Shown here: piece after piece, positions 1 to 64,000 of the stretch
How the letters are laid out: the number at the start of each line of letters is the position of its first letter
Numbering within the stretch: position 1 is the first letter of the stretch
Virus record (IMG/VR): IMGVR_UViG_3300048587_001155
Coordinates: 1-64,000 of that record
Source of the DNA: a virus
Reading direction: 5' to 3' (one strand)
DNA length: 64,000 nucleotides
Program-made: the position numbers and the translations under genes
Notes under the pieces: model-generated
What the model was told of the DNA's origin: nothing
Databases searched by the model: none
Seen by the model: the letters and a program-made list of their open reading frames with translations, nothing else

Positions 1-255
1 GTGGCTCATTTAAAACTTGGCCCGGACGATATTCTCGATCGTTCTGGCCTGAAGGGTCTTGATCTCAAGGATTCGACGATCAGTCGTGAGATTCGAGAAG
101 GCCGCCTAAAATCCTACCGTCGCGCCGGGAAAGACTACTTCCTGGGTTCTGATCTTCTCGATTGGATCAAGGGCGGTAAGCGTCCTGATCCAGTCGCCAA
201 AGCGAAGTCATCCCGCATCGTCGATATGTACGGCGAGGGCGACGACGATGCCTAA
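1..255 (+). CDS. Small excisionase/AlpA-like DNA-binding protein (5' end may be cut)
   Basis: The product (84 residues as visible) has a helix-turn-helix-like stretch (STISREIREGRLKSY, about residues 26-40), then an aromatic/basic segment and SDLLDWIKG, the layout of short AlpA/excisionase-type winged-helix proteins. In integrated elements such proteins usually bind att or promoter DNA. The frame is already open at base 1 with GTG as the first codon and no upstream sequence, so the true start is undecided. The gene overlaps the capsid gene by 8 bases (248-255), so the two are probably co-transcribed. The family assignment rests only on this short motif; a general phage regulator is the alternative. 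Confidence 0.55.
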   Translation: MAHLKLGPDDILDRSGLKGLDLKDSTISREIREGRLKSYRRAGKDYFLGSDLLDWIKGGKRPDPVAKAKSSRIVDMYGEGDDDA

Positions 256-2203
256 GCTTCTCACCTTCAAGAGTAAGTGCCAAATCAAAGCATCGTCCGA
301 CGGGAAGCCGCCGCGGATCTCCATCGTCGCCTACAACGGTGGGTTGATAAAGGTGGGCGGATGGGGCCCGCTCGTAACTGATGTTGCCGGCCTTTCAATG
401 AACGCCTCAATCCCGATCCTCATCGATCACAATTCTTCTGTCGATGGGATCGCTGGCCAGGGCGTTGCGACAATCAAAGATGGACGGGTTTTCGTTTCTG
501 GAAACCTCGTTCCGGGCACAGACGGTGCGGACAAAATTACCAAGCTTTCGCGCGCCGGTCACCAATTCCAAGCAAGCATCGGTGTTGAGCCGAGTAGTTA
601 CCGATTCATCAAGGCAGGCGAATCGATCAACGTCAACAATCGCCAAATCAAAGCCGGCAAGGGTGGTTTTATCCTTGTCGAAAAGGGAACACTTCGCGAG
701 GTGAGCGTCGTCGCATTGGGTGCCGACGGTTCCACAAGCGTAACGATTGCCGCCAGGATGGCGAAGAAAAAGGGCAACAGCATGGAGTTTAACGCATTCC
801 TCGAATCGTGCGGTCTACAGGCTTCGGATCTTACCCCGGCGCTAATGACGCGATATCAGGAAATCCACAGTCAGATTGAGGCATCAGGCGACAACGACGT
901 CGACGACGACATTGACAACGAGCTTGTGCAGGCTCGCGAAAGTGCTCGAATCGCCGGAGTCACGAAGATTGCTGAGAAGCACCCGATCATTGCTGCTCGG
1001 GCGGTAGAGGAAGGATGGAATATGAAGCGAACAGAGCTCGAGGTTTTGCGCGCGAGCCGTCCGAAACCTCCAATCGTCCGAGGTTCGAACCATGACGCAG
1101 CCAACACGCCAGACATCCTTGCCGCTGGCTTCCTCATGAAAATGGGTCGTGAGTCGCTCGCCGAAAAGACATTCGGTGAAGCGGTCGCACAACGAGCGCG
1201 TGACCTTCGCGCGAATCACTGCCTTGACCTAGTGAAGGCATCTTTCGAGTTGAACGGCCGAAATGTGCCGCACAACGCGAACGAGATGGTTCACGCCTCT
1301 TTCGGTGCCTCAGGTATTGATTTGCCGGTGGCTCTGGGCAATGTTGCCAACAAGGTTTTGCTCGAAGCCTACAACCTCGCGCCGTCATTCTGGAGGCAAT
1401 TCTGTCGGGTCGGAAGCGTACCTAATTTCAAGCCGGCATCAATGATTGCCCCAAGCTTTCTGGGAAAGCCTGCCAATCTGGGTCACCATGGGGAGTTTGA
1501 GTCTGGACAAGTCAGTGAAGCAGTCGTCACAGGGAGTATTAACACCTACGGCATGGCTCTATCAGTCAGCCGGAGGAACATTATCGACGATGACCTATCG
1601 CTGTTCGATCAGACCGCTTCGGCCCTTGGAAAATCTGCGATGGGTGGGCTCTCTGATCTGGTTATCCAAACGTTGCTTTCGTCGAGTGGATTCTTTACCA
1701 CTGGCAACAAGAATTACATGAGCGGAGCTAGCACCGCACTAGACATTTCGCCTTTGTCCAGTGCTATTACGATGATGAGAAAGCAGCGTGACGCCGACGG
1801 CAGAGATTTAGATATTCAGCCGACGACGTTGCTTGTTACTCCGACATTTGAATTTACGGCACGATCCTGTTTATCTCAGACTCTGGTTGTGTCAGGTAAC
1901 ACAGATGTCACGAAGGGTGCTTCAAACCCGCTCGCAGGGTCTATCAAAAATGTCTCTGTCGAGAGCCGTCTTGAAAACCCGAACTTCACCGGCAACTCAT
2001 CCAATGCTTGGTACCTCTTTGGGCCGGCTGAAGCTGCCGCAATGCACGTATTGTTTCTGAATGGGCAGCAGAGCCCAACCGTCGAGTTCTTTGGGCTTGA
2101 GAGTAACCCCACGAAGCTTGCTCTGATGTGGCGTGTGTACTTCGACTATGGCGCTTGCATGGGTGACTTTCGTGCGGCCGTGAAGTCGAAGGGCGAAGCT
2201 TAA
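248..2203 (+). CDS. Prohead protease-major capsid protein fusion
   Basis: A 651-residue protein with two parts. Residues about 20-180 resemble a phage prohead protease of the U35/HK97 type: PILIDHNSS places a candidate catalytic His at 61 and FQASIGVEP a candidate Ser at 110, the His/Ser order known for that family. After a charged linker (about 190-330) the C-terminal 300 residues resemble a Mu/HK97-type major capsid protein (SRRNIIDDDLSLF, TTLLVTPTFEFTAR). Such fusions would self-process during head assembly. The start ATG overlaps the previous gene. The stretch downstream to 2332 has no gene. The capsid assignment is by overall pattern, not by alignment. Confidence 0.75.
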   Translation: MPKLLTFKSKCQIKASSDGKPPRISIVAYNGGLIKVGGWGPLVTDVAGLSMNASIPILIDHNSSVDGIAGQGVATIKDGRVFVSGNLVPGTDGADKITKLSRAGHQFQASIGVEPSSYRFIKAGESINVNNRQIKAGKGGFILVEKGTLREVSVVALGADGSTSVTIAARMAKKKGNSMEFNAFLESCGLQASDLTPALMTRYQEIHSQIEASGDNDVDDDIDNELVQARESARIAGVTKIAEKHPIIAARAVEEGWNMKRTELEVLRASRPKPPIVRGSNHDAANTPDILAAGFLMKMGRESLAEKTFGEAVAQRARDLRANHCLDLVKASFELNGRNVPHNANEMVHASFGASGIDLPVALGNVANKVLLEAYNLAPSFWRQFCRVGSVPNFKPASMIAPSFLGKPANLGHHGEFESGQVSEAVVTGSINTYGMALSVSRRNIIDDDLSLFDQTASALGKSAMGGLSDLVIQTLLSSSGFFTTGNKNYMSGASTALDISPLSSAITMMRKQRDADGRDLDIQPTTLLVTPTFEFTARSCLSQTLVVSGNTDVTKGASNPLAGSIKNVSVESRLENPNFTGNSSNAWYLFGPAEAAAMHVLFLNGQQSPTVEFFGLESNPTKLALMWRVYFDYGACMGDFRAAVKSKGEA

Positions 2204-2332
2204 GTCCTCTTTGGGCACGCCGGGAGGGGTCACCTTTCCCCGCACGATGGCCCGGCGTGCCCATGCTTCTCATTACCTGAAATTCAAAACCCAGTGAATG
2301 GACTCGCTACCGGTACGCGCAGAGGTTGTGCC

Positions 2333-2569
2333 ATGAATCAGCGATTGATCAACAGTCTCCTAGACGTGTTCTGTTTTCTTCATCCTATTTGGCGGAGTGA
2401 GGTTCACCTTTCCGCCGACGGTCGGTACTCAGCGATTTCACGATCGGCCTTGGTCGCCTTTCTTAACTGGAGTTGCGAAATCGGTGTCTCGCAAACCGAC
2501 GTCGCAGGCCAACACCTTCGGCACGTCCTTGACAACGTTGCTGAGGACGCGGTTATTCCGATCGCCTGA
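2333..2569 (+). CDS. Hypothetical protein, 78 aa
   Basis: I do not recognise this protein. ATG 2333 is preceded by AGAGG at suitable spacing, which favours it over an in-frame start at 2294. The product is a mixed alpha/beta small protein (LLDVFCFLHPIWRSEVHLS, then ADGRYSAISRSALVAFLNW). It lies between the capsid fusion and a second small gene on the same strand with short gaps, so it probably belongs to the same transcript. No signal peptide or metal-binding motif is visible. Confidence 0.5.
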   Translation: MNQRLINSLLDVFCFLHPIWRSEVHLSADGRYSAISRSALVAFLNWSCEIGVSQTDVAGQHLRHVLDNVAEDAVIPIA

Positions 2570-2590
2570 GAACCTCGAAAGGGAAACGCC

Positions 2591-2917
2591 ATGCTTGACA
2601 CAATTCGCGACGACAGCGGCAAGCAATGGGCCGCTGATCAAGGCTGGCACGTTCGCGCCCGGAACGTTTCAGGCGGTTTCGCATTCTGGCTGAAGCCAGC
2701 AAGAGCGAAGTACCCAGCCAGCATCAGCGCCTATTCAATCGCCGATCGCGCATCACTCAGAGTGACAGTCTTTGACCAGCTTGGCGTTTTCCTCGACGAA
2801 TGGGACCTTGATCAACTGTTCGGGGTCTATCTGCGGAACGGCGAATGGAAGGCAGGATGCCTCAAGGGGCTTTTGGATCGAGCCCTTTTGATCAGCGAAT
2901 CGGAGGGGAAAGGGTGA
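2591..2917 (+). CDS. Hypothetical protein upstream of primase, 108 aa
   Basis: Start ATG 2591 has a GGGAAA-type ribosome site just upstream. The product (for example GWHVRARNVSGGFAFWLKP) is a small, probably soluble protein of unknown function. Its stop codon overlaps the GTG start of the primase-helicase at 2914 (GTGA), indicating translational coupling. The position directly before the replication protein suggests a replication or regulatory accessory role, which is inference only. Confidence 0.6.
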   Translation: MLDTIRDDSGKQWAADQGWHVRARNVSGGFAFWLKPARAKYPASISAYSIADRASLRVTVFDQLGVFLDEWDLDQLFGVYLRNGEWKAGCLKGLLDRALLISESEGKG

Positions 2918-5157
2918 TTGCATCGGCGATAGATCCGGCCTACCAAATCGTCCTGGAGAGGCTGAGCAACCTAACTCAGACCGATCTTCAGCAATGGACG
3001 TGCAGGTGTCCCGCGCACGAAGACTCGAAAAACTCGCTCGCAGTCTCGATCGGTAATAACGGCGGCATGTTGTTTCATTGCCATGCAGGGTGCCAAACCC
3101 TGAGCATCGTCAACGCCCTTCGTGATGCCAATCTTCGACCAAGCGACATTTTGTTTCCGCTGAATCGTCAGAAAGCGAAAGCGGATTCAGGATCGACGAA
3201 ATTCAATGTCATCGCGACCTATGACTACACTGATGAGCAAGGAAAGTTGCTCTTTCAGGTTTGCAGACTGGATCCCAAGGATTTCCGGCAGCGTCGACCC
3301 GATGGCAATGGATGGGTTTGGAGTATCAAGGGTGTCCGACAAGTCCTTTACCGTCTCCCGTCGATCCTCGCGGCCGATCCCTCAACTCCGATTTTTCTTT
3401 GCGAGGGCGAAAAGGACGTCGACAACGTCACCGCGGTGGGCTTGCTCGCGACTACGAATGCGGGCGGCGCGGCGAAATGGCTACCTGAGTTCAACGAGCA
3501 CTTTCGGGACCGGCACGTTGTCATTCTCCCTGATAACGACGAAGCTGGTGAGAAGCGTACCAAAAAACTCGTCGCCTCGATCCAGCCCATCGCGGCATCA
3601 GTCAAAATCCTGAATCTTTCCGGGCCGTCCATTAAGGACGTCAGCGACTGGCTTGCTGCCGGCGGAACGAAAGAGCAACTCATCGCCCTCGTTGATCAAT
3701 GCGAAGTATGCGAAGCAACCCCACCCAAAGAATACAAACCGAATGAAGCCGACGACGACCCTCACCGGCTCGCGCGATGCTTCGTTCAGAACTGTTATGA
3801 CCATGTGGACCATGCCCGACTTGTCCGCCATCGCGAAGAGTATCACGCATGGAGGGCAGCATCATTCTGCACTGTTGTTCGCGATGATCTGAGTTCCGAT
3901 CTCACAGAATCCATCAAGGACGAATTCGATCGACTGAACGTCTTGGAATTGCAACTTTCAGGCGATGGCGCGGAGAAACCAGAGGCCATGAGAGTTTCAA
4001 AACGACTGATCGGCGATACCCTGAATGCCCTGAACAGCATCATTGCCATTCCGAGCGATATTGAGCCACCCGCATGGCTTGGGGAGGGGCAGCCACCTTT
4101 CCCACTCGAGGAATGCATCTTCACTCAAAACGCGGTTGTACATCTTCCGAGCTACGTTATGGGCCTCAAGGATCATCGTTTCGCGCCGACGCCACTCGTC
4201 TTCAATACGTCGGCTCTCGGATGCGATTTTAACCCGGAAGCCTCACGGCCGGACAACTGGTTTTCTTTCCTCGATTCCATCTGGGGGGACGATGAGGAGT
4301 CAAAGCAGGCATTGCAAGAGTGGATGGGCTATTGCCTCACCAATGACACGAGGCACCAAAAGATCATGCTCGCTGTGGGCCCCAAGCGATCAGGAAAGGG
4401 AACCATCGCGAGGGTTATGACAGCCTTGCTTGGAAAGTCCAACGTTGCTGGGCCGACACTTTCAAGCCTTGCCACCAATTTTGGCCTGTCTCCTCTCATA
4501 GGCAAGCCGCTGGCGATTGTCAGTGACGCACGACTGTCTTCCCGGACCGATGCAGCGACAATCACCGAGCGTCTTCTTTCGATCTCAGGTGAGGACGCCA
4601 TCACTATTGATCGGAAATTCGCCACACCAGTCACCGTGCGGCTTCCTACCCGATTCATGATTCTCACGAACGAGATTCCGAGGCTTGGCGATGCCTCAGG
4701 CGCGCTCGCTTCCCGCTTCGTTATCCTCTCGATGACGAAATCTTGGCTGGGGGCAGAAGACAAGAGGCTTGAAAAGAAGTTGCTCGCTGAACTCTCAAGC
4801 ATCCTGCTTTGGGCAATCCAGGGGTGGGATAACCTCAACAGGCAAGAGCGATTTACCGAGCCGAAAAACTCTCAGCAGATTGTTGAGGAGATGGAAGATC
4901 TCGCAAGTCCAGTCGCAGCGTTCGTGCGGGATTGCTGCAACGTAGGACAAGGCCACAATGTCGCCACGACCGACCTCTACGACGCATGGAAGGACTACTG
5001 CGAGGAACACGGGAAATTGAAGGTGAGCGACGAACGTGTCTTTGGTCGCGACTTGAGAGCGACAACTCCAGAGATCAATAAGGAAAGAATCCGAATAGGT
5101 GGTCACCGCATGATCAGATATCTCGGCATCGGCCTGAGGAATGAGAATGAATACTGA
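2914..5157 (+). CDS. Phage/plasmid primase-helicase (zinc finger, TOPRIM, SF3 D5-like helicase)
   Basis: Three domains are visible. The N-terminus has a CHC2-like zinc finger (WTCRCPAHED then FHCHAGC). The middle has a TOPRIM core (FLCEGEKDVDNV and VILPDNDEAGEKR). The C-terminal half carries a D5/P4-type superfamily 3 helicase with Walker A (AVGPKRSGKGT) and the downstream RFMILTNEIPRL motif. It would prime and unwind DNA at the element's own origin. I choose GTG 2914 because GGAGGGG lies just upstream and the codon overlaps the previous stop as GTGA; an upstream in-frame ATG (2845) would overlap the previous gene by 73 bases. The iteron-like array follows directly. Confidence 0.9.
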   Translation: MIASAIDPAYQIVLERLSNLTQTDLQQWTCRCPAHEDSKNSLAVSIGNNGGMLFHCHAGCQTLSIVNALRDANLRPSDILFPLNRQKAKADSGSTKFNVIATYDYTDEQGKLLFQVCRLDPKDFRQRRPDGNGWVWSIKGVRQVLYRLPSILAADPSTPIFLCEGEKDVDNVTAVGLLATTNAGGAAKWLPEFNEHFRDRHVVILPDNDEAGEKRTKKLVASIQPIAASVKILNLSGPSIKDVSDWLAAGGTKEQLIALVDQCEVCEATPPKEYKPNEADDDPHRLARCFVQNCYDHVDHARLVRHREEYHAWRAASFCTVVRDDLSSDLTESIKDEFDRLNVLELQLSGDGAEKPEAMRVSKRLIGDTLNALNSIIAIPSDIEPPAWLGEGQPPFPLEECIFTQNAVVHLPSYVMGLKDHRFAPTPLVFNTSALGCDFNPEASRPDNWFSFLDSIWGDDEESKQALQEWMGYCLTNDTRHQKIMLAVGPKRSGKGTIARVMTALLGKSNVAGPTLSSLATNFGLSPLIGKPLAIVSDARLSSRTDAATITERLLSISGEDAITIDRKFATPVTVRLPTRFMILTNEIPRLGDASGALASRFVILSMTKSWLGAEDKRLEKKLLAELSSILLWAIQGWDNLNRQERFTEPKNSQQIVEEMEDLASPVAAFVRDCCNVGQGHNVATTDLYDAWKDYCEEHGKLKVSDERVFGRDLRATTPEINKERIRIGGHRMIRYLGIGLRNENEY

Positions 5158-5168
5158 CTTGGAAGTAT

Positions 5169-5511
5169 ATGTGACCAATGTGGACAATGTGACCACGACC
5201 GGGCCTGTCCATATAAGTGGGCATATCTGTCCATATCAGTGTCCACATCAAATCCATGATAAAAACCTAGGTGGTCATATTGGTCATATCAAAAACTCAT
5301 TTACGCGGGTGTAGAGAGAAGAGGAAGGAAACAGGTATGTACATGCCCAATAATCGCTCTCTATATAGCGCACAATGGGGTGTTGATATGACCAATATGG
5401 ACAGCCAGAAATCAAATGCCCTAAGTCTATGTTGCTGCACACTATATGACTATTCATTGCAAGAGGTTATATATGGACACTGATGTGACCAGATGTGGCC
5501 ATATGTGGACA
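5169..5511 (+). repeat. Iteron-like array, putative replication origin
   Basis: About fourteen 9-mers of the family ATRTGACCA/ATRTGGACA occupy this gap. Three abut head to tail (5169, 5178, 5187); five are inverted (5206, 5228, 5240 and a tandem TGGTCATAT pair at 5272/5281); six are direct again (5386, 5395, 5471, 5483, 5493, 5503). The surroundings are AT-rich with no convincing gene. Position immediately after a primase-helicase gene, plus repeat number and regularity, fit an origin bound by a replication protein. A transcriptional operator array is the alternative. Confidence 0.6.
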
Positions 5512-5607
5512 GAGGGCTTTCGGGTCCTTCCCCCGGGCTATATTCGTTTCCCGATTTCGCCCGGAAAACTCGAAAAACCACACTTAGTTTGTTTAAGGTC
5601 GCGGCCA

Positions 5608-5849
5608 TGATTCGTGATTCGACGGAAAGGGCCCTAGCTGACACGCCTAGGCCACCGAAGATTAGGCCGATACCAAAACGCCTCTTGTGCAAGCAATGCC
5701 ACAGAGGGCGAATGCGGACGTCTGCCGCAAAAGGGAAGCAAGTTCGGCTCGGGCCGTACGAACGCCGGGCACAGCTAACGTGTGACCAATGTGGCTTCAC
5801 GTTTTTTGGTTCAGAGGAATTCGTCGGTGTGGAAGATCCGACGAGCTAA
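5608..5849 (+). CDS. Small zinc-ribbon protein, 80 aa
   Basis: Two CxxC knuckles (LLCKQCHRG and LTCDQCGF) about 36 residues apart with basic residues between them indicate a zinc ribbon, the type used for nucleic-acid binding or protein contacts. The in-frame start at 5493 would read through the iteron array, so ATG 5608 is preferred, although its ribosome site (AAGG) is weak. It precedes the tape-measure gene by 13 bases. Function is unknown; a late regulator is possible. Confidence 0.6.
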
Positions 5850-5862
5850 GGAGAAATTTTCC

Positions 5863-7236
5863 ATGCCAAGTGCAGGGGATATTAAAGCGGGCAGCGCCTT
5901 TGTGGAACTCACCGCAAAAGACGCGTCACTTATGCAGGGCCTTGCGAGGGCTCAGGCTAGATTGAAAAACTTCGGGACCGCCGTCTCGATGATCGGAACC
6001 AAGATCACCGCGATTTCGGCGGCGGCATTTGCCCCGTTCGGCATCGCGGCGAAGATGTTCACTTCTACCGGGGATTCGCTGGACGACCTTTCGCAGAAAA
6101 CCTCGATTGGAGTCGGGTCTCTCTCGGCTTTGAAGTACGTCGCGGAACTCACGGGTAATTCGCTCGAAGATATGGCAAAGGGCCTGTTTAAGGCTCAAAA
6201 AGTGGTGTCGTCAGCATCCGGCGGGAACAAGGAAGCCGCAAAAACGCTGTCTGAACTGGGTCTCTCGGCGAAGCAATTGGAGAGTCTTTCGCCTGAGGAC
6301 TTGTTCACAACGCTGGTTGACTCCCTCTCGAAGATCGAAAATCCAACGAAGCGAGCCGCCGCATCGATGGAAGTATTCGGCAAGGGTGCCCAAAACATGG
6401 CGGAATTGATTTCCAAGGGCGGACCTGAAATCGCTCGACTGACCAATCAGGCCAAAGAGCTTGGGTTGATCATGTCGTCAGAGGATGCGGCGGCCGCGGC
6501 GGAATTCAAGGACGCGCTGTATGGTCTCACTCAGCAGGTAAGTTTTCTGATCGGCTCTGCTTTCGCTCCATGGCTGAAGGAGGTGACTACCGGCCTGATG
6601 CAATTAGCGTCTAACGTTTCAAATTTCATGAAACGGAACCGTGATCTTGTCACAGGCATCGTCAAAGTCATCGGCGTAGTGGCCGCTGTGGGCGCTGCAC
6701 TCGTCGTGGCAGGCACTTTGTTTACATCGATCGGCGCTGTGATCGGCGGCGTGATGGCGACAATAACGGCCGTGGGGGCGGCATTCGGAGTTGTGACGGC
6801 GGCCATTGGGGCGATCGTATCTCCCGTTGGAATTGCGGTCGCTGGGATTGTGGGCCTAGTCGGTTGGTTCACGACGTGCACGGATGCCGGAAAGTCGATG
6901 GTGTCAAGTCTGGTCGGAGCATTCACCGAGCTATCCAACGAGGCTGTCGCAAGCTTTGGGGCGATCACTGGTGCCATTCAGGCGGGCGATATTCAGTCCG
7001 CTTGGAAGGTGGTTACGACCTTCATCAACTTGGAGTGGACGAAACTCACATCATCACTTTTGACGACGTGGGCTACATGGAAAGGGTACTTCCTTGAAAT
7101 GTGGAATCAGGTGACTTCCGTTTTTGCACACACATGGGAGACCGCCATCAACGGTGTGGCGACATCATTCGTTGGTTTGTGGGGTGCTCTCCGGGTGGGA
7201 TGGACGGAGATCGTAGCATTCATGCAGAAGGGGTAG
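5863..7236 (+). CDS. Tail tape-measure protein, N-terminal part (ends at in-frame UAG)
   Basis: The protein starts at ATG 5863 after AAGGAG and shows tape-measure features: an alpha-helical, Ala-rich N-terminus with KTSIGVGSLSALKYVAELTG and GGPEIARLTNQAKELGL, typical of phage tail tape-measure domains, then a long Gly/Ala/Val hydrophobic segment (about residues 259-336). The reading frame stops at TAG 7234 but continues open in the same frame to 8118. The two parts together would give about 750 residues. In an integrated element a nonsense mutation is the simplest explanation; UAG readthrough is a less likely alternative. Confidence 0.8.
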   Translation: MPSAGDIKAGSAFVELTAKDASLMQGLARAQARLKNFGTAVSMIGTKITAISAAAFAPFGIAAKMFTSTGDSLDDLSQKTSIGVGSLSALKYVAELTGNSLEDMAKGLFKAQKVVSSASGGNKEAAKTLSELGLSAKQLESLSPEDLFTTLVDSLSKIENPTKRAAASMEVFGKGAQNMAELISKGGPEIARLTNQAKELGLIMSSEDAAAAAEFKDALYGLTQQVSFLIGSAFAPWLKEVTTGLMQLASNVSNFMKRNRDLVTGIVKVIGVVAAVGAALVVAGTLFTSIGAVIGGVMATITAVGAAFGVVTAAIGAIVSPVGIAVAGIVGLVGWFTTCTDAGKSMVSSLVGAFTELSNEAVASFGAITGAIQAGDIQSAWKVVTTFINLEWTKLTSSLLTTWATWKGYFLEMWNQVTSVFAHTWETAINGVATSFVGLWGALRVGWTEIVAFMQKG

Positions 7237-7254
7237 GTATTCATCAAAGCTGGC

Positions 7255-8118
7255 GTGACGAATATCGCCAATTCTTTCGCCAAGATATTCCTCAATGCCC
7301 TGGATTACTTCACGACATTTCTTCAGAAGGCGATTAAGGGACTCGAAGTACTTGGCATCGTGTCGAATGGAACTTCGGCATCGATCCGAAAGATGTTCGA
7401 CGATGCCCATAAACGCATTGATGATCGCGCAACTAGTCCGGAGAAAAGAGAGCGAGAGCTCGCTGATATCGAGATGGACCGTGCGAGGAAGAGGGCTGCA
7501 ATCGCCAAAACCTACAACGGCGTGATGGAAGGACTCGAGCAGCAGCACCAAAATCGCGTACTCGAAATCGACAAAGCTCAGGCCGCCGAAGAGGAGCGAA
7601 TCAAGTCGTCGACGAATAGCATCATTGCCGCCCAAGCCGCCAAGGTCGATGAGGCACGGCGAGCATGGGAAGGGGCGATAGACAAAGCGATCGAAGCAAA
7701 GCAAGTGATTGAGCATTTAGATTTACCGCTCCTTTCCCCTAATGTGTCGTCGACCCAGTCCGTTGAGCCCAACAAGAGGCAGCAACGCCAACTCGCCATG
7801 CTCAACAATGACTCATTGAGCGAAGGAAAGCGGGCGAGGATCGAGAGGAATTTGGGTCAACAGGGAATCAATGTTGCGGCGTACCGCGCCGCACAGAACG
7901 GGACCGACGGTGTCAGCGAAGCAATGAAGAATGTGACCTCGCGAGGCACGTTCAACCCGATGGCATTGCAAGCGTTGCAAGTTGGCGGCATGAGCGACGT
8001 TGCACAAAAGCAACTCGATGAGGCAAAGAAGACTCGGGAGGAGCAGAAGAAGCAAACCCAGTCGCTGAAGTCGATCGAGAATAACGTCAAGAGAAAGGGC
8101 TACATGACGTTCGCTTAG
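7255..8118 (+). CDS. Tail tape-measure protein, C-terminal part (same frame, after UAG)
   Basis: This frame is the direct in-frame continuation of the tape-measure gene, separated only by the TAG at 7234. The product is highly charged coiled coil (RERELADIEMDRARKR, KTREEQKKQTQSLKS), as expected for the C-terminal part of a tape measure. The GTG at 7255 has no good ribosome site, so the segment may not be translated on its own. I list it separately because a reading of the DNA alone cannot show whether it is a dead fragment, a re-initiated protein or a readthrough tail. Confidence 0.6.
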   Translation: MTNIANSFAKIFLNALDYFTTFLQKAIKGLEVLGIVSNGTSASIRKMFDDAHKRIDDRATSPEKRERELADIEMDRARKRAAIAKTYNGVMEGLEQQHQNRVLEIDKAQAAEEERIKSSTNSIIAAQAAKVDEARRAWEGAIDKAIEAKQVIEHLDLPLLSPNVSSTQSVEPNKRQQRQLAMLNNDSLSEGKRARIERNLGQQGINVAAYRAAQNGTDGVSEAMKNVTSRGTFNPMALQALQVGGMSDVAQKQLDEAKKTREEQKKQTQSLKSIENNVKRKGYMTFA

Positions 8119-8246
8119 GACTTGGCTGTCGGATTTTACTTGACCGATGATCGGCGAATGGCTAACGATGAAAGGCAGTTCGGGCCGGTGCGACTAACAC
8201 CGACCCGAACCTAACCAGAACACCGAACCCCGAGAAGGTCGGCATC

Positions 8247-8357
8247 ATGGCTGACGCCATTCATAGCGGCATTCTGCCCGTTCATCAATTCAAAGCCGTC
8301 CAACTTCTCGACATGGTTCAACGTGCGCTGGTTTTTCTCGCCATCGTCAGCGGTTGA
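8247..8357 (+). CDS. Possible small ORF, 36 aa
   Basis: ATG 8247 is preceded by GAGAAGG at good spacing and encodes 36 residues with a hydrophobic end (ALVFLAIVSG). The rest of 8119-8435 holds nothing else that I can support. The peptide is too short for a firm call; its position between the tail and regulatory genes would fit a small phage membrane peptide. Confidence 0.25.
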   Translation: MADAIHSGILPVHQFKAVQLLDMVQRALVFLAIVSG

Positions 8358-8435
8358 CGGGCGACAAAGGCAAGCGACCGACCCGCGAGCTACCACCTCT
8401 ACGGGCCGGTCTAACCACGAAGGAAGGACCCCCTC

Positions 8436-8882
8436 ATGGCTAGGAAGAAAGCTACCAAACCAACTTCATTCGGTGAAGTCTTCGACCTCGGATTGTTCAA
8501 AGAGATCGGCTTCCCGCTGGCATTTCCCATTATGCCACTCGGTGCATTTGTATGGGCCTCGGCTCCATGGGTGTTTGATCAATCGAGTGTCTATGGCATT
8601 CAAAATCGGAAAATCACGCGCACAGGCTCTGATAACGTGACGCACGAAGTTGCGACACTTGCAAATCACCTTGAACATTACTGTCTCTGTATCGAGCCAG
8701 ATCCCTGTGTGCCTTGGAATACGGAAAGTCTCAGGGGTGACTTCGTTGGAAGCCCACGGGCTATTGAACTGTTTAGGGGCTATCAGCGTCAACTCGCTTG
8801 TCTTGATGAGACGATGACCGAGGTGAGACTCCGCGCCACAAAGTCAATTGGGGCGGAAGGCAAACTTATCCTTTTCACCTGA
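8436..8882 (+). CDS. Hypothetical protein, 148 aa
   Basis: ATG 8436 follows GAAGGAAGGA, a strong ribosome site. The product begins MARKKATKPTSFGEV and has a hydrophobic, proline-containing stretch at about residues 25-48 (FPLAFPIMPLGAFVWASAPW) that might touch a membrane, then a soluble half with several Cys (HYCLCIEPDPCVPW). I do not recognise the family. It sits between the tape-measure gene and a CsrA-like gene in the same direction. Confidence 0.55.
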   Translation: MARKKATKPTSFGEVFDLGLFKEIGFPLAFPIMPLGAFVWASAPWVFDQSSVYGIQNRKITRTGSDNVTHEVATLANHLEHYCLCIEPDPCVPWNTESLRGDFVGSPRAIELFRGYQRQLACLDETMTEVRLRATKSIGAEGKLILFT

Positions 8883-8928
8883 TCAGCATGACTTGATTCA
8901 TCACCACAACCATGAAGGAACACGCATC

Positions 8929-9132
8929 ATGTTGATCATCAAACGAAAGTCAGGCGAATCTCTTTTCCTCATGCTCGGGGACGGTCGCGAGATCGTGATA
9001 CATCTTCAGATTCCGCGCGATCGGTCGCTAGCAAAGCTGGCAATCGAGGCGCCTCCAAGCGTCAGAGTGTGGAGAGATGAAGCCCTCGATGATATCCGGG
9101 CACGTAGTCAAAGAGACGAAGCACTGGCCTAA
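8929..9132 (+). CDS. CsrA-like carbon storage/translation regulator homologue
   Basis: The N-terminus MLIIKRKSGESLFL and the later LAIEAPPSVRVWRDE match the beta1 and beta4/beta5 strands of CsrA/RsmA proteins (typically MLVLTRKxGES and LGIxAPxxVxVxRxE). CsrA dimers bind GGA-containing mRNA leaders and alter translation. At 67 residues the length fits the family. The start ATG follows GAAGGA. Inside an integrated element between tail and integrase genes, it could regulate element or host transcripts. The centre (HLQIPRDRSLAK) departs from the usual consensus, so RNA-binding specificity may differ. Confidence 0.75.
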   Translation: MLIIKRKSGESLFLMLGDGREIVIHLQIPRDRSLAKLAIEAPPSVRVWRDEALDDIRARSQRDEALA

Positions 9133-9185
9133 GTAGGCCTCACCAACCCCGGGCATGGATGCCGCCCAATTCAGGATCGGCAGCG

Positions 9186-10292
9186 ATGGCAAAACGCATC
9201 AAGGTTTGGGTTATGCACTACAAGGGTCTAAAGGACCTTCGTTTGCAATGGATTGACCCGGTCACAGGGAAGCGAAAAACCAAGTCCGCCAAGACTGCCG
9301 ATCCTGAGGTTGCCAAGCAAGCGGCATCCGACCTCGAATACGAACTCAACCACAACCTCTATGACGAGCCGTCAAAGATGCCGTGGGACGATTTCAGGCG
9401 GGTCTACATCGAGGAGAAGTTTGCCGGTGGATCCGAGAACACGATTTCAAAAGCGGAAACCGTGCTCTCGGATTTCGGCACGCGGTCTCATATCAAGACA
9501 ATCGGAGAGGTGACCGAGCGCACCTTTAGCAATTACGCCAGCAAACTTCGAACATTAGGCCGATCCGCGGCTACTATCCACGGGAACATGGCCTACCTCA
9601 AGGCGGCATTCCGCTGGGCCCACGATCAAGCCATCATCGGCCGTATGCCAAAAATCATCATGCCAAAACTTCCCAAGGGCGCGAATAAGGTAAAGGTCCG
9701 CAACGCTGCGAGAATCACCACAGAAGAATTTGAACGACTCCTTTTGAACTGCCCTTCGAACAGTTGGAAACTCCTCGTCGCTTTCGCGTGGCATTGCGGC
9801 ATGCGACGTTGTGAGGCGATGGCGGTTCACGGTGAGCAGATTGACCTTGCCGGGCGGGTGATATCAGTTCCCGACAACAAAGCGAGGAATCAAGCCGCCG
9901 TTGTCGTTATCACCCCCGAGCTATCGGAGATGCTGAAGTCGATGTTCCCGGACGGAATCCCTCATGGGCCGATCGTTCGCCAGATCCCCAAGAGCGATCG
10001 CGAGGTGTCGCGGGACTTCGTTGCCAACATATCGAGCAAGGCACTGGTGAAGGGCAACAGCCGCGCGAATAAGTTCACCGGGTTCGCCACACTTCACGAC
10101 CTCCGCCGGAGCTACGGGACGCGATGGGCCGCGAGGGTTCCAGCACAGATCCTGAAAGAGATGATGCGGCACGCGGACATCAAGACGACGATGGAATTCT
10201 ACGCCGATGCCGAGCAAGCCATGATGGACGCAGTGTGGTCGAAAGAGGCAATTTTGAACAACACAAAGGATCACACAAAGGCAGGCGAGTAA
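9186..10292 (+). CDS. int: Tyrosine-type site-specific integrase
   Basis: The N-terminal half carries a SAM-like core-binding domain (ENTISKAETVLSDFG ... TIHGNMAYLKAAFRWA). The C-terminal catalytic domain shows the first Arg (HCGMRRCEAM), the HxxR box (LHDLRRSYGTRW), a second His (MRHADIKTTM) and a Tyr (EFYAD). It would recombine attP with attB. ATG 9186 is chosen for AGGA upstream; ATG 9159 has no ribosome site. The tRNA-Ser 3' half lies 47 bases past the stop, the usual int-att arrangement. Confidence 0.93.
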   Translation: MAKRIKVWVMHYKGLKDLRLQWIDPVTGKRKTKSAKTADPEVAKQAASDLEYELNHNLYDEPSKMPWDDFRRVYIEEKFAGGSENTISKAETVLSDFGTRSHIKTIGEVTERTFSNYASKLRTLGRSAATIHGNMAYLKAAFRWAHDQAIIGRMPKIIMPKLPKGANKVKVRNAARITTEEFERLLLNCPSNSWKLLVAFAWHCGMRRCEAMAVHGEQIDLAGRVISVPDNKARNQAAVVVITPELSEMLKSMFPDGIPHGPIVRQIPKSDREVSRDFVANISSKALVKGNSRANKFTGFATLHDLRRSYGTRWAARVPAQILKEMMRHADIKTTMEFYADAEQAMMDAVWSKEAILNNTKDHTKAGE

Positions 10293-10338
10293 GTGGGTTG
10301 ATTTGGCTTTGTTAATCGACCTAAGTCTTTACCAGGAG

Positions 10339-10392
10339 CGGAGAGGGGGGGATTCGAACCCCCGGTCCCATTTCTGGAACACAGCATTTCCA
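10339..10392 (-). other. att core: 3' half of tRNA-Ser(GGA)
   Basis: Read on the minus strand, this segment begins with the anticodon loop CTGGAAA (anticodon GGA), continues through a Ser-type long variable arm (GTTCC pairing with GGGAC), a perfect T arm (GGGGG TTCGAAT CCCCC) and the 3' acceptor strand CCTCTCC with discriminator G. The matching 5' half (GGAGAGG, D arm) is not found beyond 10392. This is therefore an attachment core, not a functional tRNA gene. Its neighbour is the integrase. Confidence 0.8.
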
Positions 10393-11100
10393 GTGATAGA
10401 GACTCCGCGAATGGCAATCTACTCGGGAGCGACATGACGATTTCACTGAGAAAATGGGTCACGAATGACGCGCGAATTGTTCGCGACCCGTGAACGAGAT
10501 CCGTCAGTGTAACAGTTTACGTAACAGTTGACGGTTGCGCGGAAGAGAGCGGGCGACCTCGAGAGCGAGGCTAATAACCAGATTGATGAACTCAATAAGG
10601 AGCTGCACTTGCCGTTTGCAATTCAGTTGCCTATTCCTGCAAGTATCTTGTCTTAGGCGGCGGCACTGAGCCCGCGGCAAGAAATGAAATACCCGAGACG
10701 TCCGGCAAAGATCGTCTCGGGTAAGAACATCGCAGAGGCGGTATTGTAGCTCCCAGTCTCTTCGCGTCCACTTCGATGTTCACCTCATCTCTTGTTTGAA
10801 ACGGTTCCGAGTTTCGATTAGCCGGTTCGCAATGCCCGAAGCCGTAAAGGCATTCCACGACGCCGACACGTCTTTCGATCCCATAGCTACTTCAGGCCGG
10901 CATCTAACCCCAAAAGGGTTCGAGCTCGTCTTTCTCCGATGTAGCAACGGTCGTGACTCTCACCTGCAGACCGACCTAACGGTCTACCAGTTTTGTTGAT
11001 CGTCGACCTCGCCAATGATCGAAAGCCTTATTCCGCAGTTTGAATCTGAACTACCAGAATCAAAGGATTGCTACGCGCACTTCTAAGAAAGGATGTTGAA
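10393..11100. other. Intergenic region between the att core and the RNase H array
   Basis: About 700 bases without a gene I can support. It contains a perfect 11-bp hairpin (10690-10723) and TAACAGTT-type short repeats at 10508-10530 (GTAACAGTTTACGTAACAGTTGAC). An open frame at 10796-10999 lacks a ribosome site and is not called. This may be an arm of the neighbouring element's attachment region plus the promoter of the RNase H array. Confidence 0.5.
10690..10723. terminator. Perfect 11-bp inverted repeat (terminator-like hairpin)
   Basis: TACCCGAGACG at 10690-10700 pairs perfectly with CGTCTCGGGTA at 10713-10723, with a 12-base loop. No clear U tract follows on either strand, so a factor-dependent terminator, a protein-binding site or an RNA processing site is equally possible. 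Confidence 0.4.
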
Positions 11101-11811
11101 ATGGCTGGTTTCAATGAGAAGACTCCAGGGAGCTTTACCATCTGGACCGATGGTGCTTGTATCGACCTGCGATACGGTGGCTGGGCTTTCCTAATTCACG
11201 ATGATCGTGACGGAGAAACGATTTCATCGTCCGATGGAGTCGATCATACGACGAACAATCGAATGGAATTGGCGGCCGTGATCGAAGCGTTGTTGGCGAT
11301 ACCAGAGGGATCGAGGGCGAGAGTTATATCCGACAGTCGTTACGTGGTAAATGGCCTCAACCTTTGGATGAAGAAGTGGGAAAAGTGTGGCTGGAATCGA
11401 AAAGCAACAAAGAAAGACTCCGGCGAGCTTAAGAACAAAGACCTTTGGAAGCGAATTAGCGAGCTCTGCAAGAATCGAAGCGTTGTAGCGTGTTGGGTTA
11501 AAGGACATAACGGGGATCAAGGTAACGAATGGTGCGACCAGCAAGCAACTGAGCGGGCAAGCGAAGTTCTACAAGAAGATCAAAGGTCCCGACTCGGAAA
11601 GCTTCCTGAGGTCGATCCAATGAACGCGACGAGTGTGAGGAATCGCATTCGCTCGAAAGGAGTGACATACGACTTCAACGTCTGTGGCGTCAAAGTTCAG
11701 ACAATCTTTCCAAGGGAATTACACCCCTCCGAAGTTGCTGGATTCGAGCAACTTCTTCAGACCGGCATCAATGACTTGTTGCAGTCGCCATCGCAGGATG
11801 ATCGTTTGTAA
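11101..11811 (+). CDS. RNase HI-like protein with intact catalytic residues (array copy 1)
   Basis: Residues about 10-155 form an RNase HI domain: D in WTDGAC, E in NNRMELAAV, D in VISDSRYVVNG, H in WVKGHNG and D in EWCDQQA match the five E. coli RNase HI active-site positions (D10, E48, D70, H124, D134). It should cleave the RNA strand of RNA-DNA hybrids. A C-terminal extension of about 70 residues ends in an amphipathic helix (VAGFEQLLQTGINDLL). ATG 11101 is preferred over 11068 because AAAGGA precedes it. It is the first of four same-strand genes built on this fold. Confidence 0.88.
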   Translation: MAGFNEKTPGSFTIWTDGACIDLRYGGWAFLIHDDRDGETISSSDGVDHTTNNRMELAAVIEALLAIPEGSRARVISDSRYVVNGLNLWMKKWEKCGWNRKATKKDSGELKNKDLWKRISELCKNRSVVACWVKGHNGDQGNEWCDQQATERASEVLQEDQRSRLGKLPEVDPMNATSVRNRIRSKGVTYDFNVCGVKVQTIFPRELHPSEVAGFEQLLQTGINDLLQSPSQDDRL

Positions 11812-11841
11812 TACAGTCGCGATAACAAAGGAATGTTCGCA

Positions 11842-12570
11842 ATGTCTAGCGATAACGCCATTCATCCCGACTACTCGATTTGGATCTCAGGCTGTTCGCT
11901 TCCGTCTCGCGATGGCGGATGGGCTTTTTTAATTCACACTGAGGTAGACGGCCGCATGTCGTCAGATAGCGGCCATCAAGGCGACACATCACACCATCGA
12001 ATGGAAATGATCGCAGCAATCAATGCACTGAAGATCGTTCCTAGCAACAAACGAGTGACGCTTCATTCTCAAGATCAGTATCTCGTCGATGGAATCAATC
12101 TCTGGATCGATAAGTGGGCTCGAAATGGATGGCAACGAAATGGATCAGACGCAAAGTCATTGCTGAACATCGAGAAATGGAAGGAGATTCATGCCCTCTT
12201 AAACGACAGAGTAACGGCTATCCATGTTTCCGTTGATGATTACGACATACACATTGGGAGCGAGTGGTGTTTCGCGGAAGCTAAGCGTCAAGCTGTATGC
12301 CTTCATTCGAAGCACACCTACCGAAAGAAGAAGGCGCCTCATCCGCCTATTCGACCAACTCATGCCCAGAACAAAGAACACCGCCGGAACGGGAAGTTTC
12401 CCAAGAGGGGAAAGAAGGAACGATTCGGTCAACCGACACTACTGACCGGATTCTTTCCGGACGATCGTCGGATCAATCTCACATTCTCGAAGCGATTAGC
12501 ACCGATCGAAATCGATCGAATCAAGAGGGCCATTGAACAAGCATTGATCGATACCGGTCGTGGCGTTTGA
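11842..12570 (+). CDS. Degenerate RNase H-fold protein (array copy 2)
   Basis: The order of conserved blocks follows copy 1: YSIWISGCS, DGGWAFLIH, HHRMEMIAA, HSQDQYLVDGINLWIDKW and SEWCFAEA. The first catalytic Asp is Ser, the third is Gln and the last is Phe; only the Glu remains, so RNA cleavage is not expected. The basic linker (HTYRKKKAPHPP..., GKFPKRGKKERFG) and the C-terminal helix (IEIDRIKRAIEQALID) could bind nucleic acid or partners. ATG 11842 has AAAGGA at good spacing. It follows copy 1 by 30 bases and is probably co-transcribed. A scaffold or regulatory partner for copy 1 is inference. Confidence 0.8.
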   Translation: MSSDNAIHPDYSIWISGCSLPSRDGGWAFLIHTEVDGRMSSDSGHQGDTSHHRMEMIAAINALKIVPSNKRVTLHSQDQYLVDGINLWIDKWARNGWQRNGSDAKSLLNIEKWKEIHALLNDRVTAIHVSVDDYDIHIGSEWCFAEAKRQAVCLHSKHTYRKKKAPHPPIRPTHAQNKEHRRNGKFPKRGKKERFGQPTLLTGFFPDDRRINLTFSKRLAPIEIDRIKRAIEQALIDTGRGV

Positions 12571-12676
12571 TCGACTGACAGCTCCATGTCAATCACTCGG
12601 AGACAGGGCAATTTACCAATCTCCACATTAGATACCTAAGCCGCACGCGCTCGGCGTGCAACGAAAGGAGCACATC

Positions 12677-13402
12677 ATGATTCAGGAGCACAACAACTCA
12701 GTCATGATCTGGGTCGGTGCAGTTGCATTGAAACAAGGATTTGGAGGTTGGGCATTCTTGCTTCAGAGGAAGGAGACCGGTCTGATCGAGTCCGGATTCG
12801 GCCGGAGTGTTGACACGACGAAGTACCGCATGGCACTTGAAGCAGCGTGCCAGGCTGTCAGCCGATGTAAGCAAAACGACGTCATAACCATCGTGTCTGA
12901 TCTCACCTACCTTGTTAATGGAATCGAAGCCGGTCTTCGTCGAAAGACTATCGCAGGCGAAGAGGATAACGTCGATCTCTGGAAACGCCTCTTAATTGGA
13001 GCAAACTCTCGAGAAGTAAAAGCCCTTTGGACGCGAGATTATTCTGTTCGCGCTAATCGCTGGTGCAACATACAGGCAAAGCGGTCGGCGCAAAGTCTTC
13101 GGGACGGAAGGTCAGTGCCATCAAGTCTTCCACTTCCAGAGTCCAAGTGCATCGATCAAGACAAGATGGCAGCATTTGCATCCGAGCTGAAGCGAACCAA
13201 CTGCGTTCCGCAAGTTATGGAATGCTTGGAAATATCAGCTCTCTCGTTCGACGGTGATTTGATCTCAATCGAACTATCGCGTGATCCCTCTGGAACCGAG
13301 AAGTTCAAGCTTGAGAGAGCGGTCAAGAAGGCGATTCGATCAATGGCTGTCAAGCAAGAGAGGATTAACTCGCGTCCGGCAAAAAAGAATCGACCTCGCT
13401 GA
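12677..13402 (+). CDS. Degenerate RNase H-fold protein (array copy 3)
   Basis: Blocks again align with copy 1: VMIWVGAVA, FGGWAFLLQ, KYRMALEAA, IVSDLTYLVNGIEAG and NRWCNIQAKRSA. Here the first Asp is Gly, the Glu is Ala and the last Asp is Asn; only the middle Asp remains. The long loop after helix C that is present in copy 1 is shortened. The C-terminal part (LISIELSRDPSG, FKLERAVKKAIRSM) has the same strand-helix layout as copies 1 and 2. ATG 12677 follows AAAGGAG. The 106-base gap upstream contains no other gene. Confidence 0.8.
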   Translation: MIQEHNNSVMIWVGAVALKQGFGGWAFLLQRKETGLIESGFGRSVDTTKYRMALEAACQAVSRCKQNDVITIVSDLTYLVNGIEAGLRRKTIAGEEDNVDLWKRLLIGANSREVKALWTRDYSVRANRWCNIQAKRSAQSLRDGRSVPSSLPLPESKCIDQDKMAAFASELKRTNCVPQVMECLEISALSFDGDLISIELSRDPSGTEKFKLERAVKKAIRSMAVKQERINSRPAKKNRPR

Positions 13403-13463
13403 GAGACCCGTTCACACACAGGGAGATTGTTGAAAGTTTCGATAGATAACTGAGGATCTCGCA

Positions 13464-14402
13464 ATGGAAGAATCTGATTGGCTCGTCGAGGCGAAGGGAA
13501 GTTGCTCTAGCGTTTCCGGCGGACCGGGAGCATGGCGTGTTCGAGTACTCGAGAAGACTAATGGACGACACGAAGAGCAAAGCGGAAACAGTTCGAATAC
13601 ATCTCCGCTCGAGATGGAGCTGACTGCGGCATTGAACGGGCTTCGAATGATACCGAAACGAGGATCGGTGACGCTTATGGTTCGGAACCCGATCATCGTA
13701 AATGTTTTGCGAGGAAGCGAACTGCCATCGAAGCACAATGATTTGTGGAGATGCATTCAAGCGGAGTCATTGCCAAGAAGTGTCAACGCTGTAACAGTTC
13801 GCAATTTCGTCGAGATCGACCGCGCGATCGAGCAACGAAACAAGAAGGAGCAGAGAGAGAAAGCGAGGATGTCTTCGACGTCGGAACTCGAGACTCTGCC
13901 ACTCTTCGACCACGACATCACGATCTACACGAACGGCGCAAACTCCAATAAAGTTTGCGGGTGGGCATTTCTACTTCACAACAAGCGTACTGGTGAGATG
14001 GAGACCGGCGCCGGTTCGATTCGTCAAACAAATGTGAATCGGATGAAGCATCTGGCGATAGTAGAAGGACTCAAACGAGCTCCGCAGAATGGGCGGATCC
14101 GGGTTCTCACCGACATGAAATATCTCGCTGACGGAATTACTTACAAGATAGATGTGTGGCATAGCTGGGGATGGCGCAAGTCAGCGAACGGTTGTGTTGA
14201 ACGGCCGAACCCCGATCTTTGGGAAGACGTTTGGCAATCCAAGAGGGTGAGCGACGTTCGAGTTGACTGGGTGCGAAGTAACACCGGGATCGAAGGGCAA
14301 GATTGGTGCGCAACAGAAGCTACTCGACAGGTGGATATCGCTCTTAGAAAGCGAGCAGGAGAGCAGGCCGAACTACCTCGTTTGGATTCGACTCAGCCAT
14401 GA
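13464..14402 (+). CDS. Fusion of two degenerate RNase H-fold domains (array copies 4 and 5)
   Basis: Residues about 15-130 are a strongly reduced copy (GGPGAWRVRVLE, SPLEMELTAALNGL, VRNPIIVNVLRG) without the C-terminal WC motif. Residues about 150-300 are a second, fuller copy (ITIYTNGAN, CGWAFLLHN, VNRMKHLAIVEGL, VLTDMKYLADGI, QDWCATEATRQV). In the second, Asp-to-Asn, Glu-to-Lys and Asp-to-Ala changes remove the active site. The linker (EQRNKKEQREKARM) is charged and helical. The start follows GAGGATC. As the last gene of the array it is followed by 392 bases without a gene. Confidence 0.75.
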   Translation: MEESDWLVEAKGSCSSVSGGPGAWRVRVLEKTNGRHEEQSGNSSNTSPLEMELTAALNGLRMIPKRGSVTLMVRNPIIVNVLRGSELPSKHNDLWRCIQAESLPRSVNAVTVRNFVEIDRAIEQRNKKEQREKARMSSTSELETLPLFDHDITIYTNGANSNKVCGWAFLLHNKRTGEMETGAGSIRQTNVNRMKHLAIVEGLKRAPQNGRIRVLTDMKYLADGITYKIDVWHSWGWRKSANGCVERPNPDLWEDVWQSKRVSDVRVDWVRSNTGIEGQDWCATEATRQVDIALRKRAGEQAELPRLDSTQP

Positions 14403-14794
14403 GATCCCGTGTGGGCGTCGAGACGAATGTCGTTGTAACAATCTTGAGAGTCTTTCCTGGTTTTCTCAATCGGCCGGTCGCGGTCGCGATCGAAAAGGAA
14501 GCTCGCTTTGAGTGTCGGGCGAAATACCGAAACGTGAGTATGAACCATCAAATACTATGCCGAAGTAAGTCAAAAGCTGCTCGGGATAATCCACAGTGAT
14601 AATCTCAATCCCGTCAAAAACGGTAGAACCTGACTATCTTTACGACCCATTCCCTCGATTTGAAAGAAAGTCTGTGGAAAGTAAGGAGCCTCGCTTCGCC
14701 AATCGCTGCCGCCAGAATCGTTTTGAATTTACTCCCCGCTATGCCCAGACCGATCCTAGACTTTGAAGCGTAAAAACGCGGGGTCTTTAGTTCG
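14403..14794 (+). promoter_or_regulatory. Intergenic region, presumed promoter of the methyltransferase operon
   Basis: No gene is supported here. Short CCCCGC (near 14733) and GCGGGG (near 14777) segments could pair across a long loop just ahead of the operon. I cannot identify a -10/-35 pair with confidence. The length of the gap compared with the tight gaps inside the flanking operons suggests that transcription starts anew here. Confidence 0.3.
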
Positions 14795-16117
14795 ATGATG
14801 AAATCAGATGAACAGTTAAGCAGCGCTCAAGTTACGACTCCCTTGCGGGTGATCGAACTTTTTTGGCGTCTACTGAGACATCGTCGGCCTGCTATTGGGC
14901 ATGTCCTCGACATGGGGGCGGGCGATGGACGATTCGCGAAAGCCGGGGAATTCAGATCATACTTGGGAATAGAAATCGATCCGACAAGATCGAGGCATGC
15001 AAAGATCCCGAAGAACGCCAAAATTATAAGAGGCTGTGCGTTCAAGCATTCAGGCAGAGGTTATGATGCCTGCATTGGTAATCCTCCTTATGTCCGACAT
15101 CACGATATCGAGGGGAGTTGGAAACAGCGAACACTCCAAAGTCTTTCAAAATCGCTCGGAGTGAAGCTAGATTGTCGTTTCAATCTTTACCTCTACTTCA
15201 TGTGCCTCGGTCTCCTGCGCACTGCTCACGATGGGATATTGGCAGTCGTCGTTCCGCACGAATGGATTGGCCGTCCATCATCGCGTCCACTTCGCGAGTA
15301 CATTAGCAAACAATCGTGGGACGTAGATGTCTATCGGTTCACTCAGCCCATTTTCGAAGGAGTCCTGACGACTGCTTCGATCACATTCATTGATAAGTCA
15401 TCATCATCCGGCTCGTGGCGACACTATGATCTTTCGAATAACTTCGAAATGAATCCGAGGCCGATTCCTCGAAAATCTGTTCCTCAAATCCTCCCGTACG
15501 AACGCCGGGGAAAAATTTGGGCTATTCGCGGCCTGAGTCCCGGGTCACAGCGTTTCTTCGTTCTGACGGAGGGGGAACGAATTCACAACGGACTCAGGAA
15601 GTCGGACGTAGTTCCATGCGTGACGTCAATGTCTTCTATGCCGTCCGAAGTTGCCACATTATCGGTAAGTGCATTCAAAAAACACTTTGTGAACGCTGGC
15701 GAAAAATGTTGGTTGATAAAATCGCACTCAGAGAGCCCTAGCGATTCATTGGCCGCGTACCTTGGGACCGTTCCAGCTGGGATTCGATCAAACTTCACCT
15801 GCTCATCTCGCACCGTCTGGCATCAATTCCGTATGCCGAAACCTCCGGACATCCTGGTGAGCTCAGGATTCGTTTCGTTTGGACCTAAGGTAGTCGTGAA
15901 TGAAATTGGCGCGATTGGGATCGGAACTATTCATGGCGTGCACGGGGTCCCAAAGTCCAAACGGATCGGTTTGCGAAATTTCTTAGTGTCAACGAACTTT
16001 GAAAAACAGATTATTCCACATGCAAACACGTTGAAGAAAATCGAAGTTCGCCAGCTTAACGCAGCTCTCAATCGATATTCCACAGAGGTGAATAGAAATG
16101 CCGCGCGTCCTCTCTGA
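14795..16117 (+). CDS. N6-adenine DNA methyltransferase, M.TaqI-like
   Basis: AdoMet motif I is VLDMGAGDGRF (about residues 37-47), followed by an acidic IEIDP segment and the catalytic motif IV NPPYV (96-100), as in gamma-class N6-adenine methyltransferases such as M.TaqI. The upstream TTPLRVIELFW resembles motif X. The rest (residues 200-440) would be target recognition. No nuclease domain is visible, so this is not an Eco57I-type fused enzyme. The gene overlaps the ATPase gene by 20 bases, heading a four-gene operon. The start region lacks a clear ribosome site; ATG 14798 is an alternative. Confidence 0.85.
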   Translation: MMKSDEQLSSAQVTTPLRVIELFWRLLRHRRPAIGHVLDMGAGDGRFAKAGEFRSYLGIEIDPTRSRHAKIPKNAKIIRGCAFKHSGRGYDACIGNPPYVRHHDIEGSWKQRTLQSLSKSLGVKLDCRFNLYLYFMCLGLLRTAHDGILAVVVPHEWIGRPSSRPLREYISKQSWDVDVYRFTQPIFEGVLTTASITFIDKSSSSGSWRHYDLSNNFEMNPRPIPRKSVPQILPYERRGKIWAIRGLSPGSQRFFVLTEGERIHNGLRKSDVVPCVTSMSSMPSEVATLSVSAFKKHFVNAGEKCWLIKSHSESPSDSLAAYLGTVPAGIRSNFTCSSRTVWHQFRMPKPPDILVSSGFVSFGPKVVVNEIGAIGIGTIHGVHGVPKSKRIGLRNFLVSTNFEKQIIPHANTLKKIEVRQLNAALNRYSTEVNRNAARPL

Positions 16118-18320
16118 GCAAGATATTCCGTTTCAAACCGAAGGACGCTTGCTGCAAGAGCTAGGGCTGCGACTCGTCGCTAGTCCGCAGGTCGCACTTG
16201 TCGAACTCATTAAAAACGCTTACGACGCCGATTCGCCAATATGCGATGTTCGGTTAGAGGGCCAGAGAACGCTGATCGTTGAAGATCACGGAAGCGGTAT
16301 GACGCTTGACGATTTTCGAAACAGATGGATGCGAATCGCGACATCTGACAAGGCGACTCTTGCTACGTCGCCGAGGTTCAAACGTCCGCTCACTGGCGCA
16401 AAAGGTATTGGCAGATTCGCCGTGAGATTTCTGGGGAATCATCTCCATCTGACGTCAGTTGCATACGACAAGAGTCGAAAACTCCTCACTCAACTTGACG
16501 CCGATTTCAATTGGACCGCTCTCGATCGAGAAAGAGACATCTCTCACGCAGTTGTTCATTGCAAATTGATTGCAGCACCAGCCGGCGCACAAACGGGAAC
16601 CGTATTGCGAATTAGCTCTTTACGACAAGAAGTCGACTTTGCCCGCGACCAGTCCTTACGATCGGATGTCCTCCAAATCGTCACGCCTTTGCAGGGGTTG
16701 GATCGCGGTAAATTTGCGACGGAAAATGGAGTAGGAAGCGCCGATCCTGGATTCAAGGTAACACTTCCCGGTACCGATTCAGACGAGAATCTCGACCTCG
16801 CAGAACTCGTATTGAATAACTATTGGGCAAGATTGACTGTCGAACTTGTTGGAGCGCGTCTCAAGATAAAGGTGCACCTACACGAGTCTGGTGAAACGAG
16901 CGAACTAAATCTGCGTGTCGCAAGCGTCATCTCCAAAGGTTTCTTTGCCGATATCCGTTACTTCCCGCGTCGCAAGGGAGTTTTTAGCCAAAAGGGTATT
17001 GATGGACGGAAGGCATGGAACTGGGTTCGAACGAACTGCGGTATTAAAGTCGTTGACCACGGCTTTCATATTCATCCATATGGATTCAAAAAGGACGACT
17101 GGCTGCATCTTGATCATGATACGTCACACAATGAGCGGCAATGGAGCACACGAATTGCCCAAGAGCATTTTCCGATTAACCAGCTGATTCAGAAAGACCC
17201 GGCCATTAACCCTGCTCTGAATCTCGCATCAAATTTTCAGGTAGTTGGCGCCGTATTTATTGAGACAGCTCGTGACGCAGGAAATAAAGATGTAATCGAT
17301 TTATTACCTGCAATGGATCGCGAGGGCTTACTCGAAAATCAGGCTTTCCTTCAGTTAGTTGAATTCGTGAGGAGTGGGCTTGAATTTCTTGCGCATGTTG
17401 ACAAGCGTGCTCTCTTGAAGAAGCTAGAAATGGATGCGAAGCTTGCGGCCAAGTCGGCCCGGAAAGACATCCAGCAAGCAATCTCCCATATTCGTAATAG
17501 TCCGACACTGACATCTGCCGACAAATCGAGGATTGTCAAGCAATACGCATCGCTCGCTGCGCAAGTCGAGAAACAAGAGGAGTATTCTCAGCAAGCGCGC
17601 AGAGGCCTCGTTACCATGGGGCTGCTCGGCGTTGTTGCTGGATTTATGACGCATGAAAGTCGCGCAATACTTCATGATCTAGAATTAACCGTTTTGGCCA
17701 TACAACGACTGGCAAAGAAGGATCGATCACTCCAGAAGGACGCGGATCAGCTCGAGCATCGTCTAAACACATTTCGCGGGTATCTCGACTATTCTCGTTT
17801 ATTCATTCAAAGTGCACGGGTTCTACGCGATGAACCTCTAGCCGTTGCTAGCCAAATTCGCCGAATTATTGCGAACTTTGGCTCTGTTGCCAAAGATCGG
17901 GGCATCAAAGTGAGTATTGATGTGGATGAATCTGTAAAGACACCTCCGCTGCCGGTAACTGCTTACAGTGGCATCTTGCTGAATCTTTTTACCAATGCGG
18001 TGAAAGGAATTCTTGCAGCGGCCGGTAGCACTCCGAAGCCACTGATCAGCTTTCGATCGTGGAATGAACAGGATCGACATATCGTTGAAGTTGCTGACAA
18101 CGGTATTGGTATTCCACCGGAATTGAGACGAAGAGTGTTTGATCCTCTTTTCACCACCACTTCGGATGTCGGCAACCCGCTTGGATCCGGAATGGGCTTG
18201 GGCTTAACATTAGTCGAACAGGTTGTACGCGAATTTGAAGGAAGGATAACCCTTCTGGAAGTTCCGCCTCCGGGATTCAGCACGTGTTTTCGAGTCGTCT
18301 TTCCGAGGAAAGATAAATGA
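16098..18320 (+). CDS. Dual GHKL ATPase: MutL/Hsp90/MORC-like domain plus histidine-kinase-like domain
   Basis: The N-terminal 110 residues contain a GHKL nucleotide-binding site (ALVELIKNAYDAD at 33-45, VEDHGSGMT at 61-69, GAKGIGRFA at 100-108) of the Hsp90/MutL/MORC type. The C-terminus contains a second GHKL site of histidine-kinase type: N box (LLNLFTNAV, near 627), G1 (VADNGIGIP, near 665), F box (FDPLFTTT) and G2 (GSGMGLGLTLV). Before it lies an H-box-like GFMTHESRAI with His at about 519. No membrane segment is visible, so it is cytoplasmic. The downstream receiver-like protein is an obvious phosphorylation or docking partner, which is inference. Confidence 0.85.
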   Translation: MPRVLSEQDIPFQTEGRLLQELGLRLVASPQVALVELIKNAYDADSPICDVRLEGQRTLIVEDHGSGMTLDDFRNRWMRIATSDKATLATSPRFKRPLTGAKGIGRFAVRFLGNHLHLTSVAYDKSRKLLTQLDADFNWTALDRERDISHAVVHCKLIAAPAGAQTGTVLRISSLRQEVDFARDQSLRSDVLQIVTPLQGLDRGKFATENGVGSADPGFKVTLPGTDSDENLDLAELVLNNYWARLTVELVGARLKIKVHLHESGETSELNLRVASVISKGFFADIRYFPRRKGVFSQKGIDGRKAWNWVRTNCGIKVVDHGFHIHPYGFKKDDWLHLDHDTSHNERQWSTRIAQEHFPINQLIQKDPAINPALNLASNFQVVGAVFIETARDAGNKDVIDLLPAMDREGLLENQAFLQLVEFVRSGLEFLAHVDKRALLKKLEMDAKLAAKSARKDIQQAISHIRNSPTLTSADKSRIVKQYASLAAQVEKQEEYSQQARRGLVTMGLLGVVAGFMTHESRAILHDLELTVLAIQRLAKKDRSLQKDADQLEHRLNTFRGYLDYSRLFIQSARVLRDEPLAVASQIRRIIANFGSVAKDRGIKVSIDVDESVKTPPLPVTAYSGILLNLFTNAVKGILAAAGSTPKPLISFRSWNEQDRHIVEVADNGIGIPPELRRRVFDPLFTTTSDVGNPLGSGMGLGLTLVEQVVREFEGRITLLEVPPPGFSTCFRVVFPRKDK

Positions 18321-19399
18321 AAAGTCTGAATATACTTCTCTTCGATGACGTGGAAGAGAATCTGCGTGAGGTTCAAGATCTTATTTCAAAAGAGCTTGGC
18401 GTTAAAGGGAAGGTGGAAGCATATCCTCTTGTTCGGAGAGAAACCTCTAAGCTGGGCGACCCGGAGCCATTCGAAGACATCATCGAGCGCGAGCTCAGGA
18501 AGCGTGCGGAGCCGGTCAGCCTAATAGTCGCAGACCGAGATCTATCGCGAGCCACAGATTACCGTGGACTGTCAGAACCAACCGTTCGCCGCGCCGCAGA
18601 ACGACTTGCGATACCGGAATGTGGCTATGCACGCGGTGAATCCGGGGACGCTATCTCATATTTGGATATTGGCGAGAAGAGAGAGGAGTGTATTCGCCTT
18701 AGCCTCACTCCCCAAGATGTGTTCGCTCGGAAGGTGGTCGACATCGCCGAAGGATTCGAATGGATGAAGGAGCAGGTCCCAAATGTAATGCAAAAGATGA
18801 AAGGCAGACAACCATCTCCGGCAAAGATACTCGCCGAATTGTTGGGAGTGCCCGATCAAGTTGAGAAAATTTCCCTCTTTGCTGTGGGCGATAAAAATCG
18901 ATTGGGTGACATCCCCAGACTTGGAAAATCTTCTTCAGACGAGAGAGCACGGAGGCTCGCCTATCTCTTGGGTTATTGGCTGTGGGACTCTGTCTTATTT
19001 TTTCCTGGGCTTGTAGTAAATGAAATAGCCGCATCAAGTTACTTGAATATCAGCGTAGAAGAGTTCAGAAAAAAGGATGTAGCAAGTTTATTCTCCGCGG
19101 CCAAATACTTGGGTCCGTTCTCCTACGCGAGAGGGCCTCTCTGGTGGCGCGGTAGGCTTGATTCACTACTCGGTGATTTCGAAGACGGAAACTCTCTAGC
19201 GACGACGAACCTCGGTCGAGAAGTCGCACCATGCTTATGCTCCGTAGATCCTTCGATACAGGCGGGCTTCGTTTGCGTACTGTCAAACAAACCTGTTAGT
19301 AGCAAAAACTCAACAGGCAAATTGCTTTGGTTGCCCCGAGGCGCCGATTTGGCTCGGGTGAGTCGCACGATGATCGATGAGTTTGGTCCATGGCTGTAG
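18317..19399 (+). CDS. Receiver-like domain protein with a large unknown C-terminal domain
   Basis: The N-terminus (LNILLFDDVEENLREV) has the beta1 hydrophobic strand and paired Asp (residues 10-11) of response-regulator receivers. LIVADRDLSRAT puts a candidate phospho-acceptor Asp at 73 or 75. The usual Lys of the fold is not evident. About 240 further residues (from LTPQDVFARKVVDIAEGF) match nothing I know; they have two hydrophobic stretches (AYLLGYWLWDSVLFFPGLVV) but no clear DNA-binding motif. Start and the previous stop overlap as ATGA, so the gene is translationally coupled to the ATPase gene. Confidence 0.7.
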   Translation: MKSLNILLFDDVEENLREVQDLISKELGVKGKVEAYPLVRRETSKLGDPEPFEDIIERELRKRAEPVSLIVADRDLSRATDYRGLSEPTVRRAAERLAIPECGYARGESGDAISYLDIGEKREECIRLSLTPQDVFARKVVDIAEGFEWMKEQVPNVMQKMKGRQPSPAKILAELLGVPDQVEKISLFAVGDKNRLGDIPRLGKSSSDERARRLAYLLGYWLWDSVLFFPGLVVNEIAASSYLNISVEEFRKKDVASLFSAAKYLGPFSYARGPLWWRGRLDSLLGDFEDGNSLATTNLGREVAPCLCSVDPSIQAGFVCVLSNKPVSSKNSTGKLLWLPRGADLARVSRTMIDEFGPWL

Positions 19400-19409
19400 A
19401 GAACGAGAT

Positions 19410-20105
19410 ATGTCACAATTTCCAGGACAAGCCCGGTATGCGGATCTCATTGCTTCATTCACTCGACACCTTCAGACTCCCTGTGGAATGATCGACATCT
19501 TTCCTAGATCCGAAGCTGAATGGTTTAGGTCTACCCAAAAGACGGCTTCACTTTCGGAATGGAAGTTCGAAATCGTAATGCACCTTCCGCGATGGAAGGC
19601 CAGGAGAAAGGAAGTTTATATTATCCTTCATGCAACCGAGACCATACAGCGAAGGTCTGGCGGGGCTGCGATAGTGACGAAATCCACCGTGCGCCTTTCA
19701 TATTGCGATGTTGAAGAAGAGTGCGAGCTCCTCCATTCAATTCACTATGACTTTGACAAAATAGTAGAAAAGCATCCTCTGTTCCATGCACAGGTAACGA
19801 ATGAAGCTCCTTCATTACCCGATGTAGCTCAACAGGAACTCGAGATCATTCTTCCAAAGCCGCGTTCTCCGCTTTTTAAATTTGCACGAATTCCAACTTC
19901 CGACATGACTCTCCCTTCGGCACTTTTGTGCTTAGCGGCAGATCATTGCGGAGACCAGGAAGCGTTTGACGCATTCCGCGAAAAGGTTATGTCACTTCGC
20001 GAGAAAATGCATTACGCCGATGCGTCGATGATTACGAATCATGTAAGTGGATCAAAATTACCAATTCTTTGTAGCTCGGTTTGGTTCGGAAAGTCGCCTG
20101 AGTAG
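19410..20105 (+). CDS. Hypothetical protein, fourth gene of the methyltransferase operon
   Basis: ATG 19410 lies 10 bases after the receiver-like gene with GAGA upstream. The 231-residue product is soluble and mixed alpha/beta (WKFEIVMHLPRWKARRKEVYIILHATETI; SIHYDFDKIVEKHPLFHAQV). I recognise no family or catalytic motif. The end of the operon is marked by a terminator about 180 bases on. The constant direction and short spacing suggest that it acts with the methyltransferase and the ATPase. Confidence 0.65.
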   Translation: MSQFPGQARYADLIASFTRHLQTPCGMIDIFPRSEAEWFRSTQKTASLSEWKFEIVMHLPRWKARRKEVYIILHATETIQRRSGGAAIVTKSTVRLSYCDVEEECELLHSIHYDFDKIVEKHPLFHAQVTNEAPSLPDVAQQELEIILPKPRSPLFKFARIPTSDMTLPSALLCLAADHCGDQEAFDAFREKVMSLREKMHYADASMITNHVSGSKLPILCSSVWFGKSPE

Positions 20106-20285
20106 CTGTTACGCGGCGATTTGAGGTCAAGCATCACTTGGAGTACAGACGAGGTGGTGAACCTAAGCAAGTTTCAGATGGAAGACAACGACTAATCGTC
20201 GAGTCTGCTGAGTTCACCCATTTCCGTTTGGTAAACCAAGCGCAGATATCGAGACTGAGTTAAGGTGAATTGACTGTTTGATCTT

Positions 20286-20326
20286 GGCCGGCGGTTTTGT
20301 GCATGGCCCGTCGGTCTCTTTTTTTT
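20286..20326 (+). terminator. Rho-independent terminator of the methyltransferase operon
   Basis: GGCCGGCGG (20286-20294) pairs with CCGTCGGTC (20308-20316) in a 9-bp stem with two G-U pairs, followed by TCTTTTTTTT. This is a standard intrinsic terminator on the plus strand, about 180 bases after the last gene of the operon; the gap between holds no gene. Confidence 0.75.
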
Positions 20327-20406
20327 AAGCTACGTTTCGTGAGCCCCGATCGGCATGGGCGAACGATGCGGGGGCGCAATCCTAGCTCATGTCGATTCGG
20401 GGTCTA

Positions 20407-20640
20407 CTACTTTGGCCGGTTCAAGCTCTGGAAGATGGCAAGCGCATCCTCAGCTTCCTGGCCGTGCAGATAGTGAGATTCCCCGCCACGATCCGGCGAA
20501 CTGCCGACAACAACCTCGAGTATCTTCTCTTCTTCGTCGAATTCGGCCTCGCGGATAAAAGCCGTGTTGATGAACTTCAGCTTGCGGGTCAGCCCGTTGA
20601 GTCCCTGCTCAGTCCTCGTGAACTTGATGAATGGCGGCAT
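20407..20640 (-). CDS. Small hypothetical protein, 77 aa
   Basis: On the minus strand the start ATG is preceded by GGGAGGA at ideal spacing. The product (IKFTRTEQGLNGL, KFINTAFIREAEFDEEEKILEVVVG, QEAEDALAIFQSL) looks like a compact beta-rich domain with a C-terminal helix, possibly a small planctomycete protein of unknown role. It is convergent with the methyltransferase operon and divergent from the TIR-like gene. Confidence 0.65.
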   Translation of the reverse strand: MPPFIKFTRTEQGLNGLTRKLKFINTAFIREAEFDEEEKILEVVVGSSPDRGGESHYLHGQEAEDALAIFQSLNRPK

Positions 20641-20739
20641 CGAATCCTCCCGTCGAGTTCTGTGATTTCTGACGGAATAACCGAATGAAGAGCGGATTTC
20701 GAGAGCATTCTGGACTACATTGGTGCATCGTTTGGGTTA

Positions 20740-20774
20740 GGCCGGCGGGTTATGGGACTCCGGATCCGCCGGCC
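20740..20774. repeat. Perfect 9-bp inverted repeat between divergent genes
   Basis: GGCCGGCGG (20740-20748) and CCGCCGGCC (20766-20774) form a perfect GC-rich stem with a 17-base loop, in the gap between divergently read genes. GTTTTA follows on the plus strand, which is weak for a terminator. The left arm is identical to the left arm of the terminator at 20286. Confidence 0.45.
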
Positions 20775-20892
20775 GTTTTACCCTCCGAAAACCCGGAATT
20801 CCACCTGTTGCGACTGATTCGACTTTTCTAAACTCCGTTCATTGGCTTCGGGTTGGACCCAAGCGTTATCGCTACTTCATGATGGAGGAGCC

Positions 20893-22128
20893 ATGCCACG
20901 TCAAACTACGACATATCGCGTATTAATTGCGTCACCTTCGGATTGTGAAGAAGAACGAAGATTAGTTCCAGAAGTCATAAGTGACTGGGTTGATGGCCAT
21001 TCGTTGTCGCTCGATATCACCGTATTGCCTGTCAAATGGGAGACGAATTCGGTCCCAGAATTAGGAGAGAAGGGCGCTCGGCCACAGGGAATAATCAACA
21101 GTCAACTTATCAAAGACTCCGATATTCTTGTCGCGATCTTTTGGAGCCGCCTCGGAACTCCGACAGGAAAAGCAGATTCCGGTACGATCGAAGAAATCGA
21201 GGAATTCCGAAAGGCCGGCAGACCGGTTCTCGTCTACTTTTCCCAAAAACCGGTACCAAACAATGTCGATACATCTCAGCTCGAAAAGCTTCGCGAATAC
21301 CGCGAACAAATTCGGCACGAAGGAATTTGTTTTGATTATCATTCGCTCGAGAATCTGCGAAACCTTCTATCCAAGCACTTAAACAGAGTGATCACCGAGC
21401 TTCATGAAGTCCATAAGCTGAGTCTCAAAAATCCTGTTAACGCAGAACCTATGGACGAGAGGCTAAAACGCTTTCGTGAATTCGCAGACGAGTTCGACTC
21501 TTTTCTTCGTGGATTCGAACTGAAATGGCACGCCGAACAAGAGGTCAGGCAGATCAATTTAAACAACGGAAAATCCCATTTATTAAGTGCGTATGATCAC
21601 GTTCACACATTGACCAGCCGCATCAAGTTTGGGTTAGATGAGATCAAAGAGCCATTGAAAGAAATATTAGTGAAGATTCGACAATTGCAGGACCATCACC
21701 TATTCGCGGACGGTGGCAGATCCATGGCTGAGTTCTGGGAACATGGCAATGAGATCATCAAAGACTTGCATGGCATATCCGGCAAAATCCGTGTACTGGA
21801 AAGACGATTGCTAGAACCTCAATCTGAAATCCCGCCCAATGCGCATCCCAATGACAGAGGCGTATCATTGTCAGAGCTTGCGGCAGAAATCATTCGTGAG
21901 GCGGTGAAAGATAAGAACGGAATGATTTTGGCGTATGGCCTGTTGGATGGCTGGCATGTGGCCACTAATCAACTCGACTTTGTTGAACCTGATGATCCTC
22001 GAAGTGAAGCAAAAGCACGCGCCGCGATAAAAGAACTTCAAGCAAATGGTTTAATCGAGCAGCGCGGAAAAGAGTCGTACGGAGTCACAGCGGCTGGCTT
22101 TGACTGGACCGACAAACAAAATCCCTGA
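20893..22128 (+). CDS. DUF4062/TIR-like domain protein with coiled coil and C-terminal winged-helix-like end
   Basis: Residues about 8-125 read RVLIASPSDCEEERRLV ... VKWETNSVPELG ... SDILVAIFWSRLGTPTG ... SGTIEEIEEFRKAG ... PVLVYFS, the pattern of DUF4062, a family related to TIR and nucleoside-deoxyribosyltransferase folds and often found in conflict systems. The Glu-rich SGTIEEIEE (96-104) is the likely active-site strand. The middle (200-310) is helical and charged; the end (AAIKELQANGLIEQRGKESYGV) resembles a winged helix. ATG 20893 follows GGAGGAG and is better than 20842. A role as a defence effector is inference. Confidence 0.75.
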   Translation: MPRQTTTYRVLIASPSDCEEERRLVPEVISDWVDGHSLSLDITVLPVKWETNSVPELGEKGARPQGIINSQLIKDSDILVAIFWSRLGTPTGKADSGTIEEIEEFRKAGRPVLVYFSQKPVPNNVDTSQLEKLREYREQIRHEGICFDYHSLENLRNLLSKHLNRVITELHEVHKLSLKNPVNAEPMDERLKRFREFADEFDSFLRGFELKWHAEQEVRQINLNNGKSHLLSAYDHVHTLTSRIKFGLDEIKEPLKEILVKIRQLQDHHLFADGGRSMAEFWEHGNEIIKDLHGISGKIRVLERRLLEPQSEIPPNAHPNDRGVSLSELAAEIIREAVKDKNGMILAYGLLDGWHVATNQLDFVEPDDPRSEAKARAAIKELQANGLIEQRGKESYGVTAAGFDWTDKQNP

Positions 22129-22132
22129 TGAA

Positions 22133-22157
22133 CTAAATTTAGCTCCCTCACTAAACC
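22133..22157 (+). repeat. 25-bp direct repeat, left copy
   Basis: This sequence begins CTAAATTTAGCTCC and ends CTAAACC; it recurs at 24169-24193 with 2 of 25 bases changed. It starts 5 bases after the TIR-like gene's stop. The palindrome CTAAATTTAG forms its left part. The two copies bracket a two-gene cassette. Confidence 0.75.
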
Positions 22158-22339
22158 AGAAACTGCGAGGTAACTAACGTCGAGGCCCCCGGCAAAAGGG
22201 GATCTCAGTAGAAAATAAATTCGGCATCGGAGGCGCGATACGATGGCTCGAAGTTTGATCCGTCGAAATTTTCGCCGGCTCCGTCGGTTACTCGCTCAAG
22301 CCTGTCGACCAACTAAGTCAGGATCACCGGAGAGTCAGC

Positions 22340-22795
22340 GTGTGCGTTCACCATGAAGACACAGTCCCCGGCCCTGTCCATCCTCACCATACAGCCATCA
22401 ACAACAGGTGCTATTTCTTTTACGACAAGCACCACAGGCCAGCCAACGTCGACGATGCTCAGTGGCTACCCGGCCTTCCGTCGGCAGAGGAATTTGGTGT
22501 GTTCGAGCGAGCGAATGAGCACGATCTGTCCACCAATGGGGGGGACTTGTTCGGCCTACGAATCCGAGAGGGACTAGTTTTGGAACTCGGGATGTTCGGC
22601 GAGCAGGTAGCCAAGTTCCCGTTCGTCTGTGGCAACATGCCGTGGCACGGGTTTCCACACTGGCCCTTAGCCACGAACGGTCTTGCTGGCGGCCGCACGT
22701 ATCCACCTCCGCGGAAAGTTCTGAAAAAAATGGAAGCGGTCGGACTCATTACCGCCACGCAGCGAAGGCGGCTTGAATCTGGAAAGCACGTATGA
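22340..22795 (+). CDS. Hypothetical protein, first gene of a repeat-bounded cassette
   Basis: GTG 22340 is preceded by GGAGAG at 8 bases. The 151-residue product has a His-rich N-terminus (MCVHHEDTVPGPVHPHH) and a conserved-looking core (GDLFGLRIREGLVLELGMFGEQ, NMPWHGFPHWPL). I recognise no family; metal binding by the His cluster is possible. Its stop overlaps the next start as ATGA, so the two proteins are probably made together and may interact. Local GC is higher than in the neighbouring island genes. Confidence 0.6.
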   Translation: MCVHHEDTVPGPVHPHHTAINNRCYFFYDKHHRPANVDDAQWLPGLPSAEEFGVFERANEHDLSTNGGDLFGLRIREGLVLELGMFGEQVAKFPFVCGNMPWHGFPHWPLATNGLAGGRTYPPPRKVLKKMEAVGLITATQRRRLESGKHV

Positions 22796-23922
22796 CTAGT
22801 ACCCCTTTTCGCCACATCCTCCACAAGTTACCTACCGTTATCACTTGGGCCGGCATCTGCCCCTGGACGAACACCTACTGTTTCGGGTCGGGAACGGGTA
22901 GAGTCGGCGTCTCGCCCGGTAGCCGTCGGACGCTTGGGAAGAAGGAGGTGCACCCGACGAAGAATGTCGATGTCGCCACCGCCCCCGTCAACGGTATAGC
23001 CTTTCTCGGTCGATTCGCGGCCGTGTCATCTCGCCACGAAATCGTCATCCTCCCACGTAGCGATCTCTACAAGAGTCACTTCGGACAGGTGGTGCTCACT
23101 CACGACAACGGCGCGCACGGCGTAGTGGCCGTCAACGCTATTCAGGAATTCGTTGCGCCGATTGGCGCCGGCGGCTTGGTTTGCCTCACAACTCGCCGCA
23201 AGAGCCGACCGCGCGTTAGGATAGAGCGGACGCCGGAGCGCAGCCTGAACTTTTACAAGGTCACGGTCGTCAGAGAGTACGAACCGAGGGCTCTACTAGC
23301 CGCCGCCTGCCGTAAAGGCGGTATCGCGGCCTTCTGCCTCACGCAGGGACAGCCGCCGTCAGCGATCACTCGCCACGTCTTCGGGAAGGGCGACATCGTG
23401 GACATCGTTGCCGTTGGCGAACCGCAGGCCTCGCATGGTGTCATCGGACTCAGCAAGGACGGATCGCTGGTTTGGATTCCAGACGTGCTCGCCAGTGCCC
23501 CTCCACGCACTATTTCTCCTCGCATCTCCATCGACACCGCATATTCCTTGCTATTGGTCAAAGGACATGGTTTAGTTCTGGCCGACAAGACCCTCTCGTG
23601 CTTGCCCTATCTGGTTGACGGTCTAGTTTCGGGGCGGGATTCGATCGACGGCTTTACCATTCCGTTCGAGGGCGACGAGTTGCTACCGGCGGCGGAGGGT
23701 TCGTTCTTCCTCCTCACTGACGAGGGGCCCAGAGAGTTCGAGATAGAGCAGTTTATCCAGGACGCTAATGCTCTGCACAACGCCGACGCTCGAGGACAGG
23801 TTCCACCGGAGCCTTACTCGGCAATTATCCGTGCTAATGTCAGCCAATACGGATACTTGCCAGCCGAGCTCGACTGGAACCGCGAGCCGGACGCCGCGTT
23901 CGACAAGGAGTTTGTCGGATGA
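22792..23922 (+). CDS. Hypothetical beta-rich protein, second gene of the cassette (possible beta-propeller)
   Basis: The 376-residue product is dominated by short hydrophobic strands with turns (GIAFLGRFAAVSSRHEIVIL, VIGLSKDGSLVWIPDV, TAYSLLLVKGHGLVLADKT), suggesting a WD40-like or other beta-propeller, though no canonical WD signature is present. There is no signal peptide. Coupling to the upstream gene through ATGA and a perfect terminator hairpin 200 bases downstream define a two-gene unit. The function is unknown. Confidence 0.55.
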   Translation: MTSTPFRHILHKLPTVITWAGICPWTNTYCFGSGTGRVGVSPGSRRTLGKKEVHPTKNVDVATAPVNGIAFLGRFAAVSSRHEIVILPRSDLYKSHFGQVVLTHDNGAHGVVAVNAIQEFVAPIGAGGLVCLTTRRKSRPRVRIERTPERSLNFYKVTVVREYEPRALLAAACRKGGIAAFCLTQGQPPSAITRHVFGKGDIVDIVAVGEPQASHGVIGLSKDGSLVWIPDVLASAPPRTISPRISIDTAYSLLLVKGHGLVLADKTLSCLPYLVDGLVSGRDSIDGFTIPFEGDELLPAAEGSFFLLTDEGPREFEIEQFIQDANALHNADARGQVPPEPYSAIIRANVSQYGYLPAELDWNREPDAAFDKEFVG

Positions 23923-24123
23923 TCCTCGGCGTGTAGTCACTGGGTACCGTAGAACGCCAAAGCATTCGCTGCAGCAATCGGCGGGGAGGGCTTTTGGGAG
24001 TTCAAAGTCTCCAAGGCGGCCGCCGCTGCTGAGCTTTTCTCATCGACGAAGGCCAGCCCTTGAAGAATCCAAACTGGTAACGGACCATCGGGATTCGGTG
24101 CTCGTGGCACCTCCTCTGTGTGG
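23923..24123 (+). other. Gap with a possible gene remnant
   Basis: No complete gene. In one plus frame the stretch 23951-24063 reads AAAIGGEGFWEFKVSKA... then AELFSSTKASP and a stop, with no start codon or ribosome site. This looks like the 3' tail of a lost gene, supporting insertion or rearrangement here. Confidence 0.3.
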
Positions 24124-24161
24124 TCGACCCCGTGTTTGGTTGAGCACGGGGTCGATTTATT
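24124..24161 (+). terminator. Perfect 11-bp terminator hairpin after the cassette
   Basis: TCGACCCCGTG (24124-24134) pairs perfectly with CACGGGGTCGA (24145-24155), with a 10-base loop and the T-rich tail TTTATTT. It lies just inside the right 25-bp repeat and closes the two-gene cassette. Confidence 0.6.
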
Positions 24162-24168
24162 TCCCCGT

Positions 24169-24193
24169 CTAAATTTAGCTCCGTCGCTAAACC
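24169..24193 (+). repeat. 25-bp direct repeat, right copy
   Basis: This is the second copy of the repeat at 22133-22157 (23 of 25 bases identical, same orientation). The two copies are 2,036 bases apart and enclose exactly the two-gene unit with its promoter region and terminator. A 7-bp inverted repeat (AATCCCG at 24200, CGGGATT at 24221) follows. Confidence 0.75.
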
Positions 24194-24274
24194 GTCCTAA
24201 ATCCCGCGATCCCGGGAAATCGGGATTATCGTTTGCCGAGAAGACGGTAAACTCATGGACGTGAGACTTCTGCG

Positions 24275-24315
24275 AACCCCTGGATTTGGAAACGAGTCGA
24301 GGGGTTGCTCTTTTT
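24275..24315 (+). terminator. Terminator-like hairpin
   Basis: AACCCCT (24275-24281) pairs with AGGGGTT (24300-24306), followed by GCTCTTTTT. It lies just before the next small plus-strand gene and makes an early start for that gene (24305) unlikely. It might act as an attenuator or terminate transcripts coming from the cassette. Confidence 0.45.
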
Positions 24316-24328
24316 CGAGGGCCAACCG

Positions 24329-24565
24329 ATGATCAATCCCGACATCAGCATCGACGCTCTGCTGAAGGCGAAGGCAGAACTCGAGAAGATCGGCCCGATC
24401 CAACGCTACGTCGAAGTGACACCCAAGCAATACGCCGCAATGAGAGAGATGATTCCAACGGTCGTCGTTCCTCGAGAATTCCCTTTCGGCTTGCGAGTCC
24501 GAATTATCGGCGATCCGGCCACCATGACATTTCTCGACCTCTTCATCTCCGATCCCAAAACTTAA
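24329..24565 (+). CDS. Hypothetical protein, 78 aa
   Basis: The start ATG 24329 is chosen because the ORF's earlier start falls in the terminator-like hairpin. The product begins MINPDISIDALLKAKAELE and has a regular alpha/beta pattern (YVEVTPKQYAAMREMIPTVV, FGLRVRIIGDP). It resembles small phage or planctomycete proteins of unknown function. It ends 4 bases before the stop of a convergent minus-strand gene. Confidence 0.5.
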   Translation: MINPDISIDALLKAKAELEKIGPIQRYVEVTPKQYAAMREMIPTVVVPREFPFGLRVRIIGDPATMTFLDLFISDPKT

Positions 24566-24569
24566 CAAG

Positions 24570-24863
24570 CTAGGCCGCTGCGTATTTCTTCACGAAAATG
24601 TCGGGCTTGACCGGGTAAAACTCCCCGTTGACACCCTTGACGATCCAATCGCCGTGTCGCGCGATCATCTCTCCTTCGAGAGTCGGAATCGTCAATTCGA
24701 TGAACGGCCCTCCCTCGCCGCACGTGTCGGAGTAGGTTTCGACGTGACGACCGGGATTCTCCCCGGAGATGATGCTTCCGAGGAACTCACAGATCTCATC
24801 CCAATTGGTCCACCGAAGTTGAACCGCTTCAATGACCACAGGCAGCGATCGGTAAAGACCCAT
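24570..24863 (-). CDS. Phage-type hypothetical protein (PVVIEA...GDWIVKG...KPDIF family)
   Basis: The product carries the ordered motifs LPVVIEAVQL, LEGEMIARHGDWIVKGVNGEFYP and KPDIFVKKY, a pattern well known from short proteins of tailed phages in many hosts; their function is unknown. ATG 24863 is preceded by GGAAGGAA at 7 bases, better than the in-frame ATG at 24869. Its presence marks the start of phage-like sequence in the right part of the window. Confidence 0.75.
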   Translation of the reverse strand: MGLYRSLPVVIEAVQLRWTNWDEICEFLGSIISGENPGRHVETYSDTCGEGGPFIELTIPTLEGEMIARHGDWIVKGVNGEFYPVKPDIFVKKYAAA

Positions 24864-25006
24864 TTCCATGTTCCTTCCGAATCGTGACAAACCTTTCCAC
24901 CAGCCCGGTATCTAAACCGCCGACCGCCCCGAGTTCAAATTTCGTCCCTTGTCCGAATTGACCGCCACCGCCAGTGCAGCGATTGAACTCACCTCCATCT
25001 CCGACC

Positions 25007-25070
25007 CTAATCCGGTAAGCTCCTCCCTAACCCGGTAAGCTAATCCGGTAACCTCACCCCCTAATCCGAC
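25007..25070 (+). repeat. Degenerate short tandem repeat CTAAYCCGGTA
   Basis: Four related copies occur at 25007, 25027, 25040 and 25061 (the last reads CTAATCCGAC). They are in the same orientation with 13-21 base spacing. The surrounding 24864-25817 contains no gene I can support. A protein-binding array or an att arm is possible. Confidence 0.5.
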
Positions 25071-25817
25071 ATGCTTTGACCGAAACAGAAAAAGCGATTC
25101 CCAAACCACTGTACACCCACCCCGTATACGCCCTTTACAGCCCTTCAAACGTCCACCGGACATACAGACAGGTTAATTACCCTCGAAATGGCAGAGCAGG
25201 TCAGCCAGACACCAAGACGGGCATCCCAAGTAAGGTTTTCCGGGGCAGCTTTTCAGGGCAAAAATTGGGGAGAGGGCCCCTAGAAATGGGCGGGAGGGCG
25301 TGGGGCCAACGGGGTATGCGGGTTTCGCTCCTGATCACATCGCGTAACATCTATCACACAATGCACGAATAGATAAGCACTTGCGTCATATCATTCGTTG
25401 CCGATCCTGCGCCCACATAGTGAAGCACGTATGCCGTTGGGGGTGTTTCTATCCTTATGATCGAAAGAATCGCCCCTCTTCATCCCTTTTCACCATGTTC
25501 ACTACTCATGTTCAGTATTGCTCAAGCCGTTGGATATTGGTTGCAAGTCTGTCGCAAATGCTTTGAAGATCAGGGGGAAAGTGATTCGCAGATTGGCGGT
25601 AAGATCGTCCGAAAGTGTTTCGAGAATGGCTCGAAGATTGGTTGCAAGTGGCCTGTAGATGTTCTGTGAATGCTTGATTGATTTACCGATACCCGACCGT
25701 TCCCGGTCGGAAGCCTCGCCCCTTGGGCGTGTCTTCTCTCGGCATAGGGAGTCTTCTCCCATAGCGACGGGCCGGGCGAGGAATTGACGATCGGCTAGGA
25801 TTCGGCAAGATGCGGAG
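25071..25817. promoter_or_regulatory. Non-coding region upstream of the phage regulator, with a repeated 13-mer
   Basis: No gene is supported in this 750-base stretch. The 13-mer ATTGGTTGCAAGT appears at 25536-25548 and 25637-25649, and a related ATTGTTGCAA lies near 26294, after the regulator gene. These could be operators for the double helix-turn-helix protein encoded at 25818. A GC-rich segment at 25690-25780 (GACCGTTCCCGGTCGG) can fold into small hairpins. Confidence 0.35.
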
Positions 25818-26258
25818 ATGACGACTCAACTCGAAAGCTTCGACGATCAACTAAGGGAACGAGTCCGCGCCAAGCTGGATCCCGATTCCTTCTCCCTCAA
25901 TGAACTGGCCAGGCAATCGGGAATCAATGTCGGTACGCTTTCCCGATGGCTCAACATTCCGTCGCGGTCTATTCGGCTCGATCATGCGGAACAGCTGGCC
26001 CGCGTTCTTCGTTGTGATCTATGCGTCTCGGAGGGAAAGAGGGCGAGCCGTTACCATCCGGGCCGATCGTTAAGCATGTCTGATCAACTCCGCGGATTCA
26101 TCGAGGAGAGGGGCAAAACGGAATTGGCGCGATCGTCTGGCGTTCCTTTGAGCACAATCACGACGTGGCTAGCTAACAAAGATTCCAGAATTTCTTGCCG
26201 CGTTGCTTTCAAGCTTTGCGCCGTTCTGCAAAAGGACTTACTCGCAGCACGTGAGTAA
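25818..26258 (+). CDS. Double helix-turn-helix transcriptional regulator
   Basis: Two XRE/Cro-like helix-turn-helix units are visible: FSLNELARQSGINVGTLSRW (about 31-50) and GKTELARSSGVPLSTITTWL (about 98-117), each followed by a short helical segment. A tandem arrangement of this kind fits a phage repressor or a control protein. Repeats in the upstream and downstream non-coding DNA may be its operators. ATG 25818 lacks a strong ribosome site, so a leaderless or weakly translated message is possible. Confidence 0.75.
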   Translation: MTTQLESFDDQLRERVRAKLDPDSFSLNELARQSGINVGTLSRWLNIPSRSIRLDHAEQLARVLRCDLCVSEGKRASRYHPGRSLSMSDQLRGFIEERGKTELARSSGVPLSTITTWLANKDSRISCRVAFKLCAVLQKDLLAARE

Positions 26259-26482
26259 TCTCCTGAAAGTCTTTTGAAAATCTTTCGAAAATTGTTGCAA
26301 CGATTCGTTGCGCTTGCCGTATTGTATCTCTGTCGAGAGCGACGGGACGTAAGACGAACACGGTTCGCGGTCCTCTGACGGCAATCATAAGACCGCCAGT
26401 AGCTCAGAAACGACGAAGCGCATCGGACGCTCTTGTTCCGATCAGCTGGCACGGCTGTGAATGTGTCGAGAGATTCAATCCC

Positions 26483-27124
26483 ATGCTACATGAACGTTAC
26501 CGGCCCGCGACGTGGGAAGACTTCGCAGGCCATGAAAAAGCCGTCAAGATCGTCCGGCGCGTGATCGATCGGCCCGGCTATGCTGGCGGGGCATTCTGGA
26601 TCGATGGCCCGTCCGGTGTAGGCAAAACATCCCTTGCTTGGCTCATTAGTCGCACGTTGACCGCAGGCGATGATTACAACATTGAGGAAATCGACGGGGA
26701 CGGTTGCTCCGTCGATCGCGTGCGTGAGTTATCCGAAACGCTACGCTACCGATCGTTGACCGGCGGTTTCCGTTGCGTGATCGTCAACGAAGCGCATGCC
26801 ATGACAGCGCGAGCCGTGCAAGCTTGGCTAACTCTGCTCGAGCGCCTCCCGTCTCAAGTCGTCGTGATCTTCACCACAACGCAAGGGCGTGAGGAATCGT
26901 TATTCGGTGATTTCGATGCGCCTCTCAAGTCGCGGTGCCTATGCGTGAGCCTCACGACGTACGGCATTGCTGATGCTTTCGCAGCGCGAGCGATGGACAT
27001 AGCCAAGCGTGAAGGCTTGGACGGTCAACCGATCGCGAAGTATAAGCGACTCGTCGCGGACTGCCGGAATAACCTTCGAGCCGTTCTAGGTGAGATTGAA
27101 CTCGGCGTGATGATTACGGACTGA
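26483..27124 (+). CDS. AAA+ ATPase resembling clamp-loader (DnaX/RFC-small) subunits
   Basis: MLHERYRPATWEDFAGHEKAV is the typical start of DnaX/RuvB/RFC-type AAA+ domains. Walker A is GPSGVGKT (42-49) and Walker B is CVIVNEAH (98-105), with an arginine-containing sensor region (DAPLKSRCLCV). At 213 residues it is much shorter than DnaX (over 400) and lacks the tau/C-terminal parts, so it is a minimal clamp-loader-like ATPase. The Walker B DExx is replaced by NEAH, so one acidic residue differs from the consensus. A role in phage DNA replication is inferred from the neighbours. Confidence 0.8.
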   Translation: MLHERYRPATWEDFAGHEKAVKIVRRVIDRPGYAGGAFWIDGPSGVGKTSLAWLISRTLTAGDDYNIEEIDGDGCSVDRVRELSETLRYRSLTGGFRCVIVNEAHAMTARAVQAWLTLLERLPSQVVVIFTTTQGREESLFGDFDAPLKSRCLCVSLTTYGIADAFAARAMDIAKREGLDGQPIAKYKRLVADCRNNLRAVLGEIELGVMITD

Positions 27125-27244
27125 CAACAGCGACCGCGCCCCGTTCGCGGGGCGTGCTGCTCTTGCCATTCGGTAAGTGACGTTCCAGGGCGTCCTAGTC
27201 CTTGGACAGCGTGCGGCGCTGTGAGCCCGCGTGGGGTTCGATCC

Positions 27245-28123
27245 ATGCAATACACTGAGCGAGCGCGTGAATCTGCGGAGGCGATTGTTGAACAGTTCAA
27301 GAATCCCGCGAATCTACCAAAGGCCTTGGCGTCGATTTGGCTCGACATTTCGGACGATCGGCCCTGCGCCAAGTGGTCCTGGAATAACCGGTTTTTGGTC
27401 GCGTTGTTCGGCGGAGGAGATGCGCGAGGCTTTCGCCAGTGGCAGGAAGTAGGGCGCAGCGTGAAGAAGGGGGCGAAGAGTTTCGCCATACTTGCACCGA
27501 AAAAACGGATGATTTCCGTCAAAAATCCGGAGACTGGCGAAGAGGAAAAGCGGGCCATCGTTACCGGGTTTACTCACGTTTCCGTCTTCTCGATCGACAA
27601 CACCGAAGGCGAGCCGTTGCCGGTCAATGAAGAGCACAAGGCCTTTGTGCAATCGTTGCCGTTGCGTGAAGTCGCGGCATCGTGGGGACTCGACGTCGAA
27701 TTGGTGAACGGGAAAGGGAGATTTCAAGGCTACTACTCGTCGAGTCATTCCGTGATTGCCCTTTCGGTATCGAATCTTTCCACGTGGGCCCATGAGCTAA
27801 TGCACGCGGCAGACGATCGGCGCGGCGCTCTTCAGAAGGAAGGGCGTGAAACACTCTCGTACATGGAAGGCGAAATCGTTGCCGAGTTAGGCGCGTCAGT
27901 TCTGCTGTCGATCCTTGGTCAATCTGTTGATGCCGATCTCGGAGGCGCTTGGCGCTACATCACGGCTTACTGTGAGAAGCACAAGCGTGAGCCGATCAGC
28001 GCTTGCTCGATGTTGCTTGATCGTATCTGCGGGGGAGTCGACTTGATCTTGCGGACCGCTGCGGAACTCGCGAGCACTCCGACGGAGGCTAACAACCAAC
28101 AATTCGAGCGAATCGCGGTTTAA
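27245..28123 (+). CDS. ArdC-like antirestriction protein with zincin metallopeptidase domain
   Basis: The N-terminal half (NRFLVALFGGGDARGFRQW, GRSVKKGAKSFAILAPKK) matches the ArdC-type single-strand DNA-binding domain. The C-terminal half has the zincin motif HELMH (183-187) followed by EGEIVAELGAS with a candidate third ligand. In plasmids and phages ArdC proteins protect incoming DNA against restriction, and the polyvalent metallopeptidase part is thought to cleave host proteins. ATG 27245 is preferred to GTG 27221. Its early position next to the recombinase fits expression soon after infection. Confidence 0.85.
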   Translation: MQYTERARESAEAIVEQFKNPANLPKALASIWLDISDDRPCAKWSWNNRFLVALFGGGDARGFRQWQEVGRSVKKGAKSFAILAPKKRMISVKNPETGEEEKRAIVTGFTHVSVFSIDNTEGEPLPVNEEHKAFVQSLPLREVAASWGLDVELVNGKGRFQGYYSSSHSVIALSVSNLSTWAHELMHAADDRRGALQKEGRETLSYMEGEIVAELGASVLLSILGQSVDADLGGAWRYITAYCEKHKREPISACSMLLDRICGGVDLILRTAAELASTPTEANNQQFERIAV

Positions 28124-28201
28124 CTGACTGGCAGGGCTCAACCGGCCCTCTCATGAAGCGGGCCGGCTAGCCTTGGCAGTTGGTTTATCCGGAGGAATGA
28201 A

Positions 28202-28537
28202 ATGTCTTGGCTCATACAGCGTGACAGATGGAGTGAATACGACGAGGGACTTCATGACGTGTTCACCTTCTTCGGTGATCGTCTCGAAGTCACTTGCCAT
28301 GCTCGGGGTGTTTCGTGTTGGTCGATCGACATCGGCACGAATGGGGAAGTCAACATTTTTTCGCTGAAGGGACGGCACACGTTCTACCGTGACACGCGGC
28401 TGAACAGAGCATGGCGGTTCTATCTTGCTCTGAGGCTTGGCAAACCGCTCATCACGTTCCGATTCGGGGAGGCGCGGAAACGTTATCAGCTGAATTCGGA
28501 AGCGTACGGCTTTAGGCCAATCGTCTCAAAGTCATGA
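28202..28537 (+). CDS. Hypothetical protein, 111 aa
   Basis: ATG 28202 follows GGAGGAATGAA, a strong ribosome site. The product (FTFFGDRLEVTCHARGVSCWSIDIG ... RAWRFYLALRLGKPLITFRFG) is a small basic beta-rich protein without known motifs. It is the first of a run of short, closely spaced plus-strand genes before the recombinase and probably belongs to the phage early operon. Confidence 0.65.
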   Translation: MSWLIQRDRWSEYDEGLHDVFTFFGDRLEVTCHARGVSCWSIDIGTNGEVNIFSLKGRHTFYRDTRLNRAWRFYLALRLGKPLITFRFGEARKRYQLNSEAYGFRPIVSKS

Positions 28538-28550
28538 AAGGTGGCGTGAA

Positions 28551-28802
28551 TTGAATCACACAATCGGCCTGACCGGAAAGCAAATCTGCCGACTGATGCG
28601 CAAGCACCATGTCACGATCAAAGCACTATCGAAGCGGATGGGTATCACGATGAAACGCATCCGCCATGTCCGTACCAATGGACTCACCGATTCGCCCAAT
28701 CCCTACCACTACTCATGGAACTGGATCGAAGCAATCACCGGAAAGAATCCGGGCCCACATTGGTGGTATGCGATTGAGTCTGACATCAAGGGCATCAAAT
28801 GA
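28551..28802 (+). CDS. Small helix-turn-helix protein, 83 aa
   Basis: The segment TGKQICRLMRKHHVTIKALSKRMGITMKRIRHV has an XRE-like helix-turn-helix pattern. The start is TTG 28551 with AAAGGTGG upstream; no ATG with a ribosome site is available. A tryptophan-rich tail (YHYSWNWIEAITGKNPG) follows. Probably a phage regulator; targets are unknown. Confidence 0.6.
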   Translation: MNHTIGLTGKQICRLMRKHHVTIKALSKRMGITMKRIRHVRTNGLTDSPNPYHYSWNWIEAITGKNPGPHWWYAIESDIKGIK

Positions 28803-28860
28803 CCTGGATGCCAAATGACTGTGACACTTACCAATGAAGAGAAAGCGTGAGGTAATCCAC

Positions 28861-30129
28861 ATGGCGAAACCCCGTCGGGGGCGTGAGAAATCATCGCCCC
28901 TTCCGGCACGTCCGAAGGTCTACGGTTACGCGCGAGTGAGCACGTTCCGTCAGACGGGTCGACAATCGATCGATACCCAGCGTGAGCAGCTCAAGCTATT
29001 GGCAGAGCGAAACGGCTTGGGGCCGATCGATCAGATCTTCATCGATGAGGAAGCAAGCGGAGGAACGCCGATCGTCCAACGGCCGGCGGGGCGTGATCTT
29101 TGCTTCCTAGTCTCTCCCGAAGATGTTGTGCTGCTCACCGATCTTGACCGCGCGTTTCGTTCTACGTCGGACGCGCTCGAGACGTTATTGCGTTGGCATG
29201 CCGTCGGGATCCGCGTGATCATCCAATCCCTCGAGGGTTGGGGAACGCTCGACATCAGTACGCCGATCGGGGAGTTCTTTCTCACCGTTCTTGTAGCCGT
29301 GAAGAAGCTGGAACGAAATCAGCGCGTGGCCTTCGTGCAGCAATGCTCGCGCGATGCCATGCTCAAGGCCGAAGCCGAGGGATGGGATTGCACGAGTCGG
29401 CGGTACGCTCCTGTGGGCTTCGACTGGGCTTACCTCGGATCGGACCGCGGGAAGACTCGTCTGGTTCCGAATGAGGACGATCTTGAAAGCATGTCGATCA
29501 TTGGTGTGCTGCGAGCTCAGGGAAGGGCGTACGACCAAATACGTGATGAGATCCTTCCCCAAATCGGGCGTGAGAAGAGACTTCGCGCTATCCGCCGACA
29601 GATCGGCAACAAAAGCATGAATCATCGGCGGTATGAGATCAGACGTCATCAGAACGTGTGGCAATGGCACGCGATGGAAAAGGCCTGCGTGTGGTGTGAA
29701 TCGCACCGTCAGGAACAGGAAGAACTGGCAACTAGGGTTGCATCAAATCACCCGGAATGGGCAAATCGTTGGGGGCTTGGGAACTATGTTCAAGGATTGG
29801 CGACGGAGACGAACGGCAACGATGGAAACGGATTCGCAGGAACCGCGCCGCCACATGTTGAAGCGATCGGGGAAGGGGAACCCTCCGCTCGTTTTCCAGG
29901 GGATCTTGATTGCCGAAGTGACGGGCCCGAACTACTCGGACGCGAAACGCTGGCACGATCTGCGCCTCTACCGAACGGTGAATCAACGGTATGTGGTGGA
30001 GATTGTGTTGGTGAAGGCAATTGCGGGCCAAAAGAGCCATCACTCGGCCGTGATGGTCGAGGATCTGACGGAGGCGAGGGAAGCCTTTTATTCTCACGAT
30101 CCAATGCAAGGGATCGATTTCCCCAATAA
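28861..30129 (+). CDS. Serine recombinase (resolvase/invertase N-terminal domain)
   Basis: The N-terminal domain has YGYARVSTFRQ with catalytic Ser at about 27, FIDEEASGG and TDLDRAFRSTSDALETL, the signature of serine recombinases. A linker segment (YAPVGFDWAYLGSDRGKTRLV) and a helical part (QGRAYDQIRDEILPQIG) follow. From about residue 310 the sequence turns into Gly/Ser/Pro/Arg-rich filler (NGNDGNGFAGTAPPH...), and the DNA there encodes another protein in a different frame. The functional protein may thus be about 300 residues with an unstructured tail. It is the probable integration or inversion enzyme of the second phage. Confidence 0.85.
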   Translation: MAKPRRGREKSSPLPARPKVYGYARVSTFRQTGRQSIDTQREQLKLLAERNGLGPIDQIFIDEEASGGTPIVQRPAGRDLCFLVSPEDVVLLTDLDRAFRSTSDALETLLRWHAVGIRVIIQSLEGWGTLDISTPIGEFFLTVLVAVKKLERNQRVAFVQQCSRDAMLKAEAEGWDCTSRRYAPVGFDWAYLGSDRGKTRLVPNEDDLESMSIIGVLRAQGRAYDQIRDEILPQIGREKRLRAIRRQIGNKSMNHRRYEIRRHQNVWQWHAMEKACVWCESHRQEQEELATRVASNHPEWANRWGLGNYVQGLATETNGNDGNGFAGTAPPHVEAIGEGEPSARFPGDLDCRSDGPELLGRETLARSAPLPNGESTVCGGDCVGEGNCGPKEPSLGRDGRGSDGGEGSLLFSRSNARDRFPQ

Positions 30130-30229
30130 GCCTAGCTTTGAGCAACGTTCGAAGAAGCTTGCCGAAGCTTTGGGCCCGGTTTATCGTGAACGTGTCGATA
30201 TGTTGTTCAAGTCGATTATTTCCTCGTAG
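29786..30229 (+). CDS. Hypothetical protein overprinting the recombinase 3' end
   Basis: In a frame different from the recombinase, this product reads like a real folded protein: LVFQGILIAEVTGPN, KRWHDLRLYRTVNQRYVVEIVLVKA, HSAVMVEDLTEAREAFYSHD, with a C-terminal helix. It overlaps the recombinase frame by up to 344 bases. ATG 29786 is the first start; ATG 29822 and 29855 are alternatives, none with a good ribosome site. Similar short proteins taking a sequence tag and a helix occur in phages, but I cannot name a family. Confidence 0.6.
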   Translation: MFKDWRRRRTATMETDSQEPRRHMLKRSGKGNPPLVFQGILIAEVTGPNYSDAKRWHDLRLYRTVNQRYVVEIVLVKAIAGQKSHHSAVMVEDLTEAREAFYSHDPMQGIDFPNKPSFEQRSKKLAEALGPVYRERVDMLFKSIISS

Positions 30230-30239
30230 GAGTTAACTC

Positions 30240-30464
30240 ATGTCCGATAAAGATTTCGTCAAATCGATCTACCCAAAGGCTGAGGCCCATCAAACTAAAG
30301 AAACCAAAGAGATCGGTCGAAGAGAAGCCAAGTGGCCTGAGCATTGGGATATTTTCGATGGCCAAAGACATCACGGGCAACAGCCGCTAGGAACAGGCAC
30401 CACCGAAGCGGCCGCGTGGAAAGATGCTGCTGACAAGATCCGCGCGACACAGCCGCGTCAATAA
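30240..30464 (+). CDS. Small hydrophilic protein, 74 aa
   Basis: ATG 30240 follows GTAGGAG. The product (SIYPKAEAHQTKETKEIGRREAKWPEHWDIFDG, GTGTTEAAAWKDAADKIRAT) is hydrophilic with a C-terminal helix, unknown in function. It is the last plus-strand gene of the early region; its 3' end overlaps the end of the convergent minus-strand late operon by 7 bases, so no terminator space separates the two. Confidence 0.65.
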   Translation: MSDKDFVKSIYPKAEAHQTKETKEIGRREAKWPEHWDIFDGQRHHGQQPLGTGTTEAAAWKDAADKIRATQPRQ

Positions 30465-30964
30465 CCCATCCCTGGAAGCATTCCCGGCCGTTGCTGCCCC
30501 ATCATCCCTGGGGGCAGCATATTCCCCATTCCTGGCGGCATCATCGGCAACTGGATCCCGGGCGGCAGCTGCTGGCCAAAGGGAGATGTCGGCATGTCCA
30601 TCTGCGGCGGAGCAGGCAGTTGTGATCCACCCCGCGCGATCCGTTCCGCGAGGGGATTTCTCCCCTGCATGGCGAGTGGTTGCATTCCCGTCGCGAGGAG
30701 CTGCTTGATCGAATCCGTGGGAGAGGATGGTTGCGCGCCGGGACCGAATCCCATTCCAGCGACCAGCGATTGCGGATTATTCGCCGCACCCGTCAGTCGA
30801 TCGACAAGAGGATTCCCCGTGGGAGCCATCGGGTCAGGCGACCAACCCGACTTCACAGGAATCGGCGATTCCACGTAATCCGGCGTCTCACCACAACCAC
30901 AGTTGTCGCTCATCGGTCCGCTTAAGGGACCGCCACTCGTCATTCCTGGACTCGGCTGCATCAT
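30458..30964 (-). CDS. Pro/Met/Gly-rich protein, last gene of the late operon
   Basis: The 168-residue product is disordered and repetitive, ending in QLPPGIQLPMMPPGMGNMLP and PGMMGQQRPGMLPGMGY. The N-terminus contains CGCGE. Its start overlaps the stop of the 1176-residue gene as ATGA, so it is translationally coupled. Low-complexity small proteins beside internal virion proteins may be structural or ejected; no function can be read from the sequence. Confidence 0.65.
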   Translation of the reverse strand: MMQPSPGMTSGGPLSGPMSDNCGCGETPDYVESPIPVKSGWSPDPMAPTGNPLVDRLTGAANNPQSLVAGMGFGPGAQPSSPTDSIKQLLATGMQPLAMQGRNPLAERIARGGSQLPAPPQMDMPTSPFGQQLPPGIQLPMMPPGMGNMLPPGMMGQQRPGMLPGMGY

Positions 30965-33900
30965 TTTCTGGCCTCGGCTTTCTGCTTAGCTTCACGCTTA
31001 CGTGCCGCCTGAGTGTAATAGAGACGCATCAGAATTTGTTCCTCAGGCGTCAACGGTCCCGCAGCCTGATTCGGGTAGAAGTTCTCGAAACTTCGAATTC
31101 GTGGAGATTGGTTCAGAACTGTTCGAAGCGCGTCCTCGGCATCTCTTCTGGCCACGTCCATCGGTACGTCAGAGATGTGGATACCCGTTCCGAAGTTGAG
31201 GAGATGATCAGTTGCTGTCTTGCGCGGGTCGACAGCCTGACGATAAGCCGTCACGAATCGTGAGACTGGCGTATTCATCAAGATTTGATCGAACGGCTGG
31301 TATCCCGTCATCGAATACATCTTGTCCAGCGGTCGACCGAAGAAGAATGAGCGGTTGGCGAGCTGCTCGAGAAGTCCCTTAACCTCGGGGCGAATGGTTC
31401 CGAGCCAGCTCTCGGCCGTGCGACGAAGTCCCTCGCCGACCGTCGGTCCGAATTGGAATCGTTCGAACGGTTCTTCGAAGGGGAGACCGAGCGACGTAAT
31501 GTACTTCCGCGCGCCATTGCTTTCTGAACCAAGAGGGATGTTAGTCTTCTCCCTGATGTATCCCGGAGTAAAGCTCTGTTGCTCGCCCGTGTTAGGCTGG
31601 TTGGCCGCGCGAATGGACTTCCCGAGGAACCCGCCCGGGTTCTCGAGTAACTCTGAAGCGACGAGCTGCAGGTTGTTTTTCATGAAGCTGAAGAATGGGA
31701 TCATTCTCTTCATCACGTTGCGTTCGGCCCACGTGTAGGCCTCGGGCCGATAATCGAACTGCCATCGCTTGACCGAGAGTGCCGCTTCCTCTGGGGAGTA
31801 TCCTTGCCTTAACGCCTCGATGAAGTGGCTCAGCCGGTTGAAGTCTTCCACGTTCTGCCCGATCGAGCCGCCGGCGTTCAATGCTCGGCCGACGACGTTC
31901 CGTTCCGCGGAATCAATCGCGCTTCGAACCATGCCGGCATTCGCGGGAAGCTTTGACTCCGGCGTTTCCATGAATGCCCGAGCCGGTCGGCCGAAGAGTA
32001 GATCCGTTCCGCTCGTCGGCACAACCTGGCTTGTCACCACGCCTGGCTGAATCGGCGCCTGTCCGGCCGCTCCAGTGATGGGAGCCGCCTGCGTCATATC
32101 CGGTGTTGGGACTGGCAATGGTTGAGGCGTTGACGCCACGCTTGGCCGTGCGATGTCCGGCGCCTGCGTCAGTTCCGACACGTAGTTGGAGGCACGAAGA
32201 GCGCCGCCACCGTGGGCGAGCTCTCGTATCTTCGCTGTGTCCAGAATCTGACCATTGGGGAGTCGGAGAGTTACGGGCTGTCCAGCCATGACGCTGAAGG
32301 CATCACTCAGACTTTGCTGAGAAAGCTTCCGGGCGGCCATGTTGTAGAACATGCCGCTCATCAGGTTCCGCGAATGGAAAGAAGGCCAAGGAACCGTTGT
32401 CAGGCCTTTAAACCTGTTTTGCCAATAATCGAAGGCGTCCAGTAATCCCGAGTGCGCATCACGCGAGTTGATCGCCTTGATGTAGCCAGCGATGTCGTCC
32501 GCGTACTGGCGAGGGATGAACCATCCGGATAGATCGACTTGCCCGAGATTGCCACCACGCTGCTGATTGATCTTCGCCCCGATCGCGCTGGCCGCGAGCC
32601 CTCCCTTCGAGGTATCGAAGCCGAGGGGGCCGAGCCCCGGCATGATGTCGGCCACAGACACATCGTCGAGTGAGGTTTGAACCGGCTTGGCGACGCGCGA
32701 GACGAGCTCGAGCAGGTTATCCGCCTGAGCCATCTTCCGTTCCGCTGACCTCACGCCGAGGAAGAAGTCGACCGCGGGGTGAGCATTGAAGAGATCCTTG
32801 CCGGTATCGGCATAGTCGGCCGGCAGCCCTCGGAGCCAGTTGAACAACTCTAAGGCGTGATCGTAATTCGACTTGCCATCCCGCCAAGTGGTCCCTCGCG
32901 CGAGAGCTTCATCCGGGAAGCCGAGATAATCATTCAGGATGGTTCGAATCGCGTCGGCATCATCAACGATCGATCCTGGACGAATAGGCCCGCTGATTCG
33001 AACGTCCCGGACCATGTCGTTGATGGCTTCACGGCCGAGCGGAATGTCCTTCAAGAAGGGAACGCGCGCGAAGTCCTGGGCGAGCCGGCTCATCGGTTGC
33101 ATCGTCGCCGTGACGATCGTGTTCATCTCCTTCGGATCGTCATAAACGTGGCGAGGTAGGTACGCCAGGAAGTTGTCGGCCAGCGCGTTCTTATCGATGC
33201 CCACCTGTTGAAACGCCGGCACGTAATAGTTCATCGCATGATTCATCGTCTTGCCGACTTCAGCCGCGCGAATCATCTTGGGGATCTCGGCGCCAACATC
33301 ATTGGGAATCAACCGCTTGCCCGTCTGATCGGTGGGGAAGAGAATTGCCAGCTTGGGGTTCTGTCCGATCTCCGCATCGAGAGAAGACATGCCCGACGCC
33401 ACACGAGTGAGGGCGTCGAGTTCCTGTTGTTTCAGCGCATCCGTCGCGAATAAGTCCATGGCCCGCTCGACATGGGGTCCGACAAGCTTCTCCGCTTCGA
33501 CGGTCGACAACACTGGATCCGCAATCTTCGCCGTTTGGAACTCGGCTCGGTTCATCGCCGGCTGTGAGATCTCTTGACCGATACGCTGACCCAGTTCGGT
33601 CGACGCATTACCCGCTCCCGCGCTTAGGGTCCGGCGTACCGAATTCGTGATCGGATTATGCGTGATCGTATTCGCGACCGGCTGAAGTACTTTCTCGGCA
33701 AAGCCTTGAGACATGGGCCCGGTACCGAATACGAGGTTATTTCCCGTGAAAGGATTGGTGATTGCCGCTAACCCTCCTTGGCCAGCGGCAATCCGACTCG
33801 CTGTCGTAGGGGCGAGCCTCCCCGTAACCCCCGCCTCCCGCGCCAGCGTCGCCGTGTCTCGACCTGCGATGTTTCCGAGTGCGTCCAGATAGCCAGGTGC

Positions 33901-34491
33901 TTTCAGCACTCCTTGTTTGGCGGCTTGTTGTCCCGCTTCCGTCAGTGCTCGAGCTGGCCCGGTGACCCACGTAAGGGGATCGGTAAGGATTTCCGTACCG
34001 AGTCCCGCGACGTCCCAAAAGGCATCTGTGGGGTTCTTGAATGGATGAAAGCCTTCGACGTTTCGTGTCGCCAGCCCATAACTCTGAAGTAGATCTCTTC
34101 CGCTTGTGCGTTCCCTGGGATCGGTGATTCCTAGCGTGTCGGAGAACGGGATGAGATTGAGGAGTTGATCCGGACGGCCGGTGAGAAGCCCACGAACAGC
34201 GGCGCCCGGCTTGTCGAGCGTTTCGGCCACGTACTGCAGTCCGCCGACGGCAGCACGCCCCACCTGGCCGAGGAGTGAGTCAGCTACCTCTGGTTGGAAC
34301 TTGGGGAACTGCGGACCACTCGGGATGAGTTGGCCTTGAGCGTCGTACCTGGGCCGTTGGCGGCGCAACCGATACGCCTGATCGGAATAGGCCAGGGGAT
34401 TATCGACGAGATCAGGAGCGACAGAGTAGGGGTCGAGATAGTTGAAGTCGTCCACCGGCGGTACCTCGAGAATGCACTTGATTTCGTGCAT
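30961..34491 (-). CDS. Very large phage protein, probable internal virion/ejection protein (1176 aa)
   Basis: This is the largest protein in the window. It is mostly helical and amphipathic, with segments such as GLGTEILTDPLTWVTGPARAL, VPWPSFHSRNLMSGMFYN, and MIPFFSFMKNNLQLVASEL that could contact membranes. There is no catalytic motif I can name. Its size, end position in the late operon and the absence of a tape measure suggest an internal core/ejection protein of a short-tailed phage, with an internal low-complexity linker (PQPLPVPTPDMTQAAPITG). A long-tail tape measure is less likely because no other long-tail genes are seen. Confidence 0.65.
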   Translation of the reverse strand: MHEIKCILEVPPVDDFNYLDPYSVAPDLVDNPLAYSDQAYRLRRQRPRYDAQGQLIPSGPQFPKFQPEVADSLLGQVGRAAVGGLQYVAETLDKPGAAVRGLLTGRPDQLLNLIPFSDTLGITDPRERTSGRDLLQSYGLATRNVEGFHPFKNPTDAFWDVAGLGTEILTDPLTWVTGPARALTEAGQQAAKQGVLKAPGYLDALGNIAGRDTATLAREAGVTGRLAPTTASRIAAGQGGLAAITNPFTGNNLVFGTGPMSQGFAEKVLQPVANTITHNPITNSVRRTLSAGAGNASTELGQRIGQEISQPAMNRAEFQTAKIADPVLSTVEAEKLVGPHVERAMDLFATDALKQQELDALTRVASGMSSLDAEIGQNPKLAILFPTDQTGKRLIPNDVGAEIPKMIRAAEVGKTMNHAMNYYVPAFQQVGIDKNALADNFLAYLPRHVYDDPKEMNTIVTATMQPMSRLAQDFARVPFLKDIPLGREAINDMVRDVRISGPIRPGSIVDDADAIRTILNDYLGFPDEALARGTTWRDGKSNYDHALELFNWLRGLPADYADTGKDLFNAHPAVDFFLGVRSAERKMAQADNLLELVSRVAKPVQTSLDDVSVADIMPGLGPLGFDTSKGGLAASAIGAKINQQRGGNLGQVDLSGWFIPRQYADDIAGYIKAINSRDAHSGLLDAFDYWQNRFKGLTTVPWPSFHSRNLMSGMFYNMAARKLSQQSLSDAFSVMAGQPVTLRLPNGQILDTAKIRELAHGGGALRASNYVSELTQAPDIARPSVASTPQPLPVPTPDMTQAAPITGAAGQAPIQPGVVTSQVVPTSGTDLLFGRPARAFMETPESKLPANAGMVRSAIDSAERNVVGRALNAGGSIGQNVEDFNRLSHFIEALRQGYSPEEAALSVKRWQFDYRPEAYTWAERNVMKRMIPFFSFMKNNLQLVASELLENPGGFLGKSIRAANQPNTGEQQSFTPGYIREKTNIPLGSESNGARKYITSLGLPFEEPFERFQFGPTVGEGLRRTAESWLGTIRPEVKGLLEQLANRSFFFGRPLDKMYSMTGYQPFDQILMNTPVSRFVTAYRQAVDPRKTATDHLLNFGTGIHISDVPMDVARRDAEDALRTVLNQSPRIRSFENFYPNQAAGPLTPEEQILMRLYYTQAARKREAKQKAEARK

Positions 34492-34541
34492 TGGAACCGC
34501 CGGCCATCAGAAAGGACAAGGGGAGGCTCAGTCCGAAGGTG

Positions 34542-34841
34542 TTACCTTTGACAGACGGGCAGTGAATCCAGATTGTTGTCCCACTTATTATCGCTGGCGG
34601 ACCGAAGAGTCGGCTTGCCGCATTTATTGCACTGGTACTTATAGACGTTCGCTCGCTTACCTGATGAAGGGCTGATCGTGTAGAACTTATTCCCTAAATC
34701 CATCGACACATAGACCTCACTGACCGTCCACAATCGCGAATAGCCTTGCTGATCTCCAGTCCCGACATTTACGATGTGCGCGCTTTCGAGAGGGTTACAA
34801 GTCGGCGACTGCAAGGTGCAGACGATTCGATACTCTGCCAT
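34542..34841 (-). CDS. DUF3892-like small protein
   Basis: The order YRIVCTLQSP, AHIVNVGTGD, VSEVYVSMDLGNKFYTISPSSGKRANV and TLRSASDNKWDNNLDSLPVC follows the DUF3892 pattern found in many bacteria and phages; the function is unknown. Two Cys pairs (YQCNKCGK) may bind zinc. AAGGGATG precedes the start. It is read away from the divergent small gene at 34878. Confidence 0.7.
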   Translation of the reverse strand: MAEYRIVCTLQSPTCNPLESAHIVNVGTGDQQGYSRLWTVSEVYVSMDLGNKFYTISPSSGKRANVYKYQCNKCGKPTLRSASDNKWDNNLDSLPVCQR

Positions 34842-34877
34842 GGCGATGGCATCCCTTCATTTTTAGGAGGTTTCATA

Positions 34878-35087
34878 ATGGCTGAAGTCGATGAGCTACG
34901 TGAGGAGAATCGGAAACAGATGTTCGAGGCGAGAGAGATTCTGCAAGGACTTCAGAAACAAATCGATGAAGCGATCTGCATAATCGGAACCTTCCTCAAC
35001 AACAACCCAACAACGAAGAGACTGGGCCCATCGCCATCATTCTTTACGCCCCCGGTGGGCTATGAAGAACCTGCTCAGTCGTCGTGA
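34878..35087 (+). CDS. Small coiled-coil protein on the opposite strand, 69 aa
   Basis: ATG 34878 has an excellent ribosome site (TTAGGAGGTTTC). The product MAEVDELREENRKQMFEARE ... is a short coiled coil with a Pro-rich tail. It is the only plus-strand gene inside the 33-kb minus-strand late region and overlaps the 3' end of the next minus gene by 13 bases. Its function is unknown; separate timing of expression is likely. Confidence 0.6.
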   Translation: MAEVDELREENRKQMFEAREILQGLQKQIDEAICIIGTFLNNNPTTKRLGPSPSFFTPPVGYEEPAQSS

Positions 35088-35401
35088 CGGTGCCGGTCGT
35101 ACAGCAAAGGCCGCTGATAATAATCCCACTCGCGCTGTTGGTTCGCGTCATAAAGCTCAGCACCGATGTACTGAAGTTGGCGTTCCACGGCGCGATGATG
35201 GCGTTCCAGTTCTACTTGGGCATCGCTCTTTTCTGATGACAGGAAGGGAAGCCGTCTTGACCAACGAAAGGGCATGGGCGAATTGACCAGCCAATAGATG
35301 CCGATTCCGGCGACAATCACGACCACGTAAAAGGCAACGTAACGAAAGAAGCTTTTGAATGCTTCGGTGCCCTTATGATCCTCATCACTATTTTGAGACA
35401 T
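35075..35401 (-). CDS. Single-pass membrane protein with cytoplasmic coiled coil, 108 aa
   Basis: ATG 35401 follows GGAGGG. After a charged N-terminus the segment FFRYVAFYVVVIVAGIGIYWLV is a clear transmembrane helix, then a basic, Glu-rich tail (AQVELERHHRAVERQLQYIG). One-helix phage membrane proteins may be spanins, holin helpers or virion proteins; position among virion genes leaves this open. Confidence 0.6.
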   Translation of the reverse strand: MSQNSDEDHKGTEAFKSFFRYVAFYVVVIVAGIGIYWLVNSPMPFRWSRRLPFLSSEKSDAQVELERHHRAVERQLQYIGAELYDANQQREWDYYQRPLLYDRHRHDD

Positions 35402-35461
35402 ATGCCCTCCTAAGTGAGGAGAGCACAAGTCCGCTACTGAGTCAAGCTAGGAGGCTTGCGA

Positions 35462-36790
35462 TCACCAGCCGCCCATCAGAATGCTATCGGCGATTCCCTT
35501 CATGGCTTCGTCGCGGCGTTGCTGATGCATCTGCTGATTTTGATCATAGCCCTTTTGATACCTGCTACGGAGAGTGTCAGAGTCAATCACACCCGATCTG
35601 AGTGAATCGAGCCATCCTCGCAGGCCCGCCTGTGCAGATGGAGTCCACAAGATTCCTTCTGGTACCTGAACCGGATTCCCCGACTTCTCACGAGCTCGAA
35701 TGAATTGCGACAGGATTGCAAGATCAGACTCGTTTAATTTCCCATCGATCCACTTCTGGTACGCGGAATAGAGATCGTTCGTATCGAACTCTTCGGGTTG
35801 CCGCTTATCAAGCAGCTCTACCATCGTCGGACGCTGTGAGAGATTCGCCGCCATTATTTTGGCAGCACCGCGTTTGCTCGCCTCCGAAAGCGTGGGGTCG
35901 TCTTCTGGTAATGGCGGCGCCGTTCCTCGACCTCCGCCGCCGAACTGTTGAATGATTCGCGCTGCCCCCTCCATCGCCATCTCTGGAGGTACGCCACGAT
36001 TGATCATTGTCATCGCCATCATTTGGGGTGACTGAGCGAATCGGAATTGATTAGCATCCGTGACCGCCTGCTGCATCTGAATCGGCCGATCGCCCGCTCC
36101 CTCGAGCGCTTGCCGTACCACTTGTGGATTGGCCTGCGTTCTCGGAACCGCTCGATAGAACGCGGCGCTCGTTCCGTCATTCGCTCCACCGAATCCGCTG
36201 AACTGATGGGGAGTCAGTCCGTGCAACCGTGCTTGCCGCTGTTGAAGCGTCTGACTCCGAATCTGATCCATCATCGCACCGCGCACGAAACGCTCTTCAT
36301 CGCTCATCCCGTCCCATCGCTGGAACTCTGGATCCGCCATCAAGTCGCCCGGCGCACGGAACGCGAAATGACGCGCATTCGTTCCGGGCATCTGGCTCAT
36401 GACGTCTTGAACGTGCTGAAGATCCTTCCAATCCGCCGGAGACATATTGGTGAGATCGGTAGGGGACTCCTGCCCGGGAACCGACTGTTTATCTGCGACA
36501 GCGACGACGACAGGTTCCTCTCGATCCGTCGAATGAACCGGAGGAGATGACTTACCCCCGAGCATGTCATTGAGTGCCGCCACAGACTCGCCGGGGTTGA
36601 ACTGTTTGGACGAACCCTCACGAGGAGGAATCACGTACGGCTCACCGTTCGCCGTACCTCGAGGTAAATTCCCCGCTCGTGGTATCTCGGGACTGAGTCC
36701 GGGAATGAAGTACGGTTCTCCGTTGGCGGTTCCTCTCGGAAGCCCGCCACGTGTTCGTTCGTCCTTCTTGCGATCGACAGAGACGCCCAT
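35462..36790 (-). CDS. Phage structural-type protein, Gln/Met-rich, with LPRGTANGEPY repeat
   Basis: ATG 36790 is chosen for AGAGGG upstream. The N-terminal region carries LPRGTANGEPYFIPG and then LPRGTANGEPYVIP, a tandem repeated 13-residue unit. The rest is helical with many Gln, Met and Arg (RSQTLQQRQARLHGLTPHQF; GYDQNQQMHQQRRDEAMKG), like internal virion or scaffold proteins. It lies between a one-helix membrane protein and the glycine-rich protein. Function is unknown. Confidence 0.6.
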   Translation of the reverse strand: MGVSVDRKKDERTRGGLPRGTANGEPYFIPGLSPEIPRAGNLPRGTANGEPYVIPPREGSSKQFNPGESVAALNDMLGGKSSPPVHSTDREEPVVVAVADKQSVPGQESPTDLTNMSPADWKDLQHVQDVMSQMPGTNARHFAFRAPGDLMADPEFQRWDGMSDEERFVRGAMMDQIRSQTLQQRQARLHGLTPHQFSGFGGANDGTSAAFYRAVPRTQANPQVVRQALEGAGDRPIQMQQAVTDANQFRFAQSPQMMAMTMINRGVPPEMAMEGAARIIQQFGGGGRGTAPPLPEDDPTLSEASKRGAAKIMAANLSQRPTMVELLDKRQPEEFDTNDLYSAYQKWIDGKLNESDLAILSQFIRAREKSGNPVQVPEGILWTPSAQAGLRGWLDSLRSGVIDSDTLRSRYQKGYDQNQQMHQQRRDEAMKGIADSILMGGW

Positions 36791-36833
36791 CGTTACACCC
36801 TCTGACTCAACCACTCGTTCCGAAGATCACTGA

Positions 36834-37547
36834 TTAAACGCGAATTCCGGAGGCACCCGTCTGGCCCGCATTCGCGTTACTGGATCCCATCATCGCCGGA
36901 TTCTGCCGATTCTGATTGAACACCTGCTGCAAGAAGCCGAGGTAATTCGAGTCGAGTCCCGTGGGATTCTGCCCGCTCTGCGCTGACGGCACGAACGAGT
37001 AGAGACTCTTCTGAGATGGTCCCTCGATCGTCGGTGCCTGAATCGACTGGCCGGTCGGCGTTCTTCCCGCGGAGACGTTTGCCGCTTGACGTGATGCGTC
37101 GTGAAGTCCGCTCATCGCGCCGATCGGTCGACCGGCCCCATTCGCCGCAACGTCGTTCAAGGAACGATTAGTGTCCTGTTGCATGGGAGGCTGAACTCCC
37201 GGTCGAGCGAATCCTCCTCCTTGTGCCTGAGGCGCCGCTGCTGCTCGAGACGAGCTGACCAAGTCGTTAAGCTGCGATTGCAGTCCCTGCAGATAGGAAT
37301 AGGTCGGCGAATTCGGAGCGGGATTCTGCGACTGAAGCCGTCCGATCTCTGACGTGAGCTGATTGATCTGTTGAGCAGGTGTCGCGGCCGGAGCTCCCGT
37401 CCCCTGCGCCGCCGCTGGATTAGGTGCGACTCCGGCAGCGCTCGGAAATCCTCCTCCACCATAGCCACCCCCACCATAACCGCCCCCGCCATATCCTCCT
37501 CCACCGTAACCGCCGCCACCCACTCCACCGCCGCCGTATGCTGGCAT
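36834..37547 (-). CDS. Glycine/tyrosine-repeat phage protein, 237 aa
   Basis: The N-terminus is a run of GGGGY-type units (GGGYGGGGYGGGGYGGGG), followed by helix-prone, Gln/Ala-rich sequence (QINQLTSEIGRLQSQNP, YSYLQGLQSQLNDLVSSSRAA). AAAGGAG precedes the start. Such extreme glycine repeats suggest flexible or self-associating material in the virion. Its DNA repeat unit (about 15 bases) is slippage-prone. Confidence 0.6.
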   Translation of the reverse strand: MPAYGGGGVGGGGYGGGGYGGGGYGGGGYGGGGFPSAAGVAPNPAAAQGTGAPAATPAQQINQLTSEIGRLQSQNPAPNSPTYSYLQGLQSQLNDLVSSSRAAAAPQAQGGGFARPGVQPPMQQDTNRSLNDVAANGAGRPIGAMSGLHDASRQAANVSAGRTPTGQSIQAPTIEGPSQKSLYSFVPSAQSGQNPTGLDSNYLGFLQQVFNQNRQNPAMMGSSNANAGQTGASGIRV

Positions 37548-37558
37548 GATTCGCTCCT

Positions 37559-39880
37559 TTAATCTCCCAAGGGATCATTTCGTTCCATGATGTAACCTCT
37601 AATCGCTCCATTGTGGTCGCGCCAGGCACTTTTAACCTCGCTGCCCGGACCGCGTATCTGGCCTCGTGCATCAGTAAGGGCGACTTTTCGGCCAATGTTG
37701 TGACCAGCTCCTTTCATAGCACGCTCGTAGGCTTTGAGGGCATTCATGAAATTCGCTTGCGCCGTCGAGTTGATGGGCATGGTAGCAGGCAATGGGGGGC
37801 CGCCTTCTCCGCTTCCGGCTGTGTCTTGCTGCCAGCGAGCGGCTTTCAAGAAGCCTTCACTTGTCGTAGATTTACTTCCATAGTCGTTGTAAACCGTGCC
37901 ATTGTCAAAAGCATACATTGGGTGAGAGCCGTATTGCACGCCTCGGCCTTTTTGCCTAGTTCCGACACCGAGGAAGTTATTAACCTTCTGTGCTGAATTA
38001 GCCTTTTCAATGCCCGCTTTAACAAGATCCGCCTCGATACGAGGATCGATTTCGGGATTCGCTCTTTGCCCGCCTAGCCATCTACGGACGGTTTCCAAGA
38101 CGTTGGTGGTATCCCAATTACCAGGAGCAAGCCCGCCCATGTAGTGATCAAAAAGTGTTCGCAGAAACTTTCCAGAGGTCGCGCCGATGCTGACTCCCTT
38201 CGGGAATCCGCCTCGCGAAGTCAACGAGGAACTACCTGGGTCGCCATATAAGCCAGACGATCCGTAAGGGTCGTACGGCGAGACAAGGGTGTCTCGACCA
38301 TCCGCGTATCGTGCGATCCCTGCTAGCGTCTCTCCAAACTCCTTGCCGAATCGTCCTCCATCAGGATCTTCCGAGGGGATGGCAATGACGTCCTGATTGC
38401 TCGATTGATCTCTGCCGTCTAATCCCCTCTGAGCATTCACCCCTTGCTCGGCTTGCTTCAACAACTGACGAAGGGGATGATCGGACCCATTCGCGCCACC
38501 GCCAGGCTTGACTTTCCCTAGCTCATTGAAGTCGACCGGGCCTCTCCCCCCGAGTGCGTCGAAGTCTCCGTTCATCGGGACGCCCCACGGAGGATTCTTG
38601 GGAATGTCGTAAGACTCCCAAATGCTCGCTTCTCTTTCCTTGGCCCATTGCTGGTACTGCTGCCGGGCAAACTCCGGGTTATCCAGTTTGGCGAGTTCTT
38701 CTTTGAGCATTTGAGGAACGCCAGGAGCACGCCCGTCAAGATCGCCGAATCCTCCTCCCTTCTGTTGCTGCTGAACACGCATCTTGACCGCATCTTGGGC
38801 CATCTGCCTTTTCACTTCGGCATTGATGGCATTCGGAATATCCGGCTTCCCTTGTGGTTCAGCCGCCCAATTCCGTTGATGGATATTCATCTCATCGGCT
38901 TGGCCTGCCCTGCTTTGCTCTCGAAGTTCCGACGCGATATTGCGCGACGGTAGACCCTCGTTTCTAAGATTGCGAGACTGACCGAGTTGGAGTGTTGGTG
39001 TTGTGACGGGATTCAGAAACTTCTGCGCGTCAAAATGGCCGGTTTTGGGATCAATCGAGTCAACCCATAGCTCTTGAGAATACGGGGATTGATAGTTCAG
39101 GTTGCCCGTCTTATTTGGAGGCACGTCAGAGTAAGTCGGCTTTTCTTGAGTCTGTGTTCCAGTGAATCCTCGATTCCGCGCAGTCATATCGCGGTTCATC
39201 ACCGGGTACTTATTGCCACGCTGGGCAAAGGCTTCATCAAACGCATCTTGAGATCGATACGTGTTCTCGACCTGCTGCGCCCATCTCGGCTGACCGGACA
39301 ATGCTCGCTCGAGTTGATTGCTGGCCGATGCATTAGCGAGAGCCTCGGCGCGACTCAAGTACGGACTCACGTTCGACATGATACGTGCGCTGAGATCTTG
39401 CTGTGTCTGTCCCTTGAGTCCGAGGGGCATCATGGCGTTCGCGGCAGCACTACCCGCACCTTTACCGCCAATGGCCATCGCGTTCTGTGTGATGTTCATT
39501 CCATTGGTAGAGAATCCACCGGGGACGATATTGGTTCTGCCGGTATTCGCCACCTGATTCAAGAAGGCTTGCGATTGGTTCTGTTGATTCTCGAAGTTGT
39601 CACGATTTGACCAAGGATCTTGTCCTAACGCGCGAGCCAGCCCTCGGGCGAGATCAGTGTAACCGCGGCCGAATACGGCCTTTTGAACATCTTCAACACC
39701 GGCGGCTGCGATCGGTCCAGAAAAGTTACCGACGTTCACCGATCCTTGGCCGGTCGCTTGTGACGCTTTATTTTTTGCCGCCTGCCCCATCTTTGACGCA
39801 GCGCCTGCGGACGCGCCAGCCATGCCTATACCAGACTGGCTTGTCGCAAAACGGTCGTCATTCGGATTGCCACCCATCAT
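37559..39880 (-). CDS. Large phage structural/internal protein, 773 aa
   Basis: The product is Gly/Asn/Gln-rich with helices and no recognisable enzyme motif (SKMGQAAKNKASQATGQGSV; QMAQDAVKMRVQQQQKGGGF). The C-terminal part is better folded (HPMYAFDNGTVYNDYGS; AQANFMNALKAYERAMKGAG). It sits in the run of tail/internal genes. A start at ATG 39877 is possible. Structural role is inference from position and composition. Confidence 0.6.
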   Translation of the reverse strand: MMGGNPNDDRFATSQSGIGMAGASAGAASKMGQAAKNKASQATGQGSVNVGNFSGPIAAAGVEDVQKAVFGRGYTDLARGLARALGQDPWSNRDNFENQQNQSQAFLNQVANTGRTNIVPGGFSTNGMNITQNAMAIGGKGAGSAAANAMMPLGLKGQTQQDLSARIMSNVSPYLSRAEALANASASNQLERALSGQPRWAQQVENTYRSQDAFDEAFAQRGNKYPVMNRDMTARNRGFTGTQTQEKPTYSDVPPNKTGNLNYQSPYSQELWVDSIDPKTGHFDAQKFLNPVTTPTLQLGQSRNLRNEGLPSRNIASELREQSRAGQADEMNIHQRNWAAEPQGKPDIPNAINAEVKRQMAQDAVKMRVQQQQKGGGFGDLDGRAPGVPQMLKEELAKLDNPEFARQQYQQWAKEREASIWESYDIPKNPPWGVPMNGDFDALGGRGPVDFNELGKVKPGGGANGSDHPLRQLLKQAEQGVNAQRGLDGRDQSSNQDVIAIPSEDPDGGRFGKEFGETLAGIARYADGRDTLVSPYDPYGSSGLYGDPGSSSLTSRGGFPKGVSIGATSGKFLRTLFDHYMGGLAPGNWDTTNVLETVRRWLGGQRANPEIDPRIEADLVKAGIEKANSAQKVNNFLGVGTRQKGRGVQYGSHPMYAFDNGTVYNDYGSKSTTSEGFLKAARWQQDTAGSGEGGPPLPATMPINSTAQANFMNALKAYERAMKGAGHNIGRKVALTDARGQIRGPGSEVKSAWRDHNGAIRGYIMERNDPLGD

Positions 39881-39893
39881 GGTGCGTTAGTCC

Positions 39894-40577
39894 TTAGCTG
39901 AAGATCTGGCCGAGCGCATTGCTGAGGAGCTGCGACCGTGCTGCTTGATTCTGCTGGAACATGTTCAGCATCGCGGCCTGTGAAGAGATGAGGGCATTGA
40001 GGTAATCATTCTGAAGCTTGCCGGAAGCGATTTCTCCTTGCTGCTGAAAGTTGGCATTCCCTTGAGCCGCTTCCCATCGCGCCTGACGTTCCGCGGCCGA
40101 ATCCCCCGCCATCCTTGCATTGTCGATCGCGATCTGAGCGCCGAAGGTGATCGGGCTCCCTTGACCATAACCCTGCTGAGCCATGCGCTCCTGATACTTC
40201 CGAGTGTTCGTGTCGGCCTGCTGCGCGGAAGAGGCTTTCAGGTTGTTCACCTGATCCTGAATTTGTTGATCCGACCAGATCGGTCCCGAGGTTACTTTCG
40301 GGACTTGGAATCGTTGCTGGATTTGATCGGGAGAGAGCCCCATCTGACGAAGCTTGGCGCCGTAATCTTGATCCGGAAGGATCGAGCTTGCCCACTGATT
40401 CATCAGCCCGGAATTGAAATAGCCGCTCCCATTGTGGACGCCGAAGGTTCGAGCAAGAGCCCCTTGATTGCCCCCCTTGAGCTTCGCGTTCTCGTTCTGC
40501 GTCGACAGAACGCGCATTTCCGCTTCTGTCTTCATTTGGTCGGGAGTAGTAAACTTCATGAACTCGCCGAACGCCAT
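39894..40577 (-). CDS. Helical internal-virion-type protein, 227 aa
   Basis: The product is almost wholly helical and Gln/Ala-rich (MKTEAEMRVLSTQNENAKLK; AAMLNMFQQNQAARSQLLSN). AGAGG precedes the start at 7 bases. The composition resembles small internal virion proteins of short-tailed phages. It follows the tail-fibre-like gene by 14 bases and precedes the large 773-residue protein by 13 bases. Confidence 0.55.
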   Translation of the reverse strand: MAFGEFMKFTTPDQMKTEAEMRVLSTQNENAKLKGGNQGALARTFGVHNGSGYFNSGLMNQWASSILPDQDYGAKLRQMGLSPDQIQQRFQVPKVTSGPIWSDQQIQDQVNNLKASSAQQADTNTRKYQERMAQQGYGQGSPITFGAQIAIDNARMAGDSAAERQARWEAAQGNANFQQQGEIASGKLQNDYLNALISSQAAMLNMFQQNQAARSQLLSNALGQIFS

Positions 40578-40591
40578 GAATCACCTCTCAA

Positions 40592-41254
40592 TTACGTGTC
40601 GACGTAACTACTGGCCGTCATCACTCCGGTGCAGGTGATATTCCCCGTTACCGTGATGTCACCAGTCATGGTTAACCCGCCGACGAGGGCGAGTGCCAGT
40701 CCACCCAACCCGTGAGCGATGCGAGCAGCCGTACCGCTGACGTTGTGAGCTACCTCGAACGAGTAGGTTCCGGCGGTTTGTTGGCTCATCAAATAGCCGT
40801 CGTAGCTGATGCAGGGACGTCCGGCCGTCTGTAGACAGAACCCGCTCGCTCCACCATGCAGAATTCGCATGGCGCTCGTGCTCAAACTGTGCTGCACGTC
40901 CACGGCATAACCGTTGTTCAGAGAGGCATTTTGGTTGCCGAGGAGGAGTCCGTGATAAAACGTCCCCTCTCGGCCGAACACTTTGAGGGCGAATCCCCCG
41001 GCCCCAGTGTGGGTAATGTCGAGCGCGTTCGCCGTCCCGGTAGCCGCGATGAAAAGGGTCGACGCGAAGGTATTCGGCTGGAGGAAGGTTTGCTCAGAAT
41101 CGAGACGGGCGAAGCTGGCACCGATCGTTTGTGTCCGGAAAAAGACGTCGAACAGACTGGCGATCTCCTTTGCCAGCATGTTGGCGCCGCCGGGATAGTC
41201 CCAGCTCTGACGGAGAAGCCGCTGTGTCTCCTGTTCCGGGACAAAGTCCGCCAC
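40592..41254 (-). CDS. Tail fibre/appendage-like protein, 220 aa
   Basis: The N-terminal 70 residues (FVPEQETQRLLRQSWDYPG, MLAKEIASLFDVFFRTQT) look like an attachment region. The remainder is a series of short hydrophobic strands with glycine turns (TNALDI-type units: IAATGTANALDITHTGAGGF; GGLALALVGGLTMTGDITVT), as in trimeric fibre shafts. It lies directly downstream of the nozzle-like protein. The role in host contact is inference. Confidence 0.55.
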   Translation of the reverse strand: MADFVPEQETQRLLRQSWDYPGGANMLAKEIASLFDVFFRTQTIGASFARLDSEQTFLQPNTFASTLFIAATGTANALDITHTGAGGFALKVFGREGTFYHGLLLGNQNASLNNGYAVDVQHSLSTSAMRILHGGASGFCLQTAGRPCISYDGYLMSQQTAGTYSFEVAHNVSGTAARIAHGLGGLALALVGGLTMTGDITVTGNITCTGVMTASSYVDT

Positions 41255-41266
41255 GTTTGATCTCGC

Positions 41267-43291
41267 TTACTGGCTGGCTCCGTTGACGTTGACCTCGAGG
41301 ATGCGAATCGTTTCCGCCGCTCGGATCCCGTCCAACTCCACCTGGATAAAACGAACGCCTTCCGTGCGCGTCCCTCTGGCGTTGTCGAACCGAAGATACT
41401 CGAAGCCTGCCTCGTTTGTGAGATCCACCACTTTTGACGTCACTTCATGCTCATTCGTTTGGCCAATGACATCGACGAATTCGACAGGCTGCTCGGAGAA
41501 GTCCTCGTACAACGAAACATTGACTTCTTCCTCCCGTGCCGTGGGACTGAACGTAAGGTCGACCGACCGATATTCCGAAGTCTCTCCATCCGTCCATCGA
41601 TATCGGCCGCTGATCCAATGCCAGCCGATCCCTCCGACAAGGAATTCGCTCGTCTGATCCGGAATGACGGTGAAGGGGCTTCGAAGATTGGCGGTCGTGC
41701 CGCTGGCAGACGCGATGATCGATCTCTGTCCTTTCCCTCGGCCACTCACGATTTCGATGGGGCAGCCATTCACGAGCGCGGGAAACGCATTATCGGCAAC
41801 GAGCTTGAAACGCGTGGCCGAGATCACCTTACCAGACGTGCCGAGTTGACCGACGATGCCATCAATCGCGGTATTCGAAACCCCCCAAACGATATTGTTC
41901 TTCGAGCCGAGATAGACTTGGGGAGCTCCCTTCGTGGCCTCAGATCCCGATAGCATCGGAACGGGATATTCCTCGACCCACCAACGTTTGAGACGGTACT
42001 GATAACAGATCGCATGACGAGGGTACGGACCGCCGGCCATCGTCACGAACCAACGAATCGTCCCCTGATCGGAATAGTGGCGAGCGTGCCAGAATCGAGT
42101 ATCCCGCCATTGGATGCGAAGTCCGCTCGATTGAGGACGAAACATCTCTTGAATCGGCTCGGAGATGGGATCGGACTTCTGACCCCCATCGAACGCGTGA
42201 ATGCCGTTCCGGTCGAGCATGTACATGATCGAGTCATCGACGACGACCCAGCAACGGTTGTTGACACAGCCGCGGTACGTCGCGATATACAACGCGCCGT
42301 TCGAAGGGTCATTCTGAAAGCTGAATCGATTGATAATCCGATCCTCGAGCACGTAGAGGAACGATCCCATCGAAGCGAGTCCGGTGATTTCACCCCCGGT
42401 GTCCGGTACCACGATGCCGTTAAAGATCGGCCACGCCTCGAGGTAATCCGCCTCGCTCCACTGGACGCCACGGAGATAGGCCGGAGCGGACTTGATGGCG
42501 TACGGCGCGAACGACAGATTCGATCCCGCCCAGTTCGCGGTAAGCACTAGGGCGCGAGGGTTCGACACGCTCTGAATCGTCGCGACAGGTTGACCAGGAA
42601 TGTAAATCTGACGCCCAGCCAATGAACTCGACCAATTCGTGCCGACTCCCTGCACGTTAGGTGAGCCGCTCGTCAGAACGAGATGACCAGCCGACACCGT
42701 CCGTTCCACCGCTCCGAACACCCGACCCAGATGCAGCGCCAGACACGCCTTATTCGATGGGGGAACAGTGAATCTGTTCCCGACGTTCTGATTGTCCCCG
42801 TCGACGATTGGCACGGCCGTCTGATTCGCGAGTGTCGAGTCCGCCACGTTATCGGTGTAAGTCGTCTGCGCCATGTTCGTCAGCTCGGCAACGACATAGA
42901 ACACCGTCGCTTGTCCTGACGTGTTCCGCAGTAATTGCTTTTTGACGACCTTCGGATCGGTCGGAACCGGGATTCCCGTCCAGTCGATTTGCTTCGCAGA
43001 GAGAGACGAAATCACATTCGATAGGGGAGAAAGGTTGCTGGGGTTCCCTTCGGCATCGAGGTAACGGACATACGCTGAGTAATTCGATCCGGAGATCAAG
43101 CCCGCCGCACCCGCCGCAATGGTCGGCGCGGATCCCGGAGGAGCGACGCCGGCCGTTACACCCGTGGTCGACGTTCCGTCCCACCGCTGCATGGGGTTGA
43201 TGCCGTTCGCAAGAAGCAACTTGTTATGGCCGGCGCGGACTATCGAATGGGGCTCATTCCCGATCAGCCCCGTGATGAGAGTGGTCGGCAT
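41267..43291 (-). CDS. Tail nozzle/stabilisation-like beta-propeller protein, 674 aa
   Basis: The protein starts with LLANGINPMQRWDGTST and contains repeated blade-like segments (ASMGSFLYVLEDRIINRFSF; NRCWVVVDDSIMYMLDRNGI; FWHARHYSDQGTIRWFVTMA), as in phage proteins annotated as tail nozzle or stabilisation proteins of short-tailed phages. The C-terminal 100 residues are beta-sandwich-like (EVNVSLYEDFSEQPVEFVD). It follows a cluster of small structural genes. The exact role needs structural comparison. Confidence 0.65.
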   Translation of the reverse strand: MPTTLITGLIGNEPHSIVRAGHNKLLLANGINPMQRWDGTSTTGVTAGVAPPGSAPTIAAGAAGLISGSNYSAYVRYLDAEGNPSNLSPLSNVISSLSAKQIDWTGIPVPTDPKVVKKQLLRNTSGQATVFYVVAELTNMAQTTYTDNVADSTLANQTAVPIVDGDNQNVGNRFTVPPSNKACLALHLGRVFGAVERTVSAGHLVLTSGSPNVQGVGTNWSSSLAGRQIYIPGQPVATIQSVSNPRALVLTANWAGSNLSFAPYAIKSAPAYLRGVQWSEADYLEAWPIFNGIVVPDTGGEITGLASMGSFLYVLEDRIINRFSFQNDPSNGALYIATYRGCVNNRCWVVVDDSIMYMLDRNGIHAFDGGQKSDPISEPIQEMFRPQSSGLRIQWRDTRFWHARHYSDQGTIRWFVTMAGGPYPRHAICYQYRLKRWWVEEYPVPMLSGSEATKGAPQVYLGSKNNIVWGVSNTAIDGIVGQLGTSGKVISATRFKLVADNAFPALVNGCPIEIVSGRGKGQRSIIASASGTTANLRSPFTVIPDQTSEFLVGGIGWHWISGRYRWTDGETSEYRSVDLTFSPTAREEEVNVSLYEDFSEQPVEFVDVIGQTNEHEVTSKVVDLTNEAGFEYLRFDNARGTRTEGVRFIQVELDGIRAAETIRILEVNVNGASQ

Positions 43292-43300
43292 GATCTTCTC

Positions 43301-43723
43301 CTACGTCAAAGCGGGATTGCGGCCCTGCCAGATTTCACCGTTCTCATTCGAGTTCACGAGATAGGCCGCCTCGGGACGATTCCAGTAGTACTGCGAATGG
43401 ACGCCACCGCCGGATACGCCGCCGGGAATGAGGCGAAAAACTTGGACGTAGTCGCGGTAAAAGTTTGAACTCATCTTCGCCTGAGCCCACAGCGTGTAGC
43501 GGCCGGGCGTCGAGAAGAATGTCGTGATCCGAAGGGCTACCGCGAACGAACCGGTAATGTCGGTATCGAGGAGGGGAGCATTGTCGGAATAGATCAACTG
43601 GCCCGCCGGATTGAAGATCTTGTATCGCACCTGCTCGATAGGCATGGCGGGGACATCGTTCGCATCCATGAACACGAACCGGAAGGCAACGATATCTCCC
43701 TGCTGATAACGTCCACGAAACAT
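43301..43723 (-). CDS. Phage structural protein, 140 aa, beta-sandwich type
   Basis: MFRGRYQQGDIVAFRFVFMDANDVP followed by alternating strands (GQLIYSDNAPLLDTDITGSF; FFSTPGRYTLWAQAKMSSNF) resembles the Ig-like fold of small tail/baseplate-side proteins. It is separated by only 9 bases from genes on both sides. Function unknown. Confidence 0.6.
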   Translation of the reverse strand: MFRGRYQQGDIVAFRFVFMDANDVPAMPIEQVRYKIFNPAGQLIYSDNAPLLDTDITGSFAVALRITTFFSTPGRYTLWAQAKMSSNFYRDYVQVFRLIPGGVSGGGVHSQYYWNRPEAAYLVNSNENGEIWQGRNPALT

Positions 43724-43732
43724 CGTTGACCC

Positions 43733-44257
43733 TCACACCACGTTGAACGTGTCGATGCGGGCCTTCGCGGCAGACGACACGAGATAAGACGCATAGGCCG
43801 TATACACGATGCCAGCCTCGTAACCATTACCGGTCGTTGCGTCGATCTGGACCTTGTAGAAGCCTGATGTGTGCCATGAGCCCCCCGTGCCCGCTGCCCC
43901 GTTGTTACCCGTCAGATTGATCGTGAACGAGTTACCGTTGACGACCGAGACCACGTTGAAGCTTGAATTCACAGAGAGAGCATGGCCGACGACACCCGTG
44001 ATCGTGACCCGCTGTCCCGCTTGAAGCCCGTGCGCCGTCGATGTAACGACGCAGTTCGTTCCATTCGGATTGCTCACCGACGTGATGGCAACGGACTCGG
44101 CGAAGGTAGGGGTAAGGGGTCCCTGGACTAGCCCATTGCCGTCATAGACCTTGACGGACGGAGTCGCATCAGCATCGATCGGAGTTCCGTTGGCGTCGAC
44201 CACTTGAAAGAACGCATACAGCGTTTCGCTGAGCTGTACATCTCCGTAGTACGGCAT
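43733..44257 (-). CDS. Phage structural protein with ubiquitous HGL-type domain, 174 aa
   Basis: The segment VTSTAHGLQAGQRVTITGVVG ... FNVVSVVNGNSFTINLTG matches a small beta-domain often seen in phage tail proteins (TAHGL-x-TGD-x-V). N- and C-terminal parts share the strand pattern of its neighbour (ETLYAFFQVVDANGTPI), suggesting a paired or related protein with an inserted domain. Gap to neighbours is 9 bases on each side. Confidence 0.6.
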   Translation of the reverse strand: MPYYGDVQLSETLYAFFQVVDANGTPIDADATPSVKVYDGNGLVQGPLTPTFAESVAITSVSNPNGTNCVVTSTAHGLQAGQRVTITGVVGHALSVNSSFNVVSVVNGNSFTINLTGNNGAAGTGGSWHTSGFYKVQIDATTGNGYEAGIVYTAYASYLVSSAAKARIDTFNVV

Positions 44258-44266
44258 GGACCTCTC

Positions 44267-44452
44267 CTAGCTGATATCCGATTCGAAGATGACTTTGACA
44301 TATCCAGGACGGACTGTTATTTGGCCCGGATTCATGGACATGACATTGACCTGTTCGGTCGCAACGCCCGGCGGATTATCACACTGGTCGTTGTTGTTGG
44401 TCATTCCCGGGAAGTCCCGCATCTGGACCTGGGTTTTGGGTTGCTCCGACAA
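44267..44452 (-). CDS. Small phage protein (DFPG...GVATEQVNV motif), 61 aa
   Basis: VQMRDFPGMTNNNDQCDNPP, then GVATEQVNVMSMNPGQITVRPGY resembles the start of planctomycete phage tail proteins carrying DFPGL-type motifs. It overlaps the preceding gene out of frame by 74 bases. Codon pattern and the regular 9-base gap to the next gene support that it is translated. Confidence 0.6.
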   Translation of the reverse strand: MSEQPKTQVQMRDFPGMTNNNDQCDNPPGVATEQVNVMSMNPGQITVRPGYVKVIFESDIS

Positions 44453-44621
44453 GTGCTTGCTCCACCGACATAAAGACGAGTGACGCCCCTTGAACGAAGG
44501 CTGTCATTTCCGCAACCGTCATCTGGGCAACCGATTGCTGGCCGACCGCCCGACGAACCAAAGCCAGAAACGACGGAATCTGATCCCTCGTCAGAATCAC
44601 CTTACCCTCGGGCTGTTCCAT
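44379..44621 (-). CDS. Small helical phage protein, 80 aa
   Basis: The product (ILTRDQIPSFLALVRRAVGQ, VAEMTAFVQGASLVFMSVEQA) is mostly helical with a disordered Asn/Gln/Pro tail. That tail is where the next gene starts in a different frame. The start is 12 bases after the adaptor-like gene's stop. Unknown function; a small virion component is possible. Confidence 0.5.
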   Translation of the reverse strand: MEQPEGKVILTRDQIPSFLALVRRAVGQQSVAQMTVAEMTAFVQGASLVFMSVEQALVGATQNPGPDAGLPGNDQQQRPV

Positions 44622-44633
44622 TTCATGGTCCTT

Positions 44634-45782
44634 CTAACCGTCGAAAGCTGTCGAACCGATCTTCAGCCGGCGGAATCCGGTTTGACGGAATCCGACCTGC
44701 CGTTGTTGCTTACTCCTCGAGTCTGAGCTTTTCGCCCGTATGAGTTCGTTGCCATAGTCCTGATCGGCGAGTTGACGTGTCGGACCGTCCATCTTCCGGT
44801 CGATCGCCAACCGCCGGCAAATACCTCGGTGAATGAGACTCGTCATCGTCGTCTGCTCGATGTCGATCGGGTCCGAAATGCAAAGCGTCCGATTGGCGAC
44901 CGTCTCCGCGGCTAGCGTGTCCACCGTGAGCGTGAAAGCGTCGGCCACACTGATGATCTTCGCCTCGAAGACATTGGGATATTCCTCGCTCGTCGAACCC
45001 GCGAAGTTCTTACTGTCTTGGCCGATCCGAAGAATCGCCCCGACATGCTTCGATGAAAAGGCCGTTCCCGTCCCCGTGACCGTCGCGGATCCGGCCGTCA
45101 TCGCCACCGTCCCGGTCGTCTCCTTGTAGAGAGTCGGCTTCTTCGGAGATCGCTTGTAAAGGTAAGGGAACTCCTCCTCGGAATCAGGAACCGGAGCGAA
45201 GCGAATGGCCATGCGCCCTGGGGTATTGGGTGAACCGTAAATGGAGAAGCTATCAGGTGTGGCCGCCGATCGCCAAGTCTGACGAAGCTCGAAAAGAGCC
45301 TGCGGGGACTTCATCTCGAGCGGTTGCCACGTATCCAATCGAACGATGTTTTGCAGCACGGAGAAGTCGGACGGCAGATCATAAATGTCCTGATAGATAC
45401 CGAAGGCCGAGGGAGCGGAAATGTCCGCCGGTGGACCATCCTTCATGACGATTACGCTATTGGATGTACGAGACTCCACGTCGTACCAGCGGTCTCCGAT
45501 CAATACGACACCGTTCGCCGCCCATGTCGGCCACGTGCCCCCACTGAGCGTCATCGTCCGAGTCGATGCGACATAAGTGATCGTCCCCGTGTAATAAGGG
45601 GCCTTCGTCACAATCGTCGCGTCATTCTGAAGAAACGACCAATCATGCTCAGCGAGCGTCTCTCGCAGGACACTTTCAATCGCCAATTTGGTGAAGCGGA
45701 GGGCTTCCGCCGTGGCGCGATCGTAGGCCCCGAGATACTCGAGGCCGAAACGGACCAAATCCGCATAGGTCAACCATGCCAC
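44634..45782 (-). CDS. Head-tail adaptor-like protein, 382 aa
   Basis: The N-terminus (LTYADLVRFGLEYLGAYDRA) and C-terminus (LIHRGICRRLAIDRKM) are helical. Between them lie beta domains, including a domain with SATVTGTGTAFSSKHVGAILRIG and YDLPSDFSVLQNIVRLDT. This resembles adaptor proteins that sit between portal and tail nozzle in short-tailed phages. The location between capsid genes and nozzle gene agrees. Confidence 0.6.
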   Translation of the reverse strand: MAWLTYADLVRFGLEYLGAYDRATAEALRFTKLAIESVLRETLAEHDWSFLQNDATIVTKAPYYTGTITYVASTRTMTLSGGTWPTWAANGVVLIGDRWYDVESRTSNSVIVMKDGPPADISAPSAFGIYQDIYDLPSDFSVLQNIVRLDTWQPLEMKSPQALFELRQTWRSAATPDSFSIYGSPNTPGRMAIRFAPVPDSEEEFPYLYKRSPKKPTLYKETTGTVAMTAGSATVTGTGTAFSSKHVGAILRIGQDSKNFAGSTSEEYPNVFEAKIISVADAFTLTVDTLAAETVANRTLCISDPIDIEQTTMTSLIHRGICRRLAIDRKMDGPTRQLADQDYGNELIRAKSSDSRSKQQRQVGFRQTGFRRLKIGSTAFDG

Positions 45783-45794
45783 GGCAGGAACTCC

Positions 45795-46592
45795 TTACTT
45801 GGTGCGAAGGATCAGCAATTGCTCATTCGGCCGATCGACCGCCTTCATGTATTGCTTGGCCACGTCGCTCACCGTGAGGTTCATCGGCTTGACGACCGCC
45901 GCTTCCTTGTAATGAACCGCCCATGAATCCCACGTGCAGAAACAGGGGCATCCGATCAAGGACGCGTTTCGGCTGAACACGACATCCTCGGTCGACGCTT
46001 TGTGTGTCTCGAACTTATCGGTCCATTCGTAGCTGAACCACGGCGGAGGAAGCTGGACGGGTTGCCCTTGGGGATTCTGGAAACCGGTGAAAAGCCGCAT
46101 GTCGATGGCCATGAGACCAGTCGGAAGCGCGGCTACCTCTTCAATCCCTGCGCGTCTCGCCGCGTCCAGCCGATCGAACATCGTGAGATGGAAATCTTCT
46201 CCGCAGTGCATTCCTGGATTCTGCCGATTCTTCCACGCGAAGACATAGACGCAGCTTTCGGGGGGAGGTCCGCAATAAGGTGCGGCGATGATGGCGGGGC
46301 TCGATCGACGGAATAGGAAATCCATCGCCTCGTTCCAGAACGGTTTCTGCCCGGGCATGATCCCCATGTCGGAATCGATCATGAACAGGTAATCGACACC
46401 TAGTCCGATCGCGTCCTTGATCGCCCGATTTCGGCTCATCGTGATCGGCGTATCGGCCATCTTCCAAAAAAGGGTTTCACCGATCCTCGGGTCCCGCTCC
46501 GCCCGCCGAACGAGATCCAAGTAAAGGTCCGTGCTTTCCGGATGCTCTTGGTTGTTGCCGGGAAACCGGCAGATCATCACTTTTGCTTTCAT
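45795..46592 (-). CDS. GT-A-like glycosyltransferase, 265 aa
   Basis: The fold pattern of family 2/GT-A enzymes is visible: MSRNRAIKDAIGLGVDYLFMIDSDM, with the DxD metal/nucleotide-sugar motif DSD. IIAAPYCGPPPESCVY, ALPTGLMAIDMRLF and TEDVVFSRNASLIGCP (acceptor side) follow. Phage glycosyltransferases modify virion proteins, DNA or host surface sugars. Placement between cement protein and adaptor genes suggests modification of virion proteins, which is inference. No signal peptide, so it acts in the cytoplasm. Confidence 0.75.
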   Translation of the reverse strand: MKAKVMICRFPGNNQEHPESTDLYLDLVRRAERDPRIGETLFWKMADTPITMSRNRAIKDAIGLGVDYLFMIDSDMGIMPGQKPFWNEAMDFLFRRSSPAIIAAPYCGPPPESCVYVFAWKNRQNPGMHCGEDFHLTMFDRLDAARRAGIEEVAALPTGLMAIDMRLFTGFQNPQGQPVQLPPPWFSYEWTDKFETHKASTEDVVFSRNASLIGCPCFCTWDSWAVHYKEAAVVKPMNLTVSDVAKQYMKAVDRPNEQLLILRTK

Positions 46593-46666
46593 TGCTGCCC
46601 TTTACACGAGAGGGAACTTGATCCGCCGCATCCTGACGGATCAAGCAAACGTTCCGCAAGCGGGCG

Positions 46667-46951
46667 TTACGAACTGAGCTCGGTGTAAATATCGTTCGCC
46701 GCCCTGATATCGCACAGTGCGACCGTCAACCGATGCTTGAGATAACCGAGCACCGTGATTCCGAGCCCAAGGCCGACGATCGTGCAGAAATCACTCGCCG
46801 CCTTCCGATCCCCGAAGAAGTTCTCGATGACTTTCTGTGTTCTCAAAGAGAGCGTCGCCGGCGAGTCGATCTTGTCCGCCAGCTCCTTTCCCGCCGCGTT
46901 ATCCCCCAATGCGATCGTGATGACCTGACGCGTTCTAGTGGATAGTGCCAT
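46667..46951 (-). CDS. Small phage head-region protein, 94 aa
   Basis: ATG 46951 is preceded by AGGAG at 9 bases; the in-frame ATG 46960 has no spacing at all. The product ALSTRTRQVITIALGDNAAG ... LSLRTQKVIENFFGDRKAA has an internal repeat of the type S-R/L-T-Q-V-I. A short hydrophobic stretch (TIVGLGLGITVLGYL) follows. Function unknown. Confidence 0.6.
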   Translation of the reverse strand: MALSTRTRQVITIALGDNAAGKELADKIDSPATLSLRTQKVIENFFGDRKAASDFCTIVGLGLGITVLGYLKHRLTVALCDIRAANDIYTELSS

Positions 46952-47038
46952 GATCCTCATCTCCTAAAGAGAAAGCCCGTCACTCCCGAGGGAGAGACAG
47001 GCTTTGATTCATTCCTCGGTATCCTGATCACACCACGA

Positions 47039-47653
47039 TCAGAACGGGTAATGAACGAGACCCAACTTTTCCGCATTCGTGTTCGCCGTGGTCGACGCGG
47101 AGAGCGCCGTGACAACCCAGTTATTGACGATGTTGGAAAAGCTGCCGGCCGACGCCACGTCGGTCGGAGCAACAACCGTCGGCTTGCCGAGTCGTCCGGA
47201 AGTGGTCGACGACGTGCTCGCCGCCGCTGTGACGGCGCTGAGTTTATCTCCGATCGCATAGAAGTTGTTGGCGCTCGCGGCGGGATCGTTCACGAAGAGG
47301 GTCGGACCTTCGATTGTGATGAAGAACCACTCTCCGTCCGCTACCGACGTCGAAATGAATTCGTCGACGATACCCGCGACGACTTCGTTCGTGACGTTCG
47401 CGTAGCCGTCCACTTCCGTCATGTTCGAGCCAGATTTGAACTTGACGGCTCGCTTCGGCAACAGAACCTGCCCCGATACGTTGCGAACCAATCGAACGCG
47501 CTTCTTCAGGTCGGTAGCCGCTCGGCCACCTTCCGGAATGAATTTGTTGTCGTCCGTGATCATGTACTCACGGCCGGCACTCAACGCGAAATCTTGATTC
47601 GCGTTGTACGGCTGGGTCGTACCCAGCGAGAACGGTAATTCATCAGACCGCAT
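47039..47653 (-). CDS. Capsid cement/decoration-like protein, 204 aa
   Basis: The segments LLPKRAVKFKSGSNMTEVDGYA, GIVDEFISTSVADGEWFFITIEG and DKLSAVTAAASTSSTTSGRLG follow the pattern of DUF2190-like phage cement proteins, with a glycine/serine C-terminal extension. It is the first gene after the major capsid protein in the same operon, the usual position. Binding to the capsid exterior is inference. Confidence 0.7.
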   Translation of the reverse strand: MRSDELPFSLGTTQPYNANQDFALSAGREYMITDDNKFIPEGGRAATDLKKRVRLVRNVSGQVLLPKRAVKFKSGSNMTEVDGYANVTNEVVAGIVDEFISTSVADGEWFFITIEGPTLFVNDPAASANNFYAIGDKLSAVTAAASTSSTTSGRLGKPTVVAPTDVASAGSFSNIVNNWVVTALSASTTANTNAEKLGLVHYPF

Positions 47654-47711
47654 GACTCTTTCCTCTCAACGTTCGTGACTGAGTGAAGGACACCAACGGA
47701 AGAACGCCGGA

Positions 47712-48809
47712 CTAGCTGATCTTCTCGATCTTCGCCTGAGTCCGCGGACGACGAACTTGCAAGTTGCCCATGAAGTCGGCCACGATCGCGCCCGTTCGTT
47801 TGATCGCGCTGATCGGCTCGGCTTCGGCGTTGAACAGCTGCCCTTGCATCGACAAGAGAGCCAACGTTCCGAAGTTGATGCCGAACCCGACGCCCGTTGG
47901 GACAGCAACGCCAGGCTGAGGCACGACGCTCGGTAGAACATCAACACCATCCATGTTGATGGCATCCTTGAACCCGAGCTGATAGACGTCCGAGTTCTTG
48001 TCGCTGACCACGATGCGCTCCTTCGCGCGCATCGCATTCTTGAAGTCGTCGAACATCTGCAAGTCGAGCAACACGAGATCGATTCGTTCCTCCTTCGATT
48101 CGTGCCGCATCTGGACACTCATGAGGTAGCTGAGAACCTCGAGGCAGTTATTCGCCCACGCGTTCCCATTCTTCCAGAAGACCGACGTGTAATTCAGGAT
48201 GATGGGAGTCCAGAAGTCATACTCCTCTGTTCCCCACCCGCCGAGCGGCCACAAAGCGGCATCACTCCACGAGCCGCCATACGCCTGCCGCGCAAGGTTG
48301 ATATTGGCATAGCTTCCGTTATTATCCGCCACGAGCGAATTCACAGTGGCCGTGCCAGCATGCTTAAAGATGGAGTTGTAACCGGTGATTCTCTGGGTGT
48401 TGCCCACAGCGTCGCCGTTGTACATCAGCTGTCGACCGAAATCGACCTTCAGATCTTCGATCAAGCTCTCGGTGTTATTGGCGAGCAGTGCCGTCAACGA
48501 TTCCGGCGATCGATTCGCCAACGCATCGAGCTTGGTGTACAGATCGGAGATCACGTACGCCTTGTAATCGAGCTTCGCCCGACGGTGAAGCTGCGTACGG
48601 CTCAGGGTGACTTCTTCGGTGTCCGCGATCGGCGCACCCTTTCGACGACGGAACCGGACCGGCCAATCGAAGTCGGTACCGGCACAGTTGTACCGGATCC
48701 GTCCTCGCTTATAGAGCATCGCCGGAAACACCTGATTGGACATAATCGCCGGCTCGGCCCCTTTCAGGTGCTTCGTGATGACCGTCGCCGCTTGTTCAGC
48801 CCATGCCAC
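47712..48809 (-). CDS. Major capsid protein, 365 aa
   Basis: The protein follows the scaffold gene in the standard portal-scaffold-capsid order. Features are MAWAEQAATVITKHLKGAEP, a long helix (YTKLDALANRSPESLTALLA) and a C-terminal beta-rich part ending in VADFMGNLQVRRPRTQAKI, typical of HK97-fold capsid proteins. No protease is fused to it, unlike in region 1, so the two phages are different lineages. Assignment is by order and pattern. Confidence 0.75.
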   Translation of the reverse strand: MAWAEQAATVITKHLKGAEPAIMSNQVFPAMLYKRGRIRYNCAGTDFDWPVRFRRRKGAPIADTEEVTLSRTQLHRRAKLDYKAYVISDLYTKLDALANRSPESLTALLANNTESLIEDLKVDFGRQLMYNGDAVGNTQRITGYNSIFKHAGTATVNSLVADNNGSYANINLARQAYGGSWSDAALWPLGGWGTEEYDFWTPIILNYTSVFWKNGNAWANNCLEVLSYLMSVQMRHESKEERIDLVLLDLQMFDDFKNAMRAKERIVVSDKNSDVYQLGFKDAINMDGVDVLPSVVPQPGVAVPTGVGFGINFGTLALLSMQGQLFNAEAEPISAIKRTGAIVADFMGNLQVRRPRTQAKIEKIS

Positions 48810-48872
48810 GTTGAGACCCCTTCAGTTGTGGGACTTATGTCCCCGTTAAACTCGAACAACGATCAACACGAA

Positions 48873-50096
48873 TCAGTTGACACCCACCATCGCCCGGGCC
48901 AATTTCTCCCGAATATCGACGCTCGGATCGGCGAAGAAATCCTCCGCCGGAGAAGCTGCTGATGGGCTCGACACACTAGGGTTCCGGTGAGCCGTGCGTC
49001 GAAGCGCCTGCCGCTGTCGATCGCCTGGCGTCTGCTGAGGGGCTTGAGGCTGCGGGATGAATTGATGCTGTCCATTGACCGACGGCGCGCCGTTCGTGAA
49101 CAGCGTCGGGTTACTCGACAGAATCTCGACGGCCAGTTGATTCGATGCAAATCTGGCTCGCTCCATCGGAGTCAGACTTTGCGGCATGCTGTCGAGATGC
49201 TGCAGATACCGATAACCGAGGGGAGTCGGTTGATTGAGATTCAGGCCATAAGGACCTTGCTGAAAGAGCATCTGGCCGAACGATTGCATCACGTAATCGT
49301 TCGCCTGATTCAAGTTCGCCTGATATTCCTGCTGACGCTGCTGCTGCGCCTGATACTGCTGGAATTGGCTCATCGCCTGTTGCACGGCTTCCGACACGAT
49401 CGGCTTCATCGCCTCTTCAGGCCGTTCATACAGGTTGCGAAGGAACTCCTCGCGGCTTTGCGACCATTGCATGGCCTGCTGAACCGTTTCCGGCGCAACC
49501 GGCAGTCCGGTCGACTTACTGACGTATCGCTTCTCGCCTTTCTCACCGTCGATCACGGAGATATCAGCGTACTCGGGGCGCCATTGAGGGCGGGACGGCT
49601 GCTGTGGCGCCGGAGCCGCAGGAGGAGCCTGCGACTGCTGTTGCTGGATCTGCCGAGCCCAATCTTGCATCGCTTCCAGTCGACGAGCGGCTTCGGCTGC
49701 CTGCTGCTGCGCCTGAAAAGACTGGGTCAGCAAATCGTTGAGCGCCGTTTGGTCGTCCGGGTAATGGTGAACCGGCATTCCATACGACTGCAGGATCTCG
49801 CGAACAGACGCTCGACCCGCAGGGGACGCGGGGGGAGAATCGACTCCCCCCCCAGCGTCCACCTGCCCCTCGCTGCCGGAAGGCGCGTTGTTCGGATATG
49901 GTTGCTGTTGTTGCTGGCCGAAGGGAGCTTGGGCCGGGTCCATGTGGACGTCGGCTACGGGGGCATCCGGCGCTTCGTTAATCGTCGAACGAAGTTCTGA
50001 GGTTAAATCACTCAATGAGGCACTGTCGGTCGACGTATCCGGTCCGGTACCGGGTAAAGCATCGTCTCCACCGACATTTTCGAATTCATCTGCCAT
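48873..50096 (-). CDS. Scaffolding protein, 407 aa
   Basis: The product is acidic and disordered at the N-terminus (MADEFENVGGDDALPGTGPD) and rich in Gln and Pro through the centre (QFQQYQAQQQRQQEYQANLN), with a helical C-terminus ending REKLARAMVGVN. That composition, and the position between portal-side genes and the capsid gene, are characteristic of phage scaffold proteins. Confidence 0.75.
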   Translation of the reverse strand: MADEFENVGGDDALPGTGPDTSTDSASLSDLTSELRSTINEAPDAPVADVHMDPAQAPFGQQQQQPYPNNAPSGSEGQVDAGGGVDSPPASPAGRASVREILQSYGMPVHHYPDDQTALNDLLTQSFQAQQQAAEAARRLEAMQDWARQIQQQQSQAPPAAPAPQQPSRPQWRPEYADISVIDGEKGEKRYVSKSTGLPVAPETVQQAMQWSQSREEFLRNLYERPEEAMKPIVSEAVQQAMSQFQQYQAQQQRQQEYQANLNQANDYVMQSFGQMLFQQGPYGLNLNQPTPLGYRYLQHLDSMPQSLTPMERARFASNQLAVEILSSNPTLFTNGAPSVNGQHQFIPQPQAPQQTPGDRQRQALRRTAHRNPSVSSPSAASPAEDFFADPSVDIREKLARAMVGVN

Positions 50097-50147
50097 CTGC
50101 TTTCCTTCCGAATCGAGCTTCCGGCACGAGAGGAAGGAACAGAACTC

Positions 50148-50582
50148 TTACTTCACATGAGGGCTTCCGTACTTCTCTGTCACCATTTCGACAAGCTCTT
50201 GTCGAGGTAGAGAAGCTTTCGACGGGTCCATTCGTAGCTCATCAGAAATTGATTCGTCAATTAGATCCACTGCGAGCTTGACAGGCGGGGTCGGTTCTTT
50301 CTCCTCCGATCGGTGCTCGACAACCCCCTCGCATTCAAGGTTTCTCTCTTCGCAGATTCGCTTGATGTGCCCCCGGTAATCGCTGGTATCGATATGGCAA
50401 CCAAGCTGCTGCGAAAAGACCGTCGGCGTGTCGATTCCACGTGTAATCGTGGCGTTTGTCTTGATCGTCGGATAATCCTTATGGGCGTGCATATGGGCGA
50501 GCCAAGGATCAAAGCCGTCAGCAACCATGCGGTCGAATTCCGCCTTTATCTCAGGCGTCCGGAAGCTGAATTCCTTGCTCAA
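50148..50582 (-). CDS. Phage protein coupled to the portal gene, 144 aa
   Basis: The start overlaps the portal stop as ATGA. The product begins EFSFRTPEIKAEFDRMVADGFDPWLAHMHAH and has a single Cys pair further on (IKRICEERNLECEGVV); the C-terminal helix (ASLPRQELVEMVTEKYG) is amphipathic. I recognise no family; a small head-assembly factor is plausible. Confidence 0.6.
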   Translation of the reverse strand: MSKEFSFRTPEIKAEFDRMVADGFDPWLAHMHAHKDYPTIKTNATITRGIDTPTVFSQQLGCHIDTSDYRGHIKRICEERNLECEGVVEHRSEEKEPTPPVKLAVDLIDESISDELRMDPSKASLPRQELVEMVTEKYGSPHVK

Positions 50583-52528
50583 GGTGCGTCTCCTTTCTTT
50601 TCTGCGGACGAACCGTTCGGATCATTTCCCTCTTCACCGGTGGGAGGCACGACCGGCGGGGCGGGAATAAGCTCTTGCATCGAGACGAGGTACTTGGACG
50701 GATCCAGACCTTGCGCCTTCGCCCAATCGGTGAGCAAGGCATTGATTTGATTGACCGCCTGCGGGGTGATTTGGAAGAACTGCATCAGGATCGGCAGGAT
50801 CGTTTGCACAGAGGCGGTCATATTCGCTATTTGCTGCTCTTGATTCGGTTTCTTCACTGAGCCCGCTTCGATGCGGAAATCGAGTTCCCGCATGATTTGT
50901 TCGCGCGTTTGACTCCGAATCGTTTGGTTCCATAGGAACGCTCCCGTCGTCCCGAGAACCGGCTGAATGTCCTTCTCTTCGAGGTGGTACCACGCCGCGA
51001 GGGCCTCCAAGCGGCTCACTTCGGTCATCCAATCCTCGACCTGATTGGCCATCGCCGTGATGCGAATTTGCGAACGATCCCCCTTGAGCGAGGCCTCCTC
51101 GGCCGACCGCATCGCTCCCTGGCCATACATCAACTCCATGAGGCCCGTACGGCGCTCGAAGAGCTGCATCATCAGATCCATGACTTTCCATAGATCCTGG
51201 TTCATCTCGGGGTGCTGAAGAAACTCAATCGAATCCTTGATTGATTTGACCGTCCCGTCGACTTCCACCATCGTCAGGTCCGAACCGTTCTGAATGGCCG
51301 TTTTGAGGTTCTCTTCCAGCCCTGTCTTCATCGCAATAATGTCGCGCGACCGTTTGGCGATGCCGCTGACCAAGAACGAGAAGATCCAGTCAATGGCCTT
51401 CAGTTCAGAAAGAGCAGGGCGGATATGGCTCATGGGCCACGGGGAACGGGGAACTTGATGGAAGTCGAGCAAGGCGAACGGCCATGATCCTTCCGCCCAG
51501 AAAGGGGTAGGCCAAGCCAGCCGATTGGCAATCTCCTCGACGTTCATGGTCTCCGGCTTATAGAGGTTCAAGAAGAAGTTCGAACCTTCCGTGACGACCA
51601 GATAAACGAAATCCCCGATCATCAGATCAATCGCATCCTCTTCCTCGGAGGAGTTCTCCTTTCCGACCAGCGAGGAGAGTCGGTACCCCAAACCGATCTT
51701 CGAGAAGATCTCGTAGAAGACGACGAGATCGGGGTTCGGCTTCTTACGATCCGTTTCCTTCGTGTCGGCGCTATTCGTTCCCGACATCGAACTATCGAGA
51801 TCACCCTTCACTTCACCCGGAGGTAGCTCGAATACCTCCTCCACCTTCCACTTCGGCCAAATCCGCCGGCGAATGACGAATCCCGCATCCTGCAGGGTCT
51901 CGGTATCGGCATCAATCAAGAGATTGTCCACGGTGTCGAATGTGCTCGACACCATTCGCTGTTCCGAGTCCGGCCACGTGACGAGCTCCGTCCAAAGCAC
52001 GCCACGTCCCTTGATCAACGCCTCGTCGACCGCAAGGCGCGCATGCGTCTTGAGTCCGCCTCCGATCATTTCGTTGGGAGTGTAGTTGAGATAGGCTTCC
52101 ATCAGCCGCGCACGAACGCTTGCCACCGCTTCGCGCATCGTTCTCTCTTGCTGAACAATCTGGGCGTACTCAGGGCCATAGAGCAGCGCGATCGAATCGA
52201 TCAAATCGGGGGATGGCCTAAGCGTGCACCGTCGGTTCGGATTCGCATGATACAGGTAGGGGCCGATCACACTTTTCACTTCGAACACTTTGTTGACGTT
52301 CCCGCGGAACATGGGCGTGGGGACGTTGGCATCCTCAGGAGCGAAGAACGAAGACACCTTCTTGCGAAAATCGCTATTGAAGATCTCGCCGGCGTTCCCC
52401 GTGTAAAAGTCCATGGCCGTTTTCGCGTCACTATCGAACGGCTCTTTCGCCTCCTTTGCCTTCTTGACGCGCATTTGCCATCGCTTCACCAGTTCTTTGA
52501 AATTCGTCGGCTTACCCACGGGAGTCAC
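50579..52528 (-). CDS. Portal protein, 649 aa
   Basis: The protein has portal hallmarks: helical N-terminus with FDSDAKTAMDFYTGNAGEIF, the crown/stem region with RNVNKV- and VKSVIGPYLYHANPNRRCT, LLIDADTETLQDAGFVIRRR, and a C-terminal part with RSAEEASLKGDRSQIRITAM and TREQIMRELDFRIEAGS. It lies between terminase and scaffold genes as usual. Twelve copies would form the DNA entry ring. Short-tailed-phage type is inferred from the length and neighbours. Confidence 0.8.
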   Translation of the reverse strand: MTPVGKPTNFKELVKRWQMRVKKAKEAKEPFDSDAKTAMDFYTGNAGEIFNSDFRKKVSSFFAPEDANVPTPMFRGNVNKVFEVKSVIGPYLYHANPNRRCTLRPSPDLIDSIALLYGPEYAQIVQQERTMREAVASVRARLMEAYLNYTPNEMIGGGLKTHARLAVDEALIKGRGVLWTELVTWPDSEQRMVSSTFDTVDNLLIDADTETLQDAGFVIRRRIWPKWKVEEVFELPPGEVKGDLDSSMSGTNSADTKETDRKKPNPDLVVFYEIFSKIGLGYRLSSLVGKENSSEEEDAIDLMIGDFVYLVVTEGSNFFLNLYKPETMNVEEIANRLAWPTPFWAEGSWPFALLDFHQVPRSPWPMSHIRPALSELKAIDWIFSFLVSGIAKRSRDIIAMKTGLEENLKTAIQNGSDLTMVEVDGTVKSIKDSIEFLQHPEMNQDLWKVMDLMMQLFERRTGLMELMYGQGAMRSAEEASLKGDRSQIRITAMANQVEDWMTEVSRLEALAAWYHLEEKDIQPVLGTTGAFLWNQTIRSQTREQIMRELDFRIEAGSVKKPNQEQQIANMTASVQTILPILMQFFQITPQAVNQINALLTDWAKAQGLDPSKYLVSMQELIPAPPVVPPTGEEGNDPNGSSAEKKGDAP

Positions 52529-52578
52529 CTACCTGTAGAAGGGAACTCTCCCCACAAATAGGGGAGAGAGTGGAAACC

Positions 52579-52908
52579 TTACTTGCTCTCAGAACCTTCA
52601 GGGTCGGCTGCCGCCGGGCTGGATTCTTCGCTAGGCAGTAACACTTCGGCAAGCTGCCGCATGATCTTGCCGGATTCGGTGAAGTCCCACTTGTATTGGA
52701 AGCGGTCGTCATTTTTGGCGAGGGTCGGATCGCCCACGAAACGAACGCCGGGATATTCCATTCGGTTGAAGAGATTCACGACGTCGATCGATCCGGGATT
52801 AATGCCTCTCACAATTCCCGGAAAGGGCTGGGGGTTGCCCTCGTCATAGAACTGCACGATCTCGAAGAGATGCGGCTTAGGCATCTCGTATTGCTTTACC
52901 TCAGACAC
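52579..52908 (-). CDS. Small conserved-looking phage protein, 109 aa
   Basis: The product (PHLFEIVQFYDEGNPQPFPGIV, PGSIDVVNLFNRMEYPGVRFVGD) looks like a small beta-barrel with an acidic disordered C-terminus (LLPSEESSPAAADPEGSES). It sits in the 390-base interval between terminase and portal genes on the same strand. Unknown function. Confidence 0.6.
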   Translation of the reverse strand: MSEVKQYEMPKPHLFEIVQFYDEGNPQPFPGIVRGINPGSIDVVNLFNRMEYPGVRFVGDPTLAKNDDRFQYKWDFTESGKIMRQLAEVLLPSEESSPAAADPEGSESK

Positions 52909-52918
52909 GCGAAACTCC

Positions 52919-54757
52919 TTATCTCAGATCCGGCCGTTTGTTGGGCGAAAGATCCACACCTCCTTTCTTTCGCGTTTTAGCGGCACGTTTCGCAAGTCTT
53001 GCCAGTATCGGATCGGAAAGATTATCCCGTCTGTGGCGGGGCCGAACGTACCTTGGTTGCCTTGCCGCGAAGTACTCGGCGCAGGTCACCAGGTGATTAT
53101 CTTTGTCGACTCGCTTATCGGTCGGCTGACCATCGGCCCGTTTCTGATAAACCTGTTTCGACATCTCCCAAACGAAGTTTTTGCACTTGTCCTTGTGGAC
53201 CCGGAGGACGGGAGTATCCGTCTGTGGCCTCATCTCGAGCCATTGCCGGAACGCTTCTTCGCGTCCCTTGATATCCCGGCTGCCGGGCCGAAATCCGTAA
53301 CCGGTCGCGATCGCACGAAGCCCCTTCTTCCGAAACGCCCGCTCATACGACTCCTCGACCGATATCCCGGAACCGATTTGAGTTTGCCGGCCCATCGACA
53401 TATCGATGATGAATTCCTGAAAAGTCTGATTCTCCGACTTTCGTTTCACCAAGTCAGCGAACTTGTCAGCCGACGCGCGCTCGAGATAAACCTCGTCGTA
53501 GAAGTGGACTTCGAACCCGAACTCCAGAGGAGGAATCGCGGCAAACAATCCAGCGGCACGCTGAACGCCAGGATCCACGATGAGGAAGCGACACCAGTCC
53601 GAGGGAATGGGAAAAGCATCGATAATGTGTCCAGGGACCGAAGGCATGCTCGGGCATTTGATTTCAGGAATGAATTCGGGATAGACCCGGAGGGCTCGGC
53701 GCCGCGATTTTCCCTCGTACCTGACCTCCCGTTCCGAAGGACTCAACTTCTTCCAGAATTCTTCTTTCGCTTGCTTGCTGATCGAAGGGTTGTCGTCGAT
53801 GTGAAGAAAGATTTCGACACACGAATCATCGGACGGATTGGCCGCACGATCGCGCATCTCATCGAGAACTTCAGTAGCCGTCTGCGGAGTGGCCGACCAC
53901 TGGAAGAAACCGCCCACTCGATCGACACGTCCACGCACCGCGACTTCCGGGTACCACTCCTCGTTGACGATTTCTTCGTCGAACCAAACGAGATCGTATT
54001 GATCACCCTGAGGAATATCGCCTTCCGATGATGCGAAGAAGATTTCCCAATCGTTGCGGAGTCGGATGCTTGCGGGTTGTCGGTCCCGTTTGTTGTACCA
54101 ACTGATGTCCTTGATCATTCGAGGCGGGATGAGGGGAGGGGCAAGCTTCCATTCATCCTCGCGGCTCATATCAGAGCGATTACTGAACTTCACGGCCCGC
54201 CACTGCCCGGTTTCCAGATCGCGAATGATGCTGAACGCACCGGCGCGTCCGAGTTTCTTCCAGATGATGCGGCCGATATGAGGCCAATCCTTGCCGACGA
54301 CGATCGCGGTTCCGCCGAACTCCGGGGTTCCGAGATATTTTCTCTGACTTGTTCCGCCATGGAGACCCTTGATCGTGCGAGGATGCTGACCGAGAACAAC
54401 CTTTGCAAAGTTGGCCGTAGCGACCGTCGTCTTACCCGAACGGTTCGAACCGATGATGGCGATCTCGGAAGCCTTCGATTTGAACACTTCCCGTTGGCCG
54501 GGATTGATCGGGGTGAAGAGTCGCCAACCCTCGATACGGCGAGCGTTGAACTCTTCCATGATGAGCTGCTCGGTAGGAGTCAGCGTCGCATTCGGTGGAA
54601 GGTGTTGTCTCTCTTCGTCGAGCTTCTTGAGATAGTTGGTTGCCTCTTCCGAAGCCTTGGGGGCTCGCTGACGGAAGGCCTCCATGAGTTGTTCAAGTTC
54701 AGCCGGATTCGTCTTCGGCTGTTTCTTCGGCCGACCCGGTTTCTTCTTCGCTGCCAT
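52919..54757 (-). CDS. terL: Terminase large subunit (ATPase-nuclease)
   Basis: Walker A is IGSNRSGKT (102-110), Walker B YDLVWFDEE (254-262), followed by a coupling motif (WSATPQTATEV). The C-terminal nuclease domain starts at LIVDPGVQRAAGL with further acidic residues (FIIDMSMGRQTQIG). The enzyme packs DNA into the prohead and cuts concatemers. GAGGA precedes the start, which overlaps the 3' end of the small upstream gene by 59 bases. The N-terminus (KKKPGRPKKQPKT) is very basic. Confidence 0.9.
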   Translation of the reverse strand: MAAKKKPGRPKKQPKTNPAELEQLMEAFRQRAPKASEEATNYLKKLDEERQHLPPNATLTPTEQLIMEEFNARRIEGWRLFTPINPGQREVFKSKASEIAIIGSNRSGKTTVATANFAKVVLGQHPRTIKGLHGGTSQRKYLGTPEFGGTAIVVGKDWPHIGRIIWKKLGRAGAFSIIRDLETGQWRAVKFSNRSDMSREDEWKLAPPLIPPRMIKDISWYNKRDRQPASIRLRNDWEIFFASSEGDIPQGDQYDLVWFDEEIVNEEWYPEVAVRGRVDRVGGFFQWSATPQTATEVLDEMRDRAANPSDDSCVEIFLHIDDNPSISKQAKEEFWKKLSPSEREVRYEGKSRRRALRVYPEFIPEIKCPSMPSVPGHIIDAFPIPSDWCRFLIVDPGVQRAAGLFAAIPPLEFGFEVHFYDEVYLERASADKFADLVKRKSENQTFQEFIIDMSMGRQTQIGSGISVEESYERAFRKKGLRAIATGYGFRPGSRDIKGREEAFRQWLEMRPQTDTPVLRVHKDKCKNFVWEMSKQVYQKRADGQPTDKRVDKDNHLVTCAEYFAARQPRYVRPRHRRDNLSDPILARLAKRAAKTRKKGGVDLSPNKRPDLR

Positions 54758-55154
54758 CGTCGAGTTCCTCTTCAGCCGGTGAGACGTCGATCTCGAGAAG
54801 TCCCTTTCGTTCCATCACGCGCGTCATGATCGAGAGTGCCGATTGTTCCAAATCGTTGTCCGATAGAAGAGGAATCGCCTTGTCCATCGCATCGAACGAT
54901 CCGCCGTGCATCTCGGCTTTGCGGCTCGCGCATTTGATGACGAGTTCGAGAATCGACAACTGTTGTTTCAGGCCTCGGGCATCGTTGAACAACAGGAGGA
55001 GAGAATTCGCAATGCCTTCGGCTCCACCAAACTTTCTCGTGATCGCGTCGGCGATCTCGGAGAAGTCCGCTTGGTTCTTCGTCGACATCATCTCCTTGAG
55101 CAGCCCGACCGCTTGAGCGAGCTGCGCAGGATCGGTGCGACCTTTGGCCGGCAT
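54699..55154 (-). CDS. Probable terminase small subunit-like protein, 151 aa
   Basis: ATG 55154 has GAGGAGA upstream and shares one base with the preceding stop (TGATG). The protein is helical (DPAQLAQAVGLLKEMMSTKN, QADFSEIADAITRKFGG) and ends in an acidic tail (SEEETGSAEETAEDESG) encoded by the overlap with the large subunit. Its position directly before the large subunit is the main argument; no helix-turn-helix is obvious. Confidence 0.5.
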   Translation of the reverse strand: MPAKGRTDPAQLAQAVGLLKEMMSTKNQADFSEIADAITRKFGGAEGIANSLLLLFNDARGLKQQLSILELVIKCASRKAEMHGGSFDAMDKAIPLLSDNDLEQSALSIMTRVMERKGLLEIDVSPAEEELDDGSEEETGSAEETAEDESG

Positions 55155-55390
55155 CAACGTCTCCTCTTCTGTTTGCGTTTCCGTTCGGCATGTTGCTTGA
55201 TGGCGGCCGCTCTCAATTTCCAACGCCGAATATCGAGCCAGCGACGGGCAATCCAGATGAGATCGTTCGACATATCATCGCGGGCCCATTCTTCGATCCA
55301 CATGGAATCGAACGCGCGAAGCTCTTCGTAGGTGTACTGCTCGATCGATTCAGGAAGCTTCTTAATGCACTGTCGTTGGGATGTGCCCAT
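55154..55390 (-). CDS. Small basic phage protein, 78 aa
   Basis: The product (LPESIEQYTYEELRAFDSMWIEEWARD ... LDIRRWKLRAAAIKQHAERK) is helical with a strongly basic C-terminus (RKRKQKRRR). Two starts are possible: ATG 55390 with AGAGG upstream, or ATG 55438. The stop overlaps the next start by one base. Position before the terminase genes would fit a DNA-binding packaging partner; this is inference. Confidence 0.55.
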   Translation of the reverse strand: MGTSQRQCIKKLPESIEQYTYEELRAFDSMWIEEWARDDMSNDLIWIARRWLDIRRWKLRAAAIKQHAERKRKQKRRR

Positions 55391-55471
55391 TACGACTAAA
55401 ACCTCTCGGTCGATGATCGAGTCCGAGAGGAGTGCCATGATCCGCCATCGTGCGAGTTGATCAGTCAGGTA

Positions 55472-55789
55472 TCACCCCGAGACTAACTTGTAACCGACGG
55501 GCCCACTTACGAAGCCAGAACACTCCAGTCGCCACAGCATCCCCTTGGCACCCACGCGCAAACGCGTCGACACTGGCGCAGTAAAGAGAATGTCATTTCC
55601 CTCTTCATCTTGGTTGAGCGTCGTGAAAGAGGGTGTGGATGAACGGTCAGCCGGCGGATTGGCGGTTCCCAGCTTAATCGTCGCGGAGAACGGTCCCGTG
55701 AGGATGAGCAAGAGGTCACCGTCGGCTCGCACAAATGCACTGTTGCCGTTCCCTGTGAAAGTCCCCTCAACGACCTGCGGTATGTTCAC
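55472..55789 (-). CDS. Small beta-rich structural protein, 105 aa
   Basis: Alternating short strands (NSAFVRADGDLLLILTGPFS, ATIKLGTANPP, STRLRVGAKGMLWRLECSG) suggest a compact beta-sandwich such as a head-decoration or tailspike-associated protein. It lies 22 bases after the tailspike-like gene. No functional motif. Confidence 0.55.
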   Translation of the reverse strand: MNIPQVVEGTFTGNGNSAFVRADGDLLLILTGPFSATIKLGTANPPADRSSTPSFTTLNQDEEGNDILFTAPVSTRLRVGAKGMLWRLECSGFVSGPVGYKLVSG

Positions 55790-55811
55790 GAACGAGTCTC
55801 CTTTTCAAAGA

Positions 55812-58190
55812 TCAACCAACGATTGGCCCAATAATTCCCTTGTCGCTTCCTCCTCGACCGGAAGACATGACGTCGATCGGCCCAAGCGATGGTTTGCCGG
55901 GCCGCGCCATTCCGAAGAAGTCGTACTCGGGTGCCTTGCACATACCGAGGGACGTGAGCACATCCGAGAATGGATTCGCATTCCCCACCTTGGCCACGGG
56001 GGAATCAGATGCGATCGAGGTACGAAGAGGAAACGAGGCGTTCGCCGCTTGCGTGATACCAGCCAACGAGTCGGCTCCATAAGCGAGTCCGAATACGTCC
56101 GAGTTGGCCACTGACAGATCGATGAAGCCCGTTGCTTGATCGAACCCACGCACCAATGGGAAGCCGCCAGGATTCGCGCCCACCGCGCCGTAGATTCCGA
56201 TGTACCGCAAATAATTCGAGCTGTTGACCGGCAAGTTATTCGCCGAAAATGCTCCCGTCCCGTAACAGACTTTCATCCCCACGGAATAGCCGGCGAGAAG
56301 CGCATCAGGGTTCGAGATGATGCAATTTCCCATCGGAATACCCCACGCGCCCGCCTCGGCAAAATTCGCGTTCGCGATGGCCACATATCCCGTGGAGTCT
56401 CCTCCTCGCACGAGGATTTCACAGTTCATCAGACGAGGTTTAATCGTCGTCGACGTGGTCTGATTGAAAATGCAGAACTGAACGAGGTTGCTGACAGTCC
56501 CCGCTCCCTCGCAGTCGATTTCAAAGATCGAGTTGAGCCATATCGCGTTCGTGCTTCCCGCCCACCAATAAAGCGTGGTGTATCCAGGGCGAATGTAATG
56601 CCTCGTGTTGATGAACATCGTGCGCGAGTAGGCTAGCATCGCCGGCTGCTGAGCGACACTTCGGTATCGTGGAGATTGCCAATCGATGATGATGACCTTG
56701 TACGTGGTCGGGTCATTCTCCGTTCCGGCGAGAAAAGCATTCTGCCCTCTCAATTCATCCGAAAAGGTCCATGCCTCACAAGCGACCGTCGCGTTCGGAT
56801 ATTGATCCCGCTCATCGATGATTCGATTGCTGATGTTGAGATAGAGAGCAACCGGAAAGCACGGCGTTCCGCCAGTCCCGTTACTCGCTCCACTCGGGAA
56901 ACCGGTATGTCCGTAGAACGCGGGAACCTTGTCGACCTGGCCGGGGCCTGTAAATGTGTTGGCCGCGTACAAGGTCGTATTCGTGGAATCGACCGGCAAG
57001 CATCCGAATCGAATCACATTCCCTACGAAATAGGTCTCGTGATTTCCTTGGGCAGAGAATGAATTGAGACAGCTCGCGCCACCGGAAGGAGAGGTATAGC
57101 CGACGACACAGTTCTCGACGAAGTGGACACCCCCTTGATGATTTCCCGTCGCGATGTCGTCCGCCTCGTGAGAGATCATGTGACGACCGCCATAGTACGA
57201 CTCACAGTTCGCGATATAGGCGACATCCTCTGTGCCGCCGCCGTTTCGTATGCCGCTGGCGTTCTGATAGCTGATCGACTGACAACCGAAGCCCTCGAAG
57301 CAAAGGCCCTCGACCCATAACCGACTCGCACCGTTCTTGATTCGGAGACCATCGGGAGCGCTGTTATTGCTTCCCACGCCGGGCGTAGCCTCGAAACAGG
57401 TTCCCGCGCTGATGGCATTGGGATCCGCTACCGTGCGAAGGAGGTTCCCGAAATTGACGTTCACGACACCATTGGAGTCGCAATAGAACGAGAGATCCTG
57501 AGCTTCGATCTTGGCGTAAGCCGTCGCATCCTGACCAGCGGAGACGCTCGTACCAGAGCAATAAGTGAACGGATCGCACCAGGTGATGATGTTGGCGAAG
57601 CCGGCGAGCGTAGCGGAACGATCGAACCGGAACCAACCGATCGTGGTGGCGTTAGTGGGATTGAGAACCGTGGCACTGGCCGTCAACGATACTTGCCGGC
57701 GATTCGTGGCTCCTCCAGGAGTCGTTACGGTCACACCGTTCAGCCATTGAATGGTGAAGGCTGAAATGATCGGCTTGACCATCTTCGTGTCGGAACCTGC
57801 AACGTTAGGCCCATAACTTCCGAAATGAAGCGCATCGGTCGACACTTCCAGTCCAGAAGCGTCCCGAATCATCGTCCCTCTCTTGAACAGGAATGCGGTA
57901 TTCGTCACGGGCGTCGCGAAACCAGCCTGCCCCCCAATGGTGGTACCGTCGCCGGTCAATGCCTTGCGAACGTTCGTGAGCGTCTTCCACGGGGTGGCCT
58001 GGCTTTGAGCCTGCGTTTTCGTGTTGTTGTCATCGCCATTGACCGGGTCGATGTAAAACGTGGTCGCTCTCTTAAAGACGCATTGGCGCCTCCGACGATC
58101 CCGAAGCGTCTGAGTCCACGGCAGGAACTTCGAAGAGGTTTGCGCGGGCATCGCCCCAGCAACGGCAGAAAACGTGCTCACGTTCGGCAT
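55812..58190 (-). CDS. Beta-helix tailspike-like protein, 792 aa
   Basis: FYIDPVNGDDNNTKTQAQSQ followed by PWKTLTNVRKAL is the start of pectate-lyase-type right-handed beta-helix proteins. Later coils include LWVEGLCFEGFGCQSISYQN, VAYIANCESYYGGRHMI and VHFVENCVVGYTS. Such proteins degrade or bind surface polysaccharides and serve as phage tailspikes. It heads the head-gene block, before the terminase genes rather than after the tail genes, which is unusual. No signal peptide, so it is virion-bound rather than exported. Confidence 0.75.
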   Translation of the reverse strand: MPNVSTFSAVAGAMPAQTSSKFLPWTQTLRDRRRRQCVFKRATTFYIDPVNGDDNNTKTQAQSQATPWKTLTNVRKALTGDGTTIGGQAGFATPVTNTAFLFKRGTMIRDASGLEVSTDALHFGSYGPNVAGSDTKMVKPIISAFTIQWLNGVTVTTPGGATNRRQVSLTASATVLNPTNATTIGWFRFDRSATLAGFANIITWCDPFTYCSGTSVSAGQDATAYAKIEAQDLSFYCDSNGVVNVNFGNLLRTVADPNAISAGTCFEATPGVGSNNSAPDGLRIKNGASRLWVEGLCFEGFGCQSISYQNASGIRNGGGTEDVAYIANCESYYGGRHMISHEADDIATGNHQGGVHFVENCVVGYTSPSGGASCLNSFSAQGNHETYFVGNVIRFGCLPVDSTNTTLYAANTFTGPGQVDKVPAFYGHTGFPSGASNGTGGTPCFPVALYLNISNRIIDERDQYPNATVACEAWTFSDELRGQNAFLAGTENDPTTYKVIIIDWQSPRYRSVAQQPAMLAYSRTMFINTRHYIRPGYTTLYWWAGSTNAIWLNSIFEIDCEGAGTVSNLVQFCIFNQTTSTTIKPRLMNCEILVRGGDSTGYVAIANANFAEAGAWGIPMGNCIISNPDALLAGYSVGMKVCYGTGAFSANNLPVNSSNYLRYIGIYGAVGANPGGFPLVRGFDQATGFIDLSVANSDVFGLAYGADSLAGITQAANASFPLRTSIASDSPVAKVGNANPFSDVLTSLGMCKAPEYDFFGMARPGKPSLGPIDVMSSGRGGSDKGIIGPIVG

Positions 58191-58280
58191 GGTTCATTCC
58201 CATCAACGACTAGTGACCTTTCGCACCCGACAAATAGCCTTTCGACCGTGGAAACTTCAACCGGACCAAGAAATGAAAGA

Positions 58281-58305
58281 GCCCGTCCCCCACGAGGAGA
58301 CGGGC
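58281..58305 (-). terminator. Terminator-like hairpin between lysis-side and head operons
   Basis: GCCCGTC (58281-58287) and GACGGGC (58299-58305) form a 7-bp stem; on the minus strand it is followed by a U-rich stretch (TCTTTCATTTCTT). It lies downstream of the AQPV-repeat gene and upstream of the tailspike-like gene, separating two operons read in the same direction. Confidence 0.55.
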
Positions 58306-58382
58306 CATATCAAGTTTTATGTGCGGTACGGGAGTCACTCGACGGAAACGAGACGCCGAGCGACTCCCTATCAGGGTTTGAC

Positions 58383-58751
58383 TTATCGCGTGACGATCCG
58401 CTGAGTCGTTCTCGATCGATTCCCCAGAAAGGGCAGGCGGGAATTCTGAGTCGTCGTCGTGATCTTTTGGAACCTCGGCGCCGCGACTGCCTGGATCGGT
58501 GCCACCGCCGTCGAATAGGCTACATTCGCTTGGGCAACGATCGGCTGGAATTGCACCGGCGCCGCGACATAAGACGCAACGACAGGCTGCGCGATGACCG
58601 CCTGTGCGTATACCGGTTGTGCGATGACCGGCTGAGCCACAACGGCCTGTTGCACAATGGCTTGCCCTCCGCATCCCGCGAAAGATCGGCCCGGCACGAT
58701 TGCCACAAGGCCGAGAACCAAAAGAGCAAAAAGCAGATGAAACGTCCTCAT
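58383..58751 (-). CDS. Secreted AQPV-repeat protein, 122 aa
   Basis: A typical signal peptide (FHLLFALLVLGLVAIVPGRSFAG) is followed by repeated VxAQPV units (VVAQPVIAQPVYAQAVIAQP). Repeats of this kind are common in exported planctomycete proteins. Start overlaps the previous stop (ATGA), so it is coupled to the haem-motif protein upstream. Extracytoplasmic location is well supported; the role is unknown. Confidence 0.65.
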   Translation of the reverse strand: MRTFHLLFALLVLGLVAIVPGRSFAGCGGQAIVQQAVVAQPVIAQPVYAQAVIAQPVVASYVAAPVQFQPIVAQANVAYSTAVAPIQAVAAPRFQKITTTTQNSRLPFLGNRSRTTQRIVTR

Positions 58752-59542
58752 CGGAGAGGCTCCTTAAATCGAGTGTCGACGATCCCACGCAAATCACCTG
58801 ACTTGCTCGGATGGGAGTCGTCGAGAATCTTCAGGCCGGGGGGAATTCGGAGGCGATAAGGAAGCGAGTTCGACTCACGCGCGGGCATCTCGCCGATGGC
58901 CGATCCGAAATCGACGAGTCGCCCGTTTTCATCGACTCTGCCAAATCGCCATAAGTTCGTCGAAGATTGCGATCCAGGCATAGGAGGGGCCGGCGTTGGC
59001 TTGGCTCCGGGAATCGCTTTCAGGGCCTCGAGTAATGCCTTCGGATCTTGCCCCATCCACTGGTCGAACAGAATAGATTCCTCATCCGACAGAGGCTGAT
59101 CCGGAGGCATGCTTCCCATGCGAACCCGAGTGGCGATTAAGACCTTCGTCTTGACGTCGTACATCCCTTCCTGATCGAGACGAAGCCCCCCTTTGGCAGA
59201 ATCACCACTGTGGCAGCTCGAGCACTTCGTCGTCATCAATTCCTGAATCTGCTCATCGAGAGGAGTCGATCCGATCCGCGGAGCCCCGCCGGTTGTTCCT
59301 GGCTGGCAGTTCGCCAAGGCCTGCTCGATTCGGGCGAGCCGCTCGTTCATCTCGTCCACCTTTCGGCCGGCGAGCAGATTCTCCCTTTCCTGGCCAACGA
59401 CGTACGTCCAGAATGGATCCGGTACGGGGATGGTCACCGCACTGACGTAGGGTGTCACCGCTTGCACCTGCTGAACCGCACAAGCCTGTTGTCCGCACTG
59501 CGACGGAAGAAACGTGACCAAAAGGGTCGCTAATAAAATCAT
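58748..59542 (-). CDS. Secreted c-type cytochrome-domain protein, 264 aa
   Basis: ATG 59542 overlaps the preceding stop as ATGA, far better than the TTG at 59602. The N-terminus MILLATLLVTFLPSQCGQQ is a signal (possibly lipoprotein) peptide. MTTKCSSCHSGDSAKGGLRLD is a CxxCH haem-attachment site in the planctomycete cytochrome C style, with MPPDQPLSDEESILFDQWMG as the following helix. A coiled segment (NLLAGRKVDEMNERLARIEQ) precedes it. Electron transfer is possible if haem is attached; it lies in a phage operon, which is unexpected. Confidence 0.75.
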   Translation of the reverse strand: MILLATLLVTFLPSQCGQQACAVQQVQAVTPYVSAVTIPVPDPFWTYVVGQERENLLAGRKVDEMNERLARIEQALANCQPGTTGGAPRIGSTPLDEQIQELMTTKCSSCHSGDSAKGGLRLDQEGMYDVKTKVLIATRVRMGSMPPDQPLSDEESILFDQWMGQDPKALLEALKAIPGAKPTPAPPMPGSQSSTNLWRFGRVDENGRLVDFGSAIGEMPARESNSLPYRLRIPPGLKILDDSHPSKSGDLRGIVDTRFKEPLR

Positions 59543-60831
59543 GGTGCTACTGCCTCCACTTGATTGACGATCGCGATGGCATCCCCCAGCAGATCTTCCC
59601 AAGCCTGCCTACTGATTCCCTGACGCGCGAGCAGCGCCGCGAACGTCGCCAGGAGAATCCTCTTCCGCCGATACGGTGCGGATAGCTTTCCTAGATCCTC
59701 CACGGGAATACCAAGTTCAGTGGCCGCGATCTCTGGCGTTATCGGTTGATCCAGATATTGCACTGTCATCCGTCGAAATTCATGGGCGACCACTTCGGGC
59801 TTGAGGTTGCAGGCCTTCGATACCGCCTCGCCGAACCTTGCTTGATCCTTCGAAATCGTGTCCGCCAGATTGGTGAGGAATCGATCTTCAATTCGCTGCT
59901 GATTGTTCCGATCGTAGGTCTCGAGCTTAAGCGATTTGCTGTTGATCATCGAAGAGACGTCATCCGTGAACGCGTTGATGCCGAGTCCGTGGCATCCGAC
60001 ACAGCTCCTCGCCGAGTAGATTTGCTTGTCCCTCGCCGTCGTTTCGTAGTCTTGGGCGATCGCGGCCGGGACGACTTGTACCGCGTTACCTTGACCGTCG
60101 GCGATGTAATACGCTTGCAAACCATTCGCGAGCGTCCAGATGAATTCCCCCGCGTCATGCTTCGATACCTCGAGGTTATCGATGATGTTGTCCTCGTCGA
60201 AATCGCTCAGATGATCCTGTGATTCCCACCAATAGCCCGTGAGGGACGGGTACCGGATAAGCCGACGGTTGTGCAGCGCGACGGGCGACCGGAACTTCGA
60301 ACCGTAGATATCCGCCTTCAGAGCAACCGCGTCGTCGATTCGAATTCGATAGGTCGATTGCACGTCGGCTAGTTTCCCGCCGAGCTTCAGAAACGAGTCA
60401 TAGAACGGCTTGTCCGAGGAATACGTCAGGAATCCCTCGAGACGAAGAACCGGGCTTACGGTCTGGAACGGATCACGCGTCGTCTTCGACAACGACCGCC
60501 AGACGGGAACGAATTCGTATCCGCGCTTTTGGGCGAGATTCTCCCACGCCGCGATATCCCATTCGTAATCCCGCAGATCGACGCGAAGGAGTGTATCGCT
60601 CACCTGAAATGGTCTGATGATCCTCGGCCGACGTGACAACGAGTTCACCCAGAACGAAGCGACCTCTCGCGCCGTTGCCCGTTGATCAGCTGGTATGGCG
60701 TAGAGGGAGAGGTACCGAATGAACGGTCGATCACTCGGGGAGATTTGGAGCACGTCCACGAGGGACGCGTGGAGTTCACTTGCCGGGCTGGGGAGGCCTG
60801 CAAGCATCACGATCGAGAGGATGGCTATCAC
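59539..60831 (-). CDS. Secreted protein with a CxxCH haem motif, 430 aa
   Basis: GTG 60831 follows GGGGGA. The signal peptide (IAILSIVMLAGLPSPASEL) is clear. The middle contains RSCVGCHGLGINAFTDDVSS, a c-type haem site, after about 290 residues of unrecognised sequence (YYIADGQGNAVQVVPAAIAQ). The C-terminus is helical. Similar large planctomycete proteins with a single CxxCH exist. Overlap with the next gene (ATGA) means the two haem-motif proteins are co-translated. Confidence 0.7.
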   Translation of the reverse strand: MIAILSIVMLAGLPSPASELHASLVDVLQISPSDRPFIRYLSLYAIPADQRATAREVASFWVNSLSRRPRIIRPFQVSDTLLRVDLRDYEWDIAAWENLAQKRGYEFVPVWRSLSKTTRDPFQTVSPVLRLEGFLTYSSDKPFYDSFLKLGGKLADVQSTYRIRIDDAVALKADIYGSKFRSPVALHNRRLIRYPSLTGYWWESQDHLSDFDEDNIIDNLEVSKHDAGEFIWTLANGLQAYYIADGQGNAVQVVPAAIAQDYETTARDKQIYSARSCVGCHGLGINAFTDDVSSMINSKSLKLETYDRNNQQRIEDRFLTNLADTISKDQARFGEAVSKACNLKPEVVAHEFRRMTVQYLDQPITPEIAATELGIPVEDLGKLSAPYRRKRILLATFAALLARQGISRQAWEDLLGDAIAIVNQVEAVAP

Positions 60832-60845
60832 AGTTCCCCCATGGA

Positions 60846-61670
60846 CTACAGCGAGAACGTCTTCCCGTTGACGAGCAGGCTTCCTACTCCGACGCCTGAC
60901 GGAATGTTGATGGTGATTTGACCCGTAGGCGTTGGACCGACCGGAGGGACTTTCGACGAAGGGCCATAAAGCGCCACCGCATCGGCGATATCCGCCGCGA
61001 GAGGCTGATAGACGTTGGCCGAGTAGATCGGATTCATCAGCGCCTTCGCTTGATTCGCGGCAGTATGCCGGAACCCGATCGCATGGCCAATCTCGTGCGT
61101 GGCAACCGCCAAGAGGAGAATCGCGCCGTTCGCCGTGGTGACTCCGAACGTCTCATCCAGGTCGTAGACCTGATTGAGTTGAGTGTCCGGGCGTGCTCCG
61201 TCCGGCAGTTCACTCCATGCGAGAACCCCCATCGGTCCGTCGAATCCAGCTCGCTTTCCTTTCCCGGTCGTCATGATGACGTTGGCACCGGCCGCGCCCA
61301 TGACTTCTATCGGCCTGAGTCCGCAGACCGCGCCCCATGCCGCCCACGCCTGTCGATACACCTGGCGAGCTTGGTCCGAAGTAAGACCGTTGGGAGTCGC
61401 CTGAATGTAATACTTGACGTCCATCATCGGCCATTTGCAGCCAGCCGTGGTGATCGTCTGAATGTCCGGAAGGCCGCAACCGCACGTCATTCGCTTCAGA
61501 AAGGCACGCTGCGTAATGCTCCCGGCATTCCCGTCCTCAGTGAGCCCTTGGTAATGCTGAAAGGATTTGACCGCCTCTTCTAGCTCGCCATCTTTCTTCT
61601 TTTCGAAGAAGTCTTTAGCGAGATGACCGAGGGAGATCAGTCCATTGATCAATTGCAATTCCGTGAGCAT
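60846..61670 (-). CDS. Pro-matrixin metallopeptidase with peptidoglycan-binding-like propeptide and cysteine switch
   Basis: Residues about 33-57 resemble a peptidoglycan-binding domain (VKSFQHYQGLTEDGNAGSIT). CGLPD at 65-69 corresponds to the cysteine-switch motif (PRCGVPD) of matrix metalloproteinases. HEIGHAIGFRH (192-202) is the full metzincin zinc site and ALMNP (210-214) a Met-turn. Domain order therefore equals that of eukaryotic proMMPs. No signal peptide is visible, so release would follow lysis or occur through a virion. AAGGG precedes the start. Target (cell-surface or host protein) unknown. Confidence 0.85.
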   Translation of the reverse strand: MLTELQLINGLISLGHLAKDFFEKKKDGELEEAVKSFQHYQGLTEDGNAGSITQRAFLKRMTCGCGLPDIQTITTAGCKWPMMDVKYYIQATPNGLTSDQARQVYRQAWAAWGAVCGLRPIEVMGAAGANVIMTTGKGKRAGFDGPMGVLAWSELPDGARPDTQLNQVYDLDETFGVTTANGAILLLAVATHEIGHAIGFRHTAANQAKALMNPIYSANVYQPLAADIADAVALYGPSSKVPPVGPTPTGQITINIPSGVGVGSLLVNGKTFSL

Positions 61671-61719
61671 CGCAAACCCTTTCAGCTATATCCCTGTTTC
61701 GTAACGCCGTGAACGATGA

Positions 61720-62187
61720 TCACTTCTTGATGAGAAGCGGAATCAAGGTCGGACCGTACTGGACGATGAAGGTGAAGATCTTGTCCCAAGGAATATCCTT
61801 GAGAACCTTGAGGGCCTCCCGGCGGTCGACAATCTCTGCCTGAAAGACAGGTCGAGCTTCATCGGACGTGTGGTTATCCACGAACGTCTGCATGGCTTCG
61901 ACGAACTCAGGAATGAGCACCGTCGGCTGAGCAATGAGGAATTGAACGTCCGGAGTGGCGATCGGTCCCGAGGGAGATCCATCAGCCGGCGGTTCCCCGA
62001 CGAATAAATTGAGGCCGTAACCCCACAGAATGTGCAGATTCTTCAAGATCAAGGGGATGTTGTCGGTGATCTTCCCTTCCCGGAAGATCGCGAGCAGCGC
62101 CAAAGCCTCATTGATCGGAGGCTTGGTCGGATACGGATAGTTGGTCGGTTCCGTGGTCGTCAATTCTTCGGTCTTATCCTGGGTCAT
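61720..62187 (-). CDS. Hypothetical lysis-side protein, 155 aa
   Basis: The product begins MTQDKTEELTTTEPTNYPYP, then EALALLAIFREGKI and ends in a hydrophobic C-terminus (FTFIVQYGPTLIPLLIKK). Domains are not recognised. Position between the holin-like protein and the metallopeptidase suggests part of the lysis or host-interaction unit. Confidence 0.55.
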   Translation of the reverse strand: MTQDKTEELTTTEPTNYPYPTKPPINEALALLAIFREGKITDNIPLILKNLHILWGYGLNLFVGEPPADGSPSGPIATPDVQFLIAQPTVLIPEFVEAMQTFVDNHTSDEARPVFQAEIVDRREALKVLKDIPWDKIFTFIVQYGPTLIPLLIKK

Positions 62188-62205
62188 CGAACAGTCCTTA
62201 AATGG

Positions 62206-62547
62206 TCAAGACGAAGACTTCGGCAGAGATGTCTGAAGCTTCGCGATGACGGAACTCACTTCTCGGAAAGCAACCGTGTTGTCGGTGATCACCTGCTGTT
62301 GCGCGATCACCATATTCTCAAGCTTCGTCCGTACCTCGTTCTCGAGCAGATCGATCCGTTTCCCCATCCGCTCCTCACGAGCCACCGATTGATTGGTGAA
62401 GTCGTCGAGCTGTTTCGTCGAACGAGCTATCTGATCCTCCTCTCGTTTGGTCGCTCGATCGTGGTACACCTTGTTCTGCAGGAAATACGCGACGGCGATA
62501 AAGCCCAGAACGCCGTATTGCATGAGCACATCGGATCCACCATCCAC
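62206..62547 (-). CDS. Holin-like one-helix membrane protein, 113 aa
   Basis: GTG 62547 follows AAGGAG; it lies 3 bases after the previous stop. One transmembrane helix (VLMQYGVLGFIAVAYFLQNK) is followed by a cytoplasmic coiled coil (KREEDQIARSTKQLDDFTNQ; VRTKLENMVIAQQQVITDN). This layout matches BhlA-type and other single-helix holins. Holin function is inferred from topology and position near lysis-side genes. Confidence 0.6.
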   Translation of the reverse strand: MDGGSDVLMQYGVLGFIAVAYFLQNKVYHDRATKREEDQIARSTKQLDDFTNQSVAREERMGKRIDLLENEVRTKLENMVIAQQQVITDNTVAFREVSSVIAKLQTSLPKSSS

Positions 62548-62550
62548 GCG

Positions 62551-62877
62551 TTATTCTCCTTCGAGCTTGAGAATGGCCCGATCGACGTGGTCCTTTAGCC
62601 AACGCCAAACAGGCAGAACAGGAACAGTCGATGGATCAGCACCGGAGAGAAGGGCTTCGAGGGTGGAGCATCCGACTTCATCAGATGCGGGTGAAGTATC
62701 TTCACCAGGCTGGCTGGGGTCCGTCAGGATGAGCTTTTGCAGATAACCGATGGATACCCAGCCGCAATGACAGAAGAGCGAACGGCTGGCAAGAATGGAG
62801 TTATCCCGAACGCGATTGATGACAACGCCCATCTCGATCGATGGAGCTTCGCTCGGGTAATTGAGATCTTGTTGCAT
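62551..62877 (-). CDS. Hypothetical phage protein, 108 aa
   Basis: ATG 62877 is preceded by GGAGG at 8 bases; the upstream TTG 62928 has no ribosome site. The product (APSIEMGVVINRVRDNSILA, FCHCGWVSIGYLQKLILTD) has a CxC pair and an acidic, Ser-rich centre. Function unknown. Confidence 0.55.
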   Translation of the reverse strand: MQQDLNYPSEAPSIEMGVVINRVRDNSILASRSLFCHCGWVSIGYLQKLILTDPSQPGEDTSPASDEVGCSTLEALLSGADPSTVPVLPVWRWLKDHVDRAILKLEGE

Positions 62878-62946
62878 TCCGCCGCCTCCGGTCATTGGCG
62901 ACGGCAGAATGCCAAACGAAAGTTTCAAAGGTCAAGGAGGGCCAAG

Positions 62947-63201
62947 TTAGAAGAGAGTCCCGTCAGGATCTTTCGCTTTCTTCCCTGTAAACAGATCGCG
63001 AATCTTTGACGCGCGTTTGATGTAGGTTGCTAATCTCTCTTCACGCTTTTCCGCCGCGTCCGCATTCGTTCTCGATCGTCCGGCTCCCGACCTCACTTCG
63101 TGCCCAAATACTGCTGTTTCCTCCCGATGAATCGATGCAGGAAGATTCCCCGCCCATTTGTTTGCCGACGTTGAACGATCAACACGCACAACCATCGCCA
63201 T
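62947..63201 (-). CDS. Small hypothetical phage protein, 84 aa
   Basis: Start preceded by AAAGGAAA. The product is basic and helical at the C-terminus (AAEKREERLATYIKRASKIR). No motif. It lies in the run of short genes upstream of the holin-like gene. Confidence 0.55.
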   Translation of the reverse strand: MAMVVRVDRSTSANKWAGNLPASIHREETAVFGHEVRSGAGRSRTNADAAEKREERLATYIKRASKIRDLFTGKKAKDPDGTLF

Positions 63202-63227
63202 GAGATTTCCTTTCCGCGAGAGTTAAC

Positions 63228-63416
63228 TTAGGCCTTCGATTCGAGTTTCTTTCCCACCTCCTCACAAAAGACGAGCACACTCATATCGTCCGACGCCGTC
63301 AGGGCATGCTCTAAGATTCTGGATTGGACCCAAAGAAGTGCCTCCCGGTAACCACTCTCATACAAGAGCACGCCACTGAGGGTTACTTCCCGTCGAGGAG
63401 CTTTCTTCTTTGCCAT
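63228..63416 (-). CDS. Small hypothetical protein, 62 aa
   Basis: ATG 63416 lies 2 bases after the previous gene's stop. The product (MAKKKAPRREVTLSGVLLYE, ALLWVQSRILEHALTASDDM) is a compact alpha/beta protein with a basic start. Unknown function; tight spacing indicates translational coupling. Confidence 0.6.
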   Translation of the reverse strand: MAKKKAPRREVTLSGVLLYESGYREALLWVQSRILEHALTASDDMSVLVFCEEVGKKLESKA

Positions 63417-63418
63417 AA

Positions 63419-63811
63419 CTACTTCACTTTGAACAGATTGCCGCACGGAATAAAGACGAGCTTCCCATTGATAAGTATTCCGTGATTCCGGCAACGTCTC
63501 GCGTGGCAGATGATGTGAACGGTTCCGAGGTAATCGTGGTACGGCATCATCGAAGAGTAATGTTTGCCGTAGCGAATGCGGACCAACTGGCCTGGGGTGG
63601 GATTGGCAAGCATGGGGGGGAACCTTCGAATCGACCGAGTCAAATCATTCTGTGAGCAATGCTGGCAGTCATCAAGGTCGAGTAACTCAGGGAGTTTGAA
63701 TTCGACAGCGAACACTGGCAAGTTAAGAACATCCTGAATATTCCTGATGCGGTGAGCGATGCGGAGCCCATGCCCGAGCGTTCCCAACAGGCAGCATCGA
63801 AAGATCCGCAA
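63419..63811 (-). CDS. Hypothetical protein, start uncertain
   Basis: The C-terminal part PGQLVRIRYGKHYSSMMPYH ... GTVHIICHARRCRNHGILIN looks like a small KOW/SH3-like domain. The N-terminal part (IQDVLNLPVFAVEFKLPELLDLD) also reads as real protein. Only weak starts exist: TTG 63811 or ATG 63613. A different minus frame (63640-63957) contains Cys-rich coding-like sequence (CERYGVCPNETNGCGS), so a frameshift between the two is possible. The window end prevents a decision. Confidence 0.5.
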   Translation of the reverse strand: MRIFRCCLLGTLGHGLRIAHRIRNIQDVLNLPVFAVEFKLPELLDLDDCQHCSQNDLTRSIRRFPPMLANPTPGQLVRIRYGKHYSSMMPYHDYLGTVHIICHARRCRNHGILINGKLVFIPCGNLFKVK

Positions 63812-64000
63812 CCATTCGTTTCGTTTGGACAGACTCCGTATCGCTCACACTCCTCAACGACACTTGCTTTGGTATCCTCCGAGCGAGCTGTGGCATTCAA
63901 GAATTTCCTCTCATAGAATCTCGTTCGGCAAGGCGGAGTAGCTACCGCCTCATGCACCGGCTCGGCGGCCTCAGCGTTCCAAACCTCGCGGAAGCCGCCG
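63812..64000. other. Window edge, mostly unresolved
   Basis: Apart from the alternate Cys-rich minus frame that reaches 63957, I see nothing I can support here. The upstream part of that frame may belong to a gene that begins outside the window. Confidence 0.3.

Follow-up and report, generated by a model that had tools for sequence, protein, structure and literature searches.

Between positions 11101 and 14402 of the window, by which we mean the whole 64,000-base stretch analysed here (bases 1-64000 of a 76,533-bp IMG/VR record), five domains of the RNase HI type lie on four co-directional genes (Table 1). Pfam, NCBIfam and a search of the record itself all give this arrangement, and the five-domain, same-strand array proposed in a first-pass annotation is thereby confirmed far beyond chance; a chance resemblance of motifs is ruled out by the Pfam, NCBIfam and Foldseek matches. 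Gene 4 is a fusion of two RNase H domains (copies 4 and 5). Copy 1 scores 131.7 bits against NCBIfam NF001236, which is under the equivalog cut-off of 160, and copy 3 is placed in the family by sequence alone, at 31.2 bits against a PF00075 cut-off of 25.8. With gene 1 as a query within the record all four other domains were recovered, copy 4 only at an E-value of 0.115, and copy 4 is alone among the five copies in being missed by the Pfam RNase_H model. Shine-Dalgarno-like sites were found at all four gene starts (for gene 2, at 11842 or 11833). A sigma-70-like promoter was not found on the + strand, and a single operon for the array is therefore an assumption. Pfam found no reverse transcriptase domain in genes 1-4.

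Table 1. Features of the array and of the adjoining element end, in window positions.
Feature	Position	Strand	Evidence
att core formed by the 3' end of a tRNA-Ser(GGA) gene; left element boundary	10338..10395	-	58 bp identical to MAG contigs
Leader between att core and gene 1	10396..11100	.	93% identical to MAG
Gene 1, RNase HI (copy 1) with C-terminal extension; all five active-site residues	11101..11811	+	PF00075 5.6e-37
Gene 2, predicted dead RNase H (copy 2) with C-terminal extension; E48 the sole residue kept	11842..12570	+	PF00075 2e-14; AF2; Foldseek
Gene 3, predicted dead RNase H (copy 3) with C-terminal extension; D70 the sole residue kept; handle region lost	12677..13402	+	PF00075 2.9e-7
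Gene 4, N-terminal half, predicted dead, diverged RNase H (copy 4)	13464..13889	+	NF001236 2.2e-6; AF2 strand/helix order
Gene 4, C-terminal half, predicted dead RNase H (copy 5); D70 the sole residue kept	13890..14402	+	PF00075 1.6e-15; AF2; Foldseek

The element and its neighbourhood

The array begins about 700 bp from the 58-bp att core, which directly follows the first of two integrases in the record (9159-10292 and 74883-75950, the latter at L010:10883-11950; 58% identical to each other). The 76.5-kb record also carries two D5/DUF5906 primases. A second instance of the locus was found in a planctomycete-like MAG (G005, JAIEPU01), in which the core is present without change at L023:4898-4955 and at L027:3068-3011. 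On contig L023 the core, within an intact tRNA-Ser(GGA) gene, follows an integrase gene whose DNA is 94% identical to that of the record's second integrase, and on contig L027 the core is followed by the array end. These two orders place the array at the attL-side end of the element and the integrase at its right end, and so the record holds two prophage-like elements in tandem at one tRNA-Ser site, the right-hand core falling outside the record. On L027 the same core is also flanked by the end of another integrase-like frame. Judging from gene content (a DUF1501-like protein on L027), the host of the element is probably a planctomycete. The MAG gave no match to the terminase of the element in the window, and the middle parts of the element may differ there or be absent from the bin.

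The leader gave only sub-threshold Rfam matches, two of the three on the tRNA fragment, and a conserved RNA was rejected on that ground. A short CsrA-like protein, recognized by eye, is encoded at 8848-9132 just before the first integrase, and a capsid-like protein at 248-2203 has about 350 residues ahead of its capsid domain and no relative that we could find in IMG/VR.

Downstream of the array, a cassette at 14795-20105 encodes an Eco57I-type methyltransferase, a double-HATPase protein with a BbrUII/HgiDII-like N-terminal domain and a histidine kinase-like C-terminal domain, and two genes without a family match; it may be an undescribed defence or regulatory unit. The protein at 20842-22128 matches the PADLOC candidate PDC-S60 over residues 24-229 (8.5e-30). 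The array could itself belong to an undescribed defence unit together with this cassette, as its cargo position beside att, the matches of its neighbours to methyltransferase and HATPase/restriction-like models and the PDC-S60-like gene would suggest. We consider this very improbable, since PADLOC models gave no match for genes 1-4, a 392-bp gap separates gene 4 from the cassette, and the array-bearing MAG yielded no relative of the HATPase protein.

Active-site residues, folds and substrate contacts

Active-site residues were compared at positions D10, E48, D70, H124 and D134 of E. coli RNase HI. Copy 1 has D/E/D/H/D at these positions in both the window and the MAG. The corresponding residues are S/E/Q/Y/F in copy 2, A/D/Y/N in copy 3 after a missing D10, K/E/R/F/R in copy 4, where the alignment of the tail is uncertain, and N/K/D/N/A in copy 5. 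Four of the five residues are thus lost in each of copies 2-5, and D10 is lost in all four; the first-pass annotation had been right that copy 1 keeps the full set, but its count of two or three losses in the other copies was too low. Copy 1 looks like a working RNase H, and catalysis by copies 2-5 is very unlikely on the basis of these residues.

The predicted folds agree with this picture. AF2 models of copies 2 and 5 match E. coli RNase HI in Foldseek at about 1e-12, with a TM-score of about 0.8 by target length. Residues 11-73 of copy 4 give the NF001236 match of Table 1, and its AF2 model has the order strand-strand-strand-helix-strand-helix-helix-strand-helix, which is that of RNase H without the handle helix, at a pLDDT of about 60-78; the other rows of the alignment for gene 4 cover almost only its second half. 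Copy 4 had been said to have lost its C-terminal block. This holds for the WCxxxA motif, which is missing along with the handle helix, but not for the structure, as the fifth strand (107-114) and the long last helix (115-137) are present in the model. Both modelled genes, 2 and 4, are RNase H-like in AF2, and for these two the concern that the dead copies might not have this fold did not come true. Residues and folds together support the description of one active and four dead domains, the activity of copy 1 being predicted.

In established RNase H structures the RNA strand and its 2'-OH groups are read by N16, N44 and N45 (E. coli numbering), and W81, W85 and N100 of RNase HI face the DNA strand. 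Copies 2 and 3 have none of these three asparagines, and copy 5 lacks most of them. Copy 2 retains W81, W85 and N100, and copy 3 has no handle region. Hybrid recognition of the usual kind by copies 2-5 is doubtful in view of these residues, and the earlier suggestion of a hetero-oligomer or a hybrid-sensing set goes beyond the evidence, given that the 2'-OH-reading residues are mostly lost in the dead copies and that the layout is rare and unstable.

The same residues bear on whether the dead copies could bind hybrids on their own, independently of copy 1, and so protect the element's R-loops or replication primers from host RNase HI. The fold is kept, the element has its own D5/DUF5906 primase and some DNA-side residues are kept in copy 2; furthermore, the use of inactive RNase H as an R-loop probe shows that such binding is possible (PMC12134985). 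This explanation nevertheless seems improbable to us, because the RNA-reading residues are mostly gone, the handle is missing from copy 3 and the active copy nearby would work against such protection.

Origin, selection and distribution

In a tree of RNase H sequences, copies 1, 2, 3 and 5 cluster with gene 1 of the MAG, with moderate support (89/70) and long branches, and apart from the rnhA of the MAG. This grouping fits local duplication, and we infer that all five copies arose in this way. Separate acquisition of each copy is not favoured by the tree, an argument that the long branches weaken, most strongly for copy 4. The C-terminal extensions of genes 1-3 have no significant likeness to one another (best shuffle p about 0.06) and were set aside as proof of whole-gene duplication. 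We also rejected a host housekeeping gene as the identity of gene 1, since the MAG carries its own rnhA on a contig other than that of the array and gene 1 stands apart from that rnhA in the tree.

The array copies are 44-49% identical pairwise in DNA, and the frames of genes 2-4 contain no stops. Under neutrality, 0.4 substitutions per site would be expected to produce about 7 stops in 236 codons, and open frames at the observed divergence are therefore not what neutral drift predicts. The copies could, however, have diverged to a large extent before they lost activity, and the time of that loss cannot be read from the open frames.

Comparison with the MAG gives a closer view of genes 1 and 2. 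The window and the MAG are 89% identical over 1,817 bp, starting exactly at the core and running through gene 1 into gene 2, so that a homologue of a dead copy does occur next to an active one, which the first-pass annotation had named as a point on which its interpretation might fail. Gene 1 is intact in the MAG, with a dN/dS of 0.145 against the window copy (Fisher p 1e-19), and a 255-nt fragment of gene 2 gives a dN/dS of 0.187 (Fisher p 1.6e-6). By these ratios, copies 1 and 2 have both been under purifying selection. From the leader into the start of gene 1 (10338-11280), identity to the MAG is about 93% or higher, and dS is 0.17 in the first 120 nt of the gene versus 0.58 overall; local recombination would fit this high identity as well as constraint would. 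The changes of D10 to S and of D70 to Q are present in both gene 2 copies, which indicates that the death of gene 2 preceded the split of the two lineages. In the MAG, gene 2 is a pseudogene with a 1-nt deletion, a stop just after it and then IS3-like sequence near the contig end, and searches of the MAG found no relatives of genes 3 and 4. Copy 2, although dead, was thus constrained for a period before one lineage lost it.

Wider searches returned no further array. In two overlapping samples, 392 genomes from the phylum and 398 from the class, the MAG gave the only array-type match among the matches listed (5e-94), and the other matches listed score as ordinary rnhA (best 3.5e-39); the counts rest on the matches listed, and weak dead copies on their own could have escaped. 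Gene 1 matched 1,163 of 50,697 phage records, each at a single place and none with an array. In IMG/VR, four contigs carry one distant RNase H each, and a motif-spacing scan returned 12 contigs, of which only one (L014) has an RNase H. Scans of IMG/VR with gene 2, gene 4, the integrase pair, the HATPase protein, the att-side DNA and the capsid protein found no relative, and an alignment of all five copies was too diverse to serve as a scan query. The gene order thus recurs in one MAG, with gene 1 and a broken gene 2, and in no other genome sampled. In all samples searched the array is restricted to one lineage, and its layout is rare and unstable.

The main rival to a functional reading of the dead copies is duplication followed by decay, in which they would be functionless relics in a variable end of the element and copy 1 an ordinary extra RNase HI. 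The broken gene 2 and the missing genes 3 and 4 of the MAG, the restriction to one lineage and the strong erosion of copy 4 are all consistent with decay. It is difficult to reconcile with a gene 2 dN/dS of 0.19 despite active-site losses in both lineages, with four long open frames at 44-49% nucleotide identity and with Shine-Dalgarno-like sequences at the gene starts, and we regard it as rather unlikely.

Possible function and comparison with known systems

The reading that we prefer, and to which we give an even chance, is that the array is a lineage-specific family of RNase H pseudoenzymes beside an active copy, in which the dead copies bind either nucleic acid or copy 1 and so steer or limit the latter. 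An RNase HI gene of the element would have been duplicated, probably several times; copy 1 would have stayed a working RNase H, and copies 2-5 would have lost their metal-binding residues while keeping the fold, with at least copy 2 kept by selection as a pseudoenzyme. The dead copies may bind nucleic acid through the DNA-facing surface, which in copy 2 is better kept than the RNA-reading one, or may bind copy 1, and would thereby guide or restrain the active nuclease where it acts on R-loops or primers, whether of the element or of the host. Co-expression, any complex and the substrate of the array are presumed in this proposal. A stronger form of the pseudoenzyme reading, in which one catalytic subunit and several dead, substrate-setting RNase H subunits make up a mobile-element RNase H machine built from separate genes, is in our view unlikely; if true, it would parallel, in bacteria, the dual RNase H found in retroviral reverse transcriptases.

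Where inactive paralogues are retained next to a working enzyme, they often point to regulation or to the formation of a complex, and the array might perhaps mean R-loop control by a mobile element. RNase H is a simple, well-studied enzyme, of which active/dead pairs are already known from retroelements. A non-exhaustive literature search found no such array. A set of five such domains on an element of bacteria would give an independent case, open to experiment, in which a family of nucleases has evolved into binding proteins.

Compared with cellular RNase HI (PF00075 / NF001236), all copies share the fold and the motif order, and copy 1 has the full active site and the handle region. The array differs in the C-terminal extensions of genes 1-3, in having four of five domains dead and in the presence of several domains per locus. 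Retroviral and Ty3-type reverse transcriptases have a dual RNase H, in which an active domain is accompanied by a degenerate connection or tether domain that has been reused (PMC5603734). They resemble the array in having a second copy of the RNase H domain, with one copy active and the other dead, and Foldseek aligned gene 4 to foamy virus reverse transcriptase across both halves, at an rmsd of 17. The array, in contrast, has no reverse transcriptase domain, is made of separate genes, has four dead copies, with both halves of gene 4 dead, and belongs to a bacterial element; the resemblance of gene 4 to these enzymes is one of layout only and not of membership. The RNase H-like domain of Prp8 is another fold without catalysis that is reused in an RNA machine (PMC5603734); unlike the array, it is a single domain of a spliceosomal protein with no active sister beside it. 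In trypanosomatid deoxyhypusine synthase a dead paralogue activates its sister enzyme by heteromer formation (PMC3663545). That enzyme is unrelated to the array, and a comparable interaction between copy 1 and the dead copies is hypothetical.

Follow-up and report, generated by a model that had tools for sequence, protein, structure and literature searches.

Among the closest known counterparts of the phage protein described here are the vertebrate proMMPs (M10A; proMMP-1, proMMP-2, and proMMP-9), with which it has a prodomain, a Cys motif, a zinc site, a Met-turn, and the catalytic fold in common. Those cellular bacterial matrixins that have a PG-binding prodomain and CGxPD share the order of these parts; that of Paenibacillus sonchi (WP_202677761.1), for example, is 27% identical to the phage protein over 192 aligned columns. 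They differ from it in being encoded by cellular or plasmid genes and in keeping the structural-zinc histidines, and those of Paenibacillus carry C-terminal repeats. The propeptide of karilysin from Tannerella is very short and has an aspartate switch. This bacterial matrixin is close in fold to the model of the phage protein (8b2q, Z 22.1, 32% identity). The matrixin fold is also borne by insect DNA viruses (ascoviruses and granuloviruses; BFVD), but these are eukaryotic viruses and their proteins are mostly larger among the matches listed. Bacterial MMPs and their transfers were treated in a 2025 paper (PMC12587646), the available part of which uses none of the terms phage, virus, and cysteine switch. 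A metzincin of phage origin is described for Listeria, where Mtz and a TIMP-like partner, Tim, alter the cell envelope and sensitise the cells to phage lysis, according to the available part of that report (PMC8235301), in which the term cysteine switch is likewise absent. As far as that part goes, Mtz-Tim resembles the present locus in joining a phage-derived metzincin to a cassette partner and differs from it in its TIMP-like lipoprotein partner, its Gram-positive host, and the presence of a signal peptide (PMC8235301); the pair is a precedent for a phage metzincin in lysis.

The locus lies in a 76,533-bp IMG/VR record, whose bases 1-64000 constitute the window, that is, the whole stretch of 64,000 nucleotides analysed here. 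Pfam and PHROGs matches to a terminase, a portal protein, a capsid protein, a head maturation protease, a tape-measure protein, an integrase, and a primase were found in the record, and its description as a phage in the initial annotation was correct, given the terminase, portal, capsid, and tape-measure matches. The matrixin gene belongs to a same-strand run that continues into the terminase and portal genes. The genes around it are as follows.

62206..62547, minus strand, 113-aa protein whose single, borderline hydrophobic segment precedes a charged region
61720..62187, minus strand, 155-aa gene upstream of the protease
60846..61670, minus strand, predicted matrixin (M10) metalloprotease zymogen of 274 aa with an ATG start (Pfam, PDB search, model)
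58383..58751, minus strand, 122-aa V/Q/A-rich repeat protein with a hydrophobic N-terminus by inspection, probably a neighbour belonging to the cassette
52919..54757, minus strand, terminase large subunit (family match), downstream of the matrixin in the same gene run
50579..52528, minus strand, portal protein (family match)

The 155-aa gene had no family match in Pfam or PHROGs. The 113-aa protein matched phrog_25855, a family of unknown function (E 0.0015), and is possibly a candidate of the holin or spanin type.

Several other features of the record were observed. Two primase-type genes lie near its two ends (window 248-2203 and L003:6624-9038), as do two similar tyrosine integrases (window 9159-10292 and L003:14883-15950); further integrases and a resolvase are also present, and the record may consist of two related elements side by side. 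Four genes at window 11068-14402, which from the sequence look like consecutive ORFs, match RNase_H and form an odd tandem set. A methylase of the Eco57I type, a HATPase protein, and an ORF resembling a response regulator stand in a row at window 14795-20105 (ORFs assigned by reading), possibly as a carried defence island. A probable Abi_alpha abortive-infection gene lies at the record end (L003:15916-16533; family match, ORF assigned by reading).

The following parts were recognised within the matrixin gene.

61503..61640, minus strand, PG_binding_1-like prodomain, residues 11-56
61464..61484, minus strand, switch peptide C63-G-C65-GLPD, residues 63-69, with CGLPD at 65-69
61065..61097, minus strand, zinc site HEIGHAIGFRH, residues 192-202, by sequence motif
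61029..61040, minus strand, Met-turn LMNP, residues 211-214, with Met212 in ALMNP

Peptidase_M10 (PF00413) matched residues 79-236 with 67.6 bits (cut-off 24, E 1.5e-18), and PG_binding_1 matched residues 11-56 with 28.1 bits (cut-off 23, E 2.4e-6). The Met212 column was nearly invariant in a 29-row alignment of phage matrixins. In a phmmer search against the PDB, residues 33-237 aligned with human proMMP-9 (E 1e-15), and the phage CGLPD fell over CGVPD. The order first read from the sequence, namely a PG-binding-like propeptide, CGLPD, HExxHxxGxxH, and a Met-turn, was thus borne out; the Pfam scores, the motifs, and the proMMP-9 alignment place this order far beyond chance.

Compared with the vertebrate proMMPs, the phage protein shows several differences. 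Its switch motif is TCGCGLPD, in which the switch Cys is preceded by Gly, where Arg is usual, and position 63 holds an additional Cys; the strict PRCGxPD motif is therefore absent, CGxPD being kept and PR replaced. The positions that we take to be the structural-zinc ligands of MMPs (H, D, H, and H) are all changed, to a gap, K, W, and V, respectively, in the MMP-9 alignment. In addition, no signal peptide was seen by inspection, and Pfam gave no hemopexin match. Since the structural-zinc ligands and the PR of PRCGxPD have gone, the sequence indicates a matrixin with a proMMP-like lock, and not a vertebrate-type MMP.

The conservation of the putative switch was investigated in the same 29 rows. 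The Cys65 column held Cys in 27 of them, the two exceptions (L030 and L031) being close kin, and no other N-terminal residue was kept as well across the phage rows. Outside this alignment, the switch Cys was read in L156 and was absent from L153. In ten phage proteins (from L017, L021, L023 (twice), L024, L025, L026, L029, L038, and L042), it was found by eye within residues 1-40, which leaves too little room for a complete PG-binding domain. The Cys thus persists where this domain has been lost, in keeping with a role in blocking the zinc. A CxC pair, with another Cys two positions away from the switch Cys, occurred in 7 of 27 phage rows and in 0 of 21 cellular ones (p 0.014; the test was made after the enrichment had been seen, and on rows that are related).

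Structure prediction had been proposed as a check on whether Cys65 is positioned over the zinc. The AlphaFold2 model had a mean pLDDT of 85.4, and its catalytic domain superposed on MMP catalytic domains with a Z of ~22 and an rmsd of ~2 Å over ~150-160 residues. For proMMP-2 (1ck7), model residues 65..239 aligned with chain residues 102..449 (2.1 Å over 166 residues), and for proMMP-9 (5th9), residues 65..235 aligned with 99..443. In both rows, Cys65 is thus the first residue aligned, and its partners, 102 and 99, are the switch cysteines of the two proenzymes, but the pLDDT there is only 54 (residues 61-70) to 64 (residues 71-80) and the model contains no zinc. Rows spanning the whole prodomain superposed at about 10 Å, so that the placement of the prodomain is unsure. 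Cys65 may accordingly occupy the proMMP switch position, with low confidence in the model.

It could instead be argued that Cys65 is a structural or disulfide Cys with no switch function, and that the N-terminal domain genuinely binds peptidoglycan and so targets an always-active protease. The non-canonical TCGCGLPD, the degraded motifs of many relatives, and the low model confidence at residues 61-80 would suit this reading, but the Cys is the best-kept N-terminal residue of the phage rows and persists where the PG-binding domain is missing, and we consider the reading very unlikely. A conserved disulfide between C79 and C116 was also considered and dropped, as the two Cys do not co-vary by eye in the 29-row alignment.

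With the single sequence as the query, no close relatives were found in IMG/VR viral contigs, GenBank phages, or GTDB genomes. A four-row matrixin profile was required, and with it at least 44 viral loci (IMG/VR) and at least 80 genome loci were kept. Among the matches listed, a CGxPD-like motif was located 130-145 residues before HExxH in 21 of 78 cellular bacterial matrixins; these are the loci with a readable zinc site among 80 bacterial ones, two having been dropped because no zinc-motif ORF was read, and 15 of 30 host-phylum loci were dropped for the same reason. Plasmid copies in Paenibacillus and Streptomyces carry CGLPD, CGQPD, and CGVPD. The CGxPD motifs of the cellular loci and plasmid copies indicate that the proMMP-like order is ordinary in bacteria. 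Hence, the likeness to proMMPs drawn in the initial annotation stands as far as the layout and the conserved switch Cys are concerned, whereas the design is neither eukaryote-only nor isolated, given the 21 cellular matrixins and the diverse relatives in at least 44 viral contigs. Phage proteins of this fold are also present in BFVD, where Peptidase M10 is one of the names they bear.

A tree was built from 54 catalytic domains, 28 of them from phages and 26 hand-picked from cellular matrixins (18 bacterial and 8 host-phylum rows, with eukaryotic rows left out). The phage rows and two host-phylum rows on long branches formed one group (support 87/75), to which none of the other cellular rows belonged. 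This grouping argues for an old phage matrixin lineage. Two further observations concern the margins of the family. A Paenibacillus prophage (L004) was rejected as a relative; it matched via its C-terminal repeats, and its HExxH protease lacks the layout. L049 and L050 carry a HEIGHALGLPH motif inside a very long tape-measure-like ORF and are distant from the window matrixin.

The main new result is the pairing of the protease with two genes for putative cytochromes, termed cyt1 and cyt2, which recurs in several unrelated phages. In the window, the pair is arranged as follows.

59539..60831, minus strand, cyt1, a 430-aa exported-looking CxxCH protein, 15 bases downstream of the matrixin
59989..60003, minus strand, CxxCH of cyt1, C277-H281, from the alignment of cyt1 members
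58748..59602, minus strand, cyt2, a 284-aa PSCyt1-like CxxCH protein (Pfam below cut-off), the next gene after cyt1
59210..59224, minus strand, CxxCH of cyt2, C127-H131, from the alignment of cyt2 members

Each protein has one CxxCH and a hydrophobic N-terminal stretch, and the CxxCH was invariant in 10 of 10 aligned cyt1 and 10 of 10 aligned cyt2 sequences. A downstream Met-Pro was kept in all ten cyt2 rows. Met-Pro after CxxCH resembles class I cytochromes c. With its CxxCH and distal Met ligand, cyt2 has the sequence marks of a c-type cytochrome and is predicted to bind heme. The PSCyt1 domain (PF07635) scored 20.2 bits in the window cyt2, below the cut-off of 22, which was passed by the host fusion proteins L133 and L134. 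The model of cyt1 was fair (pLDDT 76.6, pTM 0.81), and it had no Foldseek match at E 0.001 in the PDB or BFVD, which is not proof of a new fold.

Among the matrixin loci listed (at least 44 viral), a profile detected a cyt1 homologue in eight contigs (L019, L021, L024, L025, L028, L035, L036, and L037, the last three near-identical). A scan anchored on cyt1 gave six viral loci and added L153, L154, and L156 to the set, and a protease gene lay within 3 kb of cyt1 in all six: a matrixin in five and a papain-like fragment in L154, a C-terminal part located at the contig end (Peptidase_C1, E 6.9e-4, 20.2 bits against a cut-off of 20.7). Altogether, cyt1 followed directly by cyt2 adjoins a protease in ten distinct contigs (the window, L019, L021, L024, L025, L028, the L035-L037 group, L153, L154, and L156; nine with a matrixin and one with the papain-like fragment), seven of which were found via the matrixin itself, so that the co-occurrence is partly ascertained. 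A literature search found no phage matrixin-cytochrome cassette.

The protease of the cassette can change. In the genome G370, assigned to Planctomycetota because it belongs to the same phylum as the Phycisphaerae bacterium L098, the gene in front of a cyt1 homologue (E 1.7e-69) encodes a subtilisin (Peptidase_S8, E 1.1e-58); no cyt2 was seen at this locus. As the homologue precedes terminase and portal genes, the locus is a prophage. Matrixin, subtilisin, and papain-like genes beside cyt1 indicate that the protease class is exchangeable among metallo, serine, and probably cysteine types. A C-terminal targeting tail shared by the matrixins and the G370 subtilisin was also considered. It was rejected with a profile from which the tails of the subtilisin and of the window matrixin had been withheld: the former was absent from the best 25 listed, and the latter (E 2.5) did no better than shuffled tails.

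Furthermore, L133 and L134, which are cellular and of the same phylum as L098, have a PSCyt1 domain of the cyt2 type fused in front of a cyt1-like stretch, which supports joint action of cyt1 and cyt2. It was also observed that L133:1-2805 combines a Ser/Thr kinase, the PSCyt1 domain, and the cyt1-like part in a single chain. Matches to cyt1 were found in 11 of 392 genomes of Planctomycetota, the one phylum searched.

The placement of the protease in a lysis-side operon was plausible, although not every observation agreed with it. Of 31 phage matrixins, 20 had a small membrane protein no more than two genes away, whereas for the background, namely the remaining genes of 150 aa or more in these loci, the figure was 81 of 381 (Fisher p about 1e-6, the rows not being independent; two of the 31 loci, L021 and L042, gave no row, as a longer overlapping ORF displaced the matrixin). 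The window itself fails this test: no neighbour of its matrixin passes the membrane-protein cut-off, the 113-aa protein falling below the hydropathy limit used. As a separate observation, two metalloprotease-motif genes stand around or near one small membrane protein in L023, L041, L043, L045, L046, and L051. In L021, L036, and L028, the cassette comes after a tape-measure gene or before an integrase; in the window and in G370, it precedes the terminase. Lysis genes can sit before the terminase, as in lambda.

Lysis genes were not recognised in the record: 52 otherwise unannotated genes matched 10 Pfam (E 0.01) and 23 PHROGs (E 1e-5) families, none of them a lysis family, and the matrixin matched a PHROGs endolysin only at E 0.16, through its PG-binding part. 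The absence of a recognised lysis enzyme has little power as a test. Four lysin families were over the cut-off in 0 of 19 matrixin records and 4 of 18 random contigs (29-117 kb), a comparison covering these families only and records that may be fragments; one sub-cut-off M15_4 match occurred in the L020 record. This contrast is weak, and the lack of lysins was rejected as proof of protein-based lysis.

Signal-like N-termini in some phage relatives (L026 and L030) fit secretion instead of a lysis role. They would suit a prophage that supplies its host with a secreted protease for nutrition or competition and brings the heme proteins along as accessory cargo, and so would the matrixin matches, which were found in 185 of the phylum's 392 searched genomes, and the cyt1-like stretches mentioned above. 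This lysogenic role seems rather unlikely to us: the matrixin gene lies in the terminase and portal run rather than beside the integrases, the phage matrixins separate from most cellular ones in the tree, and small membrane proteins are enriched beside them. We give a similarly low chance to a virion-associated protease, packaged or tail-bound, that would digest a protein-rich host surface at entry and be silenced by its prodomain during assembly. The lack of a visible signal peptide in the matrixin, the position of the cassette after tail genes in some contigs, and the exchange of protease class, which suits surface digestion, speak for it; against it, the matrixin matched no virion protein family (PHROGs), and no fusion to a tail domain was seen except in the distant L049 and L050 ORFs.

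Here, we tentatively propose, as the most likely of the roles considered, a model in which a latent matrixin, acting with two heme-c proteins, would break down the envelope for egress from a Planctomycetota-type host; we regard this model as possible, somewhat short of probable. Expression of the matrixin would coincide with that of the late genes, in a phage that is tailed and probably temperate, and in the reducing cytoplasm Cys65 on the catalytic zinc would keep the enzyme off. Near lysis, it would exit the cytoplasm via a phage-made membrane lesion. Cys65 might then be released by oxidation, perhaps through a Cys63-Cys65 disulfide, and/or by loss of the prodomain, and the active matrixin would cut envelope proteins and let the virions escape. 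It would act with the two exported heme-c proteins from the next two genes, in a cassette whose protease class is exchangeable. A more specific version appears quite unlikely: a redox-gated lysis cassette of Planctomycetota-type hosts, in which a zymogen stored in the cytosol is fired outside by the CxC disulfide with the aid of two periplasmic c-type cytochromes, the protease class (metallo, serine, or cysteine) is swappable, and the classical endolysin is replaced.

As the set of a protease and two heme proteins recurs in several unrelated phages, it is probably a genuine means by which phages take the host envelope apart, and one that has been little studied. A literature search found no paper on cell exit by phages of Planctomycetota-type hosts, for which the recurrent protease-cytochrome cassette offers a concrete handle. 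If the proMMP-like lock in phages is real, it would provide a simple bacterial system for studying the evolution of the cysteine switch, including very short forms in which the Cys is preceded by no more than about a dozen residues. The cassette would also place c-type cytochromes in a phage operon for a reason besides host metabolism.
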